Positions 1-64,000 of a DNA stretch of 64,000 bases are shown here, in pieces. Positions within the stretch are counted from its first letter, which is position 1, and the number at the start of each line of letters is the position of its first letter. This stretch comes from Chloroherpetonaceae bacterium (GTDB lineage: Bacteria; Bacteroidota; Chlorobiia; Chlorobiales; Thermochlorobacteraceae). The notes below the pieces were generated by a model. That model was not told where the DNA came from and made no database searches. It saw only the letters and a list, made by a program, of their open reading frames with translations. The position numbers and the translations under genes are program-made. The DNA lies in contig JANRJQ010000010.1 in the NCBI GenBank assembly GCA_033763895.1, forward strand, positions 438,146-502,145. The letters are read 5' to 3'.

Positions 1-1
1 A

Positions 2-568
2 CAAAATTGGAATGCCCAGAGAATTTATTTCTATGAAGCATCTCCTTCAGTGACAACTCCAAGTTGGGATGGATCACCTTCAATGTCTTCAATGGGCAAT
101 GGGTGGTTTTCTTACACAATTCCTTCTGTTACGAGTATTAGAGTAATTTTTCGGGATAATGCAAATAATCAGATTCCTGCATCTCTTCAACCCGGTTTTA
201 TAAGAACTGCTTCCGGATGGTACGATGGGACAACAAATTCTTGGACTGACTCGAGCCCACTTAGCACACCAAGACAAAGAGAAATCGAAATGAAAGTTGA
301 GTTGCTTCAGAATTATCCTAATCCTTTTAATCCATCCACATTTATCACTTACCAACTTACAGAACCTTCAGTTGTAAATTTGGAGATATTCGACGTTTTT
401 GGTAGAAAAGTTGTAACATTAGTTAACCGTCTTCAAGGTTTAGGAAGATACAGCGTAAGATTTGATGCGTCGGAGCAAAAACTAAGTAGCGGGACATATT
501 TTTATCGGATAAATACAAAAGGAACCAAGTCATTTTCAAAAACGCTTAAAATGACTTTGGTGAAATAA
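2..568 (+). CDS. C-terminal part of a secreted starch-binding protein (probable amylase) with T9SS sorting domain (5' partial)
   Basis: The reading frame is open from base 2, so the gene begins outside the window and only about 188 C-terminal residues are visible. The first ~75 resemble a CBM26-type starch-binding module: an aromatic IYFYEA strand, a W-D-G-S motif, SMGNGWFSYTIP, a VIFRDN strand followed by NQIP, and GWYDG. The last ~85 residues form a type A T9SS sorting domain with the signature NYPNPFNPST, then the IFDVFGRKV and GTYFYRI strands and a basic end. The inference is an extracellular glycoside hydrolase of the alpha-amylase kind, exported by Sec and then by T9SS and attached to or released from the cell surface. 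The catalytic domain is not visible, so the enzyme identity is a guess; the sorting domain is near certain. SprA, a T9SS core component, lies at the other end of the window. Confidence 0.8.
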   Translation, partial: QNWNAQRIYFYEASPSVTTPSWDGSPSMSSMGNGWFSYTIPSVTSIRVIFRDNANNQIPASLQPGFIRTASGWYDGTTNSWTDSSPLSTPRQREIEMKVELLQNYPNPFNPSTFITYQLTEPSVVNLEIFDVFGRKVVTLVNRLQGLGRYSVRFDASEQKLSSGTYFYRINTKGTKSFSKTLKMTLVK

Positions 569-587
569 GCAACAGAATGAATTTTTT

Positions 588-597
588 TGTTACTTTG
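588..597 (+). promoter_or_regulatory. Possible promoter -7 element before the MDR dehydrogenase gene
   Basis: The bases TTACTTTG resemble the Bacteroidota-type -7 element (TAnnTTTG) and lie about 35 bases before the ATG at 629. I see no clear -33 TTTG element at the right distance, so this is weak. Confidence 0.25.
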
Positions 598-628
598 TAT
601 TTTCAAAGAAACACAAAACCAAGATTCA

Positions 629-1630
629 ATGAAAGCGAGTGTATTAGAAGGCGCAGGTCACAAATTACGATTGCTTGAAGTTCCTGAACCATTGCCATCG
701 CCTAATGATGTTATCATTGAGTTGAAGGCTGCAGCTTTAAATCACCGTGATGTTTGGATTCAAAAAGGTCTCTATCCCGGTTTAAATTTGGCCGTAACCT
801 TGGGTTCAGATGGGTGTGGGGTCGTAAAAGCTTGTGGAAGTCAAGTAAGTGAAGAATGGTTAAACAAGGCGGTAATTATTAACCCAAGCATTGAATGGGG
901 AATCGATGAAAATGTTCATGATGCAAACTTTAAAATCTTAGGTTTACCTGAAGATGGTACTTTTGCTGAATGCGTTCGCGTTCCTTCCTCGAATATATAC
1001 CCTAAGCCAAAACATCTAACCTTTGAACAGGCTGCTGCACTTCCTTTAGCAGGTTTAACAGCATACAGAGCACTTTTTTCAAGAGCAAAATTGAAACCCG
1101 GAGAAAAAATACTTATTACTGGAATAGGTGGAGGTGCAGCCTTGATGGCGATGCAATTTGCTTTGGCTGCGAAAGCAAATGTTTATGTCACTTCAAGTTC
1201 AAATGAAAAGTTACAAAAAGCTGCACAATTTGGAGTTAAAGCTGGTTTCCTTTATACAGACTCTAAATGGCAAGAGAAAGTCATGAAAGAAGTGGAAGGT
1301 TTTGATGTTATAGTAGATAGTGCAGGTGGAGAAAATTTTGATAAACTGATTTCGCTTGCGAATCCAAGTGGTAGAATTGTAACATTTGGCGCCACTGCCG
1401 GAACCGTAAAAGAGATCAACATAAGAAAACTGTTTTGGAAACAACTTTCAATTTTAGGGACTACAATGGGCTCGGCGAATGATTTTGAGAATATGCTGAA
1501 ATTTGTAAAAAAACATAAAATCGTACCGATTATTGACAGCAATTTTCTTCTTCAAGAAGCTGAATTTGCAATGAGAAAGATGGAAAGAGGAGAGCAATTT
1601 GGAAAAATAGTTCTTAAAATAACTAACTAA
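629..1630 (+). CDS. Zinc-binding-type alcohol dehydrogenase / quinone oxidoreductase (MDR superfamily)
   Basis: A 333-residue medium-chain dehydrogenase/reductase. The N-terminal GroES-like domain has the family signature ALNHRDVWIQKG and GSDGCGVV. The Rossmann domain has LKPGEKILITGIGGGAALMA followed by a VDSAGG strand. The structural-zinc cysteine cluster of classical alcohol dehydrogenases is absent, which points to the NADPH:quinone-reductase side of the superfamily (YogA-like); the substrate is unknown. The frame is open upstream to a TTG at 587, but the family N-terminus MKA begins at the ATG at 629, so I chose that start. dps follows 18 bases later on the same strand, so the two are probably co-transcribed, and a redox-stress role would fit both. 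Confidence 0.85.
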   Translation: MKASVLEGAGHKLRLLEVPEPLPSPNDVIIELKAAALNHRDVWIQKGLYPGLNLAVTLGSDGCGVVKACGSQVSEEWLNKAVIINPSIEWGIDENVHDANFKILGLPEDGTFAECVRVPSSNIYPKPKHLTFEQAAALPLAGLTAYRALFSRAKLKPGEKILITGIGGGAALMAMQFALAAKANVYVTSSSNEKLQKAAQFGVKAGFLYTDSKWQEKVMKEVEGFDVIVDSAGGENFDKLISLANPSGRIVTFGATAGTVKEINIRKLFWKQLSILGTTMGSANDFENMLKFVKKHKIVPIIDSNFLLQEAEFAMRKMERGEQFGKIVLKITN

Positions 1631-1648
1631 AACAGAAGTGAGGGAAAT

Positions 1649-2131
1649 ATGTCAGTAGAAGTAAAGGTAAAACACACCACTGAAGTTGTTATACAAGCAA
1701 TTAACAGGCAAATTGCGAATACTTATTTGCTTTCAATTAAGTACAAGAAATTTCATTGGCATGTTTCGGGGCCATTCTTTAAGCAGTTGCATGATCTTTT
1801 TGATATGCACCACGGTCAATTATTGACGATAATCGATGATTTAGCCGAGAGATCAAGATCTATCGGAGGTCATCCAATTGCAACTGCAAGTGAATTCATA
1901 AACAATTCAGAACTCGAAGAAGCAATGGGTTATAACTTTTCACCCTTACAGATGGTTGAAATGCTCTATTCCGATTCTGATCTTATCATCGATTCTCTTC
2001 ATGAAGATATCATTCAGGCAACCAATGATTCTGACCCCGGAACGGCAGATTTGTTTACAAGTATCGTTCAAACGATACAGAAGCAAGCTTGGTTTTTAGC
2101 AGAAACAAAAGCCCGTGGAACATTGCTTTAA
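1649..2131 (+). CDS. dps: Dps-family DNA-protection ferritin
   Basis: A 160-residue mini-ferritin, normal for the family. The ferroxidase signature is visible: H36 in KFHWHVSG, D52 in LFDMHH, and D63 and E67 in IIDDLAERSRSIGG, which match the inter-subunit iron site of Dps. Dps dodecamers oxidise and store iron using hydrogen peroxide and in many species coat DNA during starvation. The lysine-rich N-terminal tail of DNA-binding Dps is reduced here to a few lysines (K6, K8), so DNA binding is uncertain. A GAGGG Shine-Dalgarno-like stretch precedes the ATG. The gene lies 18 bases after the MDR dehydrogenase and is followed by a clear hairpin terminator. Confidence 0.92.
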   Translation: MSVEVKVKHTTEVVIQAINRQIANTYLLSIKYKKFHWHVSGPFFKQLHDLFDMHHGQLLTIIDDLAERSRSIGGHPIATASEFINNSELEEAMGYNFSPLQMVEMLYSDSDLIIDSLHEDIIQATNDSDPGTADLFTSIVQTIQKQAWFLAETKARGTLL

Positions 2132-2148
2132 TTTATTTTTCTCTATTA

Positions 2149-2175
2149 TGGCCTGCACGCGCAGGCCATTTTTAT
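2149..2175 (+). terminator. Rho-independent terminator after dps
   Basis: An 8-bp GC-rich perfect stem (TGGCCTGC / GCAGGCCA) with a four-base loop is followed by ATTTTTATTTT. It ends the dehydrogenase-dps unit 17 bases after the dps stop. Confidence 0.85.
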
Positions 2176-2190
2176 TTTCATTAGAATTTC

Positions 2191-3444
2191 ATGAGCTATA
2201 AATCAATATCTCGAATTTCACTTCTTTGTTTGATTTATATATCCTGTAACCCACCATCCCCATTCGTTCAGTTACCATTGAGCGATAAATCTGAAACACA
2301 TCGCATTATTCTTCAAGATAAACTTGATTCGTTGTTTCATAAGTATCAATGTTCCGGGTTAGTAATAACAATAACCAATAAAGACTCATTGATTTTTTCC
2401 TATGCAAATGGATATGCGAAAATGGGTGAAAAGAAGCCAATAACGCTTAACACATATTATCGAATTGCTTCAATCTCGAAAGTTTTCATTGCCCTAACGA
2501 TAAAAAAAATGGAAGTAGATGGACTTTTGAATTTAGAGGATGATGTTTCAAAATATTTAGGGTTCAAATTTAGAAATATCAAGAACCCAATGGTGCCGAT
2601 AAAACTGAAGTATCTTCTCAATCATACCTCCAGTCTTAAAGCAGATGAATCCATCGGATTGATTAATGGCGATGTTTATCGATCCCCACTAAAAGTTATT
2701 TTTGATTTTTCTGATAGTAAAAACAGGGATGCCATAAGCAGTTATTGGTCTGATACAAAACCCGGAGAGGAGTTTGCTTACTCTAATTTTGCATATCTCA
2801 TTTTGGCTTCTGTGATTGAGAAAGTTGTCAATTTTGACTTTAACGATTACTTAAAACAATCGATCTTTCTACCGATGAATTTGAAAGCAACCTTCAACCA
2901 AAGTGAGTTGGCGGATTCTTTGATAGGATATACCTATAGAAACATCGACGGAACTTGGGTTGCACAATCAGACAGCATTTATGTTAGCAAGCATAAAAAA
3001 AGACAATTTGGTGAAAATCTTATTGTGTATTCCCCAATGGGAGGACTTAGAATATCAGCTTTAGAACTTGCAAAAATTCAGAAAGAAATCCTGAACCTTA
3101 GTTCCAAAGGAAAAATATTTGGATTGCCAGAAAAATCTTTCAGAGAATTGATTCTGGATTCCATTGTTACAAAAGATAAAAGCTTTGAAATTTATTCACT
3201 TGGGTTTCATCATACAAAGCAATTGAACGTTGGAGAGAAATGGATTGGGCATCCCGGCGAGGCCTATGGTTTGTTAAGTGGTTGGTATTATTCTCCTGAA
3301 AAGTCCTTGGGAATCACCATCATTATTCCCGGTTCAACTTATCAATCAACGCAAACGGAATTTTACGACATAGAGAAATCGATTCACTCGCTGTTGATGA
3401 CCTATATCGATTTAATCGACAATCACGCGCCTAACCCGAGGTGA
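2191..3444 (+). CDS. Serine hydrolase of the beta-lactamase / class C PBP family
   Basis: A 417-residue PF00144-type protein. The motifs are SxxK at S94-K97 (RIASISKV), a YSN triad element in FAYSNFAY, and a GHPGEAYG box in the position of the KTG/HxG motif. The N-terminus is hydrophobic and ends in ISCN, a plausible but imperfect lipobox, so export as a lipoprotein is likely. Family members include DD-peptidases, esterases and D-aminopeptidases; the substrate cannot be told from sequence, and a true AmpC antibiotic-resistance role is not indicated. The 3' end overlaps the convergent alr gene by 33 bases, so the last codons of both genes share the same DNA. Confidence 0.85.
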   Translation: MSYKSISRISLLCLIYISCNPPSPFVQLPLSDKSETHRIILQDKLDSLFHKYQCSGLVITITNKDSLIFSYANGYAKMGEKKPITLNTYYRIASISKVFIALTIKKMEVDGLLNLEDDVSKYLGFKFRNIKNPMVPIKLKYLLNHTSSLKADESIGLINGDVYRSPLKVIFDFSDSKNRDAISSYWSDTKPGEEFAYSNFAYLILASVIEKVVNFDFNDYLKQSIFLPMNLKATFNQSELADSLIGYTYRNIDGTWVAQSDSIYVSKHKKRQFGENLIVYSPMGGLRISALELAKIQKEILNLSSKGKIFGLPEKSFRELILDSIVTKDKSFEIYSLGFHHTKQLNVGEKWIGHPGEAYGLLSGWYYSPEKSLGITIIIPGSTYQSTQTEFYDIEKSIHSLLMTYIDLIDNHAPNPR

Positions 3445-4608
3445 TACCGAACTAATCAATTCATAACTAATACTTCCAGCTTTTTTTGAAATCTTATCAA
3501 CATGTATTTCAGGATGACTCCATCCAAAAATGGTTGCGATATCGCCTTCGTTTATACTTGCATCATTTTCAAGGTTAACCATCATTTGATCCATAGTAAT
3601 GATTCCCACTTGATTGAAAATTTTCCCATTAATAAGTACTTTCAAATTATTTGATAACAGCCTTGGTATGCCATCGGCATATCCAATCGAGATCGTTGCA
3701 ATTCGTGTTCTTCTCCAAGCTTTCCATTTCCTTCCATAACTAACAGTAGTGCCCTTTTCAATCCATTTAGTAAAAGTAACCTTAGATTGAAGTTGCATAA
3801 CCGGTCGAAAATTAAAGCTATTTGACGGAGTATAAAATGGGATTATTCCATACAATAAGATTCCGGGTCGTACCGCATCTAAATGAGTTTCGCGATCACT
3901 GATAATTGCTCCACTATTGGCGCAGTGTTTCATAAAAGGGACTTGAATAGATTGTTCAATAGAACTACAAACCTCCAAAAAAAGCGCCAATTGTTTTCTT
4001 GTAAATGCTAAATCTTCACCACTTGATGCAAAATGTGTATAAACACCCCGTAAGTTTAAATACTTCGAGCTATGAATTAACTCTGCAATCTTCATTGCTT
4101 CTTTTGGGTTGCATCCTAAGCGGCTCATTCCGGTGTCTATTTTAAGATGAACATTCAAAACTTTTAAATTTGAAGCCGTAATAGACTCAGCAAAACGGAG
4201 CGATTCAAAACCCGTGATTGTTGCTTCGATATCATGTTTTAAGTAAAATGGAATTTGATCTGGTAGGGGGGCTGAAAATGCCAGAATTTTGGGTGTTGTT
4301 GTAAACTTAATTGAATTTTTCTTTTGCAAAAAGTAACGAAGCAGAATTCCCTCGTTAACATTAGCAACACCAAAATAGTCGATGTTAGATTCAATGAGTG
4401 ACGGTATAACTGCATCAATTGAGTGTCCGTATGCGTTTGCTTTAACAACTGCGATGATTTTACATCGAGATTCAAGATGTTGACGAATATGATCAACGTT
4501 ATGTATAAGATTTCGTTTTGAAATAAAAGCTTCTGTAAGTTGCTCATCAGGTAATGAATATCGTTCAGTTAACCCTTCTGCAAGTATGTCTATATCTTCG
4601 ACAGCCAA
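3412..4608 (-). CDS. alr: Alanine racemase
   Basis: A 398-residue fold-type III PLP enzyme making D-alanine for peptidoglycan. The PLP lysine is K56 in VVKANAYGHS. Also visible are KIDTGMSRLG, the second catalytic tyrosine in the ISIGYADG motif and DQMMVNL near the C-terminus. The start is uncertain: the frame is closed by a stop about 18 bases upstream and the only initiation codon in front of the conserved region is a TTG at 4608, with no clear Shine-Dalgarno. It is the last gene of a ferredoxin-deoC-alr unit (23-base gap after deoC). A PG-linked hydrolase gene faces it and overlaps its 3' end. Confidence 0.93.
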   Translation of the reverse strand: MAVEDIDILAEGLTERYSLPDEQLTEAFISKRNLIHNVDHIRQHLESRCKIIAVVKANAYGHSIDAVIPSLIESNIDYFGVANVNEGILLRYFLQKKNSIKFTTTPKILAFSAPLPDQIPFYLKHDIEATITGFESLRFAESITASNLKVLNVHLKIDTGMSRLGCNPKEAMKIAELIHSSKYLNLRGVYTHFASSGEDLAFTRKQLALFLEVCSSIEQSIQVPFMKHCANSGAIISDRETHLDAVRPGILLYGIIPFYTPSNSFNFRPVMQLQSKVTFTKWIEKGTTVSYGRKWKAWRRTRIATISIGYADGIPRLLSNNLKVLINGKIFNQVGIITMDQMMVNLENDASINEGDIATIFGWSHPEIHVDKISKKAGSISYELISSVSPRVRRVIVD

Positions 4609-4631
4609 AATGATATCGTTTAAGGTTCAAT

Positions 4632-5465
4632 TTAGTAGTTTGATCCGGTCTCTGAAGGAGTCGTTTTACATGATGCTTCTTGAACAATTTTTACACTAGC
4701 CGAAGCTCCTATTCTGGTAGCCCCATACTCAATCATTTTTTTGGCGGTCGTATAATCCCTTACCCCCCCCGATGCTTTTATTCCAAAACCCTCACCAACT
4801 GCCATTCGCATAAGTTTAATATCTTCTACAGTAGCGCCACCTTTAGAAAAACCTGTTGATGTTTTAACAAAATCTGCACCAGCGTTTTTACATAAGATTG
4901 AAGCAATGATCTTTTCTTGATCCGTCAATAAAGTCGTTTCGATAATTACTTTGACCAAAGCGTGATGTTTTTTTGCTGTTTCGACAACAATCTGAATATC
5001 TGATTCTACCAAATCATAATTTTTAGATTTGATTTCCCCAATGTTTACAACCATATCTATTTCAGTTGCGCCGTCATTACAAGCTAAGTCTGTTTCAAAT
5101 GCTTTTACTTTGCTATGTGTAGCACCTAAAGGAAACCCAACTACAGTACAGACTTTGACATCTGTACCTTTAAGCATTGTAGCAGATAACTTAACAAAAT
5201 GAGGGTTTACGCAAACTGAAGCGAATCCATTCTCCTTGGCTTCTAAACAAAGTGCAATGATTTCATCTCTTGAAGCATCTGGTTTTAAGAGTGTATGATC
5301 GATGTACTTTGCAAAGGCAAAATTTGGGATGCAAATATTTTCTTTAAGACAAATACGATCTGCTCCAGAGTCAACATAGTTTTTAACTTCTGTTGAAGCT
5401 TTCTTGGCATCGATTCCAATTGCTCTTTTGAGTACATTATGTGCGGCTAAGTATGTAGCGTTCAT
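4632..5465 (-). CDS. deoC: Deoxyribose-phosphate aldolase
   Basis: A 277-residue class I aldolase that cleaves 2-deoxyribose-5-phosphate to glyceraldehyde-3-phosphate and acetaldehyde in deoxynucleoside breakdown. The Schiff-base lysine is K201 in [11 protein letters not shown], with the helper residues D137 (EIDMVVNIG) and K230 ([10 protein letters not shown]). It has a ~45-residue N-terminal extension before the core IDHTLLKP motif, as seen in longer DeoC forms. The start codon overlaps the stop of the upstream ferredoxin gene (ATGA), which indicates translational coupling. A run of eight G on the coding strand (plus-strand 4763-4770) lies in the SGGV codons. Confidence 0.94.
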
Positions 5466-5764
5466 TCGTTTTTGTATAATTTGATGGTAAGATGTTCTAT
5501 AGAGTCACGGTTTCCAAGCAGATATAGAAGATATTCTTCAGCATCTTGATCACTTTTAAGTTGTAACCATACACCCTCGGGATAAGAAACACTTGAAGGT
5601 GCAAAGTCGCATGCATCTAAACAACCTGATTTATTTGCTCTAAATAGATCTGTAAGATGAAGCTCTTTAAGTCGCCTTTTCAAATACAATTGAACTTGTT
5701 CACTTTGATGCTTTCCACAATGTTTTTCGTTGAGACAAATAAAAAGGTGTGACCTAAATCTCAT
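5462..5764 (-). CDS. Thioredoxin-like [2Fe-2S] ferredoxin domain protein
   Basis: A 100-residue protein with the four cysteines of the thioredoxin-fold [2Fe-2S] ferredoxins: C10, C16, C48 and C52 ([11 protein letters not shown] and [11 protein letters not shown]). The segment [10 protein letters not shown] after the second pair is also typical of this (2Fe-2S) ferredoxin domain family, as in NuoE-type and CbiX-associated proteins. It is a presumed electron carrier with unknown partner. It is the first gene of the unit with deoC and alr; the ATGA overlap with deoC shows coupling, although no functional link between the three genes is obvious. Confidence 0.85.
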
Positions 5765-6041
5765 GAGACATAATTTTTATATTGATTCAATCTGTAATCA
5801 AAGGCGAAAATATGCTATCTTCGCGAAAGATACTCGAGGTTTATGCTATTGAAAAGAACACAATCATATTTTAAAGTGGGTATAACCTTTGGACATTGTC
5901 AGTTTTTGCTTAAATTGAATCGTTATTGAAATCAAACCAAGTGCTTGCGATTGACATCTTTACAAGCACTGCTTTCACCAAATGGTATTATCCGTGTAAG
6001 CAACCTGTAAACACTGTCACCTCAACTAAATCATTCCAGCT
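5765..6041. other. Divergent intergenic region with hairpins, before the large envelope locus
   Basis: This 277-base gap separates the minus-strand ferredoxin gene from the plus-strand 1276-residue protein and must hold the promoters for both. It has an inverted repeat TATCTT/AAGATA around CGCGA at 5816-5832 and an 8-bp perfect repeat AGTGCTTG / CAAGCACT at 5940-5970 with a 15-base loop. The TATCTTCG at 5816 resembles a -7 element (TAnnTTTG); the same ten bases TATCTTCGCG recur at 38554 before typA. I see no ORF with coding character. Confidence 0.5.
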
Positions 6042-9000
6042 TTGAAGCGAGTTTTATTCATCTCTTTTATCCTCTTTTTTGTTGTGTGCGGCGAGGTCGC
6101 CTATACACAAACAATTCAGGAAGGCCAAGAGGTTTCTGGTGCTGTAACTACCTCTGCTCAAAATGATCGTTTTTACTTTTATGACCTCCTATCAAAACAA
6201 AAATTCCTTTCGAGTTTAAGTGCGAGTATTCAAACAATTTCTGAAACTGTAAATAAAAAAGGTTTAGAACCAAAATCATCGTCTTCATATCTAACCGTTG
6301 ATGATTTTATTCTAAATAGAGCGAAACGAAAAAACGAGATTGATAGCCTAATTGAGTTGAATAACCTTACTGTTAATCAACTTGAAAAGTCAAAATCTGA
6401 AATTGAACAAATTTTAACTCTAGAATCTTTAAACTCATCGACTACTGCTAAAAGTAAAAATCTTAAGAAAAGATTAGAGGCAATTGAAAAGCAAGTCTTA
6501 AGTCTCAAGAATCAAGTCGCCGGATTGAAAAGTGAACAAGACAGTTTGTTTTCAGCCACTTCGAATTTCGTACCATTCCAAGAGCGGTATCGAGACCGAT
6601 GGAGAAAGAGGCTAAACAAAGCAGCAGAAACCCCAAAACCACTTCCAGATATTGAACAAGAAGTTAAATCTTTTAGTGAAACTCAGTCGGACTTTAGAGC
6701 AATTACAAATACGGCTCAAAATCGTGGAGTTTCTTTAGAGTCAATTAATTCAGAAGTTTCTACCCTTGAATCCGAAATAGAAGCAAACGCGTCGCTGTCT
6801 CAAGAAATTTTAGCGCTCTTAAGCAGACTAAAAAAAGGTAAGGAATCAGCAGAGCTTGATATTGCAAGACTAAAATTCAAGAGATCCCCTCAATTAGGTA
6901 GAAGAGAAAGTCTGCTTGCAGAAGGTGAAGAGCCATTCCAAAAGCTAATTCGCGACTATGTGAACGACTTTGGAGCCGCTCAAAAAATTAGTACCGCTGA
7001 CTTCGGATATGAAAATGGTCCTAAAGGTTCTTATCATAATTTTCAATCTAAGGAAGATTATGATCGCTTTTTGGAATACGCTAAGTTTTATAATGAAGCA
7101 AACCTTTTAAGGTCGGCAAGAAGAGCGATATTATTCAAAGGATCAACGGATTTGATGTTTGATCTTTTATCGATTGAACTGGCTTCAGCGACGAAAACAT
7201 ACATCGAGGGTGACTTCCTGACTTCAAGACTTCTTTTCTCAGATATTTATAATGAGTACTCCACTGTTTTTGTTGATCGTCCTGATAATGCAGATTCTAC
7301 AGTTTCTCAATCAACAGGACTAAGACTTGATGATGTCTTGTTCTATTTGGCAGAATCAAACTTTGGGGCTCGATTTTACACTGAGGCTAGAAAAAATTAC
7401 GAGCTTTTAATCAATGAGTACCCTGAATCAGAATATGCCTCTAAATCAGTTTATAGAATTCTTTTTACGGACTATGTTCTTGACGAATTTGAAAAATTTG
7501 AACAAGACTTAGATGCATATTTAATAACCCCTTCATTTGTAGAAAACATCAAAGTTTCTAATCAATTCTTAAAGCAAATTAGAAACAGTTTAACAGAGTT
7601 AGAGGCTCAGAAATTTAACCTAGAATATGAACTTTCTTCCCTTTCTACACTAAAAGATGAATTGGTTGAATCATTGGCTGAAAGTCCGTCAAATACCACC
7701 TTTACAAGCCAAATCCAATCTGATATTGATCTTGCAGAAGTTGAAAGTAAGTCTGTTCAAGAGAAAATTACACTTTTAAGGGTAAGAATTGATAGTGTGC
7801 GTAAATATATTGGAAGGCAACGTTCACAATTGAACTCTAGTATCCGAGCGACAGTTCCCGAAAATTATCTAAATGATTATGGAAGAATTTTCTTATTAAC
7901 ATCAATGGCTTTTTATCGTGATAAACAGTATCAAAAAGCTCTTGATTACCTAGATTTGATTTTTGAAGAATCCTCCGTCAGGAAAGAAGCGGAATATGTT
8001 TCAGGCTTAATTTATCTTGCTCTGAACGATAATGATCAAGCAAAGAGATATTTTTTCAGAACGATCGAAAGAGTTGGCGATTTCCCAGAAACAAAGGGAA
8101 AATCAAAAACATATCAAATGTCAGACATCGACGATGCAGTTTTACTGAACTCAACTTATCTTCAACTTGCAAATATCCACTATTCGGTCGGAACAAAGCT
8201 AACTCAGAAAATTGATGACTTGAGTACCCTCAGTGGGGCTTCGCAATTGGTCGCTGATTCCCTCCTTCAATTGCAATTTGTAAGAATGACTCAGGGAAGC
8301 CAATTTATCGAATACCAAAATCAGATTAGAAGAATCTTAAATAGGATTTCAGTTCAAGATACTTTGCTTAAGAATCTAAGTGAGCAAATGGATAAAGAAC
8401 TTCAAGCAAACGCGGAGTCTGAAGGATTCGTATCTGAATACTTGCAAAATCTTAACGAAGCCAATGGTGTAATCGATGAAGAGTCTTCAAAAGTAGAGGA
8501 ATTGTATTCAAACTTACAGGAAAATAAAGATGATGGAAAAGATGTTTCGCGGTCAATCCGGAAAATTAGAGAACTTTTAGAAAGAACACGTGAGAAACTT
8601 GTTAATGCAAAAACAGGTCTTTACAAAAAAATAGCCTCTGCAGAATTTCTTAAGGCAGAAACTTATTTTGGTAAAGTTGCATCCAGATACCAAGACAAAG
8701 ATTTGGCCGAACTCGGCAGAATTTGGTCAACATTTAGAGTTGGAGATTACAAGAGCGCTCAGAAAGATTTAGAAAATTATTTGGTTCGGTACCAAGAGTC
8801 AAATAAGGTTTATCAGGCTTCATTTTTAGCTGGTTATATTAAGCAATCAATTCGACCAAATGACCCTGCGGTCACTCTTCCAGATTATAGTTTTGTTTTT
8901 AATGGGTCATTGGTTTACAAGTACATAGAAAGATTGATGGCTATTAAAACACAACTCCTTCAATCAAGGTCTCAAATGAATTCGGTTTATTTGAATGCTT

Positions 9001-9872
9001 CAACGGTTGAACAAAAACAGTCTCTTGAAAAACTTATTAATGCTGTTGGTATAATAATATCTTCTATAAAAACAGATCCAGTTTCATTTGAAAATAAAAA
9101 CACTTCTTTAATTTCTGTCAATGACCTCTCACAAATAGAAAGTGCTGAAAATGTAATAAGAGCCGAAATCGCCAATCAGCCGAATGGATCGGATCTTTCC
9201 ATTTATGTTAACGATGTTCAAACTTCAGTTCAGAAATTAAAGCAACTCAATGTTGAAACATTTAGAGATACTGATAATTTGTTTCAAATGTATTCCCCAA
9301 TTGCAATGGATGCGCAAAAACATTCATACCAACAATATGGTGATTACTACAAGAAACTCATGAAAACTGAATATGAATCTGCACTTAAGCATTATAAAGA
9401 GGTTCATTCTCAACCAGTAGATAAAGATTCACGCGGCGAATTACTTAGTGCTTACAAAAAAAATATTGCTTCAGTGGTATTAGATAGAAGCATCGTACTA
9501 AATTCGATTTTATTTGAAAGGGAATTCTTTGGTACACAAACTTCTGAACTAGCAGGTACAACTGCTATTTATGCCCTTAGTAGTGTGACTTATAGCGAAA
9601 TTAAACGCCAACAAGAGCAAATGAAGAACTATACTTCAGTTCTTTCAACATTTCGTTCAGCAATCAAAAGAAAACTTAATCAAATGGAAGATTTTGGTGA
9701 GCAGAAACAAATAGAGGAATTACCTGATTTCATTCAAGCAGAATCTCTTTACGAACCCAAGCAAAAAGTATTCGAAGAGATTATTGGGGATTTCAGAAAA
9801 GCATTTTTTATTGGAACCGAGGATCTAAAGTTATCTAAAAAAACAACATCAAAAAAAGTTGAGGTTCCATAA
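6042..9872 (+). CDS. Large secreted TPR / coiled-coil protein, first gene of an ExbB-ExbD-linked envelope locus
   Basis: A 1276-residue protein with a typical signal peptide (KRVLFISFILFFVVCGEVAYTQ), so it is probably periplasmic or attached to the outer membrane. Coiled-coil stretches lie near residues 97-173, 505-597 and 763-867. Between them are TPR-like helical hairpins, for example ARFYTEARKNYELLINEYPES near 450 and YRDKQYQKALDYLDLIF near 625. TPR-like hairpins of this sort occur in YbgF- and BamD-like periplasmic scaffolds. No catalytic motif is seen. The only start codon is TTG at 6042, an in-frame stop lies 15 bases upstream, and there is no clear Shine-Dalgarno. exbB follows after 77 bases. 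Inference: a periplasmic scaffold of the proton-driven complex encoded next to it. I do not recognise a named family. Confidence 0.75.
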   Translation: MKRVLFISFILFFVVCGEVAYTQTIQEGQEVSGAVTTSAQNDRFYFYDLLSKQKFLSSLSASIQTISETVNKKGLEPKSSSSYLTVDDFILNRAKRKNEIDSLIELNNLTVNQLEKSKSEIEQILTLESLNSSTTAKSKNLKKRLEAIEKQVLSLKNQVAGLKSEQDSLFSATSNFVPFQERYRDRWRKRLNKAAETPKPLPDIEQEVKSFSETQSDFRAITNTAQNRGVSLESINSEVSTLESEIEANASLSQEILALLSRLKKGKESAELDIARLKFKRSPQLGRRESLLAEGEEPFQKLIRDYVNDFGAAQKISTADFGYENGPKGSYHNFQSKEDYDRFLEYAKFYNEANLLRSARRAILFKGSTDLMFDLLSIELASATKTYIEGDFLTSRLLFSDIYNEYSTVFVDRPDNADSTVSQSTGLRLDDVLFYLAESNFGARFYTEARKNYELLINEYPESEYASKSVYRILFTDYVLDEFEKFEQDLDAYLITPSFVENIKVSNQFLKQIRNSLTELEAQKFNLEYELSSLSTLKDELVESLAESPSNTTFTSQIQSDIDLAEVESKSVQEKITLLRVRIDSVRKYIGRQRSQLNSSIRATVPENYLNDYGRIFLLTSMAFYRDKQYQKALDYLDLIFEESSVRKEAEYVSGLIYLALNDNDQAKRYFFRTIERVGDFPETKGKSKTYQMSDIDDAVLLNSTYLQLANIHYSVGTKLTQKIDDLSTLSGASQLVADSLLQLQFVRMTQGSQFIEYQNQIRRILNRISVQDTLLKNLSEQMDKELQANAESEGFVSEYLQNLNEANGVIDEESSKVEELYSNLQENKDDGKDVSRSIRKIRELLERTREKLVNAKTGLYKKIASAEFLKAETYFGKVASRYQDKDLAELGRIWSTFRVGDYKSAQKDLENYLVRYQESNKVYQASFLAGYIKQSIRPNDPAVTLPDYSFVFNGSLVYKYIERLMAIKTQLLQSRSQMNSVYLNASTVEQKQSLEKLINAVGIIISSIKTDPVSFENKNTSLISVNDLSQIESAENVIRAEIANQPNGSDLSIYVNDVQTSVQKLKQLNVETFRDTDNLFQMYSPIAMDAQKHSYQQYGDYYKKLMKTEYESALKHYKEVHSQPVDKDSRGELLSAYKKNIASVVLDRSIVLNSILFEREFFGTQTSELAGTTAIYALSSVTYSEIKRQQEQMKNYTSVLSTFRSAIKRKLNQMEDFGEQKQIEELPDFIQAESLYEPKQKVFEEIIGDFRKAFFIGTEDLKLSKKTTSKKVEVP

Positions 9873-9949
9873 AGATAAGTTAATTTTTTATTAGTTTCAT
9901 TTCTATATCTTTTCAACGACTAACAGTCTATCAATCAATTGGAGGAAAA

Positions 9950-10729
9950 ATGGCAAAGAAGAATAAACTCTTTCTCTGGGCTTCAATCTTTGTATCATCA
10001 TTAATCGCACTTATCTTGTTTTACGGAGTATTTCCGTCTATGCCAAAAGGCAGCCCGATGGAATTACTTACGCACGGCGGTCCGCTTGTTGCCGTTCTTC
10101 TCGCTAACTTGTTCGTATTGTTTACCGTGTTGGTCGAAAGAATCATTGCTTACAATAAGTCTAAAGGAAAAGGTAAGTTAGATGAGCTCTTAAAAGAGTT
10201 GAAGAAAGACCTTGAAAGAGGTGCAATCAACGAAGCAATTCAAAAGTGTGAAGTACATAACAGTTCAATCTCTTCATCACTTCAAAGTGGTTTAGAGCGC
10301 TACCGATCATTAGATGAAGTAGAACCTCGATTCAATGCAAAAATTCAAGAAGTTCAAAAGGCAATTGACGAAGCAGCTAACTTTGAGTCGGCTCAATTCG
10401 AGACAAATCTTACACCGATTAAAACAATTGCCACAATTACAACACTAATCGGATTGCTTGGAACGACGGTAGGAATGATTAAGGCATTTGCTTCTCTTGC
10501 AGAAAGCGGTGGAACGCCCGATCCTTCGAAACTTTCTGGTTCAATCTCTGAAGCACTTTATAACACAGCCTTCGGTCTCGTTGGTGCTATTTTCGGTACA
10601 GTTGCATACAACTATTTCAAAGCGGAAATTGACAGCTTTACCTATTTTATTGATGAGGCTGCGTTTGAAGTTATACAAACGTTGACTATTTCTCGTAGAA
10701 ACCTTATCTCAGAAAGAGATAGAAGCTAA
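9950..10729 (+). CDS. MotA/TolQ/ExbB proton channel family protein
   Basis: A 259-residue inner-membrane protein. Transmembrane segments lie near residues 8-26, 42-66, 155-175 (TITTLIGLLGTTVGMIKAF, the conserved TolQ/ExbB block) and 195-220 (SEALYNTAFGLVGAIFGTVA). The cytoplasmic loop after the second segment is long and charged. Family members form pentameric channels around ExbD/TolR dimers and convert the proton motive force into movement of a periplasmic partner (TonB, TolA, or the Myxococcus AglR system). A strong GGAGG Shine-Dalgarno at 9941-9945 precedes the ATG, stronger than in most genes of this window. The two exbD-like genes follow directly, after a stem-loop. Confidence 0.93.
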   Translation: MAKKNKLFLWASIFVSSLIALILFYGVFPSMPKGSPMELLTHGGPLVAVLLANLFVLFTVLVERIIAYNKSKGKGKLDELLKELKKDLERGAINEAIQKCEVHNSSISSSLQSGLERYRSLDEVEPRFNAKIQEVQKAIDEAANFESAQFETNLTPIKTIATITTLIGLLGTTVGMIKAFASLAESGGTPDPSKLSGSISEALYNTAFGLVGAIFGTVAYNYFKAEIDSFTYFIDEAAFEVIQTLTISRRNLISERDRS

Positions 10730-10741
10730 TTGTGAAAATAA

Positions 10742-10773
10742 GGGCTTGTAATATATAAAAATGTTACAAGCCT
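10742..10773 (+). other. Intra-operon stem-loop between exbB-like and first exbD-like gene
   Basis: A 10-bp stem (GGGCTTGTAA / TTACAAGCCT, one G-T pair) with a 12-base AT-rich loop lies in the 72-base gap. No T-run follows, so it is more likely an mRNA stability or processing element than a terminator. Confidence 0.5.
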
Positions 10774-10801
10774 ACTTCCAAAATAGAAACTATAGGAATC
10801 A

Positions 10802-11314
10802 ATGAACTTCTTCGGCTTTTTTATGCACGGGGGAGATGATGCAATCGACTTAGCACCGCTTGTTGACATCGCATTTCTTCTCTTGACCTTTTTTATGATG
10901 ACCACGGTTTTTAATGCTAATGAAGAGCTAAAACCTGAACTTCCGGAATCTTCTGGTAAAGAAAAAGAACCGGGTTCAAATTACATCAGCGTTGTACTTG
11001 TCGATAGTACTAAAGGAGACCGTATCATTGTTAATATGGATGATTCTCAAGTACGTGTTGATGCTATGCAAGGGCGGCTTTCAAGAAATGAAGCACTAAA
11101 AACGACTGGGTTTGAAATCAAAAATCTTAAACAAGACCCTGAACTTAAAGATTTATATGAAGTTCTACTTAGAGCTAGACAGGCAAAATCAACTCAAGTT
11201 GTAGTCTTAAAAGCAGATAAGAACTGTAAATATGAATCAATAAATAAGGTTCTTTTAACTATGAAAAAAGTGAGATTTGACAAAGTCAAGTTAATCACCG
11301 TAATGGAAAAATAA
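10802..11314 (+). CDS. Biopolymer transporter ExbD/TolR family protein (first copy)
   Basis: A 170-residue protein with a short cytoplasmic N-terminus and one transmembrane helix. The helix carries the proton-coupling aspartate at D22 in LAPLVDIAFLLLTFFMMTT. A periplasmic domain of about 130 residues follows. It pairs with the ExbB-like channel just upstream. The next gene is a second, different ExbD homologue 12 bases away, so the stator probably contains an ExbD heterodimer, as with AglQ and AglS in Myxococcus or the paired ExbDs of Bacteroidota tonB loci. Confidence 0.92.
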   Translation: MNFFGFFMHGGDDAIDLAPLVDIAFLLLTFFMMTTVFNANEELKPELPESSGKEKEPGSNYISVVLVDSTKGDRIIVNMDDSQVRVDAMQGRLSRNEALKTTGFEIKNLKQDPELKDLYEVLLRARQAKSTQVVVLKADKNCKYESINKVLLTMKKVRFDKVKLITVMEK

Positions 11315-11326
11315 TATTTAGAAACA

Positions 11327-11923
11327 ATGGCTCATTCAATCGAAGAAAAAGGTAGAGAAGTAAAACATCATATGCGTGATGGCAAGACAAATGCCCAAGC
11401 GCGTAAGATAAAAAAGTACAACGAAAAAAGTGACGAATCATCGCATGTAGACTTGGCGCCAATGGTAGATATTGCTTTTTTATTGTTGACTTTTTTTATG
11501 ATGACGACTTCATTTTCAAAACCTAATGTATTCCAAATTGGATTACCAGAAGACAGTAAAGGCGGCGGTAAGGGTGTTGAGGTGAATCAACTATATGTTT
11601 TAACTATTCAGATTTCAAAAAGCGGTAATATTTACATGCACCGTGGAATTGAAGGTGAGCAAAATAAGCCTGTTTTAGTTCCCTTTGATCAAATAGAAAA
11701 ACAAGCACGCTCTTATCGTAAGAGTGTTTTGGATGATCCACTAAATTCCACAAAATCTGACATTGTAACAGTTGTAAAAATAGATCCTCAATCGATCTAC
11801 GGTGTTATGATAGCTTCCTTAGATGAAATTTACAATGCTGGAATTACGAAATGGGCGACTGTGGAGTTAAAACCTGAAGAAAGTGCAAAACTTGAAGAGT
11901 ACGATAAATCTGCAAATAAATAA
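11327..11923 (+). CDS. Biopolymer transporter ExbD/TolR family protein (second copy)
   Basis: A 198-residue ExbD/TolR homologue with a longer, basic, 40-residue cytoplasmic N-terminus. The transmembrane helix carries D48 in VDLAPMVDIAFLLLTFFMMTT. This helix is almost identical to that of the preceding gene, but the periplasmic domains differ clearly, so the copies are old duplicates with separate roles rather than a recent repeat. The gap to the next gene (TonB-like) is 24 bases and holds an AGGAGA Shine-Dalgarno. The protein is probably half of a heterodimeric stator element. Confidence 0.92.
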   Translation: MAHSIEEKGREVKHHMRDGKTNAQARKIKKYNEKSDESSHVDLAPMVDIAFLLLTFFMMTTSFSKPNVFQIGLPEDSKGGGKGVEVNQLYVLTIQISKSGNIYMHRGIEGEQNKPVLVPFDQIEKQARSYRKSVLDDPLNSTKSDIVTVVKIDPQSIYGVMIASLDEIYNAGITKWATVELKPEESAKLEEYDKSANK

Positions 11924-11947
11924 GAATTTCATTAAATAGGAGATAAA

Positions 11948-12946
11948 ATGAAGCGAACGGCTGAACTCAGCGGACAATCTACGATGAGGTGGTATGCAGA
12001 AAAACCTTTTGCATACAAAGTCAGAGAGACATATCAGAGAAGAATGATATTTGGCTTAGGAGCAACGATACTTCTTCTGTTAGTTTCAATTCTTTCTTAT
12101 TTTGTTTCTATCTATATCACTGATGCAGATTCACTTGCATTTAAGGAACGAAAAAGAGTAGAAATAAATGTTGAAGCGGTACCGCCACCGCCGCCGCAAG
12201 AAGTGCAAAAACAAGAAATCCAACAAGCAGATGCTGTAGCAGGCGAATCTGCGGCTGAAAACGCTACTGTAAGTGAAGAACAGTCGCAACAAATCGCTTC
12301 TGGAACAGAACAAGCAGTCTCCTCAGCATTAAGTGAAGCAATGGCTGGTTTATTTTCTGAGGGTGGTGGATTACCAACCCCATCGGCAACTGCAGTTGGA
12401 ACAGGAGAAGGCGCTCTTGCTTCAGTAGGCGGTGCATCACTAAGAACTCCGGGAGGAACAGGATTTGGTACTGGTGTTCAAGGTTTGGGTGGTTCCGGTG
12501 ACGTCGGTTTTGGAGGTTCAGGCGCAGGAGTAATTGGAGGTCCGGGGAAAACTGGCGGATTAGGTGGAGGTCTTGGTGGTGGTTTAGGCATTGGCGCCAA
12601 AAAGGGGGCTCTTGCCATTAGTGCAAACTTCAAAAAAATGACTGTTAGTACAGGTGGAAGAAGCCAAGCCGATATAGAAAAAGTAATTCAAAGTGAACGG
12701 TCGGCCGTAGATGATTGCTACAGAACAGCAAGAGCAAGTTCAACAGAAAGCATTCGAGGTGAAATGACCCTAAGCATTTTTATAAGACCTGACGGAGGAG
12801 TAGCAAATGTTGTTGTTGTGAAATCATCAATTAAAAGCCAACTTTTAGAAAGGTGCTTACAACAGAAAATTAGACGCTTTAGATTCACAGCAGCCGGATC
12901 AAATGTTCAGAAAGTTGATGTTCCGTACTCATTTACTGAAGATTAA
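11948..12946 (+). CDS. TonB/GltG-like energy-transducing protein with AgmX/PglI-type C-terminal domain
   Basis: A 332-residue protein laid out like TonB: a cytoplasmic N-terminus of ~34 residues, one transmembrane helix (about 35-57), a short Pro patch (VPPPPPQ near 78-84), a Gln/Ala/Glu-rich stretch, a Gly-rich linker (about 138-220), and a folded domain from ~235. That domain matches the AgmX/PglI carboxy-terminal type known from Myxococcus gliding proteins: DDCYRTA with C257, GEMTLSIFIRPDGGV, LERCLQQKI with C303, then RFRFTAAG and VPYSFTED. The two cysteines could form a disulfide. Standard Bacteroidota TonB C-termini lack this Cys pair. It is inferred to carry force from the ExbB-ExbD stator across the periplasm, with the adjacent giant protein as candidate partner. 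Confidence 0.85.
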   Translation: MKRTAELSGQSTMRWYAEKPFAYKVRETYQRRMIFGLGATILLLLVSILSYFVSIYITDADSLAFKERKRVEINVEAVPPPPPQEVQKQEIQQADAVAGESAAENATVSEEQSQQIASGTEQAVSSALSEAMAGLFSEGGGLPTPSATAVGTGEGALASVGGASLRTPGGTGFGTGVQGLGGSGDVGFGGSGAGVIGGPGKTGGLGGGLGGGLGIGAKKGALAISANFKKMTVSTGGRSQADIEKVIQSERSAVDDCYRTARASSTESIRGEMTLSIFIRPDGGVANVVVVKSSIKSQLLERCLQQKIRRFRFTAAGSNVQKVDVPYSFTED

Positions 12947-12971
12947 ACAATTTTTTAATAGAAATAAAACA

Positions 12972-13008
12972 TGCTAAACTTATCATTCCTCAAGTGATAA
13001 GTTTAGCA
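12972..13008 (+). other. Perfect 14-bp stem-loop before the giant gene
   Basis: TGCTAAACTTATCA pairs without mismatch to TGATAAGTTTAGCA across a nine-base loop. It sits in the 114-base gap between the TonB-like gene and the 2696-residue gene. No T-run follows directly, although a T-rich stretch starts about 20 bases later. It may be a weak terminator, an RNase processing site or a protein-binding operator, any of which could set the giant protein's level apart from the upstream genes. Confidence 0.6.
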
Positions 13009-13060
13009 ATTGTATTGTAACTACAACCCCTTTTTCTTCTTGTAAGAATCTTAATTTATT

Positions 13061-16000
13061 ATGAGGAAATATTCTAAAGTTTTTCTGCTTCTCGTTGGAA
13101 TAGTATCATTGAGCCATTACGAGCTTGTAGCAAAAAACAGCCCAGAAGACAGCGTTCAGGTGAACAATCAAGAACAAAAAAGGGCCTTGAATATGTCACG
13201 TCTTCTTCCAAAATCTCCCCTTAAGGTTGTTACTGGTGATGAAGAAACGGACAATATATTTAATAACTATTCAATTTCTCAAATTCAAATAATTGTTGAT
13301 GAATATGAGAAAAAATATGAAAAAGCTAAAGAGCAAAAGAGAATCCTAACAGAAACAAGTCTTGAACTAGGCGAGAAATTTATAAAAGTATTTCAAGATA
13401 GTAAGGTAATTGATGAAGTGGCGATGCGATATGCAGATTTACTTTATGACAAACTCAGTGAGGAATATTACGCAAAAAGAGCAATTTATGATCAAGAACT
13501 TGTTAGGTTTCTTCAATCCAACGAATTTAAAGAATACCAAAAAAAGGTAGAAGCTTTTTATCAAGATACATCAGGAACTGGAACTCCTCCACAAAAACCA
13601 AAAGGCCCAGAAGCACCAGACCCAAAATTAGATAGAATCATAAATATCTATGATAAAATTATCAATGACCTTCCTGAGAGCCCCTATGTTGCAGATGCTC
13701 TTTACGGAAAGGCATTCATATTAGGTGAAAGATATGCGGACTATTTGCCTCTATTAGAACAAAAATATAATGGAGATGACCGAAAAGCGATAAAAGAGGT
13801 TGAAGACAAAAAAAATGAGTCAATGACTCTTTTGCAACAACTTTCACGTCGTTATCCTGATAGCAGATATACAGTCGATGCCTATATGCTCATTGGAGAG
13901 TATTTGTTTGGGTCAAAGAAAAATCAACCTCGAAAAACACGTGAAGCTATTCCATATTATAAAAAAGCTTTAGAATTAATTAGCAAGAGAGGACAGCGTT
14001 CTGATTATTATTATCAAGCTGTATATAAGTTGGCTTGGTGTTATTACCGTTTAGGAGTTGAAGAACCAAATGAATACAGAGAAGCTGTGATTTATTTAAC
14101 TCAACTTATTGATGATATAGAGAAAGCTGAAGAAGTTTATTTAGGTAAGGTAATGCCTCCGTATGTCCGCCCTGATATGAAAAACGAGGCAATGGACATT
14201 ATGGTAACTTGTTTTCTTCAATTACAGAGAATTGATAATCAATCAACAAGTCGAACCATTGGGAGTGACTCTACCGGTGTTGAAAGACTTGATCGATATT
14301 TTGGTTCTTCAAAAGTTCCAAGAAGATATGCACCACTTATTTACGAAAAGCTTGCAGAACAATACACGGAATTAAAAGAGAATCCCTTAAAAATCAACTC
14401 GATTTACTTTGCCCTGTTAAAAAGATATCCAAAGTATGAGAGAGCCCCAAGAATAGCTCAAAGAGTAATCGATCAATATAAATTAATTACTGAAAACGGC
14501 GAACTTCAAGGAGAAGCAAAAGATAAAGGGCTAGAAATTCTCTATGAGCAAAGAAATAATCTATTTTATGTTTATGGAAGAAATAGTGAGTGGTTTCAGA
14601 ACATGAAACGCAGAATTGATGCTCAGAAAAAGGGAAGACTACTTTCTTTTGAAGATCAAAGCGTATTCACTTCTGGATTTGATATTTCTGTGCTTGCCTT
14701 TACGGACAGTATCAGTAAAGAAGCTCTGTTTCAAAATATTCTTTATTCAAGCAGCCGTGCTCAAGTACTTGAAGAAGGCCGTGAAGCTACAGAGTATTCT
14801 GAAGCAATTAGAAAAGATACAATCAAATCTAAAGTATTATACCAAAAAACCGTAGATGATATTGAGCAATATGCGAAATTATTTTCAAGATATGATTCAA
14901 TTTCATATTACACGCAATTTCAACGTGCAATCATTTTAGAAGACAAACTTGGCAAGATTGATGATGCTCTAAAAGCATACATGAGTATAGCTAGAAATTT
15001 TGCTTGGGATGAAATGCCTTATCCATTGAGGGAAGACAGTTTAATTTCATATAGAAAATATGCAATTGGCAGAGCATATGAAATAACGAATTCAATATGT
15101 GAAGCAAAGAAAATAGGATTTTCAGATCCTACAATTGACACTGCTACTCGGGCTTCAAATCTACCACCATTAGAAATATTGCCCGAAGAACAAAAATTTA
15201 TAGATGTTGTTGATAACTATATCAGGTTGTATCCTCACGATACAGTTTCTGCATTTGCAATTTTCAAGTTAGCAAATTTTTATAGAGCAAAAGGATATAA
15301 CGATAAGTACAAAGAAGTGAATTCACGATTGGTTTTATATTATCCGATACAACCAATTTATCCAAGTACAATCGTTCCTTTAATGTACGCCGCTTACGAA
15401 TCGGGAGACTTCAGTAGAAGCGAACAATTAGCTAAAGCTCTTTATTATGGTCCAAAGTCAGGAACAAAACAAGATTCTCTAATAAGAAGAGAGGGTTATC
15501 GTTATGTAGGCTCTTCTATCAATGAAAGAGCTAAATTATATGAATCTAAAAAAAATTATTTCGCGGCAGCAAAAGAATACGAAAGAGCAGCTTTAAGTGT
15601 ACCCGATTGGGAGTATGTTGACGAAGCCCTAATGAAAGCAGCTGAAACATATGATTCTGCTAAGGCAACAAATGATGCAGTAAGACTCTACAATTATTTG
15701 ATTAAGAATGCAAAATTCAAGAAGAACGTTGTTAGAGGTTACTCTGGAATTGTCAATTCATACAAATTAGCAAGTCAATATGATAGTGTGACATCTTCGC
15801 TTGAAAGAATAAGTGATGTTTACTCTTTACCAGAAGCTGACACAATTGGATTATATCAAGTTTATAAAGTTAAAAAAGATGGAGAATCATTTGCAGAAAA
15901 TGCTTTATTCCAGTCATTAAAAACAAGTGAATTAGTAAGTGAAAAAACTAATAATTGGAATAACTCTATAAGATTATCAGATAAATTTTTAGCAAGGTAT

Positions 16001-19000
16001 CCCAATTCTCCAAACGCATCTAAAATTGCCTTTAATAAAATTGAGCAATTTAGAAAATCTGGAAATATGAAGGGTGTAGAGGAAGCATATGGACAATTTG
16101 CTGATAATTATCCCGATGACCCACTAGGGGTTTATGCATATTTCAGAAGAGGTGAAATGCGCGAAAAGGAATTGGATACAACTGGAGCAAAAACAGAATT
16201 TGGAAAAGTTATTGCACGACAAGCTGAACTTAAGCAAAAGAAAAAGGATAACGGTTCTACTCAGATTTATTCAGCTGAGAGTATTTATAAGCTCAAAAAT
16301 TATCAACTTTCTTCATTTTTACAAGCCCCTATCAAGATGATTATTCTTGACAAAGCGTTTGAAGAAATTAAAATTAGTGATGAGCCTAGCCAATCTTCAA
16401 AGACTGTTGCTTCAACAAAGAAAACACGCCAACAAATTAAGCAAGATTCAATTGCAAAATTAAAGAGAGATACAATTAGGGCTATTCGCTATGACTCACA
16501 AGCAAAGGACTCAAAAAAGAAATTCTTAGACTCTTTAATATTTGCTTTAGCAGGTTCAAATACTTACCGTTCAATTGATGCTTTTTATTCAGATGCTTAC
16601 TTAAACGAAGAAGTAGCCTTGCAATATGAAAAACTACCTGATACATTAAAAAAAGCTAAAAATAGAGAGGGAAAACAAATTCCTGCCGGTGTAGCAAAAG
16701 CTGGGGTTGAAGCTTTGGCAAATGATGATGCAGCAAATTTTTTTGGTAATGCGGGTGTGTCCTACATCACCACAATAAAAAAGATGTTAGCATTTAGAGA
16801 TGACTTTTTGAAAAATCCTACCCCTGATTCTGCAAAGGAATTTTCAAAAGAATTATATTCTATTCTAAATCAAAAAGCCACCGGAATTGATTTGACAAAT
16901 ACAGACTCGATTAACTCAAAGCTACTCACACTAAAGCCTTTAGTTGACCGGTGGATTTCAGAAGAAGGTAAAAGTCCGCCTGATAGTGTTTTTCTCGCAA
17001 GTATCGAAGGAAGCCTTGTAAAGGCTAGAAGAAAAGTCAGCGAAATGTATTTCAAAGCTGCAAAACTCAAAGAAAAAAATGCTTACTTATTTTTGGATAT
17101 ACCTGTTCCAATTGATATAAAAAATAAAGTATTACGAAGGACTGTTGGAAAAGGTAGAACAAAAAGCACTATTGATTTATTTATTGGGGATGTTTTAGAA
17201 TTAACTGTACTCTCAAGATTTGCGAAGGAATATGTACAGCCTTACGCTGAATCGGCAATTAACACCTACAAACTAGGCGTTTCAAGGACTAAAGAAAAAG
17301 GTCTCGGGTTAGATCAAAATAGTGAATACATCAAAGATTCGGAAAAAGCTATAATAAGATTGGCTTCATTGAGTGTAGAAAGAGTTGACTCAATTGCGCG
17401 ATTAGCGTTAGGCTTGTTTGATAACTTAGATAGAGAGTATAGAAATAGATTAGATAGTATTAAAAACCAAACAGCAGGAGATACTCGCTTTTTATCATTA
17501 AGATCTGCTAAAATGCAACAGGTCATTACAGTGTTTAATGCTTTGGTTAATGACGCACTAGGTCAATATTCTAAAGCTTTTCAATTACTAAGAGAGTCAA
17601 ACTCTGCTGATACTTTAAGAATCGCAAATAAAGCATCTAAATTTGTTTACGAACTTGGAGAACTTAGTTTGCACCGTTCGGATTCATTAATTCAAAGGGT
17701 AAAAAGATATAATGAAATTGCAAATTACTTTGATCCTCAAACAGGTGAAAATAAATATTGGTATGGAGAGGCCGCTTTACAATACCAACCTGTAGCAAAT
17801 TTGTATAAATCTGTAGCACAGCTTATTCTTCAGAACTCAGTAATATTAATTGACGAATATCAAATTCAAAATGAATATACCCAAAAGTCTTTAGAACTTT
17901 TAGTAGAAAGTGATCGAGTTAAGTATTTGAGACTCTTAGGTACTGAATCAATTCAAGAATTACTGGATGTTTCACCTACCGGTTGGACTTATTCAACTTC
18001 AATTCCTGAAGAAGATACTTATGAATGGTTTAAAAACACCTATCCCAAATCAAATAATTGGCAACCAGCAACAGTCAACGAAGAAGTAAAAAAACTTCAA
18101 ATAATAGAGACAAAAAAATCTGGAAATGATACTTTAACATCATATAAAGATATAGATGTTGCTGCAATTTGGTTTACCGCAAGAAAAGTATCATATGCTC
18201 CACCTAGGTTTGCAGTAAAAGGTGATGTTTTCAATATAAGAATGAAGTTTAATAATGCAGGTGATTCTATTTTATCAGGAAGGTCAACTCTTGATAGCGT
18301 TGCGTCAGTTATTGCAAATAAACCTGATTATTTGGTAGAGTATAAAGCTGGTAATTTTGAGATACCAACAACACAGCAAAAAAATTACGACAAAATTCTA
18401 AAACAAAGAGAAACATTAATAACGAAAATTTTTCTAAACGCAGGTGTTAAAACAAATCAATTCAAATTAGTCCCTACGGGTAGTGAAAGATTTACATCGT
18501 TAAGATTAATTAAAGCTGAACCTGTTTCGTATGAAAATTTTGTAAATGAGGGAGACATAAAAGTAACTTTCATTGAATTTGCAAATACAGAAATTAATGT
18601 TGCAGAGGGAATGCAAGAGATTGATAGTCTTGCGGCCAAATTAGTTCGCTCACCGGAGTATATCATTGAATTAACAGTAAGTAACAAGTTACCAAAATTA
18701 GACAAGAAGACAGGAAAAACATTAAGGACGCAAACTGTTAAAGAAAGAGAATCTGAATTAAAGCAACAGTTAGTACTTAAGGGTGCGAACCCAAATCAAA
18801 TTCTTGTTTCAGGAAATGCAGGTTCCGAGGAGACTAAAGTGAAGCTAATTAGGTTCAGAATTCCACCGCCTGTTTCCTACGAGGATGTTACCGCGATTGG
18901 CGATGAAAGAGTGCTTGATAAAGTTAAGTTTTCATACAACGAAAAGGCGTTTAAGTCGTCAATAACCGGCGGTCAAGTTTTACTTGATAGTTTAGTTGCA

Positions 19001-21151
19001 AAGCTTTTAAGGGAAAAGGGTCTACAAATAGAAATGACTGTCTCCAATGAAGAAATTCCGAGTCGTGCAATTACCTCAGGTATAAAACAACGGGAAAGTG
19101 AAGTTAAGAAGTATTTTGTTACAAAGGGTGTCGCAGACAAGCAAATGACATTTACCGGAGATAAAAAAAGCACTGTAACTAAGTTTAAGGTAGTTAAGTT
19201 TGAAAAAATCATAGAAACAAAAACTGAATCTAAGAAAGAGTTTAAATCAGAAGTACCTAAAGACTCAGTAAGTGTATCTGCAAGAACTTTTGACGGTCTT
19301 TTTACAACAATTGGAACTCAAGTCCAATTAAGTATTCAATTTGTTAAGGATACCGAGGTAATCAGTTCACAAAATGTAGAATTGGATAGTTTATCATCTT
19401 ATCTAAACCGACACTCAGATGAGGTGGTTGAAATAACTACATCTAACTTTGGTATAAATAAAAAAGGTGCCGCACTGAAAAGGATATCTGATTTACGAAA
19501 CAAATCCGTTAAAGAGTTTCTTATCAGCAAAGGTGTAAAAAATGAGCAGATTCGGTTTGCAAAAACCAGTAATAATAACGCTACGGCAAAATTAGTAGAA
19601 AAATTGAATAAACCAGTGGTAATGGTTGATTCGGCTAAGTCTAATCCAACCGACTCGGTCAAATCGAAAACCATTGAAACTCCAAAAGAGATTAGAAGTT
19701 TCAGAGGATCTTTAAGGGATAATCAATCATATGTGAAAATTTTCGTTGCCTTCGGTAAAGATAAATCGGAGTTAATAACTAAAGATTCTGAACTAGATAG
19801 TTTAATCGTTGAAATAAAGGATAGAACAGGTTATACTTTTGAGGTGCAGCCTTCGAATCAACAATTAACTAAAAAAGGTGCACAAGCAAAGAGGATTACT
19901 GATGCTAGAGCACTTTCTGTGGTTAAGTATTTGTCATCAAATGGAATACCTCAAAAACAACTTATAATAAATAAAACTGCAACTGATTCTGTTACGATAA
20001 AGGTTATCAAAGTTCCGGAAGTCGCAAAAATTGATACACAAAAGACAGTTGGCACCACAATTGGTGACAGTTCAAGTACAACTCTGTTAACTCAAAAAGT
20101 ACCTAATGACTCTGTTCAAAGTGTTCAAGAATCGGTAACCCCTGTAAGAAGTTTTGAGGGAATGTTGACCAAGAAAAATGAAATAGAATTTATTGGTGGA
20201 TTATTATTTGATAAAGATAAATCAACGATAAAAGCTGGTAAAACTATCATAGATAGTTTAGGTAGCTACTTAGCAAGAAATCCTTTACTCGTTGTTGAGA
20301 TTACTATAAGCAACAAAGAAATTTCAAAGAAGGGGGCAGCGGCAAAAAAAATCATTGATGAAAGGGCAAAAACATTAACCTTACAACTTAAATCTATTGG
20401 GGTTGATTTGAAGAATGTTAAAATTAGTAAAAAAAGCGCTCCAGAAGGATCGGTTAAAGTTCTAGAGGTTAAATCATCAACGCCTTTAATACCAATTGAG
20501 ACCTCAAAACCTGACTCAATAAAATCAGACACATTAAAGTCAGATTCAACATCAAAAGGAAGAACACAAGGTTACAGAAAGTTCAATAAGAAATTCGAAA
20601 GAACTTATGCTATGGTAGTCTTGAATACGAGAGAATTCCTTCAATCAGGTACAAACTCAGATTCTATCCCACCATTTGTGTATTTTAAGAAAAAGTTTGT
20701 ATTCAATGGAGCCATTAAAGATGCTCAGCTTGTAATTTCGAAAGATATTCCGTTTGATGAAGATTCTACTGAAATATACATAAATGGTCGTTTGCTCAAT
20801 AGAGGTTCAAAAATTGTGTACATTGGAGGAGGAGTTTCACCTCAAGATAAGGGTGATCAAGTAATACTTGATTCAACCTACTTAAAGAACACCTCTGAAA
20901 ATCAAGCAATTTATGATGTGAAGAATGATATATTGCCGGGCGAAAATTATATTTCATTGCGGGTACCGGGCTATATACCATCAGAAGGGATAAAACTGGG
21001 AATTTATGTAACTTACTACGGTAAGGTAACGGATGAACAATTAAAAAAGCTATTAAAAGTAGTTCTTGAAGAAAGAAAGAAAGCTAATGAAAAGCTTAAA
21101 GAAGCTGAGTTGGAGCAAATCAGAAGTCAGCAAAATGTGAATCCAAATTAA
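13061..21151 (+). CDS. Giant secreted TPR protein with six tandem degenerate OmpA-like modules
   Basis: A 2696-residue protein with a signal sequence (KVFLLLVGIVSLSHYELVA). Residues ~190-1030 are TPR-like hairpins such as EAIPYYKKALELI and KNYFAAAKEYERAAL; ~1030-1700 are mostly helical. Residues ~1717-2472 hold six OmpA-like modules, each with a Ld-S-L helix, a strand ending in x-S-N (A-G-N in the first), and an R(A/E)xxV-like helix followed by a G-V/I turn. The last module reads LFDKDKSTIK and IIDERAKTL, close to real OmpA. The Asp that binds diaminopimelate is Asn in all six (N1765, N1875, N1996, N2129, N2266, N2418); the Arg is kept in all six (R1783, R1896, R2011, R2146, R2283, R2435). 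Residues ~2511-2660 form a beta domain (LPGENYISLRVPGY), then a charged helix. It is inferred to be a periplasmic or outer-membrane scaffold; I know no exact match. Confidence 0.8.
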   Translation: MRKYSKVFLLLVGIVSLSHYELVAKNSPEDSVQVNNQEQKRALNMSRLLPKSPLKVVTGDEETDNIFNNYSISQIQIIVDEYEKKYEKAKEQKRILTETSLELGEKFIKVFQDSKVIDEVAMRYADLLYDKLSEEYYAKRAIYDQELVRFLQSNEFKEYQKKVEAFYQDTSGTGTPPQKPKGPEAPDPKLDRIINIYDKIINDLPESPYVADALYGKAFILGERYADYLPLLEQKYNGDDRKAIKEVEDKKNESMTLLQQLSRRYPDSRYTVDAYMLIGEYLFGSKKNQPRKTREAIPYYKKALELISKRGQRSDYYYQAVYKLAWCYYRLGVEEPNEYREAVIYLTQLIDDIEKAEEVYLGKVMPPYVRPDMKNEAMDIMVTCFLQLQRIDNQSTSRTIGSDSTGVERLDRYFGSSKVPRRYAPLIYEKLAEQYTELKENPLKINSIYFALLKRYPKYERAPRIAQRVIDQYKLITENGELQGEAKDKGLEILYEQRNNLFYVYGRNSEWFQNMKRRIDAQKKGRLLSFEDQSVFTSGFDISVLAFTDSISKEALFQNILYSSSRAQVLEEGREATEYSEAIRKDTIKSKVLYQKTVDDIEQYAKLFSRYDSISYYTQFQRAIILEDKLGKIDDALKAYMSIARNFAWDEMPYPLREDSLISYRKYAIGRAYEITNSICEAKKIGFSDPTIDTATRASNLPPLEILPEEQKFIDVVDNYIRLYPHDTVSAFAIFKLANFYRAKGYNDKYKEVNSRLVLYYPIQPIYPSTIVPLMYAAYESGDFSRSEQLAKALYYGPKSGTKQDSLIRREGYRYVGSSINERAKLYESKKNYFAAAKEYERAALSVPDWEYVDEALMKAAETYDSAKATNDAVRLYNYLIKNAKFKKNVVRGYSGIVNSYKLASQYDSVTSSLERISDVYSLPEADTIGLYQVYKVKKDGESFAENALFQSLKTSELVSEKTNNWNNSIRLSDKFLARYPNSPNASKIAFNKIEQFRKSGNMKGVEEAYGQFADNYPDDPLGVYAYFRRGEMREKELDTTGAKTEFGKVIARQAELKQKKKDNGSTQIYSAESIYKLKNYQLSSFLQAPIKMIILDKAFEEIKISDEPSQSSKTVASTKKTRQQIKQDSIAKLKRDTIRAIRYDSQAKDSKKKFLDSLIFALAGSNTYRSIDAFYSDAYLNEEVALQYEKLPDTLKKAKNREGKQIPAGVAKAGVEALANDDAANFFGNAGVSYITTIKKMLAFRDDFLKNPTPDSAKEFSKELYSILNQKATGIDLTNTDSINSKLLTLKPLVDRWISEEGKSPPDSVFLASIEGSLVKARRKVSEMYFKAAKLKEKNAYLFLDIPVPIDIKNKVLRRTVGKGRTKSTIDLFIGDVLELTVLSRFAKEYVQPYAESAINTYKLGVSRTKEKGLGLDQNSEYIKDSEKAIIRLASLSVERVDSIARLALGLFDNLDREYRNRLDSIKNQTAGDTRFLSLRSAKMQQVITVFNALVNDALGQYSKAFQLLRESNSADTLRIANKASKFVYELGELSLHRSDSLIQRVKRYNEIANYFDPQTGENKYWYGEAALQYQPVANLYKSVAQLILQNSVILIDEYQIQNEYTQKSLELLVESDRVKYLRLLGTESIQELLDVSPTGWTYSTSIPEEDTYEWFKNTYPKSNNWQPATVNEEVKKLQIIETKKSGNDTLTSYKDIDVAAIWFTARKVSYAPPRFAVKGDVFNIRMKFNNAGDSILSGRSTLDSVASVIANKPDYLVEYKAGNFEIPTTQQKNYDKILKQRETLITKIFLNAGVKTNQFKLVPTGSERFTSLRLIKAEPVSYENFVNEGDIKVTFIEFANTEINVAEGMQEIDSLAAKLVRSPEYIIELTVSNKLPKLDKKTGKTLRTQTVKERESELKQQLVLKGANPNQILVSGNAGSEETKVKLIRFRIPPPVSYEDVTAIGDERVLDKVKFSYNEKAFKSSITGGQVLLDSLVAKLLREKGLQIEMTVSNEEIPSRAITSGIKQRESEVKKYFVTKGVADKQMTFTGDKKSTVTKFKVVKFEKIIETKTESKKEFKSEVPKDSVSVSARTFDGLFTTIGTQVQLSIQFVKDTEVISSQNVELDSLSSYLNRHSDEVVEITTSNFGINKKGAALKRISDLRNKSVKEFLISKGVKNEQIRFAKTSNNNATAKLVEKLNKPVVMVDSAKSNPTDSVKSKTIETPKEIRSFRGSLRDNQSYVKIFVAFGKDKSELITKDSELDSLIVEIKDRTGYTFEVQPSNQQLTKKGAQAKRITDARALSVVKYLSSNGIPQKQLIINKTATDSVTIKVIKVPEVAKIDTQKTVGTTIGDSSSTTLLTQKVPNDSVQSVQESVTPVRSFEGMLTKKNEIEFIGGLLFDKDKSTIKAGKTIIDSLGSYLARNPLLVVEITISNKEISKKGAAAKKIIDERAKTLTLQLKSIGVDLKNVKISKKSAPEGSVKVLEVKSSTPLIPIETSKPDSIKSDTLKSDSTSKGRTQGYRKFNKKFERTYAMVVLNTREFLQSGTNSDSIPPFVYFKKKFVFNGAIKDAQLVISKDIPFDEDSTEIYINGRLLNRGSKIVYIGGGVSPQDKGDQVILDSTYLKNTSENQAIYDVKNDILPGENYISLRVPGYIPSEGIKLGIYVTYYGKVTDEQLKKLLKVVLEERKKANEKLKEAELEQIRSQQNVNPN

Positions 21152-21152
21152 A

Positions 21153-21509
21153 ATGCGCACAATTATGCTTAAAATATTTCTAATGCTGCTATGTTTTTTC
21201 ACCACGGTCTCAATTTCTGCTCAAACTAAGACGGAAAAAAAGGGGAAAACAACGGTTAAAGTAGAAAAAAAAGCGGGTGAGAACAAAGATGTTACCTTAA
21301 AAGCGATTGAAATCAAGATTACTGTACCAGTTCCTAGGATCAAATTTGTAATGGAAAGGGTTCAACTTGAAGCAAATGTAGATCACAAGAGATTTGGTGA
21401 TATTTCTTATGAAATCAATGAACAGGGTAGAAAAATTATGCACAGTAATAAAATTACCGACCGACCAGTGAGAATTTCTAATCGAACATTAACCTCAATT
21501 AGCCGGTAA
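21153..21509 (+). CDS. Small secreted protein of unknown function, last gene of the envelope locus
   Basis: A 118-residue protein with a signal peptide (MLKIFLMLLCFFTTVSISAQ), a Lys-rich linker (KTEKKGKTTVKVEKKAGE), and a C-terminal ~60-residue basic domain (KITVPVPRIKFVMERVQLEANVDHKRFGD is the start of it, read in parts). It begins one base after the stop of the giant gene and is thus translationally coupled to it. The start may be MRT at 21153 or MLK at 21165. I do not recognise a family. Its position suggests a small periplasmic subunit or chaperone of the same complex. A hairpin terminator follows. Confidence 0.7.
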   Translation: MRTIMLKIFLMLLCFFTTVSISAQTKTEKKGKTTVKVEKKAGENKDVTLKAIEIKITVPVPRIKFVMERVQLEANVDHKRFGDISYEINEQGRKIMHSNKITDRPVRISNRTLTSISR

Positions 21510-21534
21510 ATCATTTATACAAAAAATCTTTATA

Positions 21535-21562
21535 AAAAAGGGGCATTTTGCCCCTTTTTTAT
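21535..21562. terminator. Bidirectional terminator between the envelope locus and lolD
   Basis: AAAAAGGGGCA pairs to TGCCCCTTTTT around a TTT loop, with an A-run on one side and a T-run on the other. It can end the plus-strand locus and the minus-strand dacB-lolD unit, whose stop codon lies at 21559-21561. Confidence 0.85.
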
Positions 21563-22272
21563 TTGACACGAATTAAACTCCCATTCTTCATTTCAAATGC
21601 TCTGGAAGTAAGTGAAGCATATTTTTCACTGTGTGTTACAATTAGAAAAGCTACTTTTTCTTTCTCTGAGATAGATAAAATTAATTGATAAATCAAATCA
21701 CCGGTATCTGAATCTAAATTTCCGGTAGGCTCATCAGCAAAAATAATACGAGGTTTATTAATGAGAGCTCTACATAAAGAAACTCTTTGTTGCTCACCAC
21801 CAGATAATTGGGATGGTAAATGGTTTAGTCGATCTCCCATTCCTACACTATCAAGTAATCGAATCGCTTCTGAGGCAGATTTTTTTTTGTCGCCAGATTT
21901 AATATAAAGAGGAAATGCCACATTTTCTTGAGCGGTAAAGTCCTCCATCAGGTGATGGAACTGAAAAACAAAACCTAAAAAGTTATTTCGATATGACGTT
22001 AATTCTTTTTGATTAAGAGAATACCCTTTTTGTTTTGTGATTAGTGTATTTTCATAGTAAATAGAACCAGAGTCAGGTAAATCCAAAGTTGCAAGAATGT
22101 TCAATAAAGTTGTTTTTCCACAACCTGATTTACCAATTATCGAGACGGTTTCTGAAGGAAATAAATCAAGGGATACATTCTTAAGTATTTCGAGAGATCT
22201 TATTTCATTATTAAAAAATTTAGAAAGACCTACTGCTTTTAATACCGGAGAAAGAGAATCATTAACTTTCAT
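21559..22272 (-). CDS. lolD: ABC transporter ATP-binding protein, LolD type
   Basis: A 237-residue ATPase with Walker A GKSGCGKT (47-54), Q-loop VFQFHHL, signature LSGGEQQR, Walker B IIFADEPTGNLD, and the H-loop THSE. The FQFHHLM and DEPTGNLDS wording is typical of the LolD/MacB/FtsE group; LolD powers release of lipoproteins from the inner membrane to LolA. The membrane partners LolC/LolE are not next to it, so the assignment to lipoprotein export is from family resemblance only. The ATG at 22272 overlaps the dacB stop by one base (TGATG), so translation is coupled. A TTG one codon earlier is an alternative start. Confidence 0.85.
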   Translation of the reverse strand: MKVNDSLSPVLKAVGLSKFFNNEIRSLEILKNVSLDLFPSETVSIIGKSGCGKTTLLNILATLDLPDSGSIYYENTLITKQKGYSLNQKELTSYRNNFLGFVFQFHHLMEDFTAQENVAFPLYIKSGDKKKSASEAIRLLDSVGMGDRLNHLPSQLSGGEQQRVSLCRALINKPRIIFADEPTGNLDSDTGDLIYQLILSISEKEKVAFLIVTHSEKYASLTSRAFEMKNGSLIRVK

Positions 22273-23735
22273 CAAATCTCAAGAAGTAATTTGCAAATTC
22301 GATCTTCAATCGCTTTTACAGATTTTCTATTAGTTCCATTACAAATAATGGCAAACATCATGTTTGAGCCATTACGACTTTTAAGATAACCAGAAAGTGA
22401 AATTACACCACTAATAGAACCTGTTTTTGCGCGAATGTTAGTAGCAAGTTCGTGATTAATGCGGTCAGCAAGTGTCCCGTCCACAGTTGGTATTGATAAT
22501 GACTCATAGTATTCTTCAAAATATGGAGACTTTTCTTGCATATAATTCATAACCTTAACTAGGACTAAAGGGGTAACAGCATTATCATGTGAAAGACCTG
22601 AGCCGTCAGCTAACTTAAACGATTTTGGGGAAAGTCGAACTTTATCAATTAAAAATCGAGAAACAATTTCAAGACCTTTCTCAATTGTACCCTCACCTAA
22701 GTATTCTGCACCAAGCGTACGTAAAACTTGATCTGCATAAAAATTATCAGATTCTTTATTCAGTACTTTTAGCATTTCTGTTAGAGGCAGTGAATAATAG
22801 GTGTAAATATGTTGCCAATTTGTACGATCAATTTTATATGAGTAATTAATTTTCTCAACTTCAGATTGAGTTTCACTGACAATTTGACGGATTTTAAGCT
22901 CTTTAAGTAATAAATTTGCACAATAGATATTTGGCTCAATTGTTGTCTTTTGGAGGTTTTTACCTCTCCTTAAACCATATCGAATTAATCGCTTTTTGCC
23001 ATTTTTGGTTTTCACGTATCGGTATCGTGATACTTTTGCAACTTGATTTGCATCAGCTCTTTTAAAGTTTGCTACCGTAAAAAATTTAACGGGTTGATAT
23101 TCATCATTTTCTTCTTTACCAAAATTTCCGACATAATAACTATTATCTAAAATTACTTCACCTGCAATTTGATGGATTCCCATTGAAACTAAAGTATCAA
23201 CCCAAGATTGAACAATCTCATTCATCCTTTTATCAAAAAATCCAGAAAGGATTGGGTCTGCACTTCCCGAGAGAATTAGGTTGCCTTGCAAAACCCCATT
23301 TTGAATTGGTCCATCAATAAACAATTGAGTCTGTATTTGAAAATTAGGTCCAAGTTTAACAAGGGCAATAGCAGATGTTACAAGCTTCAGGTTTGATGCT
23401 GGCTTAAACAAATTTGTTGAATTTCTTTCGTAAACTAATTTACCATCTAAGGTTTGTATGGCCACACCAAACTTTCCTCTTCTAACAGTGCGTAAAATCT
23501 GATCAATCTTTCGAGAAGCTTCTTCTAATCTTTCGTCTTCAGACTCACCTGACAGAACAAAAGATGTAGAATGATTGCGTGAAGGCTTTTTCTTTCTTAA
23601 GTTTTCATCTAAGCTATTGCTAAGAAGAGATGTAGATGTGGTGAAAAGAAATAGTAAAATAAAAAGGATCTTTTCATTCCGGAAAAAATTCACAATCAGG
23701 TAGTGATTTATCATGTCAAAATGACTTAAATTCAT
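22272..23735 (-). CDS. dacB: D-alanyl-D-alanine carboxypeptidase/endopeptidase (PBP4, S13 family)
   Basis: A 487-residue penicillin-binding protein of the S13 family. The motifs are SxxK at S114-K117 (KPASNLKLVT), SxN in ESDNFYADQVLR, and KTG in IRAKTGSISGV. These enzymes trim pentapeptides and cut peptide cross-links in peptidoglycan. A hydrophobic segment near residues 22-40 is the signal peptide or anchor; the true start could be M8 at 23714. It is the first gene of a pair with lolD (one-base overlap), although the jobs differ. Alanine racemase, which supplies D-alanine for its substrate, lies 18 kb away. Confidence 0.92.
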   Translation of the reverse strand: MNLSHFDMINHYLIVNFFRNEKILFILLFLFTTSTSLLSNSLDENLRKKKPSRNHSTSFVLSGESEDERLEEASRKIDQILRTVRRGKFGVAIQTLDGKLVYERNSTNLFKPASNLKLVTSAIALVKLGPNFQIQTQLFIDGPIQNGVLQGNLILSGSADPILSGFFDKRMNEIVQSWVDTLVSMGIHQIAGEVILDNSYYVGNFGKEENDEYQPVKFFTVANFKRADANQVAKVSRYRYVKTKNGKKRLIRYGLRRGKNLQKTTIEPNIYCANLLLKELKIRQIVSETQSEVEKINYSYKIDRTNWQHIYTYYSLPLTEMLKVLNKESDNFYADQVLRTLGAEYLGEGTIEKGLEIVSRFLIDKVRLSPKSFKLADGSGLSHDNAVTPLVLVKVMNYMQEKSPYFEEYYESLSIPTVDGTLADRINHELATNIRAKTGSISGVISLSGYLKSRNGSNMMFAIICNGTNRKSVKAIEDRICKLLLEI

Positions 23736-23805
23736 TTCATAAATTTCTAAGTAGAGCCGAAATGTAAGAAAAAATAATAGAAAATAAAAAATATCGCTTT
23801 AATAA

Positions 23806-24402
23806 ATGACAAAGAATATCCCTTTTAATAAAACCTATTTTATGTTGATTTTTTATCTGCTTCTTTGCGGAATCTTATTTCAAATAGCAAAAGGGTATCA
23901 TTTGTTTAATTTTAAAGAAGGACAGCATTTGAGAAGAACATACAAAAAGCAAGAAGCTGTTTATTGTACTCACAACATTCATGTTTCTTATTTGAAAATC
24001 GCCATTGAAGGAAAAAATGGTATGATGAAAATTTCTTTCTTTAAAGACGATTTAACGCTTGCACTTCAATCATTTTCTCATGAATTCTCAAGTTTAGAGC
24101 CTTCTACTAAATTGGATAGTATCTTTAGATTATATCTCCGAAACAAACTCGAACTTGCAGTTTCAGGAAAATCTGTAAAACTTGGTATTATATCAAGTGG
24201 TGAAGAAGGAGATATGTGGTGGTATCAGTTAGAGTTTAATTCGAATTCGGAAATTAAAGAATTTGACATTTTGAATTCTTGTCTAATGGAACTCTATGAC
24301 GATCAAAAGAACATTATTCAAGTTATGCACTTCCCTAAGGAAAAGACTTATTCCTATTATTGTATCGCGGGTTCAAATCGATATAGAGTAAAACTTGAAT
24401 AG
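23806..24402 (+). CDS. DUF6702 family protein
   Basis: A 198-residue protein with an N-terminal hydrophobic segment (YFMLIFYLLLCGILFQIAKGY), so it is membrane-anchored or secreted. The body follows the DUF6702 pattern: HNIHVSYLKIAIE, ISFFKDDLTLAL, YLRNKLELAVSGK, GDMWWYQLEF, DILNSCLMELYDDQKNIIQV. Family members in Bacteroidota are of unknown function, often small, beta-rich and exported. The gene stands alone, divergent from dacB with about 70 bases of AT-rich spacer. No role can be given. Confidence 0.7.
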   Translation: MTKNIPFNKTYFMLIFYLLLCGILFQIAKGYHLFNFKEGQHLRRTYKKQEAVYCTHNIHVSYLKIAIEGKNGMMKISFFKDDLTLALQSFSHEFSSLEPSTKLDSIFRLYLRNKLELAVSGKSVKLGIISSGEEGDMWWYQLEFNSNSEIKEFDILNSCLMELYDDQKNIIQVMHFPKEKTYSYYCIAGSNRYRVKLE

Positions 24403-24531
24403 TGTCAGTCTCTGTTAAGGCAGATCATTTTGCAAAAAATTACTTAATCAATAGTTTACAAGTATTGCAATTTATAACTTGCATTGATCAATAAGAATAA
24501 AGAACATTTCCGAAATCAACCTAATAATCTT

Positions 24532-26625
24532 ATGGCGTTTGCTGAACTTCAAGAAGAAAGAAAAAAAACTGCTAAGTCAAAATCTGGAGGAAAGACGAAT
24601 CGTAACCTCTTAAAGCGATTTAGCAAGAATGAGTTGTTGGATATTTATATCCTGATGAATCAAGGAAGAAGAGTCGATGAAAAGCTTCTTATTATGCTAA
24701 AGCAAGGAAAGGCGTCTTTTCACATTGGTGTTTCAGGTCATGAAGCGGTTCAAATTGCAGTTGGTAAGCACCTGAAAGGTGGCTACGACTGGTCTTATCC
24801 ATACTACCGAGACTTAGCTTTTTGTATGGCTTTAGGATTTACACTCGAAGAGGTAATGTTAGATTTTCTTGCAAAGGCTGAGGCACCAAGCACGGCGGGA
24901 CGGCAAATGTACGCGCATTGGGGGCACAAAGACTTGAGAATTGTGTCACAATCATCTCCAACAGGTACTCAGTATCTACAGGCTGTTGGAACTGCAATTG
25001 CTTGTAAAAGGGAAAATATGAAGTTTGGAAGAGATGAAGTCGTCTATGTCTCAAGCGGCGAAGGAACAACTTCTCAAGGAGATTTTCATGAGGCACTCAA
25101 CTGGGCTTCAAGAGACAAGCTTCCAGTATTATTTCTTATTCAAGATAATGGGTATGCGATTTCCGTTCCTATAGAAGAGCAAACTGCTGGAAACTCGGTA
25201 TATAAGTTAACCTCGGGATATGAAGGGTTAACCCGCTTTGACTTAAATGGAAACGATTTTTTTGAGAGTTATGATGTTGCAAAAGAAGCTGTGGGATTGC
25301 TAAGATCCGGAAAAGGTCCTGTACTTATTAACGCAAAAGTTGTCAGACTGTTACCTCATTCCTCTTCTGACGATCACAATAAATACAGAGATGCAATAGA
25401 GTTAGAGGAAGATAAAAAAAACGATTGCTTGCATATTTATGAAAAAGCTCTTGTAGATGAAAAAATTATAAGTAAAGAAGAATTATTTGAAATCAAGAAT
25501 TCTACTAAAGTTAAAATTGATGACGCTGCAGATTGGGCAGATAAAAGGCCAGACCCAACAGTAGAAACCATCACAAATCACATTTTCAGCGAAAAGGCGT
25601 TTGGATTTGAGTATGAATTGAACTCGAATGTTGGACAACCTATTGTAATGGTTGATGCAATCAATAGAGCATTGGAAGAAGAACTTGATTATAACCCCAA
25701 AATGCTTGTCTATGGAGAGGATGTTGCGGGCGGAAAAGGAGGCGTATTCACTGCAACACGAGGTTTGACAACCAAATTTGGAAAAGAACGAGTTTTTAAT
25801 TCTCAATTGGCAGAAAGTTCGATAGTTGGAACTGCAATTGGTTTAGCAATTGCGGGTTATAAACCGGTCGTTGAAATTCAATTTGGAGACTACATATTTC
25901 CGGCGATGATGCAAATTCGAAATGAGCTTGGATATATGAGATATCGTTCATATGGGGCTTGGAGTTGCCCGGTTGTCATTCGTGTTGCAGTAGGAGGATA
26001 TATTCACGGGGCGCATTACCATTCACAAAATATTGAATCGATTTTCGCGCATTGCCCCGGAATAAAGATTGTTTTCCCATCAACTGCGCAAGATGCAAAA
26101 GGTTTATTGAAAACGGCATGTCGCTCTGATGATCCTATACTATTTTTAGAACACAAATATTTATACCGTCAGAATTTTTCGAAATCACCGGAGCCTTCTG
26201 CAGATTATTTTGTAGAAATCGGAAAAGCAAGGGTGGCTAAAGTTGGAAATGACGCAACGGTTATTACTTACGGAGCATTGGTACAAAGAGCCCTTGAAGC
26301 TGCAAGAAGAATCGAAAATGAATTGGGCTTTTCAATAGAGGTCATTGATCTTCGTTCAATTATTCCTTATGATAAAGACGCTATTCTAAAATCGGTAAAT
26401 AAAACAAGCAAAGTGCTCGTCGCACATGAAGATAATTTAACTCAAGGATTTGGAGCAGAAATCGCTGCGTTTATTTCTGAAAACGCCTTTACCTCTTTGG
26501 ATGCACCAGTGATGAGAATTGGTGCATTAGATACCCCAGTTCCATATCATCCAGATCAAGAAGAGGCCGTGTTGCCCAATGACAAATTGATTTATGAAAC
26601 TCTTAAAAGATTGGTTCAATATTAA
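24532..26625 (+). CDS. Fused alpha/beta E1 subunit of a branched-chain 2-oxoacid dehydrogenase
   Basis: A 697-residue thiamine-diphosphate enzyme. The alpha half carries [11 protein letters not shown] and the TPP-binding motif near residue 176 ([17 protein letters not shown]). The beta half begins near residue 366 ([13 protein letters not shown]) and shows [32 protein letters not shown] and [11 protein letters not shown]. Separate subunits in most bacteria, E1 alpha and beta are often fused in the Bacteroidota/Chlorobiota. The enzyme decarboxylates 2-oxoisovalerate and related acids and passes the acyl group to an E2; no E2 or E3 gene lies nearby. I chose the ATG at 24532; the frame is open to a TTG at 24484. 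dapD follows after two bases. Confidence 0.9.
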
Positions 26626-26627
26626 TC

Positions 26628-27485
26628 ATGCACAATTTATCAAACCTTAAAGAAGTTATTGAAAAGCTTGCTTTACTACCACTTGAAGAACTAAAGCGTC
26701 AAACCGATGCTCGTATCTATTTTAGTGAGTTCTTAAACCGATTAAATAAGGGTGAATTGCGAGCGGCTGAAAAGATTGGAGACAGTTGGCAGGTAAACCA
26801 ATGGGTTAAGCAAGGAATTCTTTTGGGTTTTAGACTTGGAGAAATGAGAAAAATTGAAGTTGGGACTGAACCAAAGCAATTGACATTCATTGACAAGGAT
26901 ACTTATCCAGTTCGGCATTACTCTGAAATTGATAAAGTTAGAATAGTACCGGGTGGGACGTCCGTGAGAAGCGGTGCTTATTTATCAACCTCAGTTGTGG
27001 TGATGCCGCCAGCTTATATCAATGTTGGGGCGTTCGTTGATGAGGGAACAATGATTGATTCACATGCGTTGGTTGGAAGTTGCGCCCAAATTGGAAAAAG
27101 GGTGCATCTCTCTGCAGCATCTCAAATAGGAGGTGTCCTAGAGCCAATTGGAGCAATGCCAGTAATCATAGAAGATGATGTGATGATTGGGGGGAATTGC
27201 GGGATTTATGAAGGAACAATTGTGTGTGAAAAAGCAGTGATTGGAACCGGTGTTATTCTTAATGGTTCAACCCCAGTTTATGATATTGTTAATGGCAACA
27301 TTCTTCGAAAAATGCAGGATTCGCCGTTGATTATTCCAAGAGGTGCAGTTGTTGTAGCAGGTTCTCGAGGGATCAAAAACACTTTTGCGTTGGAACACAA
27401 TCTTTCGATTTACACCCCAATTATTATCAAATATCGTGATTCGAAAACCGATAAAGCCACGAGCTTAGAAGATTTGCTTCGATAG
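26628..27485 (+). CDS. dapD: Tetrahydrodipicolinate N-succinyltransferase
   Basis: A 285-residue trimeric left-handed beta-helix enzyme of lysine and meso-diaminopimelate synthesis; it transfers succinyl from succinyl-CoA to tetrahydrodipicolinate. Typical blocks: [61 protein letters not shown] and [19 protein letters not shown]. It shows that the organism uses the succinylase route to diaminopimelate. It starts two bases after the 2-oxoacid dehydrogenase gene and is probably co-transcribed with it. Confidence 0.95.
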
Positions 27486-27527
27486 GGAAATCTCACTCAT
27501 TCTAAAAATTTCAATCATCAGAGTTGT

Positions 27528-28682
27528 GTGAAGAAGATTTTTCAGATCCTTCTTTTTTCCCTGCTTTTGAGTTGGGCCTTTTTGCGAAAGTTTTTTCGAA
27601 AACAAGTCAAAGAACACGGATCAATTCTTATTGTGGCAGTTGGAGGAATAGGTGATGCTATTCTATTTGTTCCGGTTTTAGAGCAATTCAGAAAAAAGTT
27701 TTCTGATAGAAAAGTAGTACTTCTTACAAATCACCACTCAGCGGGTTCAAAGATTTATGAAACTCAGCGTCACCTATTTGATGAACTACTCACTTTTAGT
27801 GTTTTACCCGAGAATTGGAAAGTGGCTTTTAAGTTGAATTTGAAACTCATTCAATTTTCATTTGAAGAGGTTTTTATAACTTACCTTTCTTCTCAGAGTA
27901 TATTTTTTATTCTTCCCGGATTGGTTACAGGTAGGAAACAAACAGTGGGGTTGGTCAAAGAGTACGGTTGGACTTGGTTTTATAGCTTCTTATTTACAAA
28001 TCATTATCTTCTCGAAAGAGCAAGTGAGAAACGAAGTGAATTTGAATTCAATAAACTCTTATTAGGGGAAGATGTTTTACTTGAAATGAATTGGCAATTG
28101 ATGATTCCAGAATCATACAAGATAAAAGCTAAAACTTGGATGAATGAGAATTCAGTTCGCTCTGGAAGTTTTTTGACCGTTCATGCGGGTTCGTTTTCTT
28201 CACAAGATTACAAACGATATCCTTTGGAGAGACTGGCAAAAGTACTTGATAATCTTTCTGAAAATTTTGAAACTATTGTGTTATTGGGGACCCCGTCAGA
28301 AGAAGATATCTATCAACCTTTAACAATGATGTCTAAAGCAAGTCTTATTGGATGTTTCAATCAAGATTTATATACAGTAGCTTCTATCATCGAACATTCA
28401 TCATTATTTCTTGGGAACGATAGTGGGTTAGGACATCTTGCCTTGTTACTAAATCGGCCTTCGGTAAGAATTTTTGGACCTTCATTTTATTATGGATTTA
28501 AGAAATGGAAAGAAGGGCCATTTATTGATATTTGGCAACCGATCGAATGCTCTCCTTGCTTAAGATTAGGAATGCTTGAAAAAGAAGGAATAAACGCCTT
28601 TACTTGTGGTCATCGAAATTGCTTAAACCAGATTGAACCTGAATCTGTTACGATTGCAGCAAAAAAACTAATCCGAGGGTAA
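27528..28682 (+). CDS. Glycosyltransferase family 9 (heptosyltransferase-like)
   Basis: A 384-residue GT9-type protein. The first Rossmann domain has ILIVAVGGIGDAILFVPVLEQF; the nucleotide-sugar domain has FLTVHAGSF, TIVLLGTPSEE and LGNDSGLGHLALLL followed by RPSVRIFGPS. GT9 enzymes add heptose or related sugars to lipopolysaccharide core or other glycans at the inner face of the membrane. The start is a GTG at 27528; the N-terminus is hydrophobic and basic. It opens a run of four closely spaced glycan genes (gap 4, overlap 4, gap 7). Confidence 0.85.
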   Translation: MKKIFQILLFSLLLSWAFLRKFFRKQVKEHGSILIVAVGGIGDAILFVPVLEQFRKKFSDRKVVLLTNHHSAGSKIYETQRHLFDELLTFSVLPENWKVAFKLNLKLIQFSFEEVFITYLSSQSIFFILPGLVTGRKQTVGLVKEYGWTWFYSFLFTNHYLLERASEKRSEFEFNKLLLGEDVLLEMNWQLMIPESYKIKAKTWMNENSVRSGSFLTVHAGSFSSQDYKRYPLERLAKVLDNLSENFETIVLLGTPSEEDIYQPLTMMSKASLIGCFNQDLYTVASIIEHSSLFLGNDSGLGHLALLLNRPSVRIFGPSFYYGFKKWKEGPFIDIWQPIECSPCLRLGMLEKEGINAFTCGHRNCLNQIEPESVTIAAKKLIRG

Positions 28683-28686
28683 GTTA

Positions 28687-29496
28687 ATGGAAATTAAATG
28701 CCGTTTGTGTCAATCAAATCGAATAAAGCAAAAGTTTAAGATTCAATCCTATCCCATTTATTCTTGCCTTCATTGCGACGCAGAATTCACAGAGAGACTT
28801 AGTGATGAGAGTTTAATTAGGGCTCAGGAAGAAGCATTTGACGATACCCATTTTAGCAATTCTGTAAATAAAAATGTGATTCGCTATTGGAGGAGAGAAG
28901 CGAAATTTGTTTCACGACTTTCCAAAGAGAAAGGAAGTGTTTTGGATATCGGATGCAATGATGGTTTATTTTTATCATTTTGGGATCAAGGCTGGCAAAA
29001 ATTCGGAATTGAACTTGCTCCTACAGTAGCGACTATTGCGGAGCAGAAAGGAATCAAAGTTTTTCAAAAACCATTGGAGGAATGTGTATTTGAAGAAAAT
29101 AGTTTTGATGTTATTTCGATGTACATGATAATTGAGCATCTTGATGACCCTTACCATTCTATTCGGATGATAAGCAAATGGTTGAAAAAAAATGGGATTT
29201 TAGTTATTCTAACCGGAGCAACAAATGCGCTTAAAGCAAAACTAAAAGGCGAAAAATGGATGATGTACACTCCTCCAATCCACCAATTCTTTTTTTCAGA
29301 AAAATCTCTTCAATATCTCTTAAATGAAAACGGTTTTCAAATCGAAAGGAAGAAATATACCTATGGTGGTATGACAGAATTTAAGATTAAGCCTCTTAGA
29401 ATTGCAGAGCATCTGATTGGAATGACCCTTGCAGAATTACCCATAAATCAAATCCCTCTTTATGATCATCTCTATCTTTACGCAAGGAAGCAATGA
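28687..29496 (+). CDS. Zinc-ribbon class I SAM-dependent methyltransferase
   Basis: A 269-residue protein with an N-terminal four-cysteine ribbon (C5, C8, C27, C30) and a class I methyltransferase fold: motif I VLDIGCNDGLFL, an acidic strand in KFGIELAPT, and SFDVISMYMIIEHLDDP. This arrangement is common in sugar C- or O-methyltransferases of polysaccharide clusters. The stop overlaps the next gene by four bases (ATGA), so the genes are coupled. The substrate is probably a nucleotide-linked or lipid-linked sugar, inferred from neighbours only. Confidence 0.82.
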   Translation: MEIKCRLCQSNRIKQKFKIQSYPIYSCLHCDAEFTERLSDESLIRAQEEAFDDTHFSNSVNKNVIRYWRREAKFVSRLSKEKGSVLDIGCNDGLFLSFWDQGWQKFGIELAPTVATIAEQKGIKVFQKPLEECVFEENSFDVISMYMIIEHLDDPYHSIRMISKWLKKNGILVILTGATNALKAKLKGEKWMMYTPPIHQFFFSEKSLQYLLNENGFQIERKKYTYGGMTEFKIKPLRIAEHLIGMTLAELPINQIPLYDHLYLYARKQ

Positions 29497-30506
29497 CCAA
29501 AAAGAAAATTCTTCTCATATGCCCATATCTTACTGCCACATATATTCAAAACGACTTAGCGAATCTTAGAAAAAAATTTGACATTGAAGTAATTGATCTC
29601 AGTAAAGTTCTCTTTCCAAAAAAAGTTTCAATCGCGATTTTTGCCTATTATAAAATTTTATGCTGGAAACCTGATGCAGTTTGGATTTACATCTCTATCC
29701 CACTTGTGTCTTTTTTGGTTATTCCGCTTTCAAAGATCCTCAATAAAAAAGTATTTGTAATTACCGGTGGATATGAGATTTCCTATGAACCATCGATTGA
29801 TTGGGGTGAAATGAAGCACCCGATACAACGTTTTTTTCAGAGATTTGGATTGAGATTCGCAGATGCCATATTTCCTTACTCAAATTACTCCTCAAAAGAT
29901 GTTCAAAAGTACTCTGGTTCAAAAAATATCAAAACCATTTACTTTGGCGTTGATTCAGGATATTTTTCACCTTCAAATACGGTTAGGAAGCAAGATTTGG
30001 TTGTTTCTGTTTGTGCAACAGTAGCGGACTACTCGGTTCGTCAAAAAGGCGTTCTAACACTGATTGAAGCGGCGAAGAGATTGCCGGATGTTCAGTTTGT
30101 GATTATCGGGAAGGTTGACAATTCAGCGAAAAGGGTTGTTGATGATAAACCATCAAATATGATCTTTGCAGGGAGAGTGAGTGATAATGAACTTTTGAGA
30201 TTTTATCAAAAAGCGAAAGTTTACGCACAGCTTTCTGCACATGAAGGGTTTGGAATAGCAAATATTGAAGCAATGAGCTGTGAATGTTTGTCACTTGTTA
30301 CTCCGGTTTCAGCCCTTCCTGAAATTACTTCCGATGCAGGGCTTTACGCTCCTTTTGGGGATGTCGATGCTACTGTTAAAGCGATTCAACAAGCGTTGCT
30401 TAGAGACGATTTAAGAAAAAAAGGTCGTGAAAGGGTAGTTGAAAATTTTCAGTCTGCGAAGAGAGATCAACAGTTAATTGAAGAAGTCGAAAAACTTTTA
30501 TCATAA
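29493..30506 (+). CDS. Glycosyltransferase family 4
   Basis: A 337-residue GT-B fold enzyme. The C-terminal donor-binding domain has the GT4 EX7E-type motif in AHEGFGIANIEAMSCE, preceded by FVIIGKV and IFAGRVSDNELLRFYQKAKVY. The N-terminal acceptor domain contains VFVITGGYEISY. It would add a sugar with retention of configuration during lipopolysaccharide, capsule or surface-glycan assembly. It is coupled to the methyltransferase upstream and seven bases from the FkbM-like gene downstream. Confidence 0.87.
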   Translation: MTKKKILLICPYLTATYIQNDLANLRKKFDIEVIDLSKVLFPKKVSIAIFAYYKILCWKPDAVWIYISIPLVSFLVIPLSKILNKKVFVITGGYEISYEPSIDWGEMKHPIQRFFQRFGLRFADAIFPYSNYSSKDVQKYSGSKNIKTIYFGVDSGYFSPSNTVRKQDLVVSVCATVADYSVRQKGVLTLIEAAKRLPDVQFVIIGKVDNSAKRVVDDKPSNMIFAGRVSDNELLRFYQKAKVYAQLSAHEGFGIANIEAMSCECLSLVTPVSALPEITSDAGLYAPFGDVDATVKAIQQALLRDDLRKKGRERVVENFQSAKRDQQLIEEVEKLLS

Positions 30507-30513
30507 TTGAAGA

Positions 30514-31410
30514 ATGTTTTCCATAGTCAAAAAGATAAAATCTGAAATTAAAAGGCTTTCAGGAATTCAAGATCTTGAAAGGAGATTGGATATCGTTCAA
30601 CAATCCCTCGCAAGAATCGAATCTCGTCAACTCCAATCAATGAAAACACAATTGGAATTCAATGATTATGAATTTCGAATTTTTTCTCAATGGGGTGAAG
30701 ATGGGCTTATTGACTTTTTGGTTAATCAATTACCGATTGAAAAAAAAATATTTGTTGAATTTGGCGTAGAAAATTATCTCGAATCCAATACAAGATTATT
30801 GCTTCAAAAGCATTCTTGGAGTGGATTGGTTCTGGATGGAAACCAAGAAAATATCAACGAGATTTTAAAGAGTGATATTTATTGGCGCTCCAAGTTAAAA
30901 GCGGTTTGTGCATTTATCACTGCGGAGAATATCAATCAACTATTAGAGGAAAACGGGCTTACCGGAGAAATTGGGCTGTTATCGATCGATATTGATGGAA
31001 ATGATTATTGGGTTTGGAAGGAAATCACTGTCATAAGCCCGATTATTGTAGTGCTAGAATACAATTACCGTTTTGGAAAAGAAGGTGCTTATACGATTCC
31101 TTATGATCCGAATTTTTACCGTGAAAAATCTCCCCATAGAACCTTATTTGGAGCCTCGCTAAAGGCGTTTGAAGAATTAGGAGAAAAAAAGGGGTATAAA
31201 TTATTGGGGACAAACAAGGCTGGTCTCAATGCATTTTTCATTCGAGAAGATTGGTTAATCAAAGGAAATTTAACACCAATAAAAGCGGAAGAAGCTTTTA
31301 GGGAGGGTGTTTTCAAAGATTACATTCTTGAAAATGGAATCATTCGATTTTTTGAAAGTAGCGAAGAAGAGCTTAAGTATTTTGAGACTTTGCCAAAAAT
31401 GAAACTGTAG
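30514..31410 (+). CDS. FkbM-like methyltransferase-fold protein of a glycan cluster
   Basis: A 298-residue protein. A basic, partly coiled-coil N-terminus (about residues 1-50) precedes a methyltransferase-like fold: IFVEFGVENYLESNTRLLL, SGLVLDGNQEN, GLLSIDIDGNDYWVW and IIVVLEYN. These blocks correspond to motif I and the strand order of FkbM-type enzymes, but the usual glycine-rich loop is FGVENYLES, so cofactor binding is not certain. Similar proteins of undefined activity are common in surface-polysaccharide clusters. It ends the four-gene run and converges on the DUF374 gene with nine bases between. Confidence 0.6.
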   Translation: MFSIVKKIKSEIKRLSGIQDLERRLDIVQQSLARIESRQLQSMKTQLEFNDYEFRIFSQWGEDGLIDFLVNQLPIEKKIFVEFGVENYLESNTRLLLQKHSWSGLVLDGNQENINEILKSDIYWRSKLKAVCAFITAENINQLLEENGLTGEIGLLSIDIDGNDYWVWKEITVISPIIVVLEYNYRFGKEGAYTIPYDPNFYREKSPHRTLFGASLKAFEELGEKKGYKLLGTNKAGLNAFFIREDWLIKGNLTPIKAEEAFREGVFKDYILENGIIRFFESSEEELKYFETLPKMKL

Positions 31411-31419
31411 AAATCGATG

Positions 31420-32076
31420 TTAGGGAAGGCTTTTGATTTCGTTTTGAAAGGACTCTGTAAAAAGACGCAACGAAGCTTCACTTGAAAATTCTAAATCAGA
31501 GATCTGTTTTATTGACACATAAACTGTGGAAAACGGTTTAGGTATTTCAAACTGATCCCAACTTTTCTTCAAAACCCAGCAGTTTTTATGTGTGATTTTT
31601 AGAAATACAACGGATGCTTTGCATTCAGAAGCCAAGCGAAATGAACCATATTTGTAGATTTCTCTTGGGCCGCGAGGTCCGTCGGGAGTAATAAAAACAG
31701 TATGACCCTCACTCAGCGCGGTTTTCAATTCGTGTACCATTTCTTCCTTCCCTCGTGAACTTGAACCTCGTATCAAATCAAACCCTAATGCGCTCAGCGC
31801 ACCGGCGAGCATACTACCATCTTTTGATAAACTAACAACAGCAAATCCTTTTTTACGACCCATCTTCTGGTTGATTTTTTTTGATATAAGCCAACCTGTC
31901 AGCATTTTGCCGTGCCAGAAAGCAAAGATGATGGGTAGATTCCCTCTTTCCTTGTGTTTATGGGATAGGCTAATTTCGTCTGAAAATGCGGTAAAGTTCT
32001 TTTTGTCAAACCGTAAACTCTTAAAGAGAAGCCAAATGAGTGCTGGGAGGAAAATATAGCTTAGAATTGATTGCAT
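31420..32076 (-). CDS. Lysophospholipid acyltransferase family protein (DUF374)
   Basis: A 218-residue protein when started at the ATG at 32076. A hydrophobic N-terminus (LSYIFLPALIWLLF) is followed by the DUF374 motifs: IFAFWHGKML in the place of the acyltransferase HxxxxD box, VVSLSKDG, IRGSSSRG and FITPDGPRGP. Homologues act in lipid A or lipoprotein-related acylation in FCB bacteria, but the reaction is not firmly known. The frame continues to a TTG at 32109. It is divergent from lon and faces the glycan cluster. Confidence 0.85.
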   Translation of the reverse strand: MQSILSYIFLPALIWLLFKSLRFDKKNFTAFSDEISLSHKHKERGNLPIIFAFWHGKMLTGWLISKKINQKMGRKKGFAVVSLSKDGSMLAGALSALGFDLIRGSSSRGKEEMVHELKTALSEGHTVFITPDGPRGPREIYKYGSFRLASECKASVVFLKITHKNCWVLKKSWDQFEIPKPFSTVYVSIKQISDLEFSSEASLRLFTESFQNEIKSLP

Positions 32077-32253
32077 ATTGCTTAAAATAATTGTATTTAG
32101 TCTCGGCAAATTGATTGCTCATTGGTCTAATTGTTAAAATAAACTTGACTTTTAGGACTTATTTAGCCGATTGGTTCGTTCAATATAAGTGAAGAAGTAT
32201 TGATTTAATCCTTTGCAATGCATTGGAAGTATTCCGTTCGTTCTTCAAGTAGT

Positions 32254-32304
32254 AAAGCAGTTCAGCAGTAGTTTAGTGAAACTTATGCTCAACTGCTTTT
32301 TTGC
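32254..32304 (+). promoter_or_regulatory. Nested hairpin with T-run in the lon leader (possible attenuator)
   Basis: AAAGCAGTT (32254-32262) pairs to AACTGCTTT (32291-32299), followed by TTTTGCTTTTTATTT. Inside the loop a second small stem GTTT/AAAC closes around AGTG. It lies 70 bases before the lon ATG on the same strand. It has the shape of a terminator but stands in a divergent promoter region, so a role in lon attenuation or in ending a short leader RNA is possible. The rest of the ~300-base gap (32077-32373) shows no ORF. Confidence 0.45.
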
Positions 32305-32373
32305 TTTTTATTTCTGATTTATTGACTTTTCAAGGACTTGAAAATTTAATTGACATTTTTGGTAAACAACCTA

Positions 32374-34956
32374 ATGGATAAAGAATACCGCGATAATCCG
32401 CTTGATGAGCCAACAGCAACGGGTCTATTGGATAGCTTAGCAAAAGCTGTCCCGCAGTCTGTTGAACCACCCTCATTTGAACCTCATCTTGAAGGCGATA
32501 TCCCTGTATTGCCATTACGAAATACAGTACTTTTTCCTGATGTAATTATCCCTGTCAGCGTTGGGAGAAAAAAATCAATTGCCGTTTTAGAAAACTTAGG
32601 TTCCAGAAAAACCGTGGTGTTTACTTCTCAGAAGGATTCAGAAAAAGGCGACCCAAAAGCCGATGACTTATATCGAATTGGAACAGTGGGGCTTATTTTG
32701 AAATCCCTTAAAATGCCCGATGGAAGTATGAACATTATTGTTCAAGGGCTTAGGACTGTTGGAATTAATCAATTCACACAAATTGAACCCTTCTTTTCAG
32801 CGAGTGTCACGCCCATTGAAATGAGAGAAACAATGTCTCAGGAGTTGGGTGCTTATGCAAGAACAATTAAACAAGTTGCCTCGCAAGTAATTGAGCTTTC
32901 GCCAAACATTCCAAGCGAAGCAAGCTATGCTGTTCAAAACATTGAAAGTACTCCATTTCTGATTCACTTTTTGGCTTCAAACCTCAATGTAAATTCGAGC
33001 GAAAAACAGGCGATTCTTGAGCTTTCGAGTTATGCTGACCGAGCCGATAAACTTATTGAGTATTTGAGCCGAGAGGTGAAAGTATTGGAACTTTCGAAAC
33101 AAATCCAAACCAAGGTAAAACTTGATATGGATAAAGTTCAACGAGAATTTTACCTCAGGCAGCAATTAAAAACGATTCAAAATGAACTTGGAGAATTTGA
33201 CGGTCAAGTTCAGGAAACAAACAAATTCAAAGAGCTTTTAGCCAAAAAAAATCTTTCAAAAGAAACGCAAGAGATTGTCGAAAAGGAAATTGAAAGACTT
33301 GCACGCATTCCACAAGCCTCTCCAGATTATGGCGTTACAAGAACATACCTTGAAACGATTCTTGCATTACCTTGGAATGAATACACGGCTACAAAAATAA
33401 ATCTGAAAGAAGCAGGACGAATTCTTAATGAAGATCATTATGGGCTTGAAAAAGTAAAGCAACGCATTTTAGAATACTTAGCTGTTCTGAAGTTAAAGTC
33501 TAACATGAAAGCCCCGATTCTATGCTTTTTAGGACCACCGGGTGTTGGAAAAACATCGCTCGGAAAATCAATTGCACGCGCTTTGGGAAGAAAATTTGTA
33601 AGAATTTCTTTGGGCGGCGTTCGAGATGAATCAGAAATTCGGGGACATCGAAGAACTTACATCGGCGCGATGCCCGGCAGAATCATTCAAGGTCTTCGCC
33701 GCGCCGGTTCAAGCGATGCAGTTTTTATGCTTGATGAAATTGATAAAATTGGTCACGATCATCGTGGCGATCCATCTTCTGCTTTGCTTGAAGTATTAGA
33801 CCCGGCACAAAACAGCACCTTCAGCGATCATTACCTTGAAATCGCTTATGATCTTTCTCGGGTCATGTTTATCGCAACAGCCAATACGCTTGATAGCCTA
33901 TCTGCACCATTGCGAGATAGAATGGAGGTTATTAATATCAATGGTTACACCGATTTTGAAAAACTTCACATTGCGAATCAGTACTTAATTCCACGCCAAA
34001 TGGAAGAGCACGGCATTAAATCGGATTTTTTCGAATTGGATAATGCGTCTGTTTTGAAAATTATTAACTCTTACACCCGTGAAGCCGGTGTTCGAAACCT
34101 TGAAAGGGAAATCGCCGGAATCTGCCGCTCAGTTGCGAAGGATATTGCATTCCAACTTGATGATGATGAATCAGCTACTCCAATTAAAATTCAAGTCAAA
34201 ACTGATGATTTGAAAAAATACTTAGGGCTCGAAAAGTTTTATCCTGAAGTCTCTGAGCCTGTAACAATGCCCGGGGTTGCTGTCGGTTTAGCGTGGACGG
34301 CTGTCGGCGGAGATATACTCTTTATCGAATCGACCGTTACGAAAGGTTCTGGTAGGTTGATATTGACCGGTCAATTGGGTGATGTCATGCGCGAATCCGC
34401 TCAAGCTGCTTTAAGTTATTTGAAGTCTTGTGCGGAGTATTTCAAGATTCCCGATGAAGCGTTTAAGTACTGGGATGTTCACTTGCATATTCCGCAAGGG
34501 GCAATTCCAAAGGACGGTCCATCTGCCGGAGTTACGATATTAACTTCATTAGCTTCAATCTTTACACAGCGAAATGTGAAGGGTAAAATTGCGATGACCG
34601 GAGAAATCACTTTAAGAGGACATATTTTACCTGTCGGTGGAATAAAATCAAAAATCTTAGCAGCCTCAAGAGCAGGCATTACAGAAATTCTACTTCCCGA
34701 ACGAAATAGAAATGAAATACTTGAGGCTCAAGAAACGGCGAAAGATATGTTGAATGGAATGTCTTTCAAGTTTTTTGATGAGATGGATGATTTGCTTGAT
34801 TACGTGCTTGAACCTATTTCTGAAGAAGAAGCACTCGCACGCTATTTGCCGCCTCAACCAGAACCGGAAGCGCCTATTCAAAATGAAGAGGAATTGCACA
34901 CAAATAAGGAATCAGTTGCTGCAAAAAAAGGTGATCAAATGATTCGTTTTGAGTGA
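32374..34956 (+). CDS. lon: ATP-dependent Lon protease
   Basis: An 860-residue LonA protease. The N-terminal substrate-binding domain begins at IPVLPLRNTVLFP. The AAA+ module has Walker A GPPGVGKTS and Walker B FMLDEIDKIG. The protease domain has the catalytic dyad S717 (KDGPSAGV) and K760 (GGIKSK), 43 residues apart as in other Lon enzymes. An acidic, Pro/Glu-rich tail of about 40 residues follows the protease domain. Lon removes misfolded and regulatory proteins in the cytoplasm. I chose the ATG at 32374; the frame is open to a TTG at 32350. The gene stands alone, with a hairpin in its leader and a terminator after it. Confidence 0.96.
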   Translation: MDKEYRDNPLDEPTATGLLDSLAKAVPQSVEPPSFEPHLEGDIPVLPLRNTVLFPDVIIPVSVGRKKSIAVLENLGSRKTVVFTSQKDSEKGDPKADDLYRIGTVGLILKSLKMPDGSMNIIVQGLRTVGINQFTQIEPFFSASVTPIEMRETMSQELGAYARTIKQVASQVIELSPNIPSEASYAVQNIESTPFLIHFLASNLNVNSSEKQAILELSSYADRADKLIEYLSREVKVLELSKQIQTKVKLDMDKVQREFYLRQQLKTIQNELGEFDGQVQETNKFKELLAKKNLSKETQEIVEKEIERLARIPQASPDYGVTRTYLETILALPWNEYTATKINLKEAGRILNEDHYGLEKVKQRILEYLAVLKLKSNMKAPILCFLGPPGVGKTSLGKSIARALGRKFVRISLGGVRDESEIRGHRRTYIGAMPGRIIQGLRRAGSSDAVFMLDEIDKIGHDHRGDPSSALLEVLDPAQNSTFSDHYLEIAYDLSRVMFIATANTLDSLSAPLRDRMEVININGYTDFEKLHIANQYLIPRQMEEHGIKSDFFELDNASVLKIINSYTREAGVRNLEREIAGICRSVAKDIAFQLDDDESATPIKIQVKTDDLKKYLGLEKFYPEVSEPVTMPGVAVGLAWTAVGGDILFIESTVTKGSGRLILTGQLGDVMRESAQAALSYLKSCAEYFKIPDEAFKYWDVHLHIPQGAIPKDGPSAGVTILTSLASIFTQRNVKGKIAMTGEITLRGHILPVGGIKSKILAASRAGITEILLPERNRNEILEAQETAKDMLNGMSFKFFDEMDDLLDYVLEPISEEEALARYLPPQPEPEAPIQNEEELHTNKESVAAKKGDQMIRFE

Positions 34957-34976
34957 ATTGATTAACATCGAAAATT

Positions 34977-35004
34977 AAAAGCGGAGTAACACTCCGCTTT
35001 TTTT
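34977..35004. terminator. Terminator after lon
   Basis: AAAAGCGGAGT pairs to ACTCCGCTTTT around an AAC loop, followed by a T-run. It also lies at the 3' end of the convergent DUF4249 gene (stop at 35003) and may serve both strands. Confidence 0.85.
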
Positions 35005-35875
35005 ATGGTAAATTTTGAACTGAATCCGGAACAGTTTGTATTCTTCTTGAAACACCGATAAACCCAAAAAAACCTAATGGTGCATTTGAAGGGTTCGTGA
35101 CATTCGAAACATTAGACCTGATGGGTGCCGGAGGCGGGTCAAATGCGCCGGGAGGCGAACTTCGATAAAGTGTGGTAAGAAATTCATATTGCCTCTTCGA
35201 GATATTTGAAAGTTTTAACTCAGCTTTATCCCCGACTTGGAAAAAGGCTTCGTTATCCGCCGGCGGTAATCCTCTTATAACTTGCCCATTAATAAATTGA
35301 TCGCGAAGTAAGGCGCGAAATCGGTTACCGGGATCTACTCGAAAGGTTGAGGAATCATTTCTAAAAAGTCGAAACCAATAATAGTTTTCCGATTGAATGG
35401 GATCTTTGAAATCTACCAAAGAAACAATCCCAGCATCTCCAAAAGCCGTTTCCTTTTGAAACCCAAAATAAAGTGAATCAATCGGAATAATTGCTGAAAC
35501 CGTATCACTGACCCGATACTCCTCGCCTTGATAAAGAATTTTAAGCGTATATACTTTTCCTGATTTTGGAGTAAGGGAATTGGTGATATAAGAGCTATCT
35601 CGTGGCTGATAGACATAGAACACCTCTGTTCCATCAGGTGTCAAAACACTAACAACCGCATTGCTAACCGGAGTGATTTGGGGTTCATAAAAATCCCCAC
35701 TAAGCCTTAAAAATAGCTGTTGAAATGATGAATCTGATTCTAATCCCCTTGCTTCTAAATTTCCTTCAATAACAAGGCGAGGGGTAGCAATATTCAAAGG
35801 AATATCAACCACCCTTTCGCAGGAAGCCATCAAGAAAATCAAGAAAAGGAGCAAAGTTGTGTTGCGTATAAACAT
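35003..35875 (-). CDS. DUF4249 family outer-membrane lipoprotein
   Basis: A 290-residue lipoprotein with a clear lipobox (LIFLMASC, Cys at 19) and the DUF4249 pattern: RLVIEGNLEA near the start, PVSNAVVSVLTPDG, GKVYTLKILYQGEEYRVSDTV, and NYYWFRLFRND. Family members in Bacteroidota are encoded with TonB-dependent receptors and probably sit on the receptor as a surface or periplasmic lid. Here it lies 18 bases downstream of such a receptor, so the two form one transport unit. The substrate is unknown. Confidence 0.85.
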   Translation of the reverse strand: MFIRNTTLLLFLIFLMASCERVVDIPLNIATPRLVIEGNLEARGLESDSSFQQLFLRLSGDFYEPQITPVSNAVVSVLTPDGTEVFYVYQPRDSSYITNSLTPKSGKVYTLKILYQGEEYRVSDTVSAIIPIDSLYFGFQKETAFGDAGIVSLVDFKDPIQSENYYWFRLFRNDSSTFRVDPGNRFRALLRDQFINGQVIRGLPPADNEAFFQVGDKAELKLSNISKRQYEFLTTLYRSSPPGAFDPPPAPIRSNVSNVTNPSNAPLGFFGFIGVSRRIQTVPDSVQNLP

Positions 35876-35893
35876 TGAAGTATCGTATTGAGA

Positions 35894-38353
35894 TTAAAAT
35901 TTGAATTCCCAAGTCACACTAGGAACAATACCAAAAAATGAAGTTTGAATGGCTTGTGTTTGACCCGGAGTGTCTTCGTTTTCACGAAATACAATTGAAG
36001 CAGCATTCAGCCGATTGTAAAGATTATAGATTCCGAAAACCCACGCCGATCTGAATCCTTCCGTAGCCTCACTGTCATATCGAAATGAAACATCCAGTCG
36101 GTGATAAGATGGAAGCCTCTGTTGATTCCTACTTCCATCGTATAGAGCGACAATCAAATTGCTAAATTGATAACGGCCGACAGGGTAGTTAATTGGCGCT
36201 CCGGAACTAAAAACAAAAACACTCGAAACAGACCATCTTTTGGAAAGTTGATATGTTCCAACCACAGAGAGATTGTGTGTTTTATCAAAGTTTGAGGGAT
36301 ACCAATTTCCATTATTGATTCCTACCCCGCCATCTGTACCTGAAATTAATCGCTCGGTTCGGCCTAAACTGTAACTCACCCAACCTGTTAAATCTCCTTT
36401 ATTCTTTTTAATAAAGAGTTCCAAACCATAAGCTCTTCCAAGGCCACGAAGGACTTCGGTTTCGATGAAGTTATTTGCAATAAGATTTGCACCGTCTACA
36501 AAATCAATTACATTTCCTAAGTATTTGAAATAAGTTTCTATCGAAAATTCAAATTCATCGTCATTAAAATTTTGAAACCATCCGAGAGCAATTAGATCGG
36601 CAATCTGAGGTGATATGTATCGACTGCTTGGTGTCCACAAATCCAAAGGTGTCGGAGAGGCGGAGTTAGAAATTAAATGAAGATTCTGACGTGTTCTGTT
36701 ATAACTCGCTTTGATCGATATGTCGTCATTGATGAGATAACGCAAAGAAATGCGAGGCTCAAAACCGCTAAAGTTTGCAAGGGCTTGATTTTGAGTAAAG
36801 CGTTTTTCACCAATCACGATACCGTCGTCATAGGTGCCCAATGAGGGATTATAAACCAAAGGTTTATCATTCAAATATTGTCGTTCAACTTCTTCACCAA
36901 CCCGTGAGAAATAATTAAAGCGAAGTCCAAAATCAATCGTTAATTGTGAATTAAGGGTAAATTCGTCAGTAACATAAAGTGCTCCTTCATACGCATATCG
37001 TCGGTCAAGAGAGGTATTTCGAACATTAGAACCGCGAATCGGAACAACATTTCCGGGAACAAAATTGTAATGCAACGTTTCGGCACCAAAGTCAATTTTG
37101 TGTGTATCGTTCATGTAAAAGGTGAAGTCTGCCTTGAGGGTATAGCTGATAATATTGGATTGAATTTCAAAGGCTGAAGCCGGCGTGAGATTGCGCAATT
37201 CGTAATCATAATTATTATAAATCGCTGAAAAATTTGAAAAGAGTTTTTTTCCAAAAAGATGATTCCAGCGCAGAGTCAGTGTTGAATTTCCGTAGCCGTT
37301 TCCAAAAATTTCAGCAATCTCGAAGTTATCACGACCAAAATACCCAGATAGAAAAACCCGGTCATTTTCTCCAAGTTCATAATTGAGTTTCAGATTCAAG
37401 TCGTAGAAATAGGCGATATTATTTCGGATACTCTCATCGCTCGAAAGCGGAAGGAATATATCAGCGTAAGAGCGCCTGCCTGCAATCATAAATGAGCCTT
37501 TTTCAGAAAAGAGAGGCCCTTCAAGGAGTAAACGACTACTGATAAGCCCAAGGCCACCAATTCCACTGATGGACTTTACATTTCCGTCTCGTTGACGAAC
37601 ATCTAAAACGGACGACAGTCGACCACCAAACGAAGCGGGAATTCCTGCTTTGTACAATTTGAAGTCTTTTATCGCGTCTGAATTAAAAACTGAGAAAAAT
37701 CCAAAAAGGTGAGATGCGTTGTAAATGGTGGCTTCATCTAAAAGGATAAGGTTTTGATCGGTACTTCCCCCTCGAACATTAAACCCGGTTCCTCCTTCGG
37801 TTTGAACGGTGATTCCCGGTAAAAGGGTAAGGGTTCTCAAGACATCCGTTTCGCCCAAAACCACAGGAATTCGTTTCAACTGTTCGATTGAAACCTGAAC
37901 AGTACTCATTTCTGTACTGGTAACATTTTCATTTTTCTTTGTGGCTTCAACCACGATTTCCTCTGCCGACGAAGTAAGCGGCAATAACTCAATATTGAGT
38001 GTTTGATCGTTAATAAACTCAATTGACTTTTTGAACTCCTGATAACCGGCATATCGAACAATCAAGAGAATATTACCTTTTGGAATCGAGAGTGAATAAT
38101 ATCCATAAGCATTGGTGATAACGCCTTTCCCGATGTCTTTCGCGAAAACCTGTGCGCCAATAAGATCTTCACCGGTTTCTTTATCTCGAACTTTACCGCT
38201 TATTGAAATAGTCTCTTGAGCAAGTAATGAGACAAACGAAAAGAAATACGAGATCAAGATGATAATGAGAAGCGCTGGTCTCAAATGTGGAAACGATGAA
38301 TGGCTTGAAAGGGAAGTAAGGGTATAAAAAGGATTTTTTTGGTGTTTTTGCAT
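35894..38353 (-). CDS. TonB-dependent receptor with carboxypeptidase-regulatory-like N-terminal domain
   Basis: An 819-residue outer-membrane receptor when started at the ATG at 38353 (the frame extends to a TTG at 38371). After the signal region (LLIIILISYFFSFVSLLAQ) comes a CarboxypepD_reg-like beta domain (ISGKVRDKETGEDLIGAQVFA). A plug domain follows, with VLRTLTLLPGI, FNVRGGSTDQNLILLDEA and SSVLDVRQRDGN. The 22-strand barrel ends in the typical terminal Phe (VPSVTWEFKF). It imports an unknown ligand using TonB and the proton motive force. It pairs with the DUF4249 lipoprotein downstream. Confidence 0.92.
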   Translation of the reverse strand: MQKHQKNPFYTLTSLSSHSSFPHLRPALLIIILISYFFSFVSLLAQETISISGKVRDKETGEDLIGAQVFAKDIGKGVITNAYGYYSLSIPKGNILLIVRYAGYQEFKKSIEFINDQTLNIELLPLTSSAEEIVVEATKKNENVTSTEMSTVQVSIEQLKRIPVVLGETDVLRTLTLLPGITVQTEGGTGFNVRGGSTDQNLILLDEATIYNASHLFGFFSVFNSDAIKDFKLYKAGIPASFGGRLSSVLDVRQRDGNVKSISGIGGLGLISSRLLLEGPLFSEKGSFMIAGRRSYADIFLPLSSDESIRNNIAYFYDLNLKLNYELGENDRVFLSGYFGRDNFEIAEIFGNGYGNSTLTLRWNHLFGKKLFSNFSAIYNNYDYELRNLTPASAFEIQSNIISYTLKADFTFYMNDTHKIDFGAETLHYNFVPGNVVPIRGSNVRNTSLDRRYAYEGALYVTDEFTLNSQLTIDFGLRFNYFSRVGEEVERQYLNDKPLVYNPSLGTYDDGIVIGEKRFTQNQALANFSGFEPRISLRYLINDDISIKASYNRTRQNLHLISNSASPTPLDLWTPSSRYISPQIADLIALGWFQNFNDDEFEFSIETYFKYLGNVIDFVDGANLIANNFIETEVLRGLGRAYGLELFIKKNKGDLTGWVSYSLGRTERLISGTDGGVGINNGNWYPSNFDKTHNLSVVGTYQLSKRWSVSSVFVFSSGAPINYPVGRYQFSNLIVALYDGSRNQQRLPSYHRLDVSFRYDSEATEGFRSAWVFGIYNLYNRLNAASIVFRENEDTPGQTQAIQTSFFGIVPSVTWEFKF

Positions 38354-38371
38354 GAGTACCGTTTTAATCAA

Positions 38372-38717
38372 CTGTAATGCGTTGGTTTTTGTGATTTCAA
38401 TAATGAAAAGAAAGGGAACTTCGTGAACTGATATAAGTCTAATGTTCGATTGCCTCTAAGCGTTCAATTTGACGATTTGATTTTACGATTTAGGGAAAAA
38501 TAAGGGTGGAGATAAATGGAAAAAATGATTGTGCTAAAGTGATGAAAATAATGTATCTTCGCGGCTTCTAAAAAGAAGCCCCGTCGTATGAACTCATTTG
38601 AAGTAAAATCAGTTAAAGTTTCAGTATCCAAGCACTCCTTCAATTGCTTTCCGTATTTCCTGAATTTGAAGAGATAAGATTTTTAGTATAGACACAAATA
38701 AACATAAATCACGCACT
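38372..38717. other. 346-base divergent intergenic region before typA
   Basis: It holds the promoters of the receptor gene and of typA. I see a candidate typA promoter at 38529-38561 (listed separately), a small inverted repeat GGCTTCT / AGAAGCC at 38563-38580 that could form in the typA leader, and an AT-rich stretch with two copies of ACGATTT about 10 bases apart. No convincing ORF lies in it. Confidence 0.5.
38529..38561 (+). promoter_or_regulatory. Candidate Bacteroidota-type promoter for typA
   Basis: TTG at 38529 is followed after 22 bases by TATCTTCG at 38554, one base off the TAnnTTTG element. The leader to the typA ATG would be about 155 bases. The core TATCTTCGCG also occurs at 5816 before the envelope locus. 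Confidence 0.35.
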
Positions 38718-40577
38718 ATGTCGATTAAAAAGCGCGAAGACATTCGAAACATCGCAATTATTGCCCACGTTGACCACGGAAAAACCACTTTGGTTGATGC
38801 CATTCTCAAGCAAACCGGAACCTTTCGAGAAAACCAAAAGGTTGACGAGCGAATTATGGATTCAAATCCACAGGAACGCGAACGCGGAATTACCATTTTT
38901 GCCAAAAATGCCGGTTATTTTTATGATAATCACAAGGTTAATATTGTTGATACTCCCGGTCACGCAGACTTTGGAGGCGAAGTCGAGCGAATTTTGAAAA
39001 TGGTTGATGGTGCTTTATTGCTTGTTGACGCACTTGAAGGTCCGATGCCTCAAACCAAATTTGTACTGCGTCGTGCGCTTGAAGCAGGGTTAAAAGTGCT
39101 CGTGGTTATTAATAAAGTTGATCGTCCGAATGCTCGCCCTATACAAGTTATCGATGAAATTCTTGACTTGTTTATTCATTTGGGCGCAAATGATGAACAA
39201 ATAGATTTTCCATACATCTTTGCTTCGGGAAAATCAGGATTTGCACGGTATAAATTGGAGGATACCAATACGGATATTAAGCCGCTTTTGGATATGATTA
39301 TCAAGACAATTCCCCCGCCGAATGCCGATGTCGATGCACCTTTTCAAATGCTGGTCAATTCGCTTGATTATAGCGATTACCTTGGAAAAATCGTTATTGG
39401 AAGAATATTTAAGGGGAAAGTAAAAGTTGGGGATACGGTTTCGCTGGTTGAAAAATCAAATGAAGATTTAAAAATTGCTAAAGCCAAGGTTACGAAGCTC
39501 TTTTTATTTGAAAAGCTTGGTAAAATTGAAGCGACTGAATCTTCCGCAGGCGATATCGTGGCACTAACCGGTTTGGAAAATGCCCAAATTGGAACAACAC
39601 TTTGCAGCCCTGATTTCCCTGAAGCTTTAGAACCGCTCTCAATTACAGAACCAACGGTTTCAATGTTTTTCAGCGTAAATGATTCACCATTTGCTGGCAG
39701 AGAAGGAAAGTTTGTTACAAGCAGAAATATTCGAGACAGACTTTATAAGGAAGTAATCACCAATGTGGCTATGAGAGTTGAAGACACCGAAAGTGCAGAT
39801 ACATTTAAGGTCTCAGGCCGTGGTGAATTGCATTTATCGGTTCTCATTGAAACAATGCGCCGCGAGGGTTATGAACTTCAAGTGTCACGACCTGAAGTAA
39901 TTTTGAAACGCGATGACAATGGCAAATTACTTGAACCTTACGAATCAGTTACAATTGATGTTCCACAAGAATTTGTAGGTATTGTGATCGAAAAGATGGG
40001 GCGTCGAAAAGGGGATATGAAAAATATGATTCAACTCGAAGGTGGCATGACCCGTTTGGAATTTGAAATTCCAACACGCGGGTTGCTGGGATTTTCATCT
40101 GAGTTCACGATGGATACCAAAGGCGAGGGAATTATGACCCATATCTTCAAGAGTTTCGAACCCTACAAAGGAGAAATTAACTCTAGACAACTTGGTGCTT
40201 TGGTTTCTGCAGAAACAGGCGAAGCCGTTCCTTATGCTCTTGCTCAATTGGATGACCGAGGTAAATTTTTCATTGAGTCCGGCACAGCTGTTTACGCTGG
40301 AATGGTGGTTGGCGAATGTGCCCGTGATTTTGACATGACCATTAATATCTGCAAGACGAAAAAGCTTACCAATATGCGGGCATCAGGTACTGATGATGCG
40401 CTTCGAATCACACCTCCGAAAAAGTTGACCCTTGAGCAATCGTTAGAGTTTATCAATGATGAAGAGCTTGTGGAAGTAACGCCGATTTCTATCCGTCTTC
40501 GTAAAAAGACACTTGATGAAAATGCGAGAGCACGGGAACAAAAACGAAAGAAAAATTCTGCTGAGCTTTCTGTTTAA
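38718..40577 (+). CDS. typA: Translational GTPase TypA/BipA
   Basis: A 619-residue ribosome-binding GTPase. The G motifs are AHVDHGKTT (G1), the RGITI switch, DTPGHADF (G3) and NKVDRP (G4). EF-G-like domains and the BipA-specific C-terminus (for example ITPPKKLTLEQSLEFINDEELVEV) follow. TypA helps 50S assembly and stress or cold adaptation. The gene is monocistronic, with a long leader and a strong terminator behind it. Confidence 0.96.
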   Translation: MSIKKREDIRNIAIIAHVDHGKTTLVDAILKQTGTFRENQKVDERIMDSNPQERERGITIFAKNAGYFYDNHKVNIVDTPGHADFGGEVERILKMVDGALLLVDALEGPMPQTKFVLRRALEAGLKVLVVINKVDRPNARPIQVIDEILDLFIHLGANDEQIDFPYIFASGKSGFARYKLEDTNTDIKPLLDMIIKTIPPPNADVDAPFQMLVNSLDYSDYLGKIVIGRIFKGKVKVGDTVSLVEKSNEDLKIAKAKVTKLFLFEKLGKIEATESSAGDIVALTGLENAQIGTTLCSPDFPEALEPLSITEPTVSMFFSVNDSPFAGREGKFVTSRNIRDRLYKEVITNVAMRVEDTESADTFKVSGRGELHLSVLIETMRREGYELQVSRPEVILKRDDNGKLLEPYESVTIDVPQEFVGIVIEKMGRRKGDMKNMIQLEGGMTRLEFEIPTRGLLGFSSEFTMDTKGEGIMTHIFKSFEPYKGEINSRQLGALVSAETGEAVPYALAQLDDRGKFFIESGTAVYAGMVVGECARDFDMTINICKTKKLTNMRASGTDDALRITPPKKLTLEQSLEFINDEELVEVTPISIRLRKKTLDENARAREQKRKKNSAELSV

Positions 40578-40603
40578 GAAGATCTGTTCAGAATGATCGA
40601 ATT

Positions 40604-40632
40604 GAAAGAAGCCGGTTTTACCGGCTTCTTTC
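40604..40632. terminator. Bidirectional terminator after typA
   Basis: A perfect 12-bp stem GAAAGAAGCCGG / CCGGCTTCTTTC with a TTTTA loop stands between the convergent typA and the YbjN-like gene. Confidence 0.85.
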
Positions 40633-40648
40633 GATATAGAGGTGATTG

Positions 40649-41131
40649 TTACTCGTCTTCTGATGATTGAATTTCTTTAAGGATGTTTTCAAAAACTTCA
40701 AGAACAGGTTTGTCTGATTCAATGATATCTTCTACACCTGAAAGATAAGCGTCGGCTTCGGCAATCATCGCTTCGAAAATATTTTGTAGGTCTTCAGTTG
40801 CAGGGTTTGCGGTTGCAAAGACATTGGTATATCGGGTTGTGCAAGTTTTGTCGTCTGTGTCAACCATAAATACTGAGGCTTCAGTATAGTTATTGACATA
40901 ATTAAAAAACTCGCAAGCACGAAGCATTCGATTTTCAGGAACCTCATAAGGAGAATAAAGGAAGTAGATAGCGGTATTTGAATCATCAAAAACATTCATA
41001 ACAAGGACATAATCACAAAGGTCACCTTCGACCTCGATTTCAAATTGTTCGGATTCAAGATCATAGTCGAAATCAATATCAGACGATGATAACCAGTTTT
41101 TGTAAGATTGAGTTAAAGTCATTTGGTTCAT
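40649..41131 (-). CDS. YbjN-domain protein
   Basis: A 160-residue acidic soluble protein. The pattern fits the YbjN domain: FEIEVEGDLCDYVLVMNVF, then PENRMLRACEFFNYVNNYTEASVFMVD, an alternating strand with the basic turn TTRYTN, and a helix DLQNIFEAMIAEADAYLSGVEDII. The domain looks like type III secretion chaperones and occurs in sensory and stress proteins; the function here is unknown. It is the downstream gene of a unit with the zinc-ribbon/TPR gene (23-base gap) and HU. Confidence 0.7.
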   Translation of the reverse strand: MNQMTLTQSYKNWLSSSDIDFDYDLESEQFEIEVEGDLCDYVLVMNVFDDSNTAIYFLYSPYEVPENRMLRACEFFNYVNNYTEASVFMVDTDDKTCTTRYTNVFATANPATEDLQNIFEAMIAEADAYLSGVEDIIESDKPVLEVFENILKEIQSSEDE

Positions 41132-41154
41132 TTTATTAAAGAATAGAAATAGGA

Positions 41155-42066
41155 TTAACGGTAAGTATCAAGTAATTCCTTAGCACGTGAGCCGGCATCA
41201 TTCGATGGGTTGATTTTTAAAGCCTTTTCCCAAAATCCGCGGGCTTTGGTTATCTCATTGGTTTGAAGGTAAATAATTCCAACATTTAAATTTGCCTTTT
41301 GATGACTAGGGTTATCTCGAACCGCGCGTTCCATCTCGCGTTTACCTCCATCAAAATCGCCAATACTTAGCAAGCAAATGGCGAAATCAACCCGCACATC
41401 GGTTTTGAGCGGGTCAATATCAAGCGATTTTTGATAAAAGATCGCGGCAAGTGAATCTTGTTCGGCATCATCATACAGGTTGGCCGTTCTGATACTTAGG
41501 TCTAAAGAAGGTTTTGATTGAGCTTGCAAAGCTATTTCAGAATATTTTCCGGCCAAGTCATAGCGTTTAAGCCGAATATATTCGTCGGATAACGCTAAAG
41601 CAATTGAAGATTTTTTTTTAGTAGTTGATGCTTTGCTTAATTCTTCTTGAAGTGTCTTTAATTTATCAACCAAAGCAGGGTCTAATGGCGAAACAGGGGC
41701 ATTGGAGTTACTTCTTGAATTGACAGCCGGGTTTTGTGTTTGGGTAGAATTTGGTTGTGCACCCGCACCGGCTGCTCCTGAAAGAGCAAATCCCTCGATC
41801 CCTTTATTAAGGCTTTCCAAGCCAAATGCGGAAAGCAACACGATGAAGAAAAAACCAACTGAAAAAAAAATAAGAACTTGGCGAGAGAATGAAGTTTGTG
41901 CCGACAGCTCCGATTTTTTTCGGGAAGGTTTTTTTTCTTCGGGTTCCAATAAGTGAGGTTCAACGACGGGAGAAAGAGAACTTCCGCAATTAAGACAAAA
42001 TGAATTGGACGATAAATTTTTTACCCCACATGATGGGCATACAATGTATTCGGAAGGCAAGTTCAC
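41155..42066 (-). CDS. Zinc-ribbon, single-pass membrane protein with C-terminal TPR domain
   Basis: A 303-residue protein with an N-terminal zinc ribbon (CPSCG and CLNCG at about residues 10-28), a Lys/Ser-rich linker, one transmembrane helix (VLIFFSVGFFFIVLLSAFGL, about 69-88), a low-complexity linker (Gln/Asn/Ser), and a TPR domain from about 140 (YDLAGKYSEIALQAQ, SLAAIFYQKSLDIDP, EITKARGFWEKALKINP). The ribbon would face the cytoplasm and the TPRs the periplasm. It starts with GTG overlapping the HU stop (GTGA). The role is unknown, probably a scaffold. Confidence 0.75.
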   Translation of the reverse strand: MNLPSEYIVCPSCGVKNLSSNSFCLNCGSSLSPVVEPHLLEPEEKKPSRKKSELSAQTSFSRQVLIFFSVGFFFIVLLSAFGLESLNKGIEGFALSGAAGAGAQPNSTQTQNPAVNSRSNSNAPVSPLDPALVDKLKTLQEELSKASTTKKKSSIALALSDEYIRLKRYDLAGKYSEIALQAQSKPSLDLSIRTANLYDDAEQDSLAAIFYQKSLDIDPLKTDVRVDFAICLLSIGDFDGGKREMERAVRDNPSHQKANLNVGIIYLQTNEITKARGFWEKALKINPSNDAGSRAKELLDTYR

Positions 42067-42365
42067 TCCTCAAATTTTTTTCGTTTCAGTTTTTCGCTGA
42101 CAATATTTTTAAAGTCGCGGGAAATTTTAAAAGTTGGAACATATTTTTCGCCAACCAAAATTGTTTCACCAGTTTTAGGATGTTTGGAGATTCGTTTATT
42201 TCTTTTTCTAACATTAAATGTTCCAAAACCACGAATTTCTATTCGTTCTCCCGATTTGAGAGAGGCAATAACTGCTTCGATAAAACCATCAATAATGATT
42301 TCGGTTTCTATTTTCGTGATTCCCGTTCTTTCGGATACGATATTGACGATATCTGCTTTAGTCAC
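42063..42365 (-). CDS. HU/IHF family DNA-binding protein
   Basis: A 100-residue nucleoid protein with a GTG start. The family signature is complete: TKADIVNIVSERTGI at the start, GERIEIRGFGTFNVRKRNKRISKHPKTGE with the DNA-binding arm, then VPTFKISRDFKNIV. The NPKTGE Asn-Pro at the arm tip reads HPKTGE here; the Pro that intercalates into DNA is kept. Its stop overlaps the start of the zinc-ribbon/TPR gene. Confidence 0.92.
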   Translation of the reverse strand: MTKADIVNIVSERTGITKIETEIIIDGFIEAVIASLKSGERIEIRGFGTFNVRKRNKRISKHPKTGETILVGEKYVPTFKISRDFKNIVSEKLKRKKFEE

Positions 42366-42437
42366 ACTTGGAAGTAAGGATGCGGATAAGAAATAGTAGC
42401 GGGTGATTTTTTGGCTTATTATCTACCACAGAACTAC

Positions 42438-42806
42438 TTATTTCTTAAGCCAAAGTTGAACAGCAACAATTACAAGTAAAACCGCAAAAGCCTTTCTAAG
42501 CGTTTCCTCAGGAAGAGAAATTGCAATTTTCGATCCAAGAAAAGCACCAAAGAATAACCCACCAGCGATAAAAAGCCCGTGCTGAATATTTTCGGAGGAG
42601 AGTTTTCCAGCACTGTAGTATTGATAAGCAGCGAGTAGCCCAACCGGCAAGAGAAGAGCAATGAGCGAAGTCGCCGTAGCATTATGCTGTTGAAAGCCAA
42701 ACAAAAAAACAAGAGCAGGAACGATAACAATTCCACCACCGATTCCAAATAACCCTGAAAGGATTCCTGCACCAAATCCAAGTAAAATGAAAAAATAAAA
42801 CGGCAT
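42438..42806 (-). CDS. Half-size TauE/SafE-like membrane permease
   Basis: A 122-residue protein with about four transmembrane helices. It contains one copy of the TauE/SafE signature: GFGAGILSGLFGIGGGIVIVPAL and HNATATSLIALLLPVG, ending in AVQLWLKK. Normal TauE/SafE sulfite/sulfonate exporters have two such halves and 240-270 residues. Here the stop at 42438 follows a complete single repeat, so this is probably a natural half-size form working as a dimer, not a fragment. The start codon overlaps the ftsH stop (TAATG), so the gene is coupled to ftsH. Confidence 0.75.
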   Translation of the reverse strand: MPFYFFILLGFGAGILSGLFGIGGGIVIVPALVFLFGFQQHNATATSLIALLLPVGLLAAYQYYSAGKLSSENIQHGLFIAGGLFFGAFLGSKIAISLPEETLRKAFAVLLVIVAVQLWLKK

Positions 42807-44830
42807 TATGCAGGGCTTTGAAGTGGTTCTAAGATTTCCCCGGCAATGATCTTATCTATTTCCTCAGCGGTAAGAGTCTCACGTTCAAGCAATTCTGACG
42901 CTAATCGATGAAGGGTTTCGATATTATCGGTTAAGATTTTTAGGGCGTTTTTCATCGAATCTGTGACAATTGCTCGAACCTCTTCATCAATTGATTGAGC
43001 AGTTTCTTCACTGTAGTCACGCATACGAGAAAAGTCACGTCCGAGAAATACCTCTTGGTGTTTTGTGCCGTAATTGAGTGGGCCAAGCCGCTCGCTCATT
43101 CCCCATTCGCAAACCATTTTTCTTGCAATCTCTGTTGCTCGTTCAATATCATTGCCGGCACCGGTGCTGATTTGATTGAAGATAATTTCTTCGGCAGCTC
43201 TTCCGCCTAAGGCATAAGTGATAATGGCCAAAAGATATTCTTTGGTATAAGTGTGCTTATCCTCTAATGGCATATAAGAAGTAACGCCCAATGCTCTGCC
43301 TCTGGGAATAATAGTCACTTTATGAACCGGATCTGAACCTTTGGTGAATTTCGCGACAAGCACATGACCCGATTCATGATAAGAAGTTACTTTTTTATCA
43401 TGTTCTGAAATAACGGCGCTTTTTCGTTCAGGCCCCATCAAGATTTTATCGCGTGCGTTATTGATGTCTTCAGGTAAGACTTCTTCACGATTATTTCTTG
43501 CTGCGAAGATTGCCGATTCATTCATCAAATTCGCAAGATCTGCGCCCGAAAAGCCCGGCGTTGAACGTGCAACCTCTTTTAATGAAACACTTGAAGCGAG
43601 AGGGATTTTACGGCTGTGAATTTTAAGAATCGCTTCTCTGCCGCGGATATCGGGCTTATCAACAACCACTTGGCGATCGAATCTTCCGGGTCGAAGCAAA
43701 GCAGAATCCAACACATCCGGTCGGTTTGTTGCAGCGATAAGAATAATATTATCTGTGGTATTAAAACCATCCATTTCAACCAAGAGTTGATTGAGTGTTT
43801 GCTCACGCTCATCGTGCCCACCACCAAGCCCTGCTCCGCGTTGCCTTCCTACAGCATCAATTTCGTCAATAAATACAATGCAAGGGGCATTCCGCTTGGC
43901 TTGTTCAAATAAGTCTCTTACACGCGATGCGCCAACACCGACGAACATTTCAACAAAGTCTGCTCCTGACATCGAAAAAAATGGAACACCAGCCTCTCCT
44001 GCCACAGCCTTGGCTAATAATGTTTTTCCTGTTCCGGGAGGCCCGAGCAAAAGAACGCCTTTAGGGGTTTTCCCACCCAACTTGGTAAACTTTTCAGGTT
44101 CCTTCAAAAAGTCAACCACTTCATGTAATTCTTCTTTTGCTTCATCGCAACCGGCAACATCAGCGAAAGTTGTTTTTGTATCTAATTCTGAAATTAACTT
44201 CGCTTTGCTCTTCCCAAAATTGAAAACATTCTTTGAAACGCCGCCTTGTGCACTCATACGCCGCATCATATAAAAGAAAATCAAAATCAGAACAACCCAA
44301 GGCAAGAATTGAATGAATATTTCTTTAATGCCAACTTCTTGCTCGACAACCGAAAGTAAAACGCCTTTTTCAGTGATTTCATTAGCGGCAGATGAAGTAA
44401 AATCTGGAAGAGAAACAGAAAAGGTCAATGTCTTTTTTTCGGTGCGGTTATCGGAAAGAAGTACCAATTCAGGTTTATGAAATTCACCAATCAGTTTTGA
44501 AGTACCTGCAAAGCTTCGTTCAACAACAACCGATTTCACAAGATTTCCTGAAAGGACCTTACGGTATTCGTTGTATGAAATCAGCGGCCCAGTTTGTTCA
44601 GGGTTTGAGAAGAGGCGATTGATTAGAAAAAAACCGATCACAAGCCCAATTACCAAAAAGATTAACCGCGCGTTACTTTTAAAGGAATCGTCAGAATCAG
44701 GATTCGGGGTATTACTTTCCGACTCGCGAACAGGTTTAAATTTTTCACGCGTTGAATTCCTTTTTTTGGAATCTGCTATGATGTTCTTTTTTTGATCGTT
44801 TCTCTCGTTTTGCTGAGACTCCAAGGCCAT
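42806..44830 (-). CDS. ftsH: ATP-dependent zinc metalloprotease FtsH
   Basis: A 674-residue membrane protease. A charged cytoplasmic N-terminal tail of about 55 residues precedes the first helix ([19 protein letters not shown]). The periplasmic part follows, then the second helix ([18 protein letters not shown]). The AAA+ domain has Walker [11 protein letters not shown], Walker [17 protein letters not shown] and the arginine-finger region RPGRFDR. The zinc protease motif is HESGH in [10 protein letters not shown]. FtsH degrades misassembled membrane proteins and regulates lipid A synthesis. The N-terminal tail is longer than in E. coli. Confidence 0.97.
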
Positions 44831-44854
44831 ATTCGATTACTGCTTAAAATTAAA

Positions 44855-45508
44855 TTATTCCGAATCGCGAAGTTTATAAATGTGCGGAAGATTTCGTTTG
44901 ATTTGTTTGATATCTAAACCATAACCGATAACAAACTCTTTAGGGATTTCAAATCCGACATAGTCAATTTTAAAATCAATCTTTGCAACATCTCTCTTGT
45001 AAAGTAAGGCACAAAACTTAAGGCTTTTGGGTTCATGAGTCATTATCTCATTTCTTATATAAGTAATGGATAAACCCGAATCGACCACATCCTCAACCAC
45101 TATGACCTCTCTTCCTTTCAATGTAGCATCAACAGATTTTAATAGATGAACATTTCCAGAAGAAATTTTAGCATCACCATAACTTGAGAGTTTATAAAAA
45201 TCCACTTCAACTTCTACAGAATGGATATGACGAATTAAATCTGCCATAAAGATGAACGCCCCATTCAAAAGTCCAATAAATATTGGCTGTTTCCCTTGAT
45301 AATCCCTTTCAATTTCTTTTGCCAATTCTCTCATCCTCTTGTGAATTTCCTTTTCAGTAATAAAGATGTCGAAGGTATCTTGATCGACTGATATTGATTG
45401 AATGGATGAAGTATGAAAATGACTGTTGTGATGAATAAAGTTATCGCTCACGGAATCTAAAAATTGGTTTTGAAAACCTACATCGTTTGAAATTGAAAAC
45501 AGGCTCAC
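44855..45508 (-). CDS. hpt: Hypoxanthine phosphoribosyltransferase
   Basis: A 217-residue type I phosphoribosyltransferase of purine salvage (hypoxanthine/guanine + PRPP). The PRPP loop is VIVVEDVVDSGLS, and FIGLLNGAFIFMADL, FYKLSSYGD and EFVIGYGLD are typical. The GTG start at 45508 gives a ~45-residue His/Ser-rich N-terminal extension before the conserved IFITEKEI; no ATG lies inside this extension, so it may be real. It precedes ftsH on the same strand by 24 bases, an order (hpt-ftsH) common in many bacteria. Confidence 0.93.
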   Translation of the reverse strand: MSLFSISNDVGFQNQFLDSVSDNFIHHNSHFHTSSIQSISVDQDTFDIFITEKEIHKRMRELAKEIERDYQGKQPIFIGLLNGAFIFMADLIRHIHSVEVEVDFYKLSSYGDAKISSGNVHLLKSVDATLKGREVIVVEDVVDSGLSITYIRNEIMTHEPKSLKFCALLYKRDVAKIDFKIDYVGFEIPKEFVIGYGLDIKQIKRNLPHIYKLRDSE

Positions 45509-45535
45509 TCAATAAACTGTAAAGATACAACTATT

Positions 45536-46456
45536 CTACGAGAGAGACGGAGGTTTTTCCTTAAGAATACCTTCAATTTCTTCTTCAATCGAAGGAATTG
45601 AAAAGGGTAATATCGATTTCAATTTATTATTTGAAAGGCTACAGTCTTTTGGACGAGGAGGAATAGAAATGATTTCCGAAAGCAGTACGGATTGATATGC
45701 CGATTCGGGTATTGAAAGAGACTTACAAACCTTTGCACCGAATTGGAAACGAGAAAGTCGTTCATTCCCTACGGTATGAAAAATGCCGGAAACTTCCCGT
45801 AATGAACCGATCGAAAACTCAAGAGCAACCTTCGCGACTGTGGAAGCTGAGATTGGTGTGCGATATTCATCGGCAAAAAATTTAATGCTTTTCCCTTCTC
45901 GGTATGCATTTAGTAGTTGTTCATTTACACCGCGAGTTGCTCGAGGCGAATGACCAAGCATAATGGTTGTTCGAAGAATCGTATAGGATTCACAATAGGT
46001 TTGAACCGCTAATTCTCCGTCAAGTTTTGTTTGGGCGTAAATGCTGATAGGGTGGGTCTCATCTGTTTCGCTGTACATGCCCTTTTCGCCATCAAACACG
46101 AGGTCTGTTGAAATGTAAATAAGTTTCGTACCAAATAGACCACAAATTTTTGCTAAGCTCAGCGTGGAAAATCGGTTGATGATTTCTGCTTCGGCAGGCT
46201 TGATTTCGCAAGTCACCGGATCAGACATCGCGGCCGTATGAATGATACACTCAGGTTTCCATTGAGATACAATATTCCAAAGATCAGTTTCATAAGAAAG
46301 ATTCAGCATTTGAGTCTGATGGCCTAAAGCAAACCACGAGGGCAATTTGAAGTTGCTGCCTTGTGTGGCTAAAATCTCATGAATTCCATTGGTAAAAAAA
46401 AGGCGGCAAAGATTGCCGCCTAAAAGTCCGCTAGAACCGGTAAGGAGTATTTTCAT
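45536..46456 (-). CDS. RmlD-like SDR / dTDP-4-dehydrorhamnose reductase family protein
   Basis: A 306-residue extended SDR: NAD(P) motif TGSSGLLGG, IIHTAAMSDPVTCE, YISTDLVFDG and YxxxK in SIYAQTKLDGE. The fold family RmlD includes sugar reductases and methionine adenosyltransferase beta-like proteins. No other dTDP-rhamnose genes lie near, so the substrate is open. It follows the exported 254-residue protein gene by eight bases on the minus strand. Confidence 0.85.
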   Translation of the reverse strand: MKILLTGSSGLLGGNLCRLFFTNGIHEILATQGSNFKLPSWFALGHQTQMLNLSYETDLWNIVSQWKPECIIHTAAMSDPVTCEIKPAEAEIINRFSTLSLAKICGLFGTKLIYISTDLVFDGEKGMYSETDETHPISIYAQTKLDGELAVQTYCESYTILRTTIMLGHSPRATRGVNEQLLNAYREGKSIKFFADEYRTPISASTVAKVALEFSIGSLREVSGIFHTVGNERLSRFQFGAKVCKSLSIPESAYQSVLLSEIISIPPRPKDCSLSNNKLKSILPFSIPSIEEEIEGILKEKPPSLS

Positions 46457-46464
46457 TTTAAAAA

Positions 46465-47229
46465 TTATTCAACACGATCAACATATCGTTCAATGACGGA
46501 ATTCAATTGAACCAACTCTGAAACATTTTTTCTAGAAAGTATAACTTTTAGATTGCTAAGGAGATAATTTTCTAATCGGCCACCAAGGCGCTCAGCGAAA
46601 TCGTCGTTGGTTGAAAGGGCAAGTGTAAATTTACTTAACATGTGAAGCCGTGCGCGTTGGAAAATGCGTTCTCTGAAATAGCCTTCAGCTAATCCGGCAC
46701 TATGTACTTCGTTGACTAAGATTTGTTCTAAATCGCGATCAAAATCATTACGGCGTGCTTTGATATTGGTTAATGGCGCTTTGTTAGGGGTGTTCCATTG
46801 CAATTCAAAGAGTTCTCGTTCTACCCCTGAACTTAGGCTGCCGTCGAAGCGGAGTGTCGGTCTGGTGAAAACAGGAATTGAAAATCCTCGTCCTAAAGCA
46901 AGATCGACAATCAAAGATGAAACAAGTTCAGAATTATCTTGAATTTCAAGTGTAAGAATTCTGCTGACTGAATCGGGGTTGAATTCTAATGGAAAATAGG
47001 TACTCTCTAAGGTTCGCAGCTGCTGATCGACTCGGCGTTTGATCAGTTCAAAAAATGCGCCCTCTGTGCCCCTTGCACGAAGAAGCGACTTCAGAGAATC
47101 CGGAGAAACCTCTCGTCGGTTATTGAGCGGTGCATCGCCTCGTCGTCTTTGGGCATATGAATCTGACGGAAAAACTATAAAAAGCGCAATTAGAAAAAGT
47201 AAGCCGTTAAAAAACTTGAACTTCGACAT
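46465..47229 (-). CDS. Exported protein of unknown function
   Basis: A 254-residue protein with a signal peptide (FNGLLFLIALFIVFPSDSYAQ) followed by an RRRGD stretch. The rest is mostly helical, rich in Arg, Leu and Glu (for example LLRARGTEGAFFELIKRRV and FERLG-like repeats near the end), without Cys. I recognise no family. It lies 29 bases after the msrB gene and eight bases before rmlD-like on the same strand. A periplasmic location is likely. Confidence 0.6.
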   Translation of the reverse strand: MSKFKFFNGLLFLIALFIVFPSDSYAQRRRGDAPLNNRREVSPDSLKSLLRARGTEGAFFELIKRRVDQQLRTLESTYFPLEFNPDSVSRILTLEIQDNSELVSSLIVDLALGRGFSIPVFTRPTLRFDGSLSSGVERELFELQWNTPNKAPLTNIKARRNDFDRDLEQILVNEVHSAGLAEGYFRERIFQRARLHMLSKFTLALSTNDDFAERLGGRLENYLLSNLKVILSRKNVSELVQLNSVIERYVDRVE

Positions 47230-47258
47230 AGTTTGAAATTTGTTTCTTGATCTAAATT

Positions 47259-47672
47259 TTATTTTTTAGTCGCCTTTACTGAAGGGACAAAATTAAGCGA
47301 GACTGAATTTATGCAATACCTCAGGCCTGTTGGCATTTGCGGGGCATCATCAAATACATGCCCGAGATGACTTCCGCATTGGTTGCAATGAACCTCGATT
47401 CTTTTCATTCCAAACGAGCGATCTTCATCGGTAGAAATACTAGAATCCGCGAGAGGCTTAAAAAAACTTGGCCAACCGGTTCCGGAGTCAAATTTTGTTT
47501 CTGAGGAGAAAAGTTCATTCCCACAAGCGGCGCAGGTGTAAGTTCCAACATCTTTGAAATTGTAATATTTACCTGTGAACGCTCGTTCTGTGCCTTTTTC
47601 TCGCAAAACCCGATACTCTTCAGGGGTTAGGCAGGTTTGCCATTCCTGTTCTGATCGTTCAATCTTCTTCAT
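47259..47672 (-). CDS. msrB: Peptide methionine-R-sulfoxide reductase
   Basis: A 137-residue MsrB that repairs methionine-R-sulfoxide. The catalytic Cys is C120 in RYCINSVSL, and the structural zinc site is C47/C50 and C96/C99 (CAACG and CNQCG). Other family motifs are SGTGWPSF and HLGHVFDD. It has no signal peptide and is cytoplasmic. A textbook Bacteroidota-type promoter lies about 50 bases upstream. Confidence 0.96.
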
Positions 47673-47722
47673 CGGTGATTATTTCTCTTTCATTCTAAAT
47701 AAATCCGTTTAGCATTAAGTAA

Positions 47723-47752
47723 CAAATATAACGGCTTTTTACTTTTAACAAA
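47723..47752 (-). promoter_or_regulatory. Bacteroidota-type promoter for msrB
   Basis: On the minus strand TTTG (plus-strand 47749-47752) is followed after 18 bases by TATATTTG (47723-47730), an exact match to TAnnTTTG at normal spacing, with a leader of about 50 bases to the msrB ATG. The best promoter match I found in this window. Confidence 0.7.
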
Positions 47753-48052
47753 TTAACAGATTGAAAAATCTCCCTTCTCAAGGAAGGTGGCTATGGTGTT
47801 TAAAAATTCCTGATCTAACGCATTTTGCCACTGTTTAACACGCCTAAGTGTTTGAGCTAACTGAAACGCATCGTATGAAGAAACAAAATGACCATCAGAG
47901 GAGAAATAAAGCCGTTCCCAATTTTCGCTATCACACTCAAGAGGTTTCCACCCGTGGTCTTTTGCAAGGAGAAGAATCTCTTCCCAAGGATGATTCCCGA
48001 TATGGAAACTTTCTTCCATTTGGTTGGACAACCGTTTTAATTCAATGGGCAT
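47753..48052 (-). CDS. Small hypothetical protein
   Basis: A 99-residue soluble protein, acidic, with several Trp (HPWEEILLLAKDHGWKPLE, ENWERLYF) and a predicted helix at the end. Its ATG lies one base after the stop of the EamA gene upstream, so it is probably translated with it. No family recognised; the coupled start is the main support for it being real. Confidence 0.55.
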   Translation of the reverse strand: MPIELKRLSNQMEESFHIGNHPWEEILLLAKDHGWKPLECDSENWERLYFSSDGHFVSSYDAFQLAQTLRRVKQWQNALDQEFLNTIATFLEKGDFSIC

Positions 48053-48053
48053 T

Positions 48054-49001
48054 TTAGGATTTTTCCGAAATAAAAAAGCTGATAATCAGCATAACCGCAC
48101 CCAAGTATCCAAGAGGCGATAACACCTCATCTAAAAACAGATAAGCGAAACCGGCTGAAAAGACGGCTTCGAGCATAAAGATGATGGAAGCGCGGGCAGG
48201 TGTGGTATCTTTTTGATACCGAGTTTGAACGAGCGTCGAAATGAGTGTCGCAACCGTTGCTAAATAAAATAAGGCTCCCGCAAAATTTATGCTAAAAAGC
48301 GAAGCCTCGGAAAAGGTGGATTGTTGAGGCTCAAAAAACGAACCAATACCACTTAAAAATGCACAAGCTGCAATCTGAACAAACGCTAGTTTATAGGTTA
48401 CATTTTGTTCAGTAATGAATTGAGGGGAACTTGTTGTTCGGTCGAGTTCAAGAATTAAAAGTGCAAAGAAAAAAGCACAAACAAGCGTAAGCAAATCGCC
48501 AATATTCAGCGAGGCAAAGAAAGTTGAGAATGACGTACCACTTGCGCCTGAAAGTAAGTAAATGCCTGTGAAAGCAATTCCCGATGCTGCCCACGACCAA
48601 GTCGAAAGCGTCTTTTTATAAAACAGAGCTTGAAGGAGCGGAGTGAAAATGACATAACTCCCTGTGATAAACCCGGAATTTGATGCTGTGGTATAACTAA
48701 GGCCGGCTGTTTGGGCGGCAAATCCAATAAAATTCCAAAGGGATAAAAGGAAAGCAGCCTTTAACAATTGAATGGAAAATGGAAATAACTTTTTCCAAAA
48801 GAATAGAAGAAATAACAGTGCCGCAAGGGTAAAGCGTAAAGACAAGAAAAGTAAAGGAGGAACAGAGGATAAGATGATTTTGATAATGACAAATGTCGTG
48901 CCCCAACCAAGCGTAATCACCAATAGAAAAAACTCAGCGCGAAGCTGCTCAGAATTCTTTTCCTTGAAGAGTCGTCGCAAATAAAAAGAAGATGGAGTCA
49001 A
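48054..49001 (-). CDS. EamA/DMT-superfamily transporter
   Basis: A 315-residue inner-membrane protein with ten predicted helices in two EamA repeats: LGWGTTFVIIKIILSSVPPL with LSLRFTLAALLF in the first, and LVQTRYQKDTTPARASIIFMLEAVFSAGFAYLFLDE in the second. EamA proteins export or import small metabolites such as amino acids; the substrate cannot be predicted. The start is a TTG at 49001, because no ATG is found before the first helix; another TTG a few codons on is possible. Confidence 0.87.
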   Translation of the reverse strand: MTPSSFYLRRLFKEKNSEQLRAEFFLLVITLGWGTTFVIIKIILSSVPPLLFLSLRFTLAALLFLLFFWKKLFPFSIQLLKAAFLLSLWNFIGFAAQTAGLSYTTASNSGFITGSYVIFTPLLQALFYKKTLSTWSWAASGIAFTGIYLLSGASGTSFSTFFASLNIGDLLTLVCAFFFALLILELDRTTSSPQFITEQNVTYKLAFVQIAACAFLSGIGSFFEPQQSTFSEASLFSINFAGALFYLATVATLISTLVQTRYQKDTTPARASIIFMLEAVFSAGFAYLFLDEVLSPLGYLGAVMLIISFFISEKS

Positions 49002-49026
49002 TGATTGATAATGTAAGTATTAGGCA

Positions 49027-49392
49027 TTAGGCTCCAACGAAAATGATGTCGTTATCAACTACAACTTTTAATCTTGTTAGGTCTGCTATCGGGCAAGGTC
49101 CGCTGACACATACACCTGTTTCAGGATGAAACATTGCCCAATGAGTTCGGCAGATCAAGTATCGCTTATCGGCTGTAAAAGCGCCTTTCTGCTCACTTGC
49201 GATTGGAACATCAGCATGAGGACAAATGTTGAGATACGCATAGATCTCATCATTGTGTTTAATAAGAAATCCCTCTCGAAGTGATTCTCCTATTTTGATG
49301 GAAAAAAGAATGGATTTTCCTTCGTCCAATTCATCGACGGCCACGACTTCTTGAAGCCCCATAACGGATTTGGAATATTCAGTTTCGACCAT
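49027..49392 (-). CDS. Rieske [2Fe-2S] domain protein
   Basis: A 121-residue soluble protein built of one Rieske domain. The cluster ligands are C57/H59 (NICPHAD) and C81/H84 (CRTHWAMF). The lack of a transmembrane helix and the FHPETGVCVSGPCP segment point to the ferredoxin subunit type (NirD- or BphF-like) rather than to a cytochrome bc complex. The electron partner is unknown. It precedes the EamA gene by 25 bases. Confidence 0.9.
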   Translation of the reverse strand: MVETEYSKSVMGLQEVVAVDELDEGKSILFSIKIGESLREGFLIKHNDEIYAYLNICPHADVPIASEQKGAFTADKRYLICRTHWAMFHPETGVCVSGPCPIADLTRLKVVVDNDIIFVGA

Positions 49393-49599
49393 TTTCTTAT
49401 AAAAGCAAAAACGCAGGTTACGAATTAAAGCGAATTTACTCGATAGTAATTGATTATTAAAGAAAGTGTGAACAAAGTTCCATCATTAATCTTTCAATAA
49501 TCATACTTAACTGCAAGATTATACAAACTTTCTCTCCTAATATAATTTTAGAATCCATAAATTGAAATGCTCTTTTTTTCAATTGAAAAAGAAAAAATA

Positions 49600-49851
49600 A
49601 TGTTAAGAGGGAGTCAGGAAAATAAACCGGTTGAACCGAAAGAAACGCAACCAATTCAAAACATAAGCGGTGTCATGAAGGAATATTTCGGGAATCATCA
49701 TCAAGCATCGATTTCAAATTCATTATCCGAAGTAAAAAATAAAATGGCACGATTTGTGAAAGAAAACCCGGGAAAATCGGCAATGATTGCTTTGGGAGTG
49801 GGCGTTATTCTGGGTTGGATGTTTTCATCAGCAAAAGAAAATAAATCGTAA
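49600..49851 (+). CDS. Small membrane protein of YqjD/ElaB-like layout
   Basis: An 83-residue protein: a polar N-terminus, an amphipathic helix (SLSEVKNKMARFVKENPG) and one C-terminal membrane helix (KSAMIALGVGVILGWMFSS). This is the layout of YqjD/ElaB/DUF883 ribosome-associated membrane proteins, although similarity is by shape and by the PGKSAMIALGVGVILG stretch only. I chose the ATG at 49600; an ATG at 49567 in the same frame is possible. Its stop overlaps the start of the YqjE-like gene (TAATG). Confidence 0.65.
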   Translation: MLRGSQENKPVEPKETQPIQNISGVMKEYFGNHHQASISNSLSEVKNKMARFVKENPGKSAMIALGVGVILGWMFSSAKENKS

Positions 49852-50291
49852 TGCTAAAAGAGTCTTCAAATATTGACAATGGAAAAGAGGCTTTGGGTGA
49901 TCTTTTTAAGAGAAACCTTTCTGAAACTTATCGTGATATTTCTGAGATTATTCGTGCGAAAATTGAACTAGCGAAGTTAGATGTGTTTGAAGTATTCGCT
50001 GAATTTTCTTCGTTTTTTATAGCTGGATTGATAGGTTTTGGGGGTTTCTTGTTGCTTCTTCTTTCCCTTGCTTTTTACCTTGGTGAAATTTTCGGTAAAA
50101 CATCGTTGGGTTTTTTGACAGTTGGGTGTGCTCTTTTGGTAATCAGTTTTCTCCTTTATAAAGTGATGCATGAGGAATTTAAAGCATTTATTTTACACCG
50201 ATTATTCAAGTCCGAAGGTGAAGCCTCTCTTGGAAAAAACGAGAAGAGTGTCAAGAAGAAATCTGAATTGATCGAAGAAGAAAGAGGATAA
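49851..50291 (+). CDS. YqjE / phage-holin-superfamily membrane protein (PF07332 type)
   Basis: A 146-residue protein with a helical N-terminus (ETYRDISEIIRAKIELAKLDVFEV) and two adjacent membrane helices (FFIAGLIGFGGFLLLLLSLAFYL and LGFLTVGCALLVISFLLYKV), then a charged tail. This matches the phage holin superfamily type III (YqjE). Despite the name, this family is mostly chromosomal and nothing around it is phage. It is coupled by TAATG to the YqjD-like gene and followed after two bases by a third member of the trio. Confidence 0.75.
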   Translation: MLKESSNIDNGKEALGDLFKRNLSETYRDISEIIRAKIELAKLDVFEVFAEFSSFFIAGLIGFGGFLLLLLSLAFYLGEIFGKTSLGFLTVGCALLVISFLLYKVMHEEFKAFILHRLFKSEGEASLGKNEKSVKKKSELIEEERG

Positions 50292-50293
50292 AA

Positions 50294-50842
50294 ATGGTTC
50301 ATGATCGAAATCAAGAACAAACGATTCAACGAAACATTGAATATCGGCGAAATAGGCTTCGTGAAGTGATCGAAGGTAGAGAAAGAGAAATGCTCTTAAG
50401 AGCTGAAAAGTTTGGGAATTCATTAATGACCGCAACCTCTGTATCATTGACCAAATCTGCAAAAAAATTTGCGACAAAGACCTTGAACCCAACTCATGCA
50501 GTATCTCGAAACCCGTTATTAACCCTTTCGGTTATCGCGAGCATTGGATTTTTGGGAGGCATTTGGTTAGGTAAGAATTTTAAGAAGCAAAATGACAGGG
50601 TTTCAAAAGTGAACATTGGCGAGGCTTTGATTGCGAGTAAGGTGATCGAATCTCACCAAAAAGGAAATCAGGAGCAACAAAAAGCTCAAATAAATTCATT
50701 GCCTAAACAGAGAAATGCATTGATTGAAGGAGTAAAGGAATTTGTTTACGATCGAGTGAAAGAGATCGCAATTGGTTATGCAACCGATTATGCGATAAGA
50801 ATGTTAGGCAAAACAAGAAATGAAAAAAGAAAAAAACAATAG
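50294..50842 (+). CDS. Third membrane protein of the YqjD/YqjE-like trio
   Basis: A 182-residue basic protein with an N-terminal charged helix (RRNRLREVIEGREREMLL), one membrane helix (PLLTLSVIASIGFLGGIWLGKNF, about 75-97) and a basic soluble end. The position, third after YqjD- and YqjE-like genes, matches YqjK/DUF3618-type proteins. Its 3' end overlaps the next gene by 23 bases in another frame. Confidence 0.6.
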   Translation: MVHDRNQEQTIQRNIEYRRNRLREVIEGREREMLLRAEKFGNSLMTATSVSLTKSAKKFATKTLNPTHAVSRNPLLTLSVIASIGFLGGIWLGKNFKKQNDRVSKVNIGEALIASKVIESHQKGNQEQQKAQINSLPKQRNALIEGVKEFVYDRVKEIAIGYATDYAIRMLGKTRNEKRKKQ

Positions 50843-51806
50843 CACTAAGCAACTTATGCCCTATACAACACCAAGGCTTGAACTGTTAGAAACTTTCAAT
50901 GAAAATCGTGAAAATGCATATTGTGTGGCATTTTCACCGAATAAAAAAACTTTTGCCGCTGCCGGTGGGCTTCGTTCGGTGTTTATCTATGATGCTTTTG
51001 AGAAAAAGCCAATTGGCGGATTAACTGATCATCGCCAATCAGTTTATGCATTACTTTTTGCGCCAAGCGGGAGATGGTTTTTTTCGACGGGAAGAGATGG
51101 TTTTGTGTTTGTGTATGATGAAAAATTTGACAAGGTTGCAACGCTCTTGCCGGAGTATGATATGGCAACTGCAAACCCTCAGCTTTACCCCAATTACAGC
51201 TTAGCTTTAAATGCGAACGAAACCGAATTGGCTGTCGGCGCAACGGGCGGCGTACTTCGTATTTATGATACAGAAACTTGGAAATTGAAATCTGTTTTCC
51301 CCGTGCATCAAGGCAATATTCGATCGGTGGCGTATTCTTCAAATGGAAAACTAATGGCTACAGGCAGCAGTGATAGAACCGTAAATATTATTCATCCCGA
51401 AACAAAAACAGTTCTTCAAACCATTTCTGGTCATGCAGATACCGTATTCTCTGTATTGTTTTCTCCTGATTCAAAACTTTTTATGACGGGAGGAAAAGAT
51501 GCGCGTCTAAGAATTTGGGATGTCGAGGGAACCGAATTGAAACCTAAAGTGAAGATTTTAGCCCATACCTTTTCGATTAAAGCAATGGCTTATCTGCCGA
51601 TTTCTCAAGAATTGATTACTGTCAGTCAAGATAAAACCATAAAGCGATGGGATTTTGAAAATGCAGTATGTTTGGAAACTGTGGATAGAACCTTTGGTGG
51701 TCATATTTTTACGATCAACTCTGTCGCGATTTCGACTGACGAAAAATTTTTGGTCACCGGAAGCGATGACAAAAAGGTCAAGTTGTGGTCGATTCTCTCC
51801 AATTAA
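50820..51806 (+). CDS. WD40-repeat beta-propeller protein
   Basis: A 328-residue protein made almost only of WD40 repeats, about seven blades, for example AYCVAFSPNKKTFAAAGG, SVYALLFAPSGRWFFSTGRDGFVFVYD, NIRSVAYSSNGKLMATGSSDRTVNI, VFSVLFSPDSKLFMTGGKDARLRIWD and TINSVAISTDEKFLVTGSDDKKVKLW. It has no signal peptide. The start overlaps the preceding gene by 23 bases. It probably is a protein-interaction platform; the partner is unknown. Confidence 0.88.
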   Translation: MKKEKNNSTKQLMPYTTPRLELLETFNENRENAYCVAFSPNKKTFAAAGGLRSVFIYDAFEKKPIGGLTDHRQSVYALLFAPSGRWFFSTGRDGFVFVYDEKFDKVATLLPEYDMATANPQLYPNYSLALNANETELAVGATGGVLRIYDTETWKLKSVFPVHQGNIRSVAYSSNGKLMATGSSDRTVNIIHPETKTVLQTISGHADTVFSVLFSPDSKLFMTGGKDARLRIWDVEGTELKPKVKILAHTFSIKAMAYLPISQELITVSQDKTIKRWDFENAVCLETVDRTFGGHIFTINSVAISTDEKFLVTGSDDKKVKLWSILSN

Positions 51807-51923
51807 CAATTCATCAAATTCTTAACTTTTTTCTGCCAATATCGTTGGGTGAAGTTTATCCCAAGAATCAACATTTTTCAATCTACTTGCGGATATCACT
51901 TCAAACTTCACTCATTCGGCTCG

Positions 51924-53075
51924 ATGGGCTTTGAAAAAAAATTTATAAGCATTTACGCTTGTTTTGTTTTTGGTCTCATTCTTCTCACCCAGATAGGATT
52001 TTCTCAAGAAAGCCCGGAAACTGTTGCGAAATCTTCCAGCGATACCTCTTCAATGATGCCAATGCCGGTCAAGCTTGATAATGGCATTGTCATTCCGATT
52101 GTCTTTACTTCACCAGAAACCCGAATTGGCGGCGGTGTGGTTGGCGTGTATTACTATCGATTTAATGGAGAACCAGTCGAATCCCGACCTTCAAATGTTA
52201 AGGGAGACATCATTTTCACTCAACAGAGGCAAATATTCATTCAACTCATCCCTCAATTTTACTTTGGAAATGAGGAAAATTTTTTTGACACCGAATTTTC
52301 GTTTATCCGTTTTACAGATCGTTTTTGGGGAATTGGGAGCCAAACGCCGGTAGTAAATGAAGAGCAATATGCCAACGATATTATTCGATTACGCATTGGG
52401 TATTATCGAAGGCTGAAGCAAGCAGTCAACTTTGGATTAATTTATCATTTTGAAAATTTTACCATTCGTGAACGAAAAGTAGGAGGATTGTTAGAACAAG
52501 GTGGATTATTCATTGGAAACAATGGTGCAAGGGTATCCGGCTTAGGGTTAGCTTTTAACTATGATTCAAGAAATAATCTTTTTTCCCCTTCAGAAGGAGT
52601 TTTTACGCAATTAACAACCACGCTTTATCTCGACTTATTGGGAAGCCAAACAAATTTTTACACTTTTGTTATAGACGCTCGCAAGTATTTTTCCGTAATA
52701 GATCATCATGTAATTGCTCTGCAAGGGTATTTCAGTGGAGCTGAGGGAGATGCTCCTTTTCAATTATTGCCAAGATTAGGGGGTAACGCAAGAATGCGTG
52801 GATTTTTTGAAGGAAGATTTCGAGATAAGCTATTTCTTGCGGCTCAAGCAGAGTATCGCTTTCCGCTTGTTTGGCGATTTGGTGGTGTTGTTTTTGGCGG
52901 TATCGGTGAAGTGGCTTCGCGAATCCAACAATTTTGGCTGCCGAATTTTCAAATCAGTTACGGCTTTGGTTTGCGCTTTTCGATTAATCCTGATGAAAAG
53001 GTTAATCTTCGTTTAGACTTTGGTTTTGGGAAGAACACAAGCGGCATTTATTTAACCGTCAACGAAGCTTTTTAG
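51924..53075 (+). CDS. BamA/surface-antigen-like outer-membrane beta-barrel protein
   Basis: A 383-residue protein started at the ATG at 51924, which gives a clean signal peptide (KKFISIYACFVFGLILLTQIGFSQ); the frame extends to a GTG at 51849. Alternating beta-strands fill the rest. The region GLGLAFNYDSRNNLFSPSEGVFTQL with GGNARMRGFFEGRFRDKLFLAAQAEYRFPL is the Omp85-type barrel pattern (bacterial surface antigen, D15). No POTRA domains are seen, so it is a barrel-only member and not BamA itself. It precedes the DUF5686 gene by 19 bases. Confidence 0.82.
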   Translation: MGFEKKFISIYACFVFGLILLTQIGFSQESPETVAKSSSDTSSMMPMPVKLDNGIVIPIVFTSPETRIGGGVVGVYYYRFNGEPVESRPSNVKGDIIFTQQRQIFIQLIPQFYFGNEENFFDTEFSFIRFTDRFWGIGSQTPVVNEEQYANDIIRLRIGYYRRLKQAVNFGLIYHFENFTIRERKVGGLLEQGGLFIGNNGARVSGLGLAFNYDSRNNLFSPSEGVFTQLTTTLYLDLLGSQTNFYTFVIDARKYFSVIDHHVIALQGYFSGAEGDAPFQLLPRLGGNARMRGFFEGRFRDKLFLAAQAEYRFPLVWRFGGVVFGGIGEVASRIQQFWLPNFQISYGFGLRFSINPDEKVNLRLDFGFGKNTSGIYLTVNEAF

Positions 53076-53094
53076 CATTTGAAACAATTATTCT

Positions 53095-55500
53095 ATGAAA
53101 AACAGGTTAATCCTTCCATTGTTCATTCTGCTTTCAATTATTTCCTTATCCATTGATCCATATTCTTCAACACTTCAAGCGCAAACGCAATCAGACAGTT
53201 CACTCACGGTTTTAACCGGCACTGTTGTTGATGCGGAAACCGGAGAATCATTGCCGGGTGCTTTGGTGAAATTTGTTCAAGGTTCTATTGTAAAGGGCTT
53301 TCGTACCAATCCGGATGGAAACTATCGAGCCGTGTTGCCGCAGGGAAAGTATTCGGTGGAAGTATCCTTTTTAGGTTATAAATCGGTGAAAGAAGAGGTG
53401 TCGCTTTTTCTTCCTTTTGCAAAAGAATATCGATTAAAAGAAGGCGATGTTGTTGCAAAAGAATTAGAAGTGGTTGCGAATGAAGATTTTGCCGTAACCC
53501 TTGTTAAACGAGCAATTCGGTATAAGAAGCAACAACGGGATTCACTGAAAACCTACATGATTGAAGGTTATACTAAGCGAATCTTAAAGAGCGACACTGC
53601 AATCGCGACGCTTACAGAAACCTATGCCAACGGGTATTGGCGAAAAGGCGACACGCTTCGAGAAGTTGTGATTCAAGAACGATTAACAAAAAATACGCAA
53701 AAGCAGCTTCGTGATGCCGGCGCGACACTTCCAGCGGGGATTGGACGGACAATAGATTTCTCGGAAGAGCGAGTGCGAATTTTCGGAAATGGGTTTATTA
53801 GCCCAATTGCTAATGATGCTCTTGAATATTACGGGTTTCAATTCGTGGATACTCGAAAATCTGGTGATATGGAAATTCATACACTAAAATTGATTCCAAG
53901 GAATAAGTATGTCCCGTTGTTTAACGGCGAAATCAAAATTGATGGGAAGAAATATGCGCTTATCGGAATTGATGTTAAGCCTAATCCAAGTGGATTTAAG
54001 CTGCCTTATATTAAATCGCTTTCATTGGCATACAAACAAACGCAAGAGCTTCAATCCGATACGATGAATAATGAAGTATGGCTTCCTTCTACGCAGTATT
54101 TGGAAGGTTCATTAAAGGTTAGTGTCGCAGGCGGGTTTATTGAACTCCCGAAAATTTCTTTCACCCAAAGCACCGTGATTTATAAGCACACAATAAATAT
54201 GCCTGTGCCCGATACGCTCTTTGAACAAAAGTTGGTGCAAAAGTCAAAAACCGCTGAACAATATGATTCAACTTTTTGGCAATTGAATGAAATTACCCCG
54301 CCAACCGAGGAAGAAAAAGCTGCCTATTTAACGATTGACAGTGCTGCGACTTTTCAAGAGCAATTTCGTGCAAGAGGTGCAGGAACATCGTTAACAGGTG
54401 ATGGTGCTTCTTTTCTTTTCAATGTTCCGGTCATTCGATACAATCGTGTAGAAGGATGGTTTGTTGGAGCGCATTATCGATTTGATTCTCTTACAGCAAC
54501 AACTGCATTTGAACCCGAATTGGGTTACGGTGTGGAACGTAAAGAATGGCTTTGGTCGGGAACGGTTGAGCAATGGTTCAGTAAAAGTCGAAACTTAAGT
54601 GCTATTGTAAAAGTGTTCGAAAGAACCACCTTTACCCCGGAGCATCAATCTCCTCCAAGTATTTTCAATACCTATGCTGCTTTCTTTAATCCCCTCTCAA
54701 AGCGTGATTATCACAATTATTTCAATGCCAAAGGATGGCAAGCGACAATCAAGTATGCATTTTCAAGAAATGGAATTCGACTTGGGCTTACATACCTCTC
54801 TGAAATTCAGCGGACAATGGAGAAGAAAACAGATTTCAGCTTATTTATTCGCGACCAGCAATTTCGAGATAACCCGCCAGTCATAGAAGGACAAATGCGC
54901 AGTGTCCTGTTTAATCTGGATTATGGAAATCGAATTTCATTACTTGGTATCTCGACTCCTTATTATGCAAAGCTTGAATTGGAACACTCCGGGAGTGAAC
55001 TTGCAAGCAACTTTAACTTTACACGCGTTTGGGCCGTTGGCTCATTAATTCAAAAGACATTTTACACCGAGCGATTTCTTGCACCTTATCTCTTTCTTCA
55101 GATAGAAGGTGGTGCGAATATCGGGGGGGCACTTCCACCACAAAGATTCTTTAGTGTCGATGCTCAAATTTCAGGGATGGGGGCAATTGGCGCAATGTAC
55201 GGGCTTCTTGAAAAAGAATTGTTGGGAACCGCGATGGTTTCTGTGATTGCAGAGCATAATTTTCAATCAATCCCGTTTGAAGCAGTTGGACTTGATTTTT
55301 TAGCTGATGAAAATATACAACTGATTTTGAAGGGTGGTTATTCAAAAGTATGGTTGAATCAGACCCAACAAAATTATAGTGAAATCGGGTTAGGAATCGG
55401 AGGTATCTTAGGGCTATTCAGAGCCTATGGTGTATTGAGCTTCCTCGATAACAGAAGTTCACGTTTAAGTTATGTAATTACCGGAAGCGTTCTGTTCTAA
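53095..55500 (+). CDS. DUF5686 protein with carboxypeptidase-regulatory-like N-terminus
   Basis: An 801-residue outer-membrane protein: signal peptide (ILPLFILLSIISLSI), a CarboxypepD_reg-like beta domain (LTGTVVDAETGESLPGALVKF), then the DUF5686 body beginning VTLVKRAIRYKKQQRDSLKTYMIEGYTKRIL, and a beta-barrel-like C-terminus. DUF5686 proteins are common, exported, and of unknown function in Bacteroidota. A seven-G run lies near 55123. The last 36 bases overlap the convergent GT9 gene. Confidence 0.85.
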   Translation: MKNRLILPLFILLSIISLSIDPYSSTLQAQTQSDSSLTVLTGTVVDAETGESLPGALVKFVQGSIVKGFRTNPDGNYRAVLPQGKYSVEVSFLGYKSVKEEVSLFLPFAKEYRLKEGDVVAKELEVVANEDFAVTLVKRAIRYKKQQRDSLKTYMIEGYTKRILKSDTAIATLTETYANGYWRKGDTLREVVIQERLTKNTQKQLRDAGATLPAGIGRTIDFSEERVRIFGNGFISPIANDALEYYGFQFVDTRKSGDMEIHTLKLIPRNKYVPLFNGEIKIDGKKYALIGIDVKPNPSGFKLPYIKSLSLAYKQTQELQSDTMNNEVWLPSTQYLEGSLKVSVAGGFIELPKISFTQSTVIYKHTINMPVPDTLFEQKLVQKSKTAEQYDSTFWQLNEITPPTEEEKAAYLTIDSAATFQEQFRARGAGTSLTGDGASFLFNVPVIRYNRVEGWFVGAHYRFDSLTATTAFEPELGYGVERKEWLWSGTVEQWFSKSRNLSAIVKVFERTTFTPEHQSPPSIFNTYAAFFNPLSKRDYHNYFNAKGWQATIKYAFSRNGIRLGLTYLSEIQRTMEKKTDFSLFIRDQQFRDNPPVIEGQMRSVLFNLDYGNRISLLGISTPYYAKLELEHSGSELASNFNFTRVWAVGSLIQKTFYTERFLAPYLFLQIEGGANIGGALPPQRFFSVDAQISGMGAIGAMYGLLEKELLGTAMVSVIAEHNFQSIPFEAVGLDFLADENIQLILKGGYSKVWLNQTQQNYSEIGLGIGGILGLFRAYGVLSFLDNRSSRLSYVITGSVLF

Positions 55501-56568
55501 AGTGGATAAAGCACTTATAACCTCAGAGAGAGTTATGCTTTTTACATCTCCACCTGAAGAATGAATTACAAGATGTTTTGCTTTTGAGGGATACCACTCT
55601 GTATTGCCTTTTGAAAGATGTGTCAGGATAAGTGTTGGAACTTGAAATCCATCTCCCAAATGAGATGCAGCGGAATCGGGCGTAATTAACAGACTCGCAT
55701 TTGAAATGAGAGCCGCGAATTCCTCAAACCTTGAAGTTTCAGAAAAAAGAAAAGCCTTGGTCGCATTGCATATCTCTTCAGCAATCTCTCGATCCCCTTT
55801 TGAACTTACAATAGCGATCGCATATTGATGTGTTCGTGTTCGCAAGGATTGAATCAAGGCGATAAAATTTGCCTTTCCCCAAAATTTTTCTTTTCTGCTT
55901 GAAGAAAGATTAATGATTAAAATTGGATAATGACCCTCTTTTAATCGAACTCTTGTCATTTCCTTTTGAGCAAAATCCTTCGAGAGTGGCGTAAGGACAA
56001 AGTATGGCTCTAAGTGAATTTTATCTGGGTTAAGTTGAAAGGAAGTTAAGACTGCCGCCAATTGCGCCATCATTCGCTTTTGAGGATTCAAAGCATAAGC
56101 ATGATTATAAATGAAATCATTTTCACGAATAAACCCAACTGAGTATCGAGCCTTCGAAAATATTGTGAAGATGGTTGAAGTGCTTGAGGCTGAATGAATG
56201 AGATCGATTACAACATCGTATTTCTCTTTACGAATGGCTTTGAGAGTAGAGAAGAAATCAAAGCGGTGAAGTTTGATTACCCATTTTTTTCTGACATAAG
56301 GATTGGTATTATAAACGAATTGATTGCGCCGATCAAGCAACACATCCAGATGAATATTTGGATAAGCTTCTTTCAGAGCTTTGAAAATCGGAGCGGAAAT
56401 CAATGCATCGCCGATTTGATTTTGCCGAAGAAAAAGGACTTTCGCGTTTTGAAAATCGATAGGGAGTTTATCTTGAAGTTTTTCTTTATGAAAGAGGGCT
56501 TTCAAAGCCCGAATTGAAATTTTACGAATCGATAATTCAATTTTCTTTATTAAAGATTCACCAGCCAT
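55465..56568 (-). CDS. Glycosyltransferase family 9 (heptosyltransferase-like), second copy
   Basis: A 367-residue GT9-type protein: VLFLRQNQIGDALISAPIFKALKEAYP in the N-terminal domain and LIINLSSSRKEKFWGKANFI, AIAIVSSKGD and LLITPDSAASHLGDGFQVPTLILT in the C-terminal domain. It is not a close copy of the GT9 gene at 27.5 kb. It follows the LpxL-like acyltransferase by 26 bases on the same strand, so both probably act on lipid A or the LPS core. The 3' end overlaps the DUF5686 gene by 36 bases. Confidence 0.85.
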   Translation of the reverse strand: MAGESLIKKIELSIRKISIRALKALFHKEKLQDKLPIDFQNAKVLFLRQNQIGDALISAPIFKALKEAYPNIHLDVLLDRRNQFVYNTNPYVRKKWVIKLHRFDFFSTLKAIRKEKYDVVIDLIHSASSTSTIFTIFSKARYSVGFIRENDFIYNHAYALNPQKRMMAQLAAVLTSFQLNPDKIHLEPYFVLTPLSKDFAQKEMTRVRLKEGHYPILIINLSSSRKEKFWGKANFIALIQSLRTRTHQYAIAIVSSKGDREIAEEICNATKAFLFSETSRFEEFAALISNASLLITPDSAASHLGDGFQVPTLILTHLSKGNTEWYPSKAKHLVIHSSGGDVKSITLSEVISALSTLEQNASGNYIT

Positions 56569-56594
56569 TCGTTCGAGCCTCTCTTATTTGGAAT

Positions 56595-57479
56595 TCAGTC
56601 TTTTGCATGTTTCCAACGGTTATGAAGCCAAAACCATTGCTCGGGGTGCAATTCAATAAATTTTTCGATTTCTTGGGTATAACGTTTTGCAAGCGTCTCA
56701 ACATCTTCACGGCAAAATTTTAATCCTTCCGTGGGTATAGTTTTGACTGAGATTTCAAAAGTGTTATCGGGCTTGCGAAGCATCACAGCAAAAATCATCG
56801 GAGATTTTGATCGTAGGGCAAAGAGTGCGGCACCTGTAAAAATAGGAACTTCGCGTCCAAGAAAAGATGCATAAACACCATCCTCATGACCCGATTGATC
56901 AGAAAGCAGCACCACATATTTTCCGTTTCGAATTGCCTCCATTCCTAAACGGGAAGCATCACTCATTTCGATTAATGCATTCCCGGAAACTCCTCGCCAT
57001 TGATTGAAAAGTTTATCAAGATAAGGATTCCGAATGGCTTTATAGACAATCGAAAGCGGGAAAACGCTGTAAGCCCAACTAATACCAAGCAATTCCCAAT
57101 TGCTGAAATGCGCTGAAACAACAACGCCTCCCTGACCTTTTTCTATCATGTTCTGTACATCAGGAGGGATATGAAACGAAAATTTTTTCGAAGCAATTTG
57201 TGCATCGTTAATTGTAGGCAATCGAAGAATTTCCAGAAAGGTCAACGCGATGTTATTATAAATTTTGTGAAGCAATGTCTTATACCATTCTTTTGTTTGG
57301 TTGGGAAATGATAAATGAAGGTTCGATTCAATCATCTTTAATCGAAGCCTCAATACATGATGAAGAAATCGCCCAATCAATGAAGCGGTGATTGGAACAA
57401 AGGACTCTGGAATCAATCTTGAAACATAAGAGAGCGAAAGAAAAAGCCAATAAGTAATCAGGTATCCAATTTTTTTCAT
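56595..57479 (-). CDS. LpxL/HtrB-type lysophospholipid (lipid A) acyltransferase
   Basis: A 294-residue membrane protein: hydrophobic N-terminus (IGYLITYWLFLSLSYVSRLIPE), then the acyltransferase box GVVVSAHFSNWELLGI (H-x4-E, the LpxL form of the HxxxxD motif), DQSGHEDGVYASFLG and REVPIFTGAALFAL. It would add a secondary acyl chain to lipid A or to a related lipid at the inner membrane. It starts 15 bases after the SprA stop, and the GT9 gene follows by 26 bases. Confidence 0.88.
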   Translation of the reverse strand: MKKIGYLITYWLFLSLSYVSRLIPESFVPITASLIGRFLHHVLRLRLKMIESNLHLSFPNQTKEWYKTLLHKIYNNIALTFLEILRLPTINDAQIASKKFSFHIPPDVQNMIEKGQGGVVVSAHFSNWELLGISWAYSVFPLSIVYKAIRNPYLDKLFNQWRGVSGNALIEMSDASRLGMEAIRNGKYVVLLSDQSGHEDGVYASFLGREVPIFTGAALFALRSKSPMIFAVMLRKPDNTFEISVKTIPTEGLKFCREDVETLAKRYTQEIEKFIELHPEQWFWLHNRWKHAKD

Positions 57480-57494
57480 ATCCCATTTATCATC

Positions 57495-60400
57495 TTAGAA
57501 GCCACCCATAGGGCTTGCGTCGTTTCCAATCGAAATTCTAAAGTTGAATCCAATATTTGAGCGTGTTGAAGGAAAGATATTGCTGCCTGTTGCCTTTGGC
57601 TCTAATCGCGTAAATTCCCAAAAGAATCCTGCCGTGACACGCTGACTTAAAGCATAATTGATTCTTGGAGAGAAAGTTAATTGACGAGTGCCTTGTGGCG
57701 GAATTTGAGAAATGCTCTCCGTAGAAACGGTATAGTTTACCCGTTCATCATCTGCGATTGAGAAATTAAATGAAACGTCAAGGTCGTTATTAAGTGTCGC
57801 TCCGCTAAACGGCCAAAAATTAAAGGGAATTTTCAATCCTTGCTTTCGATACCCAAGTGAAAGCGTCACTTGCCCACGCGTTGCTTCTTCAAATGTTCTT
57901 GTTTCTGGGGTGAGCGTGAACGACCGATTCAAACTATAACTTATAGCAGTTGTAAGTCCAAATTGCCAATTGAGGTTAACCCCGATAAGTGGAGAAAAAT
58001 TTTCACTAATGGTAATGTTACTGATGATTCTCGGGTTAGCTAATTGTTGAATAAAGCTTGAGGAAGAACTAGCGTTATAGGCGTGGTCGAGGCTGATGCT
58101 TGAAAAAATCGGGTTGAGAAATTCAATGCGCTCAAGCCCTACAAACGAAATACGCCAATTGGGCAAAGGTAAAAATTGTTGTTCGGATTCGTCTAATCCG
58201 AATAGGGTTCCGATAAAACCACCAGCGCTTTGTTCGAATCCTTTCGTAAAGGCGGCAGCAAGGCTTGCGTTGTCATCGAGGTAACGACCGTTGGGTTGCA
58301 ACAAAAGTGATGTAAAGTTTTCGATGTTGCGACCAATGCTAAGAAAGGACCTTCGCTGAGTTCCATTGATTGAGGGATTTAAAATCTGTCCGGTCTGTAA
58401 ATCAATGTTTGAACTTCGAGAGTAAGTCCAGTTTGACTCCCAATTTAAATCGACACGCAAGTTTTCTAATGGTGTCCACGAAGTTCCAATTTGAATTGCA
58501 TTCGATTGATTCAAATTTTGTGGGAAAATGATATTTCCTGTGACCAAAGTTATTCTCTCACCATCAAACGGTGATAAGCCTAATTGATACCCTAAGCTTG
58601 GAGGTGCAGGAGAATTTGGATCTCTTAAGAGTGAGAAAGGGAAAAAATTGAATGCGCCCGTTCCGCCGCGAATTCCGCCGGTTGCATTTGCGTTGGTATA
58701 GTTATAACTCAAAGTCACTTGATCAATTTTCGCTACAGCAAGAAATACACTGCTGATTCCGGAGAGTAATTTTTGAATTTGACTAGAGGAATCTACCGAA
58801 GATGCCGGAGCCCCGGGCGCATTCAACCCAAGCTTACCGAAAAGTTCTTTAAATCGGAGTGTGGATTGAGCTCGAAATGTAAGTGTTGAGCTAATATTAT
58901 TCCCGTTTTGATTTAAGGCATCAGGGACAGGATTTGTCCAGAGATACCTTCCCCCGTAATTAAAATCAAGTGCAATCCAATTCAAGGGATCGATCATTTT
59001 CGGTCTCCAATTCATCGAAACATCTTGATTAAAAGTTTGATCTCTCCCTAAATTAAATCGGCCAAGGTCTTGAAGAATAAGATTAAAAATATCACTTCCA
59101 CTTCTTTCCCGAATGTTTGAAGGCGAAACCCCAACGGTATCTTCTAATAAATACTTATTAAAACTTCCTGACAATTGTGATGAAAACGAAAGACTGAGCG
59201 TTTCTGTGATTTTGTAATCGAGTCTTATGCTCCGAGTACCCGTCATTGAAGGCGCAGGAGAAGAAGGTAAATTTCCAAAAAGTTGAAAACGTGATGTTCT
59301 TTTGTTGAAGCCTGCGCTTATAGCAAAGATTTGCGGGAAGAAATAAAACTTCAAATCCTTGTAAGTGCTCAGTATGGGGATTGAGCCAAAAAATTTAAAT
59401 GGCTCAATAAACCAATCTTGTGGGAATTGTAGGTTATAATCAATTTGACTATTCCAATCAGAATCATCGCGAAACACTTCAATCGGGGAGCGAGAATTGC
59501 GGCTGCTTGAATTAAACGAAAACCTCAACCGATCAACGGTATAGCGCATCAGCCAAAATTCTGAGGGTCTTGTTTTGGCAATTCCATTTAAACTTAATCG
59601 CCTTGATTCTGAATTGGTTTGACTGATAAAACGAAGATACTGTTCATAAGAAGCGGCCTGATCAGTTGTGGCGCCTTTACGAATACTATCGGCCACTAAT
59701 CTTTCGATATAGACTTCAAGTTGAATGTCTGTTTGAGCAGGAGAAAATTTTGGATCAATGGTTGATCGTGAAAATTCATAAGTAAGTGGAATATTCCATC
59801 CATCTTCTGCGGGTAGGAATTTATCAAGCCTAAACGAAGTCGAGACATTATACGAGAGGGTATTATTTTGAGCATTCAACTGATTGAGTCGAACATCAAG
59901 TCCGTGGAAATCGGCTGTTTGTCTCGAAACACTCGCTGAAACAGTCATCAAATCAGCCAGTTTTAAGTTAGCAGTTGCTTTTACTGCCCAACCATTTTCT
60001 TGATTAAATCCTGATACCCGCAGTTCATTTAACCATACCTCTGCGGTATCTAAGGCAAATGGGCTTGAATTTCGAATACCAAACATAAAAAATCTGACAT
60101 TCCCCATTGAGGGTTTCCCTCGGATAACCAAGGTGCGATTGTTTGCAAGTTGGTGCCTTTGCTCTCTTCCACTTGGATCTTGAAACAGCACATAACTTGC
60201 AACTTCTTGAATATTGATATCGATATCATTTTCTCTGAGCCAAAGCGAATCCTGCGCTCGTTCATACTCCGGCGAGGTGGTTTGGCCGGTTCTTAAAATG
60301 GGAACATTGACATTGGGCGTTGGAATAACAGGATAACGAATTTCATAAAAGTTATTTTGAAGATCATTTCCGAAACGGAGAAAAACTTGTGTATTCGTTG

Positions 60401-63400
60401 TATCTGTCGGGTTAGAGCTATTGTAACGAATTCCTTTTCCGCCGTGAACAAAAGCACGAATAGACTTATATGGATTCAAATTTAAACCCCCTGAAGCTTG
60501 ATTCCCACCGATGCTTGCCGGTTGAAAATCTCGAAATGACGCTCGAAATGAATCTGCTGGAACTTTGAATGCAGTTAATACCAATGACTGCTCATTGGCG
60601 CGAATGTCTTGATCAACCCGTTGACGATTTCTTGCCCGTGAAATTCCGGATGGACTTGCATAAAATGCAGCGTTCTCTTCAAGATTGATGGCAGAAATAG
60701 AAACAAGGGAATCGGGTTGGGTGATGTTTGTTCCTAAGATACTTTGCCATTGAGATCCTACAAAATCAAGCGTTGCAAGTTGAACCCGAACAGGGTTTTT
60801 AAATCCTTTAAGCCAAATTCTACCATAACGAATATTTTGAAAACCATTGATTGTTCCCACTCGGTTGCTAAAACTTCTTAGCGGAATTCGCATTTGAACC
60901 CAACCCCCGTTCGTGCGACCTCCACCTACCACAAATGGCCCAATGGGAATATCTTGAGATAGATCACTTTGACGGAGCGGCACGACATACTGAAAATAGG
61001 AATTGGACCGGTCAAGGTTGGGATTATTATCTAAACTTTCTCGATCAGGAAAGCGATTTCCAAAGGCACCGGCATCAATTGAAGCGTTGCCTTCAGTACC
61101 GCTTACACGATCAAGTGCTGAACCTGTTCCTGAAAAATCGTCACCTGCGGGGTCATTGGTGAGTGAGAGATACTCATTGTTTTGAACACCAAGTATTGAC
61201 GCCACGCGCGATAAATAGTCGGCGTGAAGCACGCGCTCTTCCTCACTCGATATTCCATCAAGACCGACATCTTCCGTTCGATCGCCAACAAAATTGATGA
61301 CACCATTTATTCTTGCAGTTAGCGCAGCTCCCGATGCACGAAGGAATCGCCCATATCCATCATTACCAATCGAAGCCGGATCATCGTCCTGACCGGGAAC
61401 ATCCGAAATTGGCATCCCGTCTTCGATATTGAATTGTGCATTCGGAATAATGTCTTCATTGATGCTTCCCAATTCGATATACATTTTTCCGTTGTCAGGT
61501 ATTGGCCCGCCAAGCGAATCAAGCTTTATCCAAAATTCCATAAACTCAATGTTATTCTTTGGTGGGTTCTGAAGGTTTTGCATAAAGGGAGGGAAGAAGC
61601 GCATAATACCTCCCCACATACTATCTGGTACGCTATTTCGATCAATAAAAAACTCTGGAGAAAAATTATAAGGCCCGCGCCGAGTTGGATAAAAGTCAAG
61701 ATTCAAAGGGCGAACAATTTGATCTTCTCTTGCGGCAAAACGATTTGGAAAAATCACATTGGTTCTAACATTTCTTCGGTCGCCTGATCCCGGAGGTAAA
61801 CGGTACCAAGAGAGTTGAGAGCGGCGGTTGCTTAGCAATGAGTCTTCGAAAACGGTTGGTGTTGAAGACTCAGTGGGTGGGGAGGAAAGTGACCATTGAT
61901 TTCCCTCTAACCCAAGGGTGATAATTTGCTTCGTGGCATCAAAGTCGTCTATGTAACTAACCCCTTCAGGGTCAAGGGATGTAAAGAGCTCTGCCGGGGA
62001 ACTGGGTAAAATTTGGGCAAACTCTGCGCTAAATGAAAATTCAGATTCCTCTTTTGTACTGATAAAAGGAAGTGCGTCTATAAGCCTCGTTAAAAACATA
62101 GAACGGAAAGAGAACTGGGTATCGAATCCATAGATGCTGTTGACAATTGGTTCATCGCCAATTCGAACTTTATCCGCTAGCGGTCTTTCACTGTATTGAA
62201 GAAAAGTTCCGCCAAGTTTGAACCGATCACTAAAAACATACTCCGCTCGTGCGCCGAGAATATTTCTTGCAGCAAGCAAAGCGAGATCATTTTTTTCAAA
62301 ACTGACTTCCAGATTTGCGCCCGATGAAAGCAAATCCGGTCTTGTGATTTCAACTTGACCCAATTGATAATCAACTCGGTAGTCTGTCCCCTCCGTTAAC
62401 ACATTTCCATTGCTGACAACACGAACACTACCCTCTACGACATTGAAACCTAGTGAAAATACGGATTGAGCACTCCCTTTAACTCTTCCACGAATGTAGT
62501 ACTGCTTTGACCCGTTTTGCTGGCGCGCGGCTGCTTGATCTGCCGTATAAATTTCTGAGAATATCAAACGATTCCTAACCGTAGAGTCAGTAATGCCCAA
62601 TCGATTAAGTTCCTGTTTAATCGGAACATCAAAGGGTCTCACATAGGGAAAAATGAGTAGCCCTCGCCTTGTATCTAAAGTAAGTGGAACAAAATCAAAT
62701 ATTTGATCAGGCGGCTGAATAAGGCCTTGGTTAAAGTTATCAAGACGCGTGAGTGTTAGAAGATTGGTATTATTTCCTTCCAAGGGGAGTGTTTCGCGTT
62801 CCGGAGGATTAGACCCTTGATCGATATAGTTGATTTTAAGTTCAAACCCCTCTCGCTGAATATCTCTTGAGCCTAAAGAGTAAATATTTTTTAACATCAT
62901 TGCCCACGAAGCCGTATCGCGATTGAATAGCTGAGCGGGTTTAATCATTTTAAGAAGCAATCTCCCTCTAGCAGGAATTGACGCATCGTTGGAGAAGTTA
63001 CCGATTCGAATAGGATCAACGCCGGGCGTAGAACTTGCAAATTCTAATGCCACAGCGATAACATCACCATCCGCAAGGCTCTGACGCACAGAGATATATC
63101 CTAAGGTTCGGTCAATATCATAATCTTGACCTTCTACGAGAAGCTTGAATTCCCCAGCAAAACCCTCTCCTGCGATCACCGGCGGCGTGCTCTCGGTTTG
63201 TAGCCTTAATGCTTCTAAATATTGTTCTGCATTTGAAAATCCATCAGGTAGTTTCCCTCGGTATTCCGCAGTTGGGAAGTTATATCGCCCGCCTCCAAAG
63301 GTTTTTTCAAAACTGTAATTTTCATCGCCATAATTAAAAAGAGCAACGGCTGAGCGTCGGTTGGCTTCTGCTTCCATTCCTTGCGCACTTGAACGCCAAA

Positions 63401-64000
63401 CCTCTACACGGGTTAACTGTCTTCCACCCTCACCGGTAATTAATGCAGGTCCGTCGCTTCTATTTGCATTTATGACTATCGCAAAGGCTGTATCCCAACT
63501 TGTGGAGTGAAATCGTGTTAGAAAAAAGTGTTTGAGATAATCATAATCTGCGGCTAAAATATTGAGATTGAGGGTTTGTCCGCCCCCCACAATCGGGATG
63601 CGGTCTGAGCGACCGCGTTGCTGAGAGAGCACAGTTTGTAGCGAAAGTCCCGCAAATTGAAGTTGTGTTTTTATTCCAAATAATGCTTGGTTACTTCCAA
63701 TTAGTGAGGTAGGAATTGAAAGTGAAACGTTTCCGGCTTCGATGGATTGAACAATATCATCTTCATATCCTTTATATCGAATTTTGATTTGATTTTCAAA
63801 TTGAAACGGGCGCTGTGTATTCCAATCGGCAGAGATCAAAAGTTTATCACCTATGGCTCCGGCAAGGTTTAATTGCACTTGTTGGTCGAATGAAGGGTCA
63901 CTTCGATTTGCTGTGCCTGCGGCGATTCGAATAGGATCTTCACTATCTTCCATTTGAAGTCCGGCGCGGATATCAACATTCCCCGCAACTTGAACACTTA
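57495..64000 (-). CDS. sprA: SprA, T9SS outer-membrane translocon protein (5' partial, runs off the right edge)
   Basis: At least 2168 residues are visible and the frame stays open to the window edge (SVQVAGNVDIRAG upstream of an internal ATG at 63953), so that ATG is not the start and the N-terminus lies outside. SprA/Sov features: LLISADWNTQRPF, NQIKIRYKGYEDDIVQSIEAGNVSLSIP, and repeated strands with very long periplasmic loops, such as VSYIDDFDATKQIITLG. SprA forms the 36-strand barrel of the T9SS through which sorting-domain proteins leave the cell; it is also needed for gliding in Flavobacterium. Other T9SS genes are not seen, but the first gene of the window carries a T9SS sorting domain. 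Confidence 0.93.
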   Translation of the reverse strand, partial: SVQVAGNVDIRAGLQMEDSEDPIRIAAGTANRSDPSFDQQVQLNLAGAIGDKLLISADWNTQRPFQFENQIKIRYKGYEDDIVQSIEAGNVSLSIPTSLIGSNQALFGIKTQLQFAGLSLQTVLSQQRGRSDRIPIVGGGQTLNLNILAADYDYLKHFFLTRFHSTSWDTAFAIVINANRSDGPALITGEGGRQLTRVEVWRSSAQGMEAEANRRSAVALFNYGDENYSFEKTFGGGRYNFPTAEYRGKLPDGFSNAEQYLEALRLQTESTPPVIAGEGFAGEFKLLVEGQDYDIDRTLGYISVRQSLADGDVIAVALEFASSTPGVDPIRIGNFSNDASIPARGRLLLKMIKPAQLFNRDTASWAMMLKNIYSLGSRDIQREGFELKINYIDQGSNPPERETLPLEGNNTNLLTLTRLDNFNQGLIQPPDQIFDFVPLTLDTRRGLLIFPYVRPFDVPIKQELNRLGITDSTVRNRLIFSEIYTADQAAARQQNGSKQYYIRGRVKGSAQSVFSLGFNVVEGSVRVVSNGNVLTEGTDYRVDYQLGQVEITRPDLLSSGANLEVSFEKNDLALLAARNILGARAEYVFSDRFKLGGTFLQYSERPLADKVRIGDEPIVNSIYGFDTQFSFRSMFLTRLIDALPFISTKEESEFSFSAEFAQILPSSPAELFTSLDPEGVSYIDDFDATKQIITLGLEGNQWSLSSPPTESSTPTVFEDSLLSNRRSQLSWYRLPPGSGDRRNVRTNVIFPNRFAAREDQIVRPLNLDFYPTRRGPYNFSPEFFIDRNSVPDSMWGGIMRFFPPFMQNLQNPPKNNIEFMEFWIKLDSLGGPIPDNGKMYIELGSINEDIIPNAQFNIEDGMPISDVPGQDDDPASIGNDGYGRFLRASGAALTARINGVINFVGDRTEDVGLDGISSEEERVLHADYLSRVASILGVQNNEYLSLTNDPAGDDFSGTGSALDRVSGTEGNASIDAGAFGNRFPDRESLDNNPNLDRSNSYFQYVVPLRQSDLSQDIPIGPFVVGGGRTNGGWVQMRIPLRSFSNRVGTINGFQNIRYGRIWLKGFKNPVRVQLATLDFVGSQWQSILGTNITQPDSLVSISAINLEENAAFYASPSGISRARNRQRVDQDIRANEQSLVLTAFKVPADSFRASFRDFQPASIGGNQASGGLNLNPYKSIRAFVHGGKGIRYNSSNPTDTTNTQVFLRFGNDLQNNFYEIRYPVIPTPNVNVPILRTGQTTSPEYERAQDSLWLRENDIDINIQEVASYVLFQDPSGREQRHQLANNRTLVIRGKPSMGNVRFFMFGIRNSSPFALDTAEVWLNELRVSGFNQENGWAVKATANLKLADLMTVSASVSRQTADFHGLDVRLNQLNAQNNTLSYNVSTSFRLDKFLPAEDGWNIPLTYEFSRSTIDPKFSPAQTDIQLEVYIERLVADSIRKGATTDQAASYEQYLRFISQTNSESRRLSLNGIAKTRPSEFWLMRYTVDRLRFSFNSSSRNSRSPIEVFRDDSDWNSQIDYNLQFPQDWFIEPFKFFGSIPILSTYKDLKFYFFPQIFAISAGFNKRTSRFQLFGNLPSSPAPSMTGTRSIRLDYKITETLSLSFSSQLSGSFNKYLLEDTVGVSPSNIRERSGSDIFNLILQDLGRFNLGRDQTFNQDVSMNWRPKMIDPLNWIALDFNYGGRYLWTNPVPDALNQNGNNISSTLTFRAQSTLRFKELFGKLGLNAPGAPASSVDSSSQIQKLLSGISSVFLAVAKIDQVTLSYNYTNANATGGIRGGTGAFNFFPFSLLRDPNSPAPPSLGYQLGLSPFDGERITLVTGNIIFPQNLNQSNAIQIGTSWTPLENLRVDLNWESNWTYSRSSNIDLQTGQILNPSINGTQRRSFLSIGRNIENFTSLLLQPNGRYLDDNASLAAAFTKGFEQSAGGFIGTLFGLDESEQQFLPLPNWRISFVGLERIEFLNPIFSSISLDHAYNASSSSSFIQQLANPRIISNITISENFSPLIGVNLNWQFGLTTAISYSLNRSFTLTPETRTFEEATRGQVTLSLGYRKQGLKIPFNFWPFSGATLNNDLDVSFNFSIADDERVNYTVSTESISQIPPQGTRQLTFSPRINYALSQRVTAGFFWEFTRLEPKATGSNIFPSTRSNIGFNFRISIGNDASPMGGF

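Follow-up and report, generated by a model that had tools for sequence, protein, structure and literature searches.

The window analyzed here, a stretch of 64,000 nucleotides from a genome of the Thermochlorobacteraceae (Chlorobiales), contains a cluster of seven tightly packed open reading frames (6042-21509, all on the + strand) that very probably encodes a dedicated proton-driven envelope machine. Its products are an exported TPR protein, one ExbB, two ExbDs, a TonB-like transducer, an exported TPR giant of 2696 aa and a small secreted protein, with intergenic gaps, in order, of 77, 72, 12, 24, 114 and 1 bp. We regard the cluster as most likely a convergent, TonB-derived force machine for gliding, and as the best candidate yet for the unexplained gliding of the relatives of green sulfur bacteria; that gliding is its main job is a more tentative claim, to which we give slightly less than an even chance. 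An earlier note on this DNA had described seven same-strand genes with these parts, and all the reading frames were recovered on the + strand at the positions listed below. The domain types that it had named hold up as well (PF01618 at 5e-28, PF02472 at 4e-21 and 2e-17, TonB_C at 3e-6, TPR_6 in both large proteins).

6042..9872, + strand: TPR1, exported protein of 1276 aa (TPR/coiled-coil; TTG start); TPR_6 and BamD/YbgF-type TPR matches, N-terminal hydrophobic segment 4-22
9950..10729, + strand: ExbB/TolQ-type proton-channel subunit, 259 aa; PF01618, 5.1e-28
10802..11314, + strand: ExbD1, 170 aa, one TM, Asp22 within the membrane; PF02472, 4.3e-21
11327..11923, + strand: ExbD2, 198 aa, one TM, Asp48 within the membrane; PF02472, 1.6e-17
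11948..12946, + strand: TonB-like transducer, 332 aa; NF033768 62.1 bits, GltG 42.6, tonB_Cterm 30.4
12662..12934, + strand: AgmX/PglI C-terminal domain of the transducer, residues 239-329, with conserved Cys pair; NF033768
13061..21151, + strand: giant exported protein, 2696 aa; signal-type N-terminus, orthologs
13214..16360, + strand: TPR region of the giant, about residues 52-1100; TPR_6 and YbgF/BamD-type matches
17963..18178, + strand: first half of a split galactose-binding-like jelly roll in the giant, about residues 1635-1706; alignment, and AlphaFold/Foldseek on an ortholog
18236..20455, + strand: variable insert of the giant, six OmpA-like repeats, about residues 1726-2465; PF00691, 6.4e-8
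20666..21046, + strand: second half of the jelly roll, about residues 2536-2662; conserved block 3' of the insert
21153..21509, + strand: small secreted protein, 118 aa; signal-type N-terminus

The motor subunits can be traced within the phylum. In the trees, which took in no Myxococcus AglR, AglQ or AglS sequences, the cluster ExbB is sister to the canonical TonB-system ExbB of the Chlorobiales (97/96) and ExbD2 groups with the second ExbDs of Bacteroidota TonB cassettes (100*), a placement with TonB systems that the earlier note had named as speaking against its own reading. The proton-carrying Asp is present in both ExbDs (D22 in ExbD1, D48 in ExbD2), and the ExbB shares 68-75% identity with its counterparts in Thermochlorobacteraceae and Chloroherpetonaceae. 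One ExbB and two ExbDs are also the usual make-up of the phylum's canonical TonB cassettes, and hence no mark of AglRQS; "one TolQ, two TolR" was accordingly rejected as a diagnostic of Agl-Glt. A separate canonical ExbB-ExbD-ExbD-TonB set lies elsewhere in the genome. Each genome of the two families carries two MotA/ExbB genes, the canonical TonB one and the cluster one; both are thus accounted for, leaving no MotA in these families. Judged from sequence, the best reading is that the cluster motor arose by duplication of the phylum's own TonB cassette.

The transducer displays a cytoplasmic N-tail, one TM (37-55), a Pro/Gly-rich spacer and an AgmX/PglI-type C-terminal domain. In the profile search, this tail reaches 62.1 bits with NF033768 (cut-off 40) versus 30.4 with tonB_Cterm, whereas the genome's own nutrient-type TonB scores 58.8 with tonB_Cterm and gives no NF033768 match. 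The tail is therefore closer to AgmX, as had been proposed, than to canonical TonB, the outcome that the earlier note had set against itself. The full-length GltG and GltJ models were matched below cut-off (42.6 against 650 and 34.7 against 450) and over the C-terminal part only, and no FHA domain was found in the transducer by domain search. The Cys pair of the AgmX domain is conserved across Thermochlorobacteraceae, Chloroherpetonaceae and family f4, which belongs to a distant class. In an AlphaFold model of the domain (pLDDT 89.5), the nearest PDB folds are TonB CTDs (E 2e-3). An outer-membrane-barrel-like protein with an AgmX tail is present in all cluster-bearing genomes examined, family f4 included. 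Separate VIT-VWA proteins with AgmX tails were also seen in Chloroherpetonaceae genomes.

Orthologs of the giant were found in four other Thermochlorobacteraceae and two Chloroherpetonaceae genomes (37-45% identity), with remote ones in family f4 (25-31%), and the best-conserved stretch, common to family f4 too, is the TPR region. In the relatives the giants are kept beside the motor, a neighborhood whose loss would, according to the earlier note, have weakened its case. A feature overlooked there is the set of six OmpA-like repeats, which sit inside a split jelly-roll domain. Among the giants scanned, only that of this genome has these repeats, while the insert of its relatives is Pro-rich or BON-bearing instead, and all six repeats have Asn where Asp is usual. 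The giant was therefore rejected as a Pal-like tether, the repeats being unconserved and the binding Asp missing. The C-terminus is predicted to form a sugar-binding-like jelly roll; the AlphaFold model is moderate (pLDDT 67.5, pTM 0.45), so that the call rests on the alignment pattern and on a Foldseek match of the jelly roll of ortholog L053 to GH2/rhamnosidase jelly rolls (E 7e-4). TPR1 has orthologs in the same position in Thermochlorobacteraceae and Chloroherpetonaceae and a remote one in family f4. The small secreted protein follows the giant in the first two families, although its reading frame is interrupted in the Ca. Thermochlorobacter MAG, and a look-alike of about 105-108 aa stands behind the giant in family f4.

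The survey proposed in the earlier note, whether the genes stay together in relatives and whether gliders carry them, revealed seven-gene synteny in Thermochlorobacteraceae and Chloroherpetonaceae, a truncated copy in a third family, and the components in permuted order at the same dnaE-trxA-trxB site in family f4. Since the components stay together in this way, the gene set is more than a chance association. All 12 Chlorobiales outside the Chlorobiaceae have AgmX proteins, against none of 86 Chlorobiaceae, and in the Chlorobiaceae genome G052 other genes occupy the site of the cluster. Chloroherpeton thalassium was reportedly described in 1984 as a green sulfur bacterium that flexes and glides, and no paper naming its gliding machinery was found in the literature searched. 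This species glides and Chlorobiaceae are non-motile, while for Ca. Thermochlorobacter gliding is merely "considered" (PMC9318685). The distribution of the cluster follows gliding, in that the syntenic set is probably present in C. thalassium and is absent from the non-motile sister family. Among the probable cluster bearers, gliding is known for C. thalassium alone. The pattern may moreover amount to roughly one evolutionary event, a loss in Chlorobiaceae, which differ in much else, and it therefore carries little statistical weight; a naive Fisher test on 12/12 versus 0/86 was set aside, since relatedness among the genomes keeps it from measuring significance.

Other genes of the cluster-bearing genomes add to this picture. 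Roadblock pairs with MglB as best match (67-71 bits) are found in 11 of 11 genomes with the cluster and in none of 8 without it, and adjoin an MCP in several. Chemosensory genes co-occur with the cluster, and an MglA-like GTPase is present in only some of its bearers. No PilT was detected in Thermochlorobacteraceae, Chloroherpetonaceae or family f44. GldL gave no match above cut-off in Chlorobiales or family f4, the control in family f14 ringing at 1e-75, and GldM was found neither in the Chlorobiales searched nor in any genome with the cluster, in a search run without positive control.

Agl-Glt of Myxococcus xanthus, to which the earlier note had likened the cluster, likewise combines one TolQ-like and two TolR-like channel subunits with a one-TM transducer bearing an AgmX/PglI (TonB_C-type) tail and large TPR proteins; both machines are accompanied in the genome by chemosensory genes and by MglB/MglA-like ones, the MglA-like GTPase only in some cluster bearers. 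The shared tails and Mgl-type regulators could be explained by true homology, through acquisition from Myxococcota or shared descent, yet we consider this highly improbable: the motor phylogeny leads to the phylum's own TonB cassette, and the FHA domain of GltG is missing from the transducer. The giant, exported by its signal-type N-terminus (as in its orthologs) and ending in a predicted sugar-binding-like jelly roll, is for these reasons not GltI, which has no signal peptide in Myxococcus, and Luciano et al. reported Agl-Glt as not conserved in Bacteroidetes (PMC3169522). Of the force-generating, Agl-Glt-like trans-envelope complex proposed earlier, the proton-driven machine with an AgmX transducer, the conserved giants, the distribution tracking gliding and the Mgl-like co-occurrence stand; kinship with Agl-Glt as such is not supported. 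The cluster could also be a plain TonB energiser serving a single set of TonB-dependent receptors, an arrangement known from many multi-TonB Bacteroidota. The gene order, the two ExbDs, the grouping of ExbB and ExbD2 with TonB cassettes and the TonB CTD-like fold of the AgmX domain agree with this; however, the tail with its Cys pair is of AgmX type rather than tonB_Cterm, receptor genes are absent from the cluster, the two exported TPR proteins are constant and fixed together with the small secreted protein, and the genome has its separate canonical set, which makes this explanation quite doubtful. Similar in layout are the TPR-tolQ-tolR-tolR-vWA clusters, suggested to be perhaps gliding-related (Mol Biol Evol 2025, PMC12204202), which share a TPR gene, one TolQ, two different TolRs and a tethered transducer, the latter ending in vWA and not in AgmX.

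Two further uses of the force deserve weighing. The cluster might supply the motor that a type IX-like secretion system lacks here, replacing GldL/GldM (PorL/PorM) and driving SprA via the TPR proteins, with or without gliding. A nearly full-length SprA/Sov gene lies in the same window (57495-63998; TIGR04189 1262 bits, cut-off 200), no GldL or GldM was found in any Chlorobiales searched, and SprA was, provisionally, not found in 1.46 Mb (65%) of one cluster-less Chlorobiaceae genome. Like the GldLM/T9SS of Bacteroidota, the genome would thus combine a proton-driven motor with a SprA translocon, and a TPR link has a precedent in PorW, which joins the PorK/N ring to Sov in P. gingivalis (PMC8754138). 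The motor is of the ExbB/ExbD family, however, SprA lies outside the cluster at a distance of 36 kb, and very divergent GldLM may exist; we find this role unlikely. A Tol-Pal substitute that anchors and constricts the outer membrane during division, its TPRs being CpoB-like and its OmpA repeats Pal-like, also seems improbable. It would share with Tol-Pal a PMF-driven TolQR-type motor, YbgF-like TPRs (matching YbgF/BamD models) and OmpA-like domains. Complete Tol-Pal (tolQRA-tolB-pal-cpoB) occurs in the cluster-less Chlorobiaceae, the only ones with a full TolB, while cluster-bearing genomes have none (their TolB matches were judged generic propellers and rejected) and Thermochlorobacteraceae and Chloroherpetonaceae have just two ExbB-type motors. 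On the other hand, the cluster has an AgmX-type tail and no conserved Pal-type domain, its OmpA repeats lie in the variable insert of this one giant with Asn replacing the usual peptidoglycan-binding Asp in each, and families f14 and f16 of the phylum lack full TolB as well, yet have no cluster.

For the force machine that we favor, the genes present, their synteny and domain types, the placement in trees and the co-distribution were observed; stoichiometry, contacts, direction of force and function are inferred. The cluster would supply a second, dedicated ExbB-ExbD-TonB-type motor, in which ExbB, presumably a pentamer, and the two ExbDs would admit protons and drive the TonB-like transducer. 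Its AgmX-type tip would span the peptidoglycan and pull or push a periplasmic/outer-membrane assembly of TPR1, the TPR/jelly-roll giant, the small secreted protein and probably the AgmX-ended outer-membrane barrel encoded elsewhere. The likeliest use of the force would be gliding and flexing on surfaces, where an MglB/MglA-like and chemosensory module would control reversals or polarity. In this view the machine would operate in the manner of Agl-Glt. Against gliding it must be said that the cluster contains no adhesin gene, that secretion or envelope integrity are equally possible uses, and that the distribution may reflect a single event. A bolder version, in which the TonB-cassette duplicate became Agl-Glt-like independently and powers SprA-dependent secretion and gliding without GldLM, with an ancestral TPR/jelly-roll core coupled to two ExbB lineages in two classes by a motor swap, is probably too far-reaching.

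In Thermochlorobacteraceae and Chloroherpetonaceae, the searched hallmarks of known engines (GldL, PilT) are absent, and the motor-type proton channels come down to that of the nutrient TonB system and that of the cluster. The pairing of the homologous scaffold with another motor lineage in a different class would clearly exemplify motor replacement. Should the cluster drive movement, the combination of an ExbBD/TonB-type motor and a large TPR scaffold would have given rise to gliding engines repeatedly, and the AgmX tail would mark such machines beyond Myxococcota.

The seven plus-strand open reading frames described in the earlier note (window 6042-21509, in a 64-kb piece of a 3.55 Mb genome) matched in their coordinates upon an ORF check, and the cluster as observed is real with very high confidence. 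Intergenic spacings of 77, 72, 12, 24, 114 and 1 bp are those of an operon-like arrangement.

Genes of the cluster (window 6042-21509), in order
TPR1, plus strand: first gene; TPR protein by Pfam and NCBIfam
ExbB, plus strand: PF01618
ExbD1, plus strand: PF02472
ExbD2, plus strand: PF02472
TonB-like protein, plus strand: best C-terminal match NF033768 (AgmX/PglI)
Giant, plus strand: 2696 aa; TPRs and OmpA-like repeats (Pfam, NCBIfam)
Small protein, plus strand: last gene; 118 aa, without a family in Pfam and NCBIfam

Hydropathy profiles display three transmembrane peaks for ExbB, one transmembrane segment apiece for ExbD1, ExbD2 and the TonB-like protein, and a single N-terminal signal-type segment each for TPR1, the giant and the small protein. 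Both ExbDs retain the membrane Asp. A dedicated envelope machine is very probably encoded here, its proton drive being deduced from the protein family.

The AgmX/PglI-type end that had been assigned to the TonB-like protein held up, with 62.1 bits for NF033768 (cut-off 40) versus 30.4 for tonB_Cterm. The canonical TonB of the same genome (contig C4) scores 58.8 bits with tonB_Cterm and gives no AgmX match, making this a clean within-genome contrast between transducers. A Cys pair absent from the canonical TonB is common to the cluster AgmX domains of Thermochlorobacteraceae, Chloroherpetonaceae and a distant class (f4). The domain model (pLDDT 89.5) resembles the C-terminal domains of TonB proteins, with a lowest Foldseek E of 2e-3; the domain is thus of TonB fold, in a distinct subfamily. 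Thermochlorobacteraceae and a third family, f44, also carry a stand-alone AgmX-tailed transducer (L051:18665-19672 on G000:C14, L177:3226-4284, L154:7268-8248), which is like the cluster transducer over its full length, has no adjacent motor genes and recalls the GltG/GltJ pair of Agl-Glt, the Myxococcus gliding motor.

In an IQ-TREE analysis, 11 cluster ExbBs form one clade (support 100/100), sister to the canonical TonB-system ExbBs of Chlorobiales (97/96), and both are nested within the TonB ExbBs of the phylum (100/97). ExbD2 nests with the second ExbDs of TonB cassettes, while ExbD1 is less resolved. As one ExbB plus two ExbDs is usual in TonB cassettes of the phylum, the motor-gene count does not point to a relationship with Agl. 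The f4 cluster ExbB is placed elsewhere, and the AU test rejects uniting the two cluster types in a single clade (p 0.008), a result to be taken with caution given the long branches. Because of this separate grouping, homologous TPR/giant cores appear to have been coupled to two different motor lineages.

Conservation of the giant is high up to residue ~1690, collapses at 1700-2520 and returns at 2521-2696. The conserved pieces flanking this variable insert look like a galactose-binding-like jelly roll split in two; for the Ca. Thermochlorobacter ortholog, a moderate-quality model has matches to GH2/rhamnosidase jelly rolls and to a BON domain. Six OmpA-like repeats make up the insert in the window genome, each with Asn at the Pal-type Asp position and the Arg retained, and in relatives the insert is Pro-rich or BON-bearing, indicating that OmpA-type anchoring is no conserved feature of the giant. 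Separate proteins similar to its middle helical region (residues ~1320-1590) occur at L175:1-912, G000:C14:210480-210899, G133:C30 and G125:C11, at least one being a likely lipoprotein.

A scan with the ExbB alignment had no matches outside Ca. Thermochlorobacter aerophilum and MAGs of other Thermochlorobacteraceae, Chloroherpetonaceae and Chlorobiales. Gene order is identical across all Thermochlorobacteraceae and Chloroherpetonaceae genomes examined. A few of their MAGs have one ORF or gene call disturbed, such as ExbD1 in L041 and the ExbDs in L042, left uncalled by a filter that discards ORFs overlapping a longer one; the small gene of the Ca. Thermochlorobacter locus (L053) is frame-interrupted. 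The f44 contig (G279:C413) covers the cluster from TPR1 up to the first part of the giant. In f4, the order is TPR1-giant-small-like-ExbB-ExbD-ExbD-TonB, with the giant in 4/4 genomes examined. Both arrangements are preceded by dnaE-trxA-trxB; other genes lie upstream in the window genome, so its cluster has been moved or rearranged. A complete Chlorobiaceae genome keeps dnaE-trxA-trxB, lacks the cluster there and has other genes next (L262, G052:C1:1160001-1180000), among them a rhodanese-like gene and TusA/DsrC-like ones resembling genes of sulfur metabolism, all named by eye. Most simply, the locus would be ancestral, and Chlorobiaceae would have lost or displaced it.

AgmX-domain proteins occur in 12/12 non-Chlorobiaceae Chlorobiales and 0/86 Chlorobiaceae; among 248 sampled genomes from across the phylum, matches at E <= 1e-9 are confined to Thermochlorobacteraceae, Chloroherpetonaceae, f4 and one further family, f16. 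All cluster-bearing genomes examined encode an AgmX-ended protein that resembles an outer-membrane barrel by its sequence pattern, as at L050:14161-15576 (G000:C10, ~656 kb); its f4 relatives adjoin an MCE/MlaD-like gene. VIT-VWA proteins with an AgmX-type tail in Chloroherpetonaceae and f16 (L145:8308-10821, L147:7977-10445, L148:4820-7162) are possible adhesin-like partners.

Tandem Roadblock/LC7 genes (loci L191:6042-6962, L192, L193, L197, L195, L196 and L201) are found in 11/11 cluster-bearing genomes, as against 0/8 that lack the cluster. The larger protein matches MglB best, at 67-71 bits, under the 200-bit cut-off. The pair adjoins an MCP-like receptor in G005, G087, G279, G133 and f4, the receptor being assigned by Pfam for G005 and G001 and elsewhere by N-terminal similarity; CheA-type kinases of up to 1891 aa lie nearby in f4. 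MglA-like GTPases are present in f4 and G005, and Chlorobi had been listed among the holders of MglA groups 1 and 5 in an earlier survey (PMC4316618). We take G005, a member of Chloroherpetonaceae, to be Chloroherpeton thalassium, since this is the sole cultured species of that family (PMC9318685).

The Agl-Glt-like machine proposed in the earlier note stands as a similar way of working, on paper, but is better not classed as a member: an FHA-bearing GltG and a GltI-type giant are missing and, as far as testable, the motor source is different. In Agl-Glt, a TonB-C-type transducer is proposed to cross peptidoglycan to outer-membrane partners (PMC5349195), and the cluster transducer might act likewise. 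Luciano et al. reported that Agl-Glt is not conserved in Bacteroidetes (PMC3169522). In design, the closest counterparts in the literature are the TPR-tolQ-tolR-tolR-vWA clusters described in 2025 (PMC12204202).

The function we infer has several candidates. The window carries a near-full-length SprA/Sov T9SS translocon (57495-63998, minus strand, TIGR04189 1262 bits, 5' end outside the window), neighboured by a DUF5686/CarboxypepD_reg outer-membrane protein (53095-55500) and a short Omp85-family barrel (51849-53075). The GldLM motor of Flavobacterium drives gliding as well as secretion through SprA (PMC8986121). In the cluster-bearing genomes, the window lineage included, neither GldL (positive control recovered) nor GldM (searched without a positive control) was found. 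The cluster could hence drive SprA, a reading that partly overlaps with gliding and that we consider unlikely. Replacement of Tol-Pal seems rather improbable: the TolB of Tol-Pal was not found in cluster-bearing genomes, and the mutual exclusion of Tol-Pal and the cluster among the Chlorobiales examined keeps this explanation in play, but the phylum has further families with neither Tol-Pal nor the cluster.

Gliding is a serious, if tentative, candidate for the main function, a little short of probable. It is favored because the cluster is present in the known glider, C. thalassium, and absent from the non-motile sister family, because Mgl-type control genes track the cluster, and because the other engines searched for are missing. 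PilT was not found in Thermochlorobacteraceae, Chloroherpetonaceae and f44, with weaker PilT-family matches in f4. Genomes of the former three families have two MotA/ExbB matches each, in the first two the canonical TonB ExbB and the cluster ExbB. The weak point is that the correlation comes close to a single evolutionary contrast. What is established in outline is that a dedicated ExbB/ExbD/TonB-type system has been conserved together with exported TPR proteins and is distinct from nutrient TonB.
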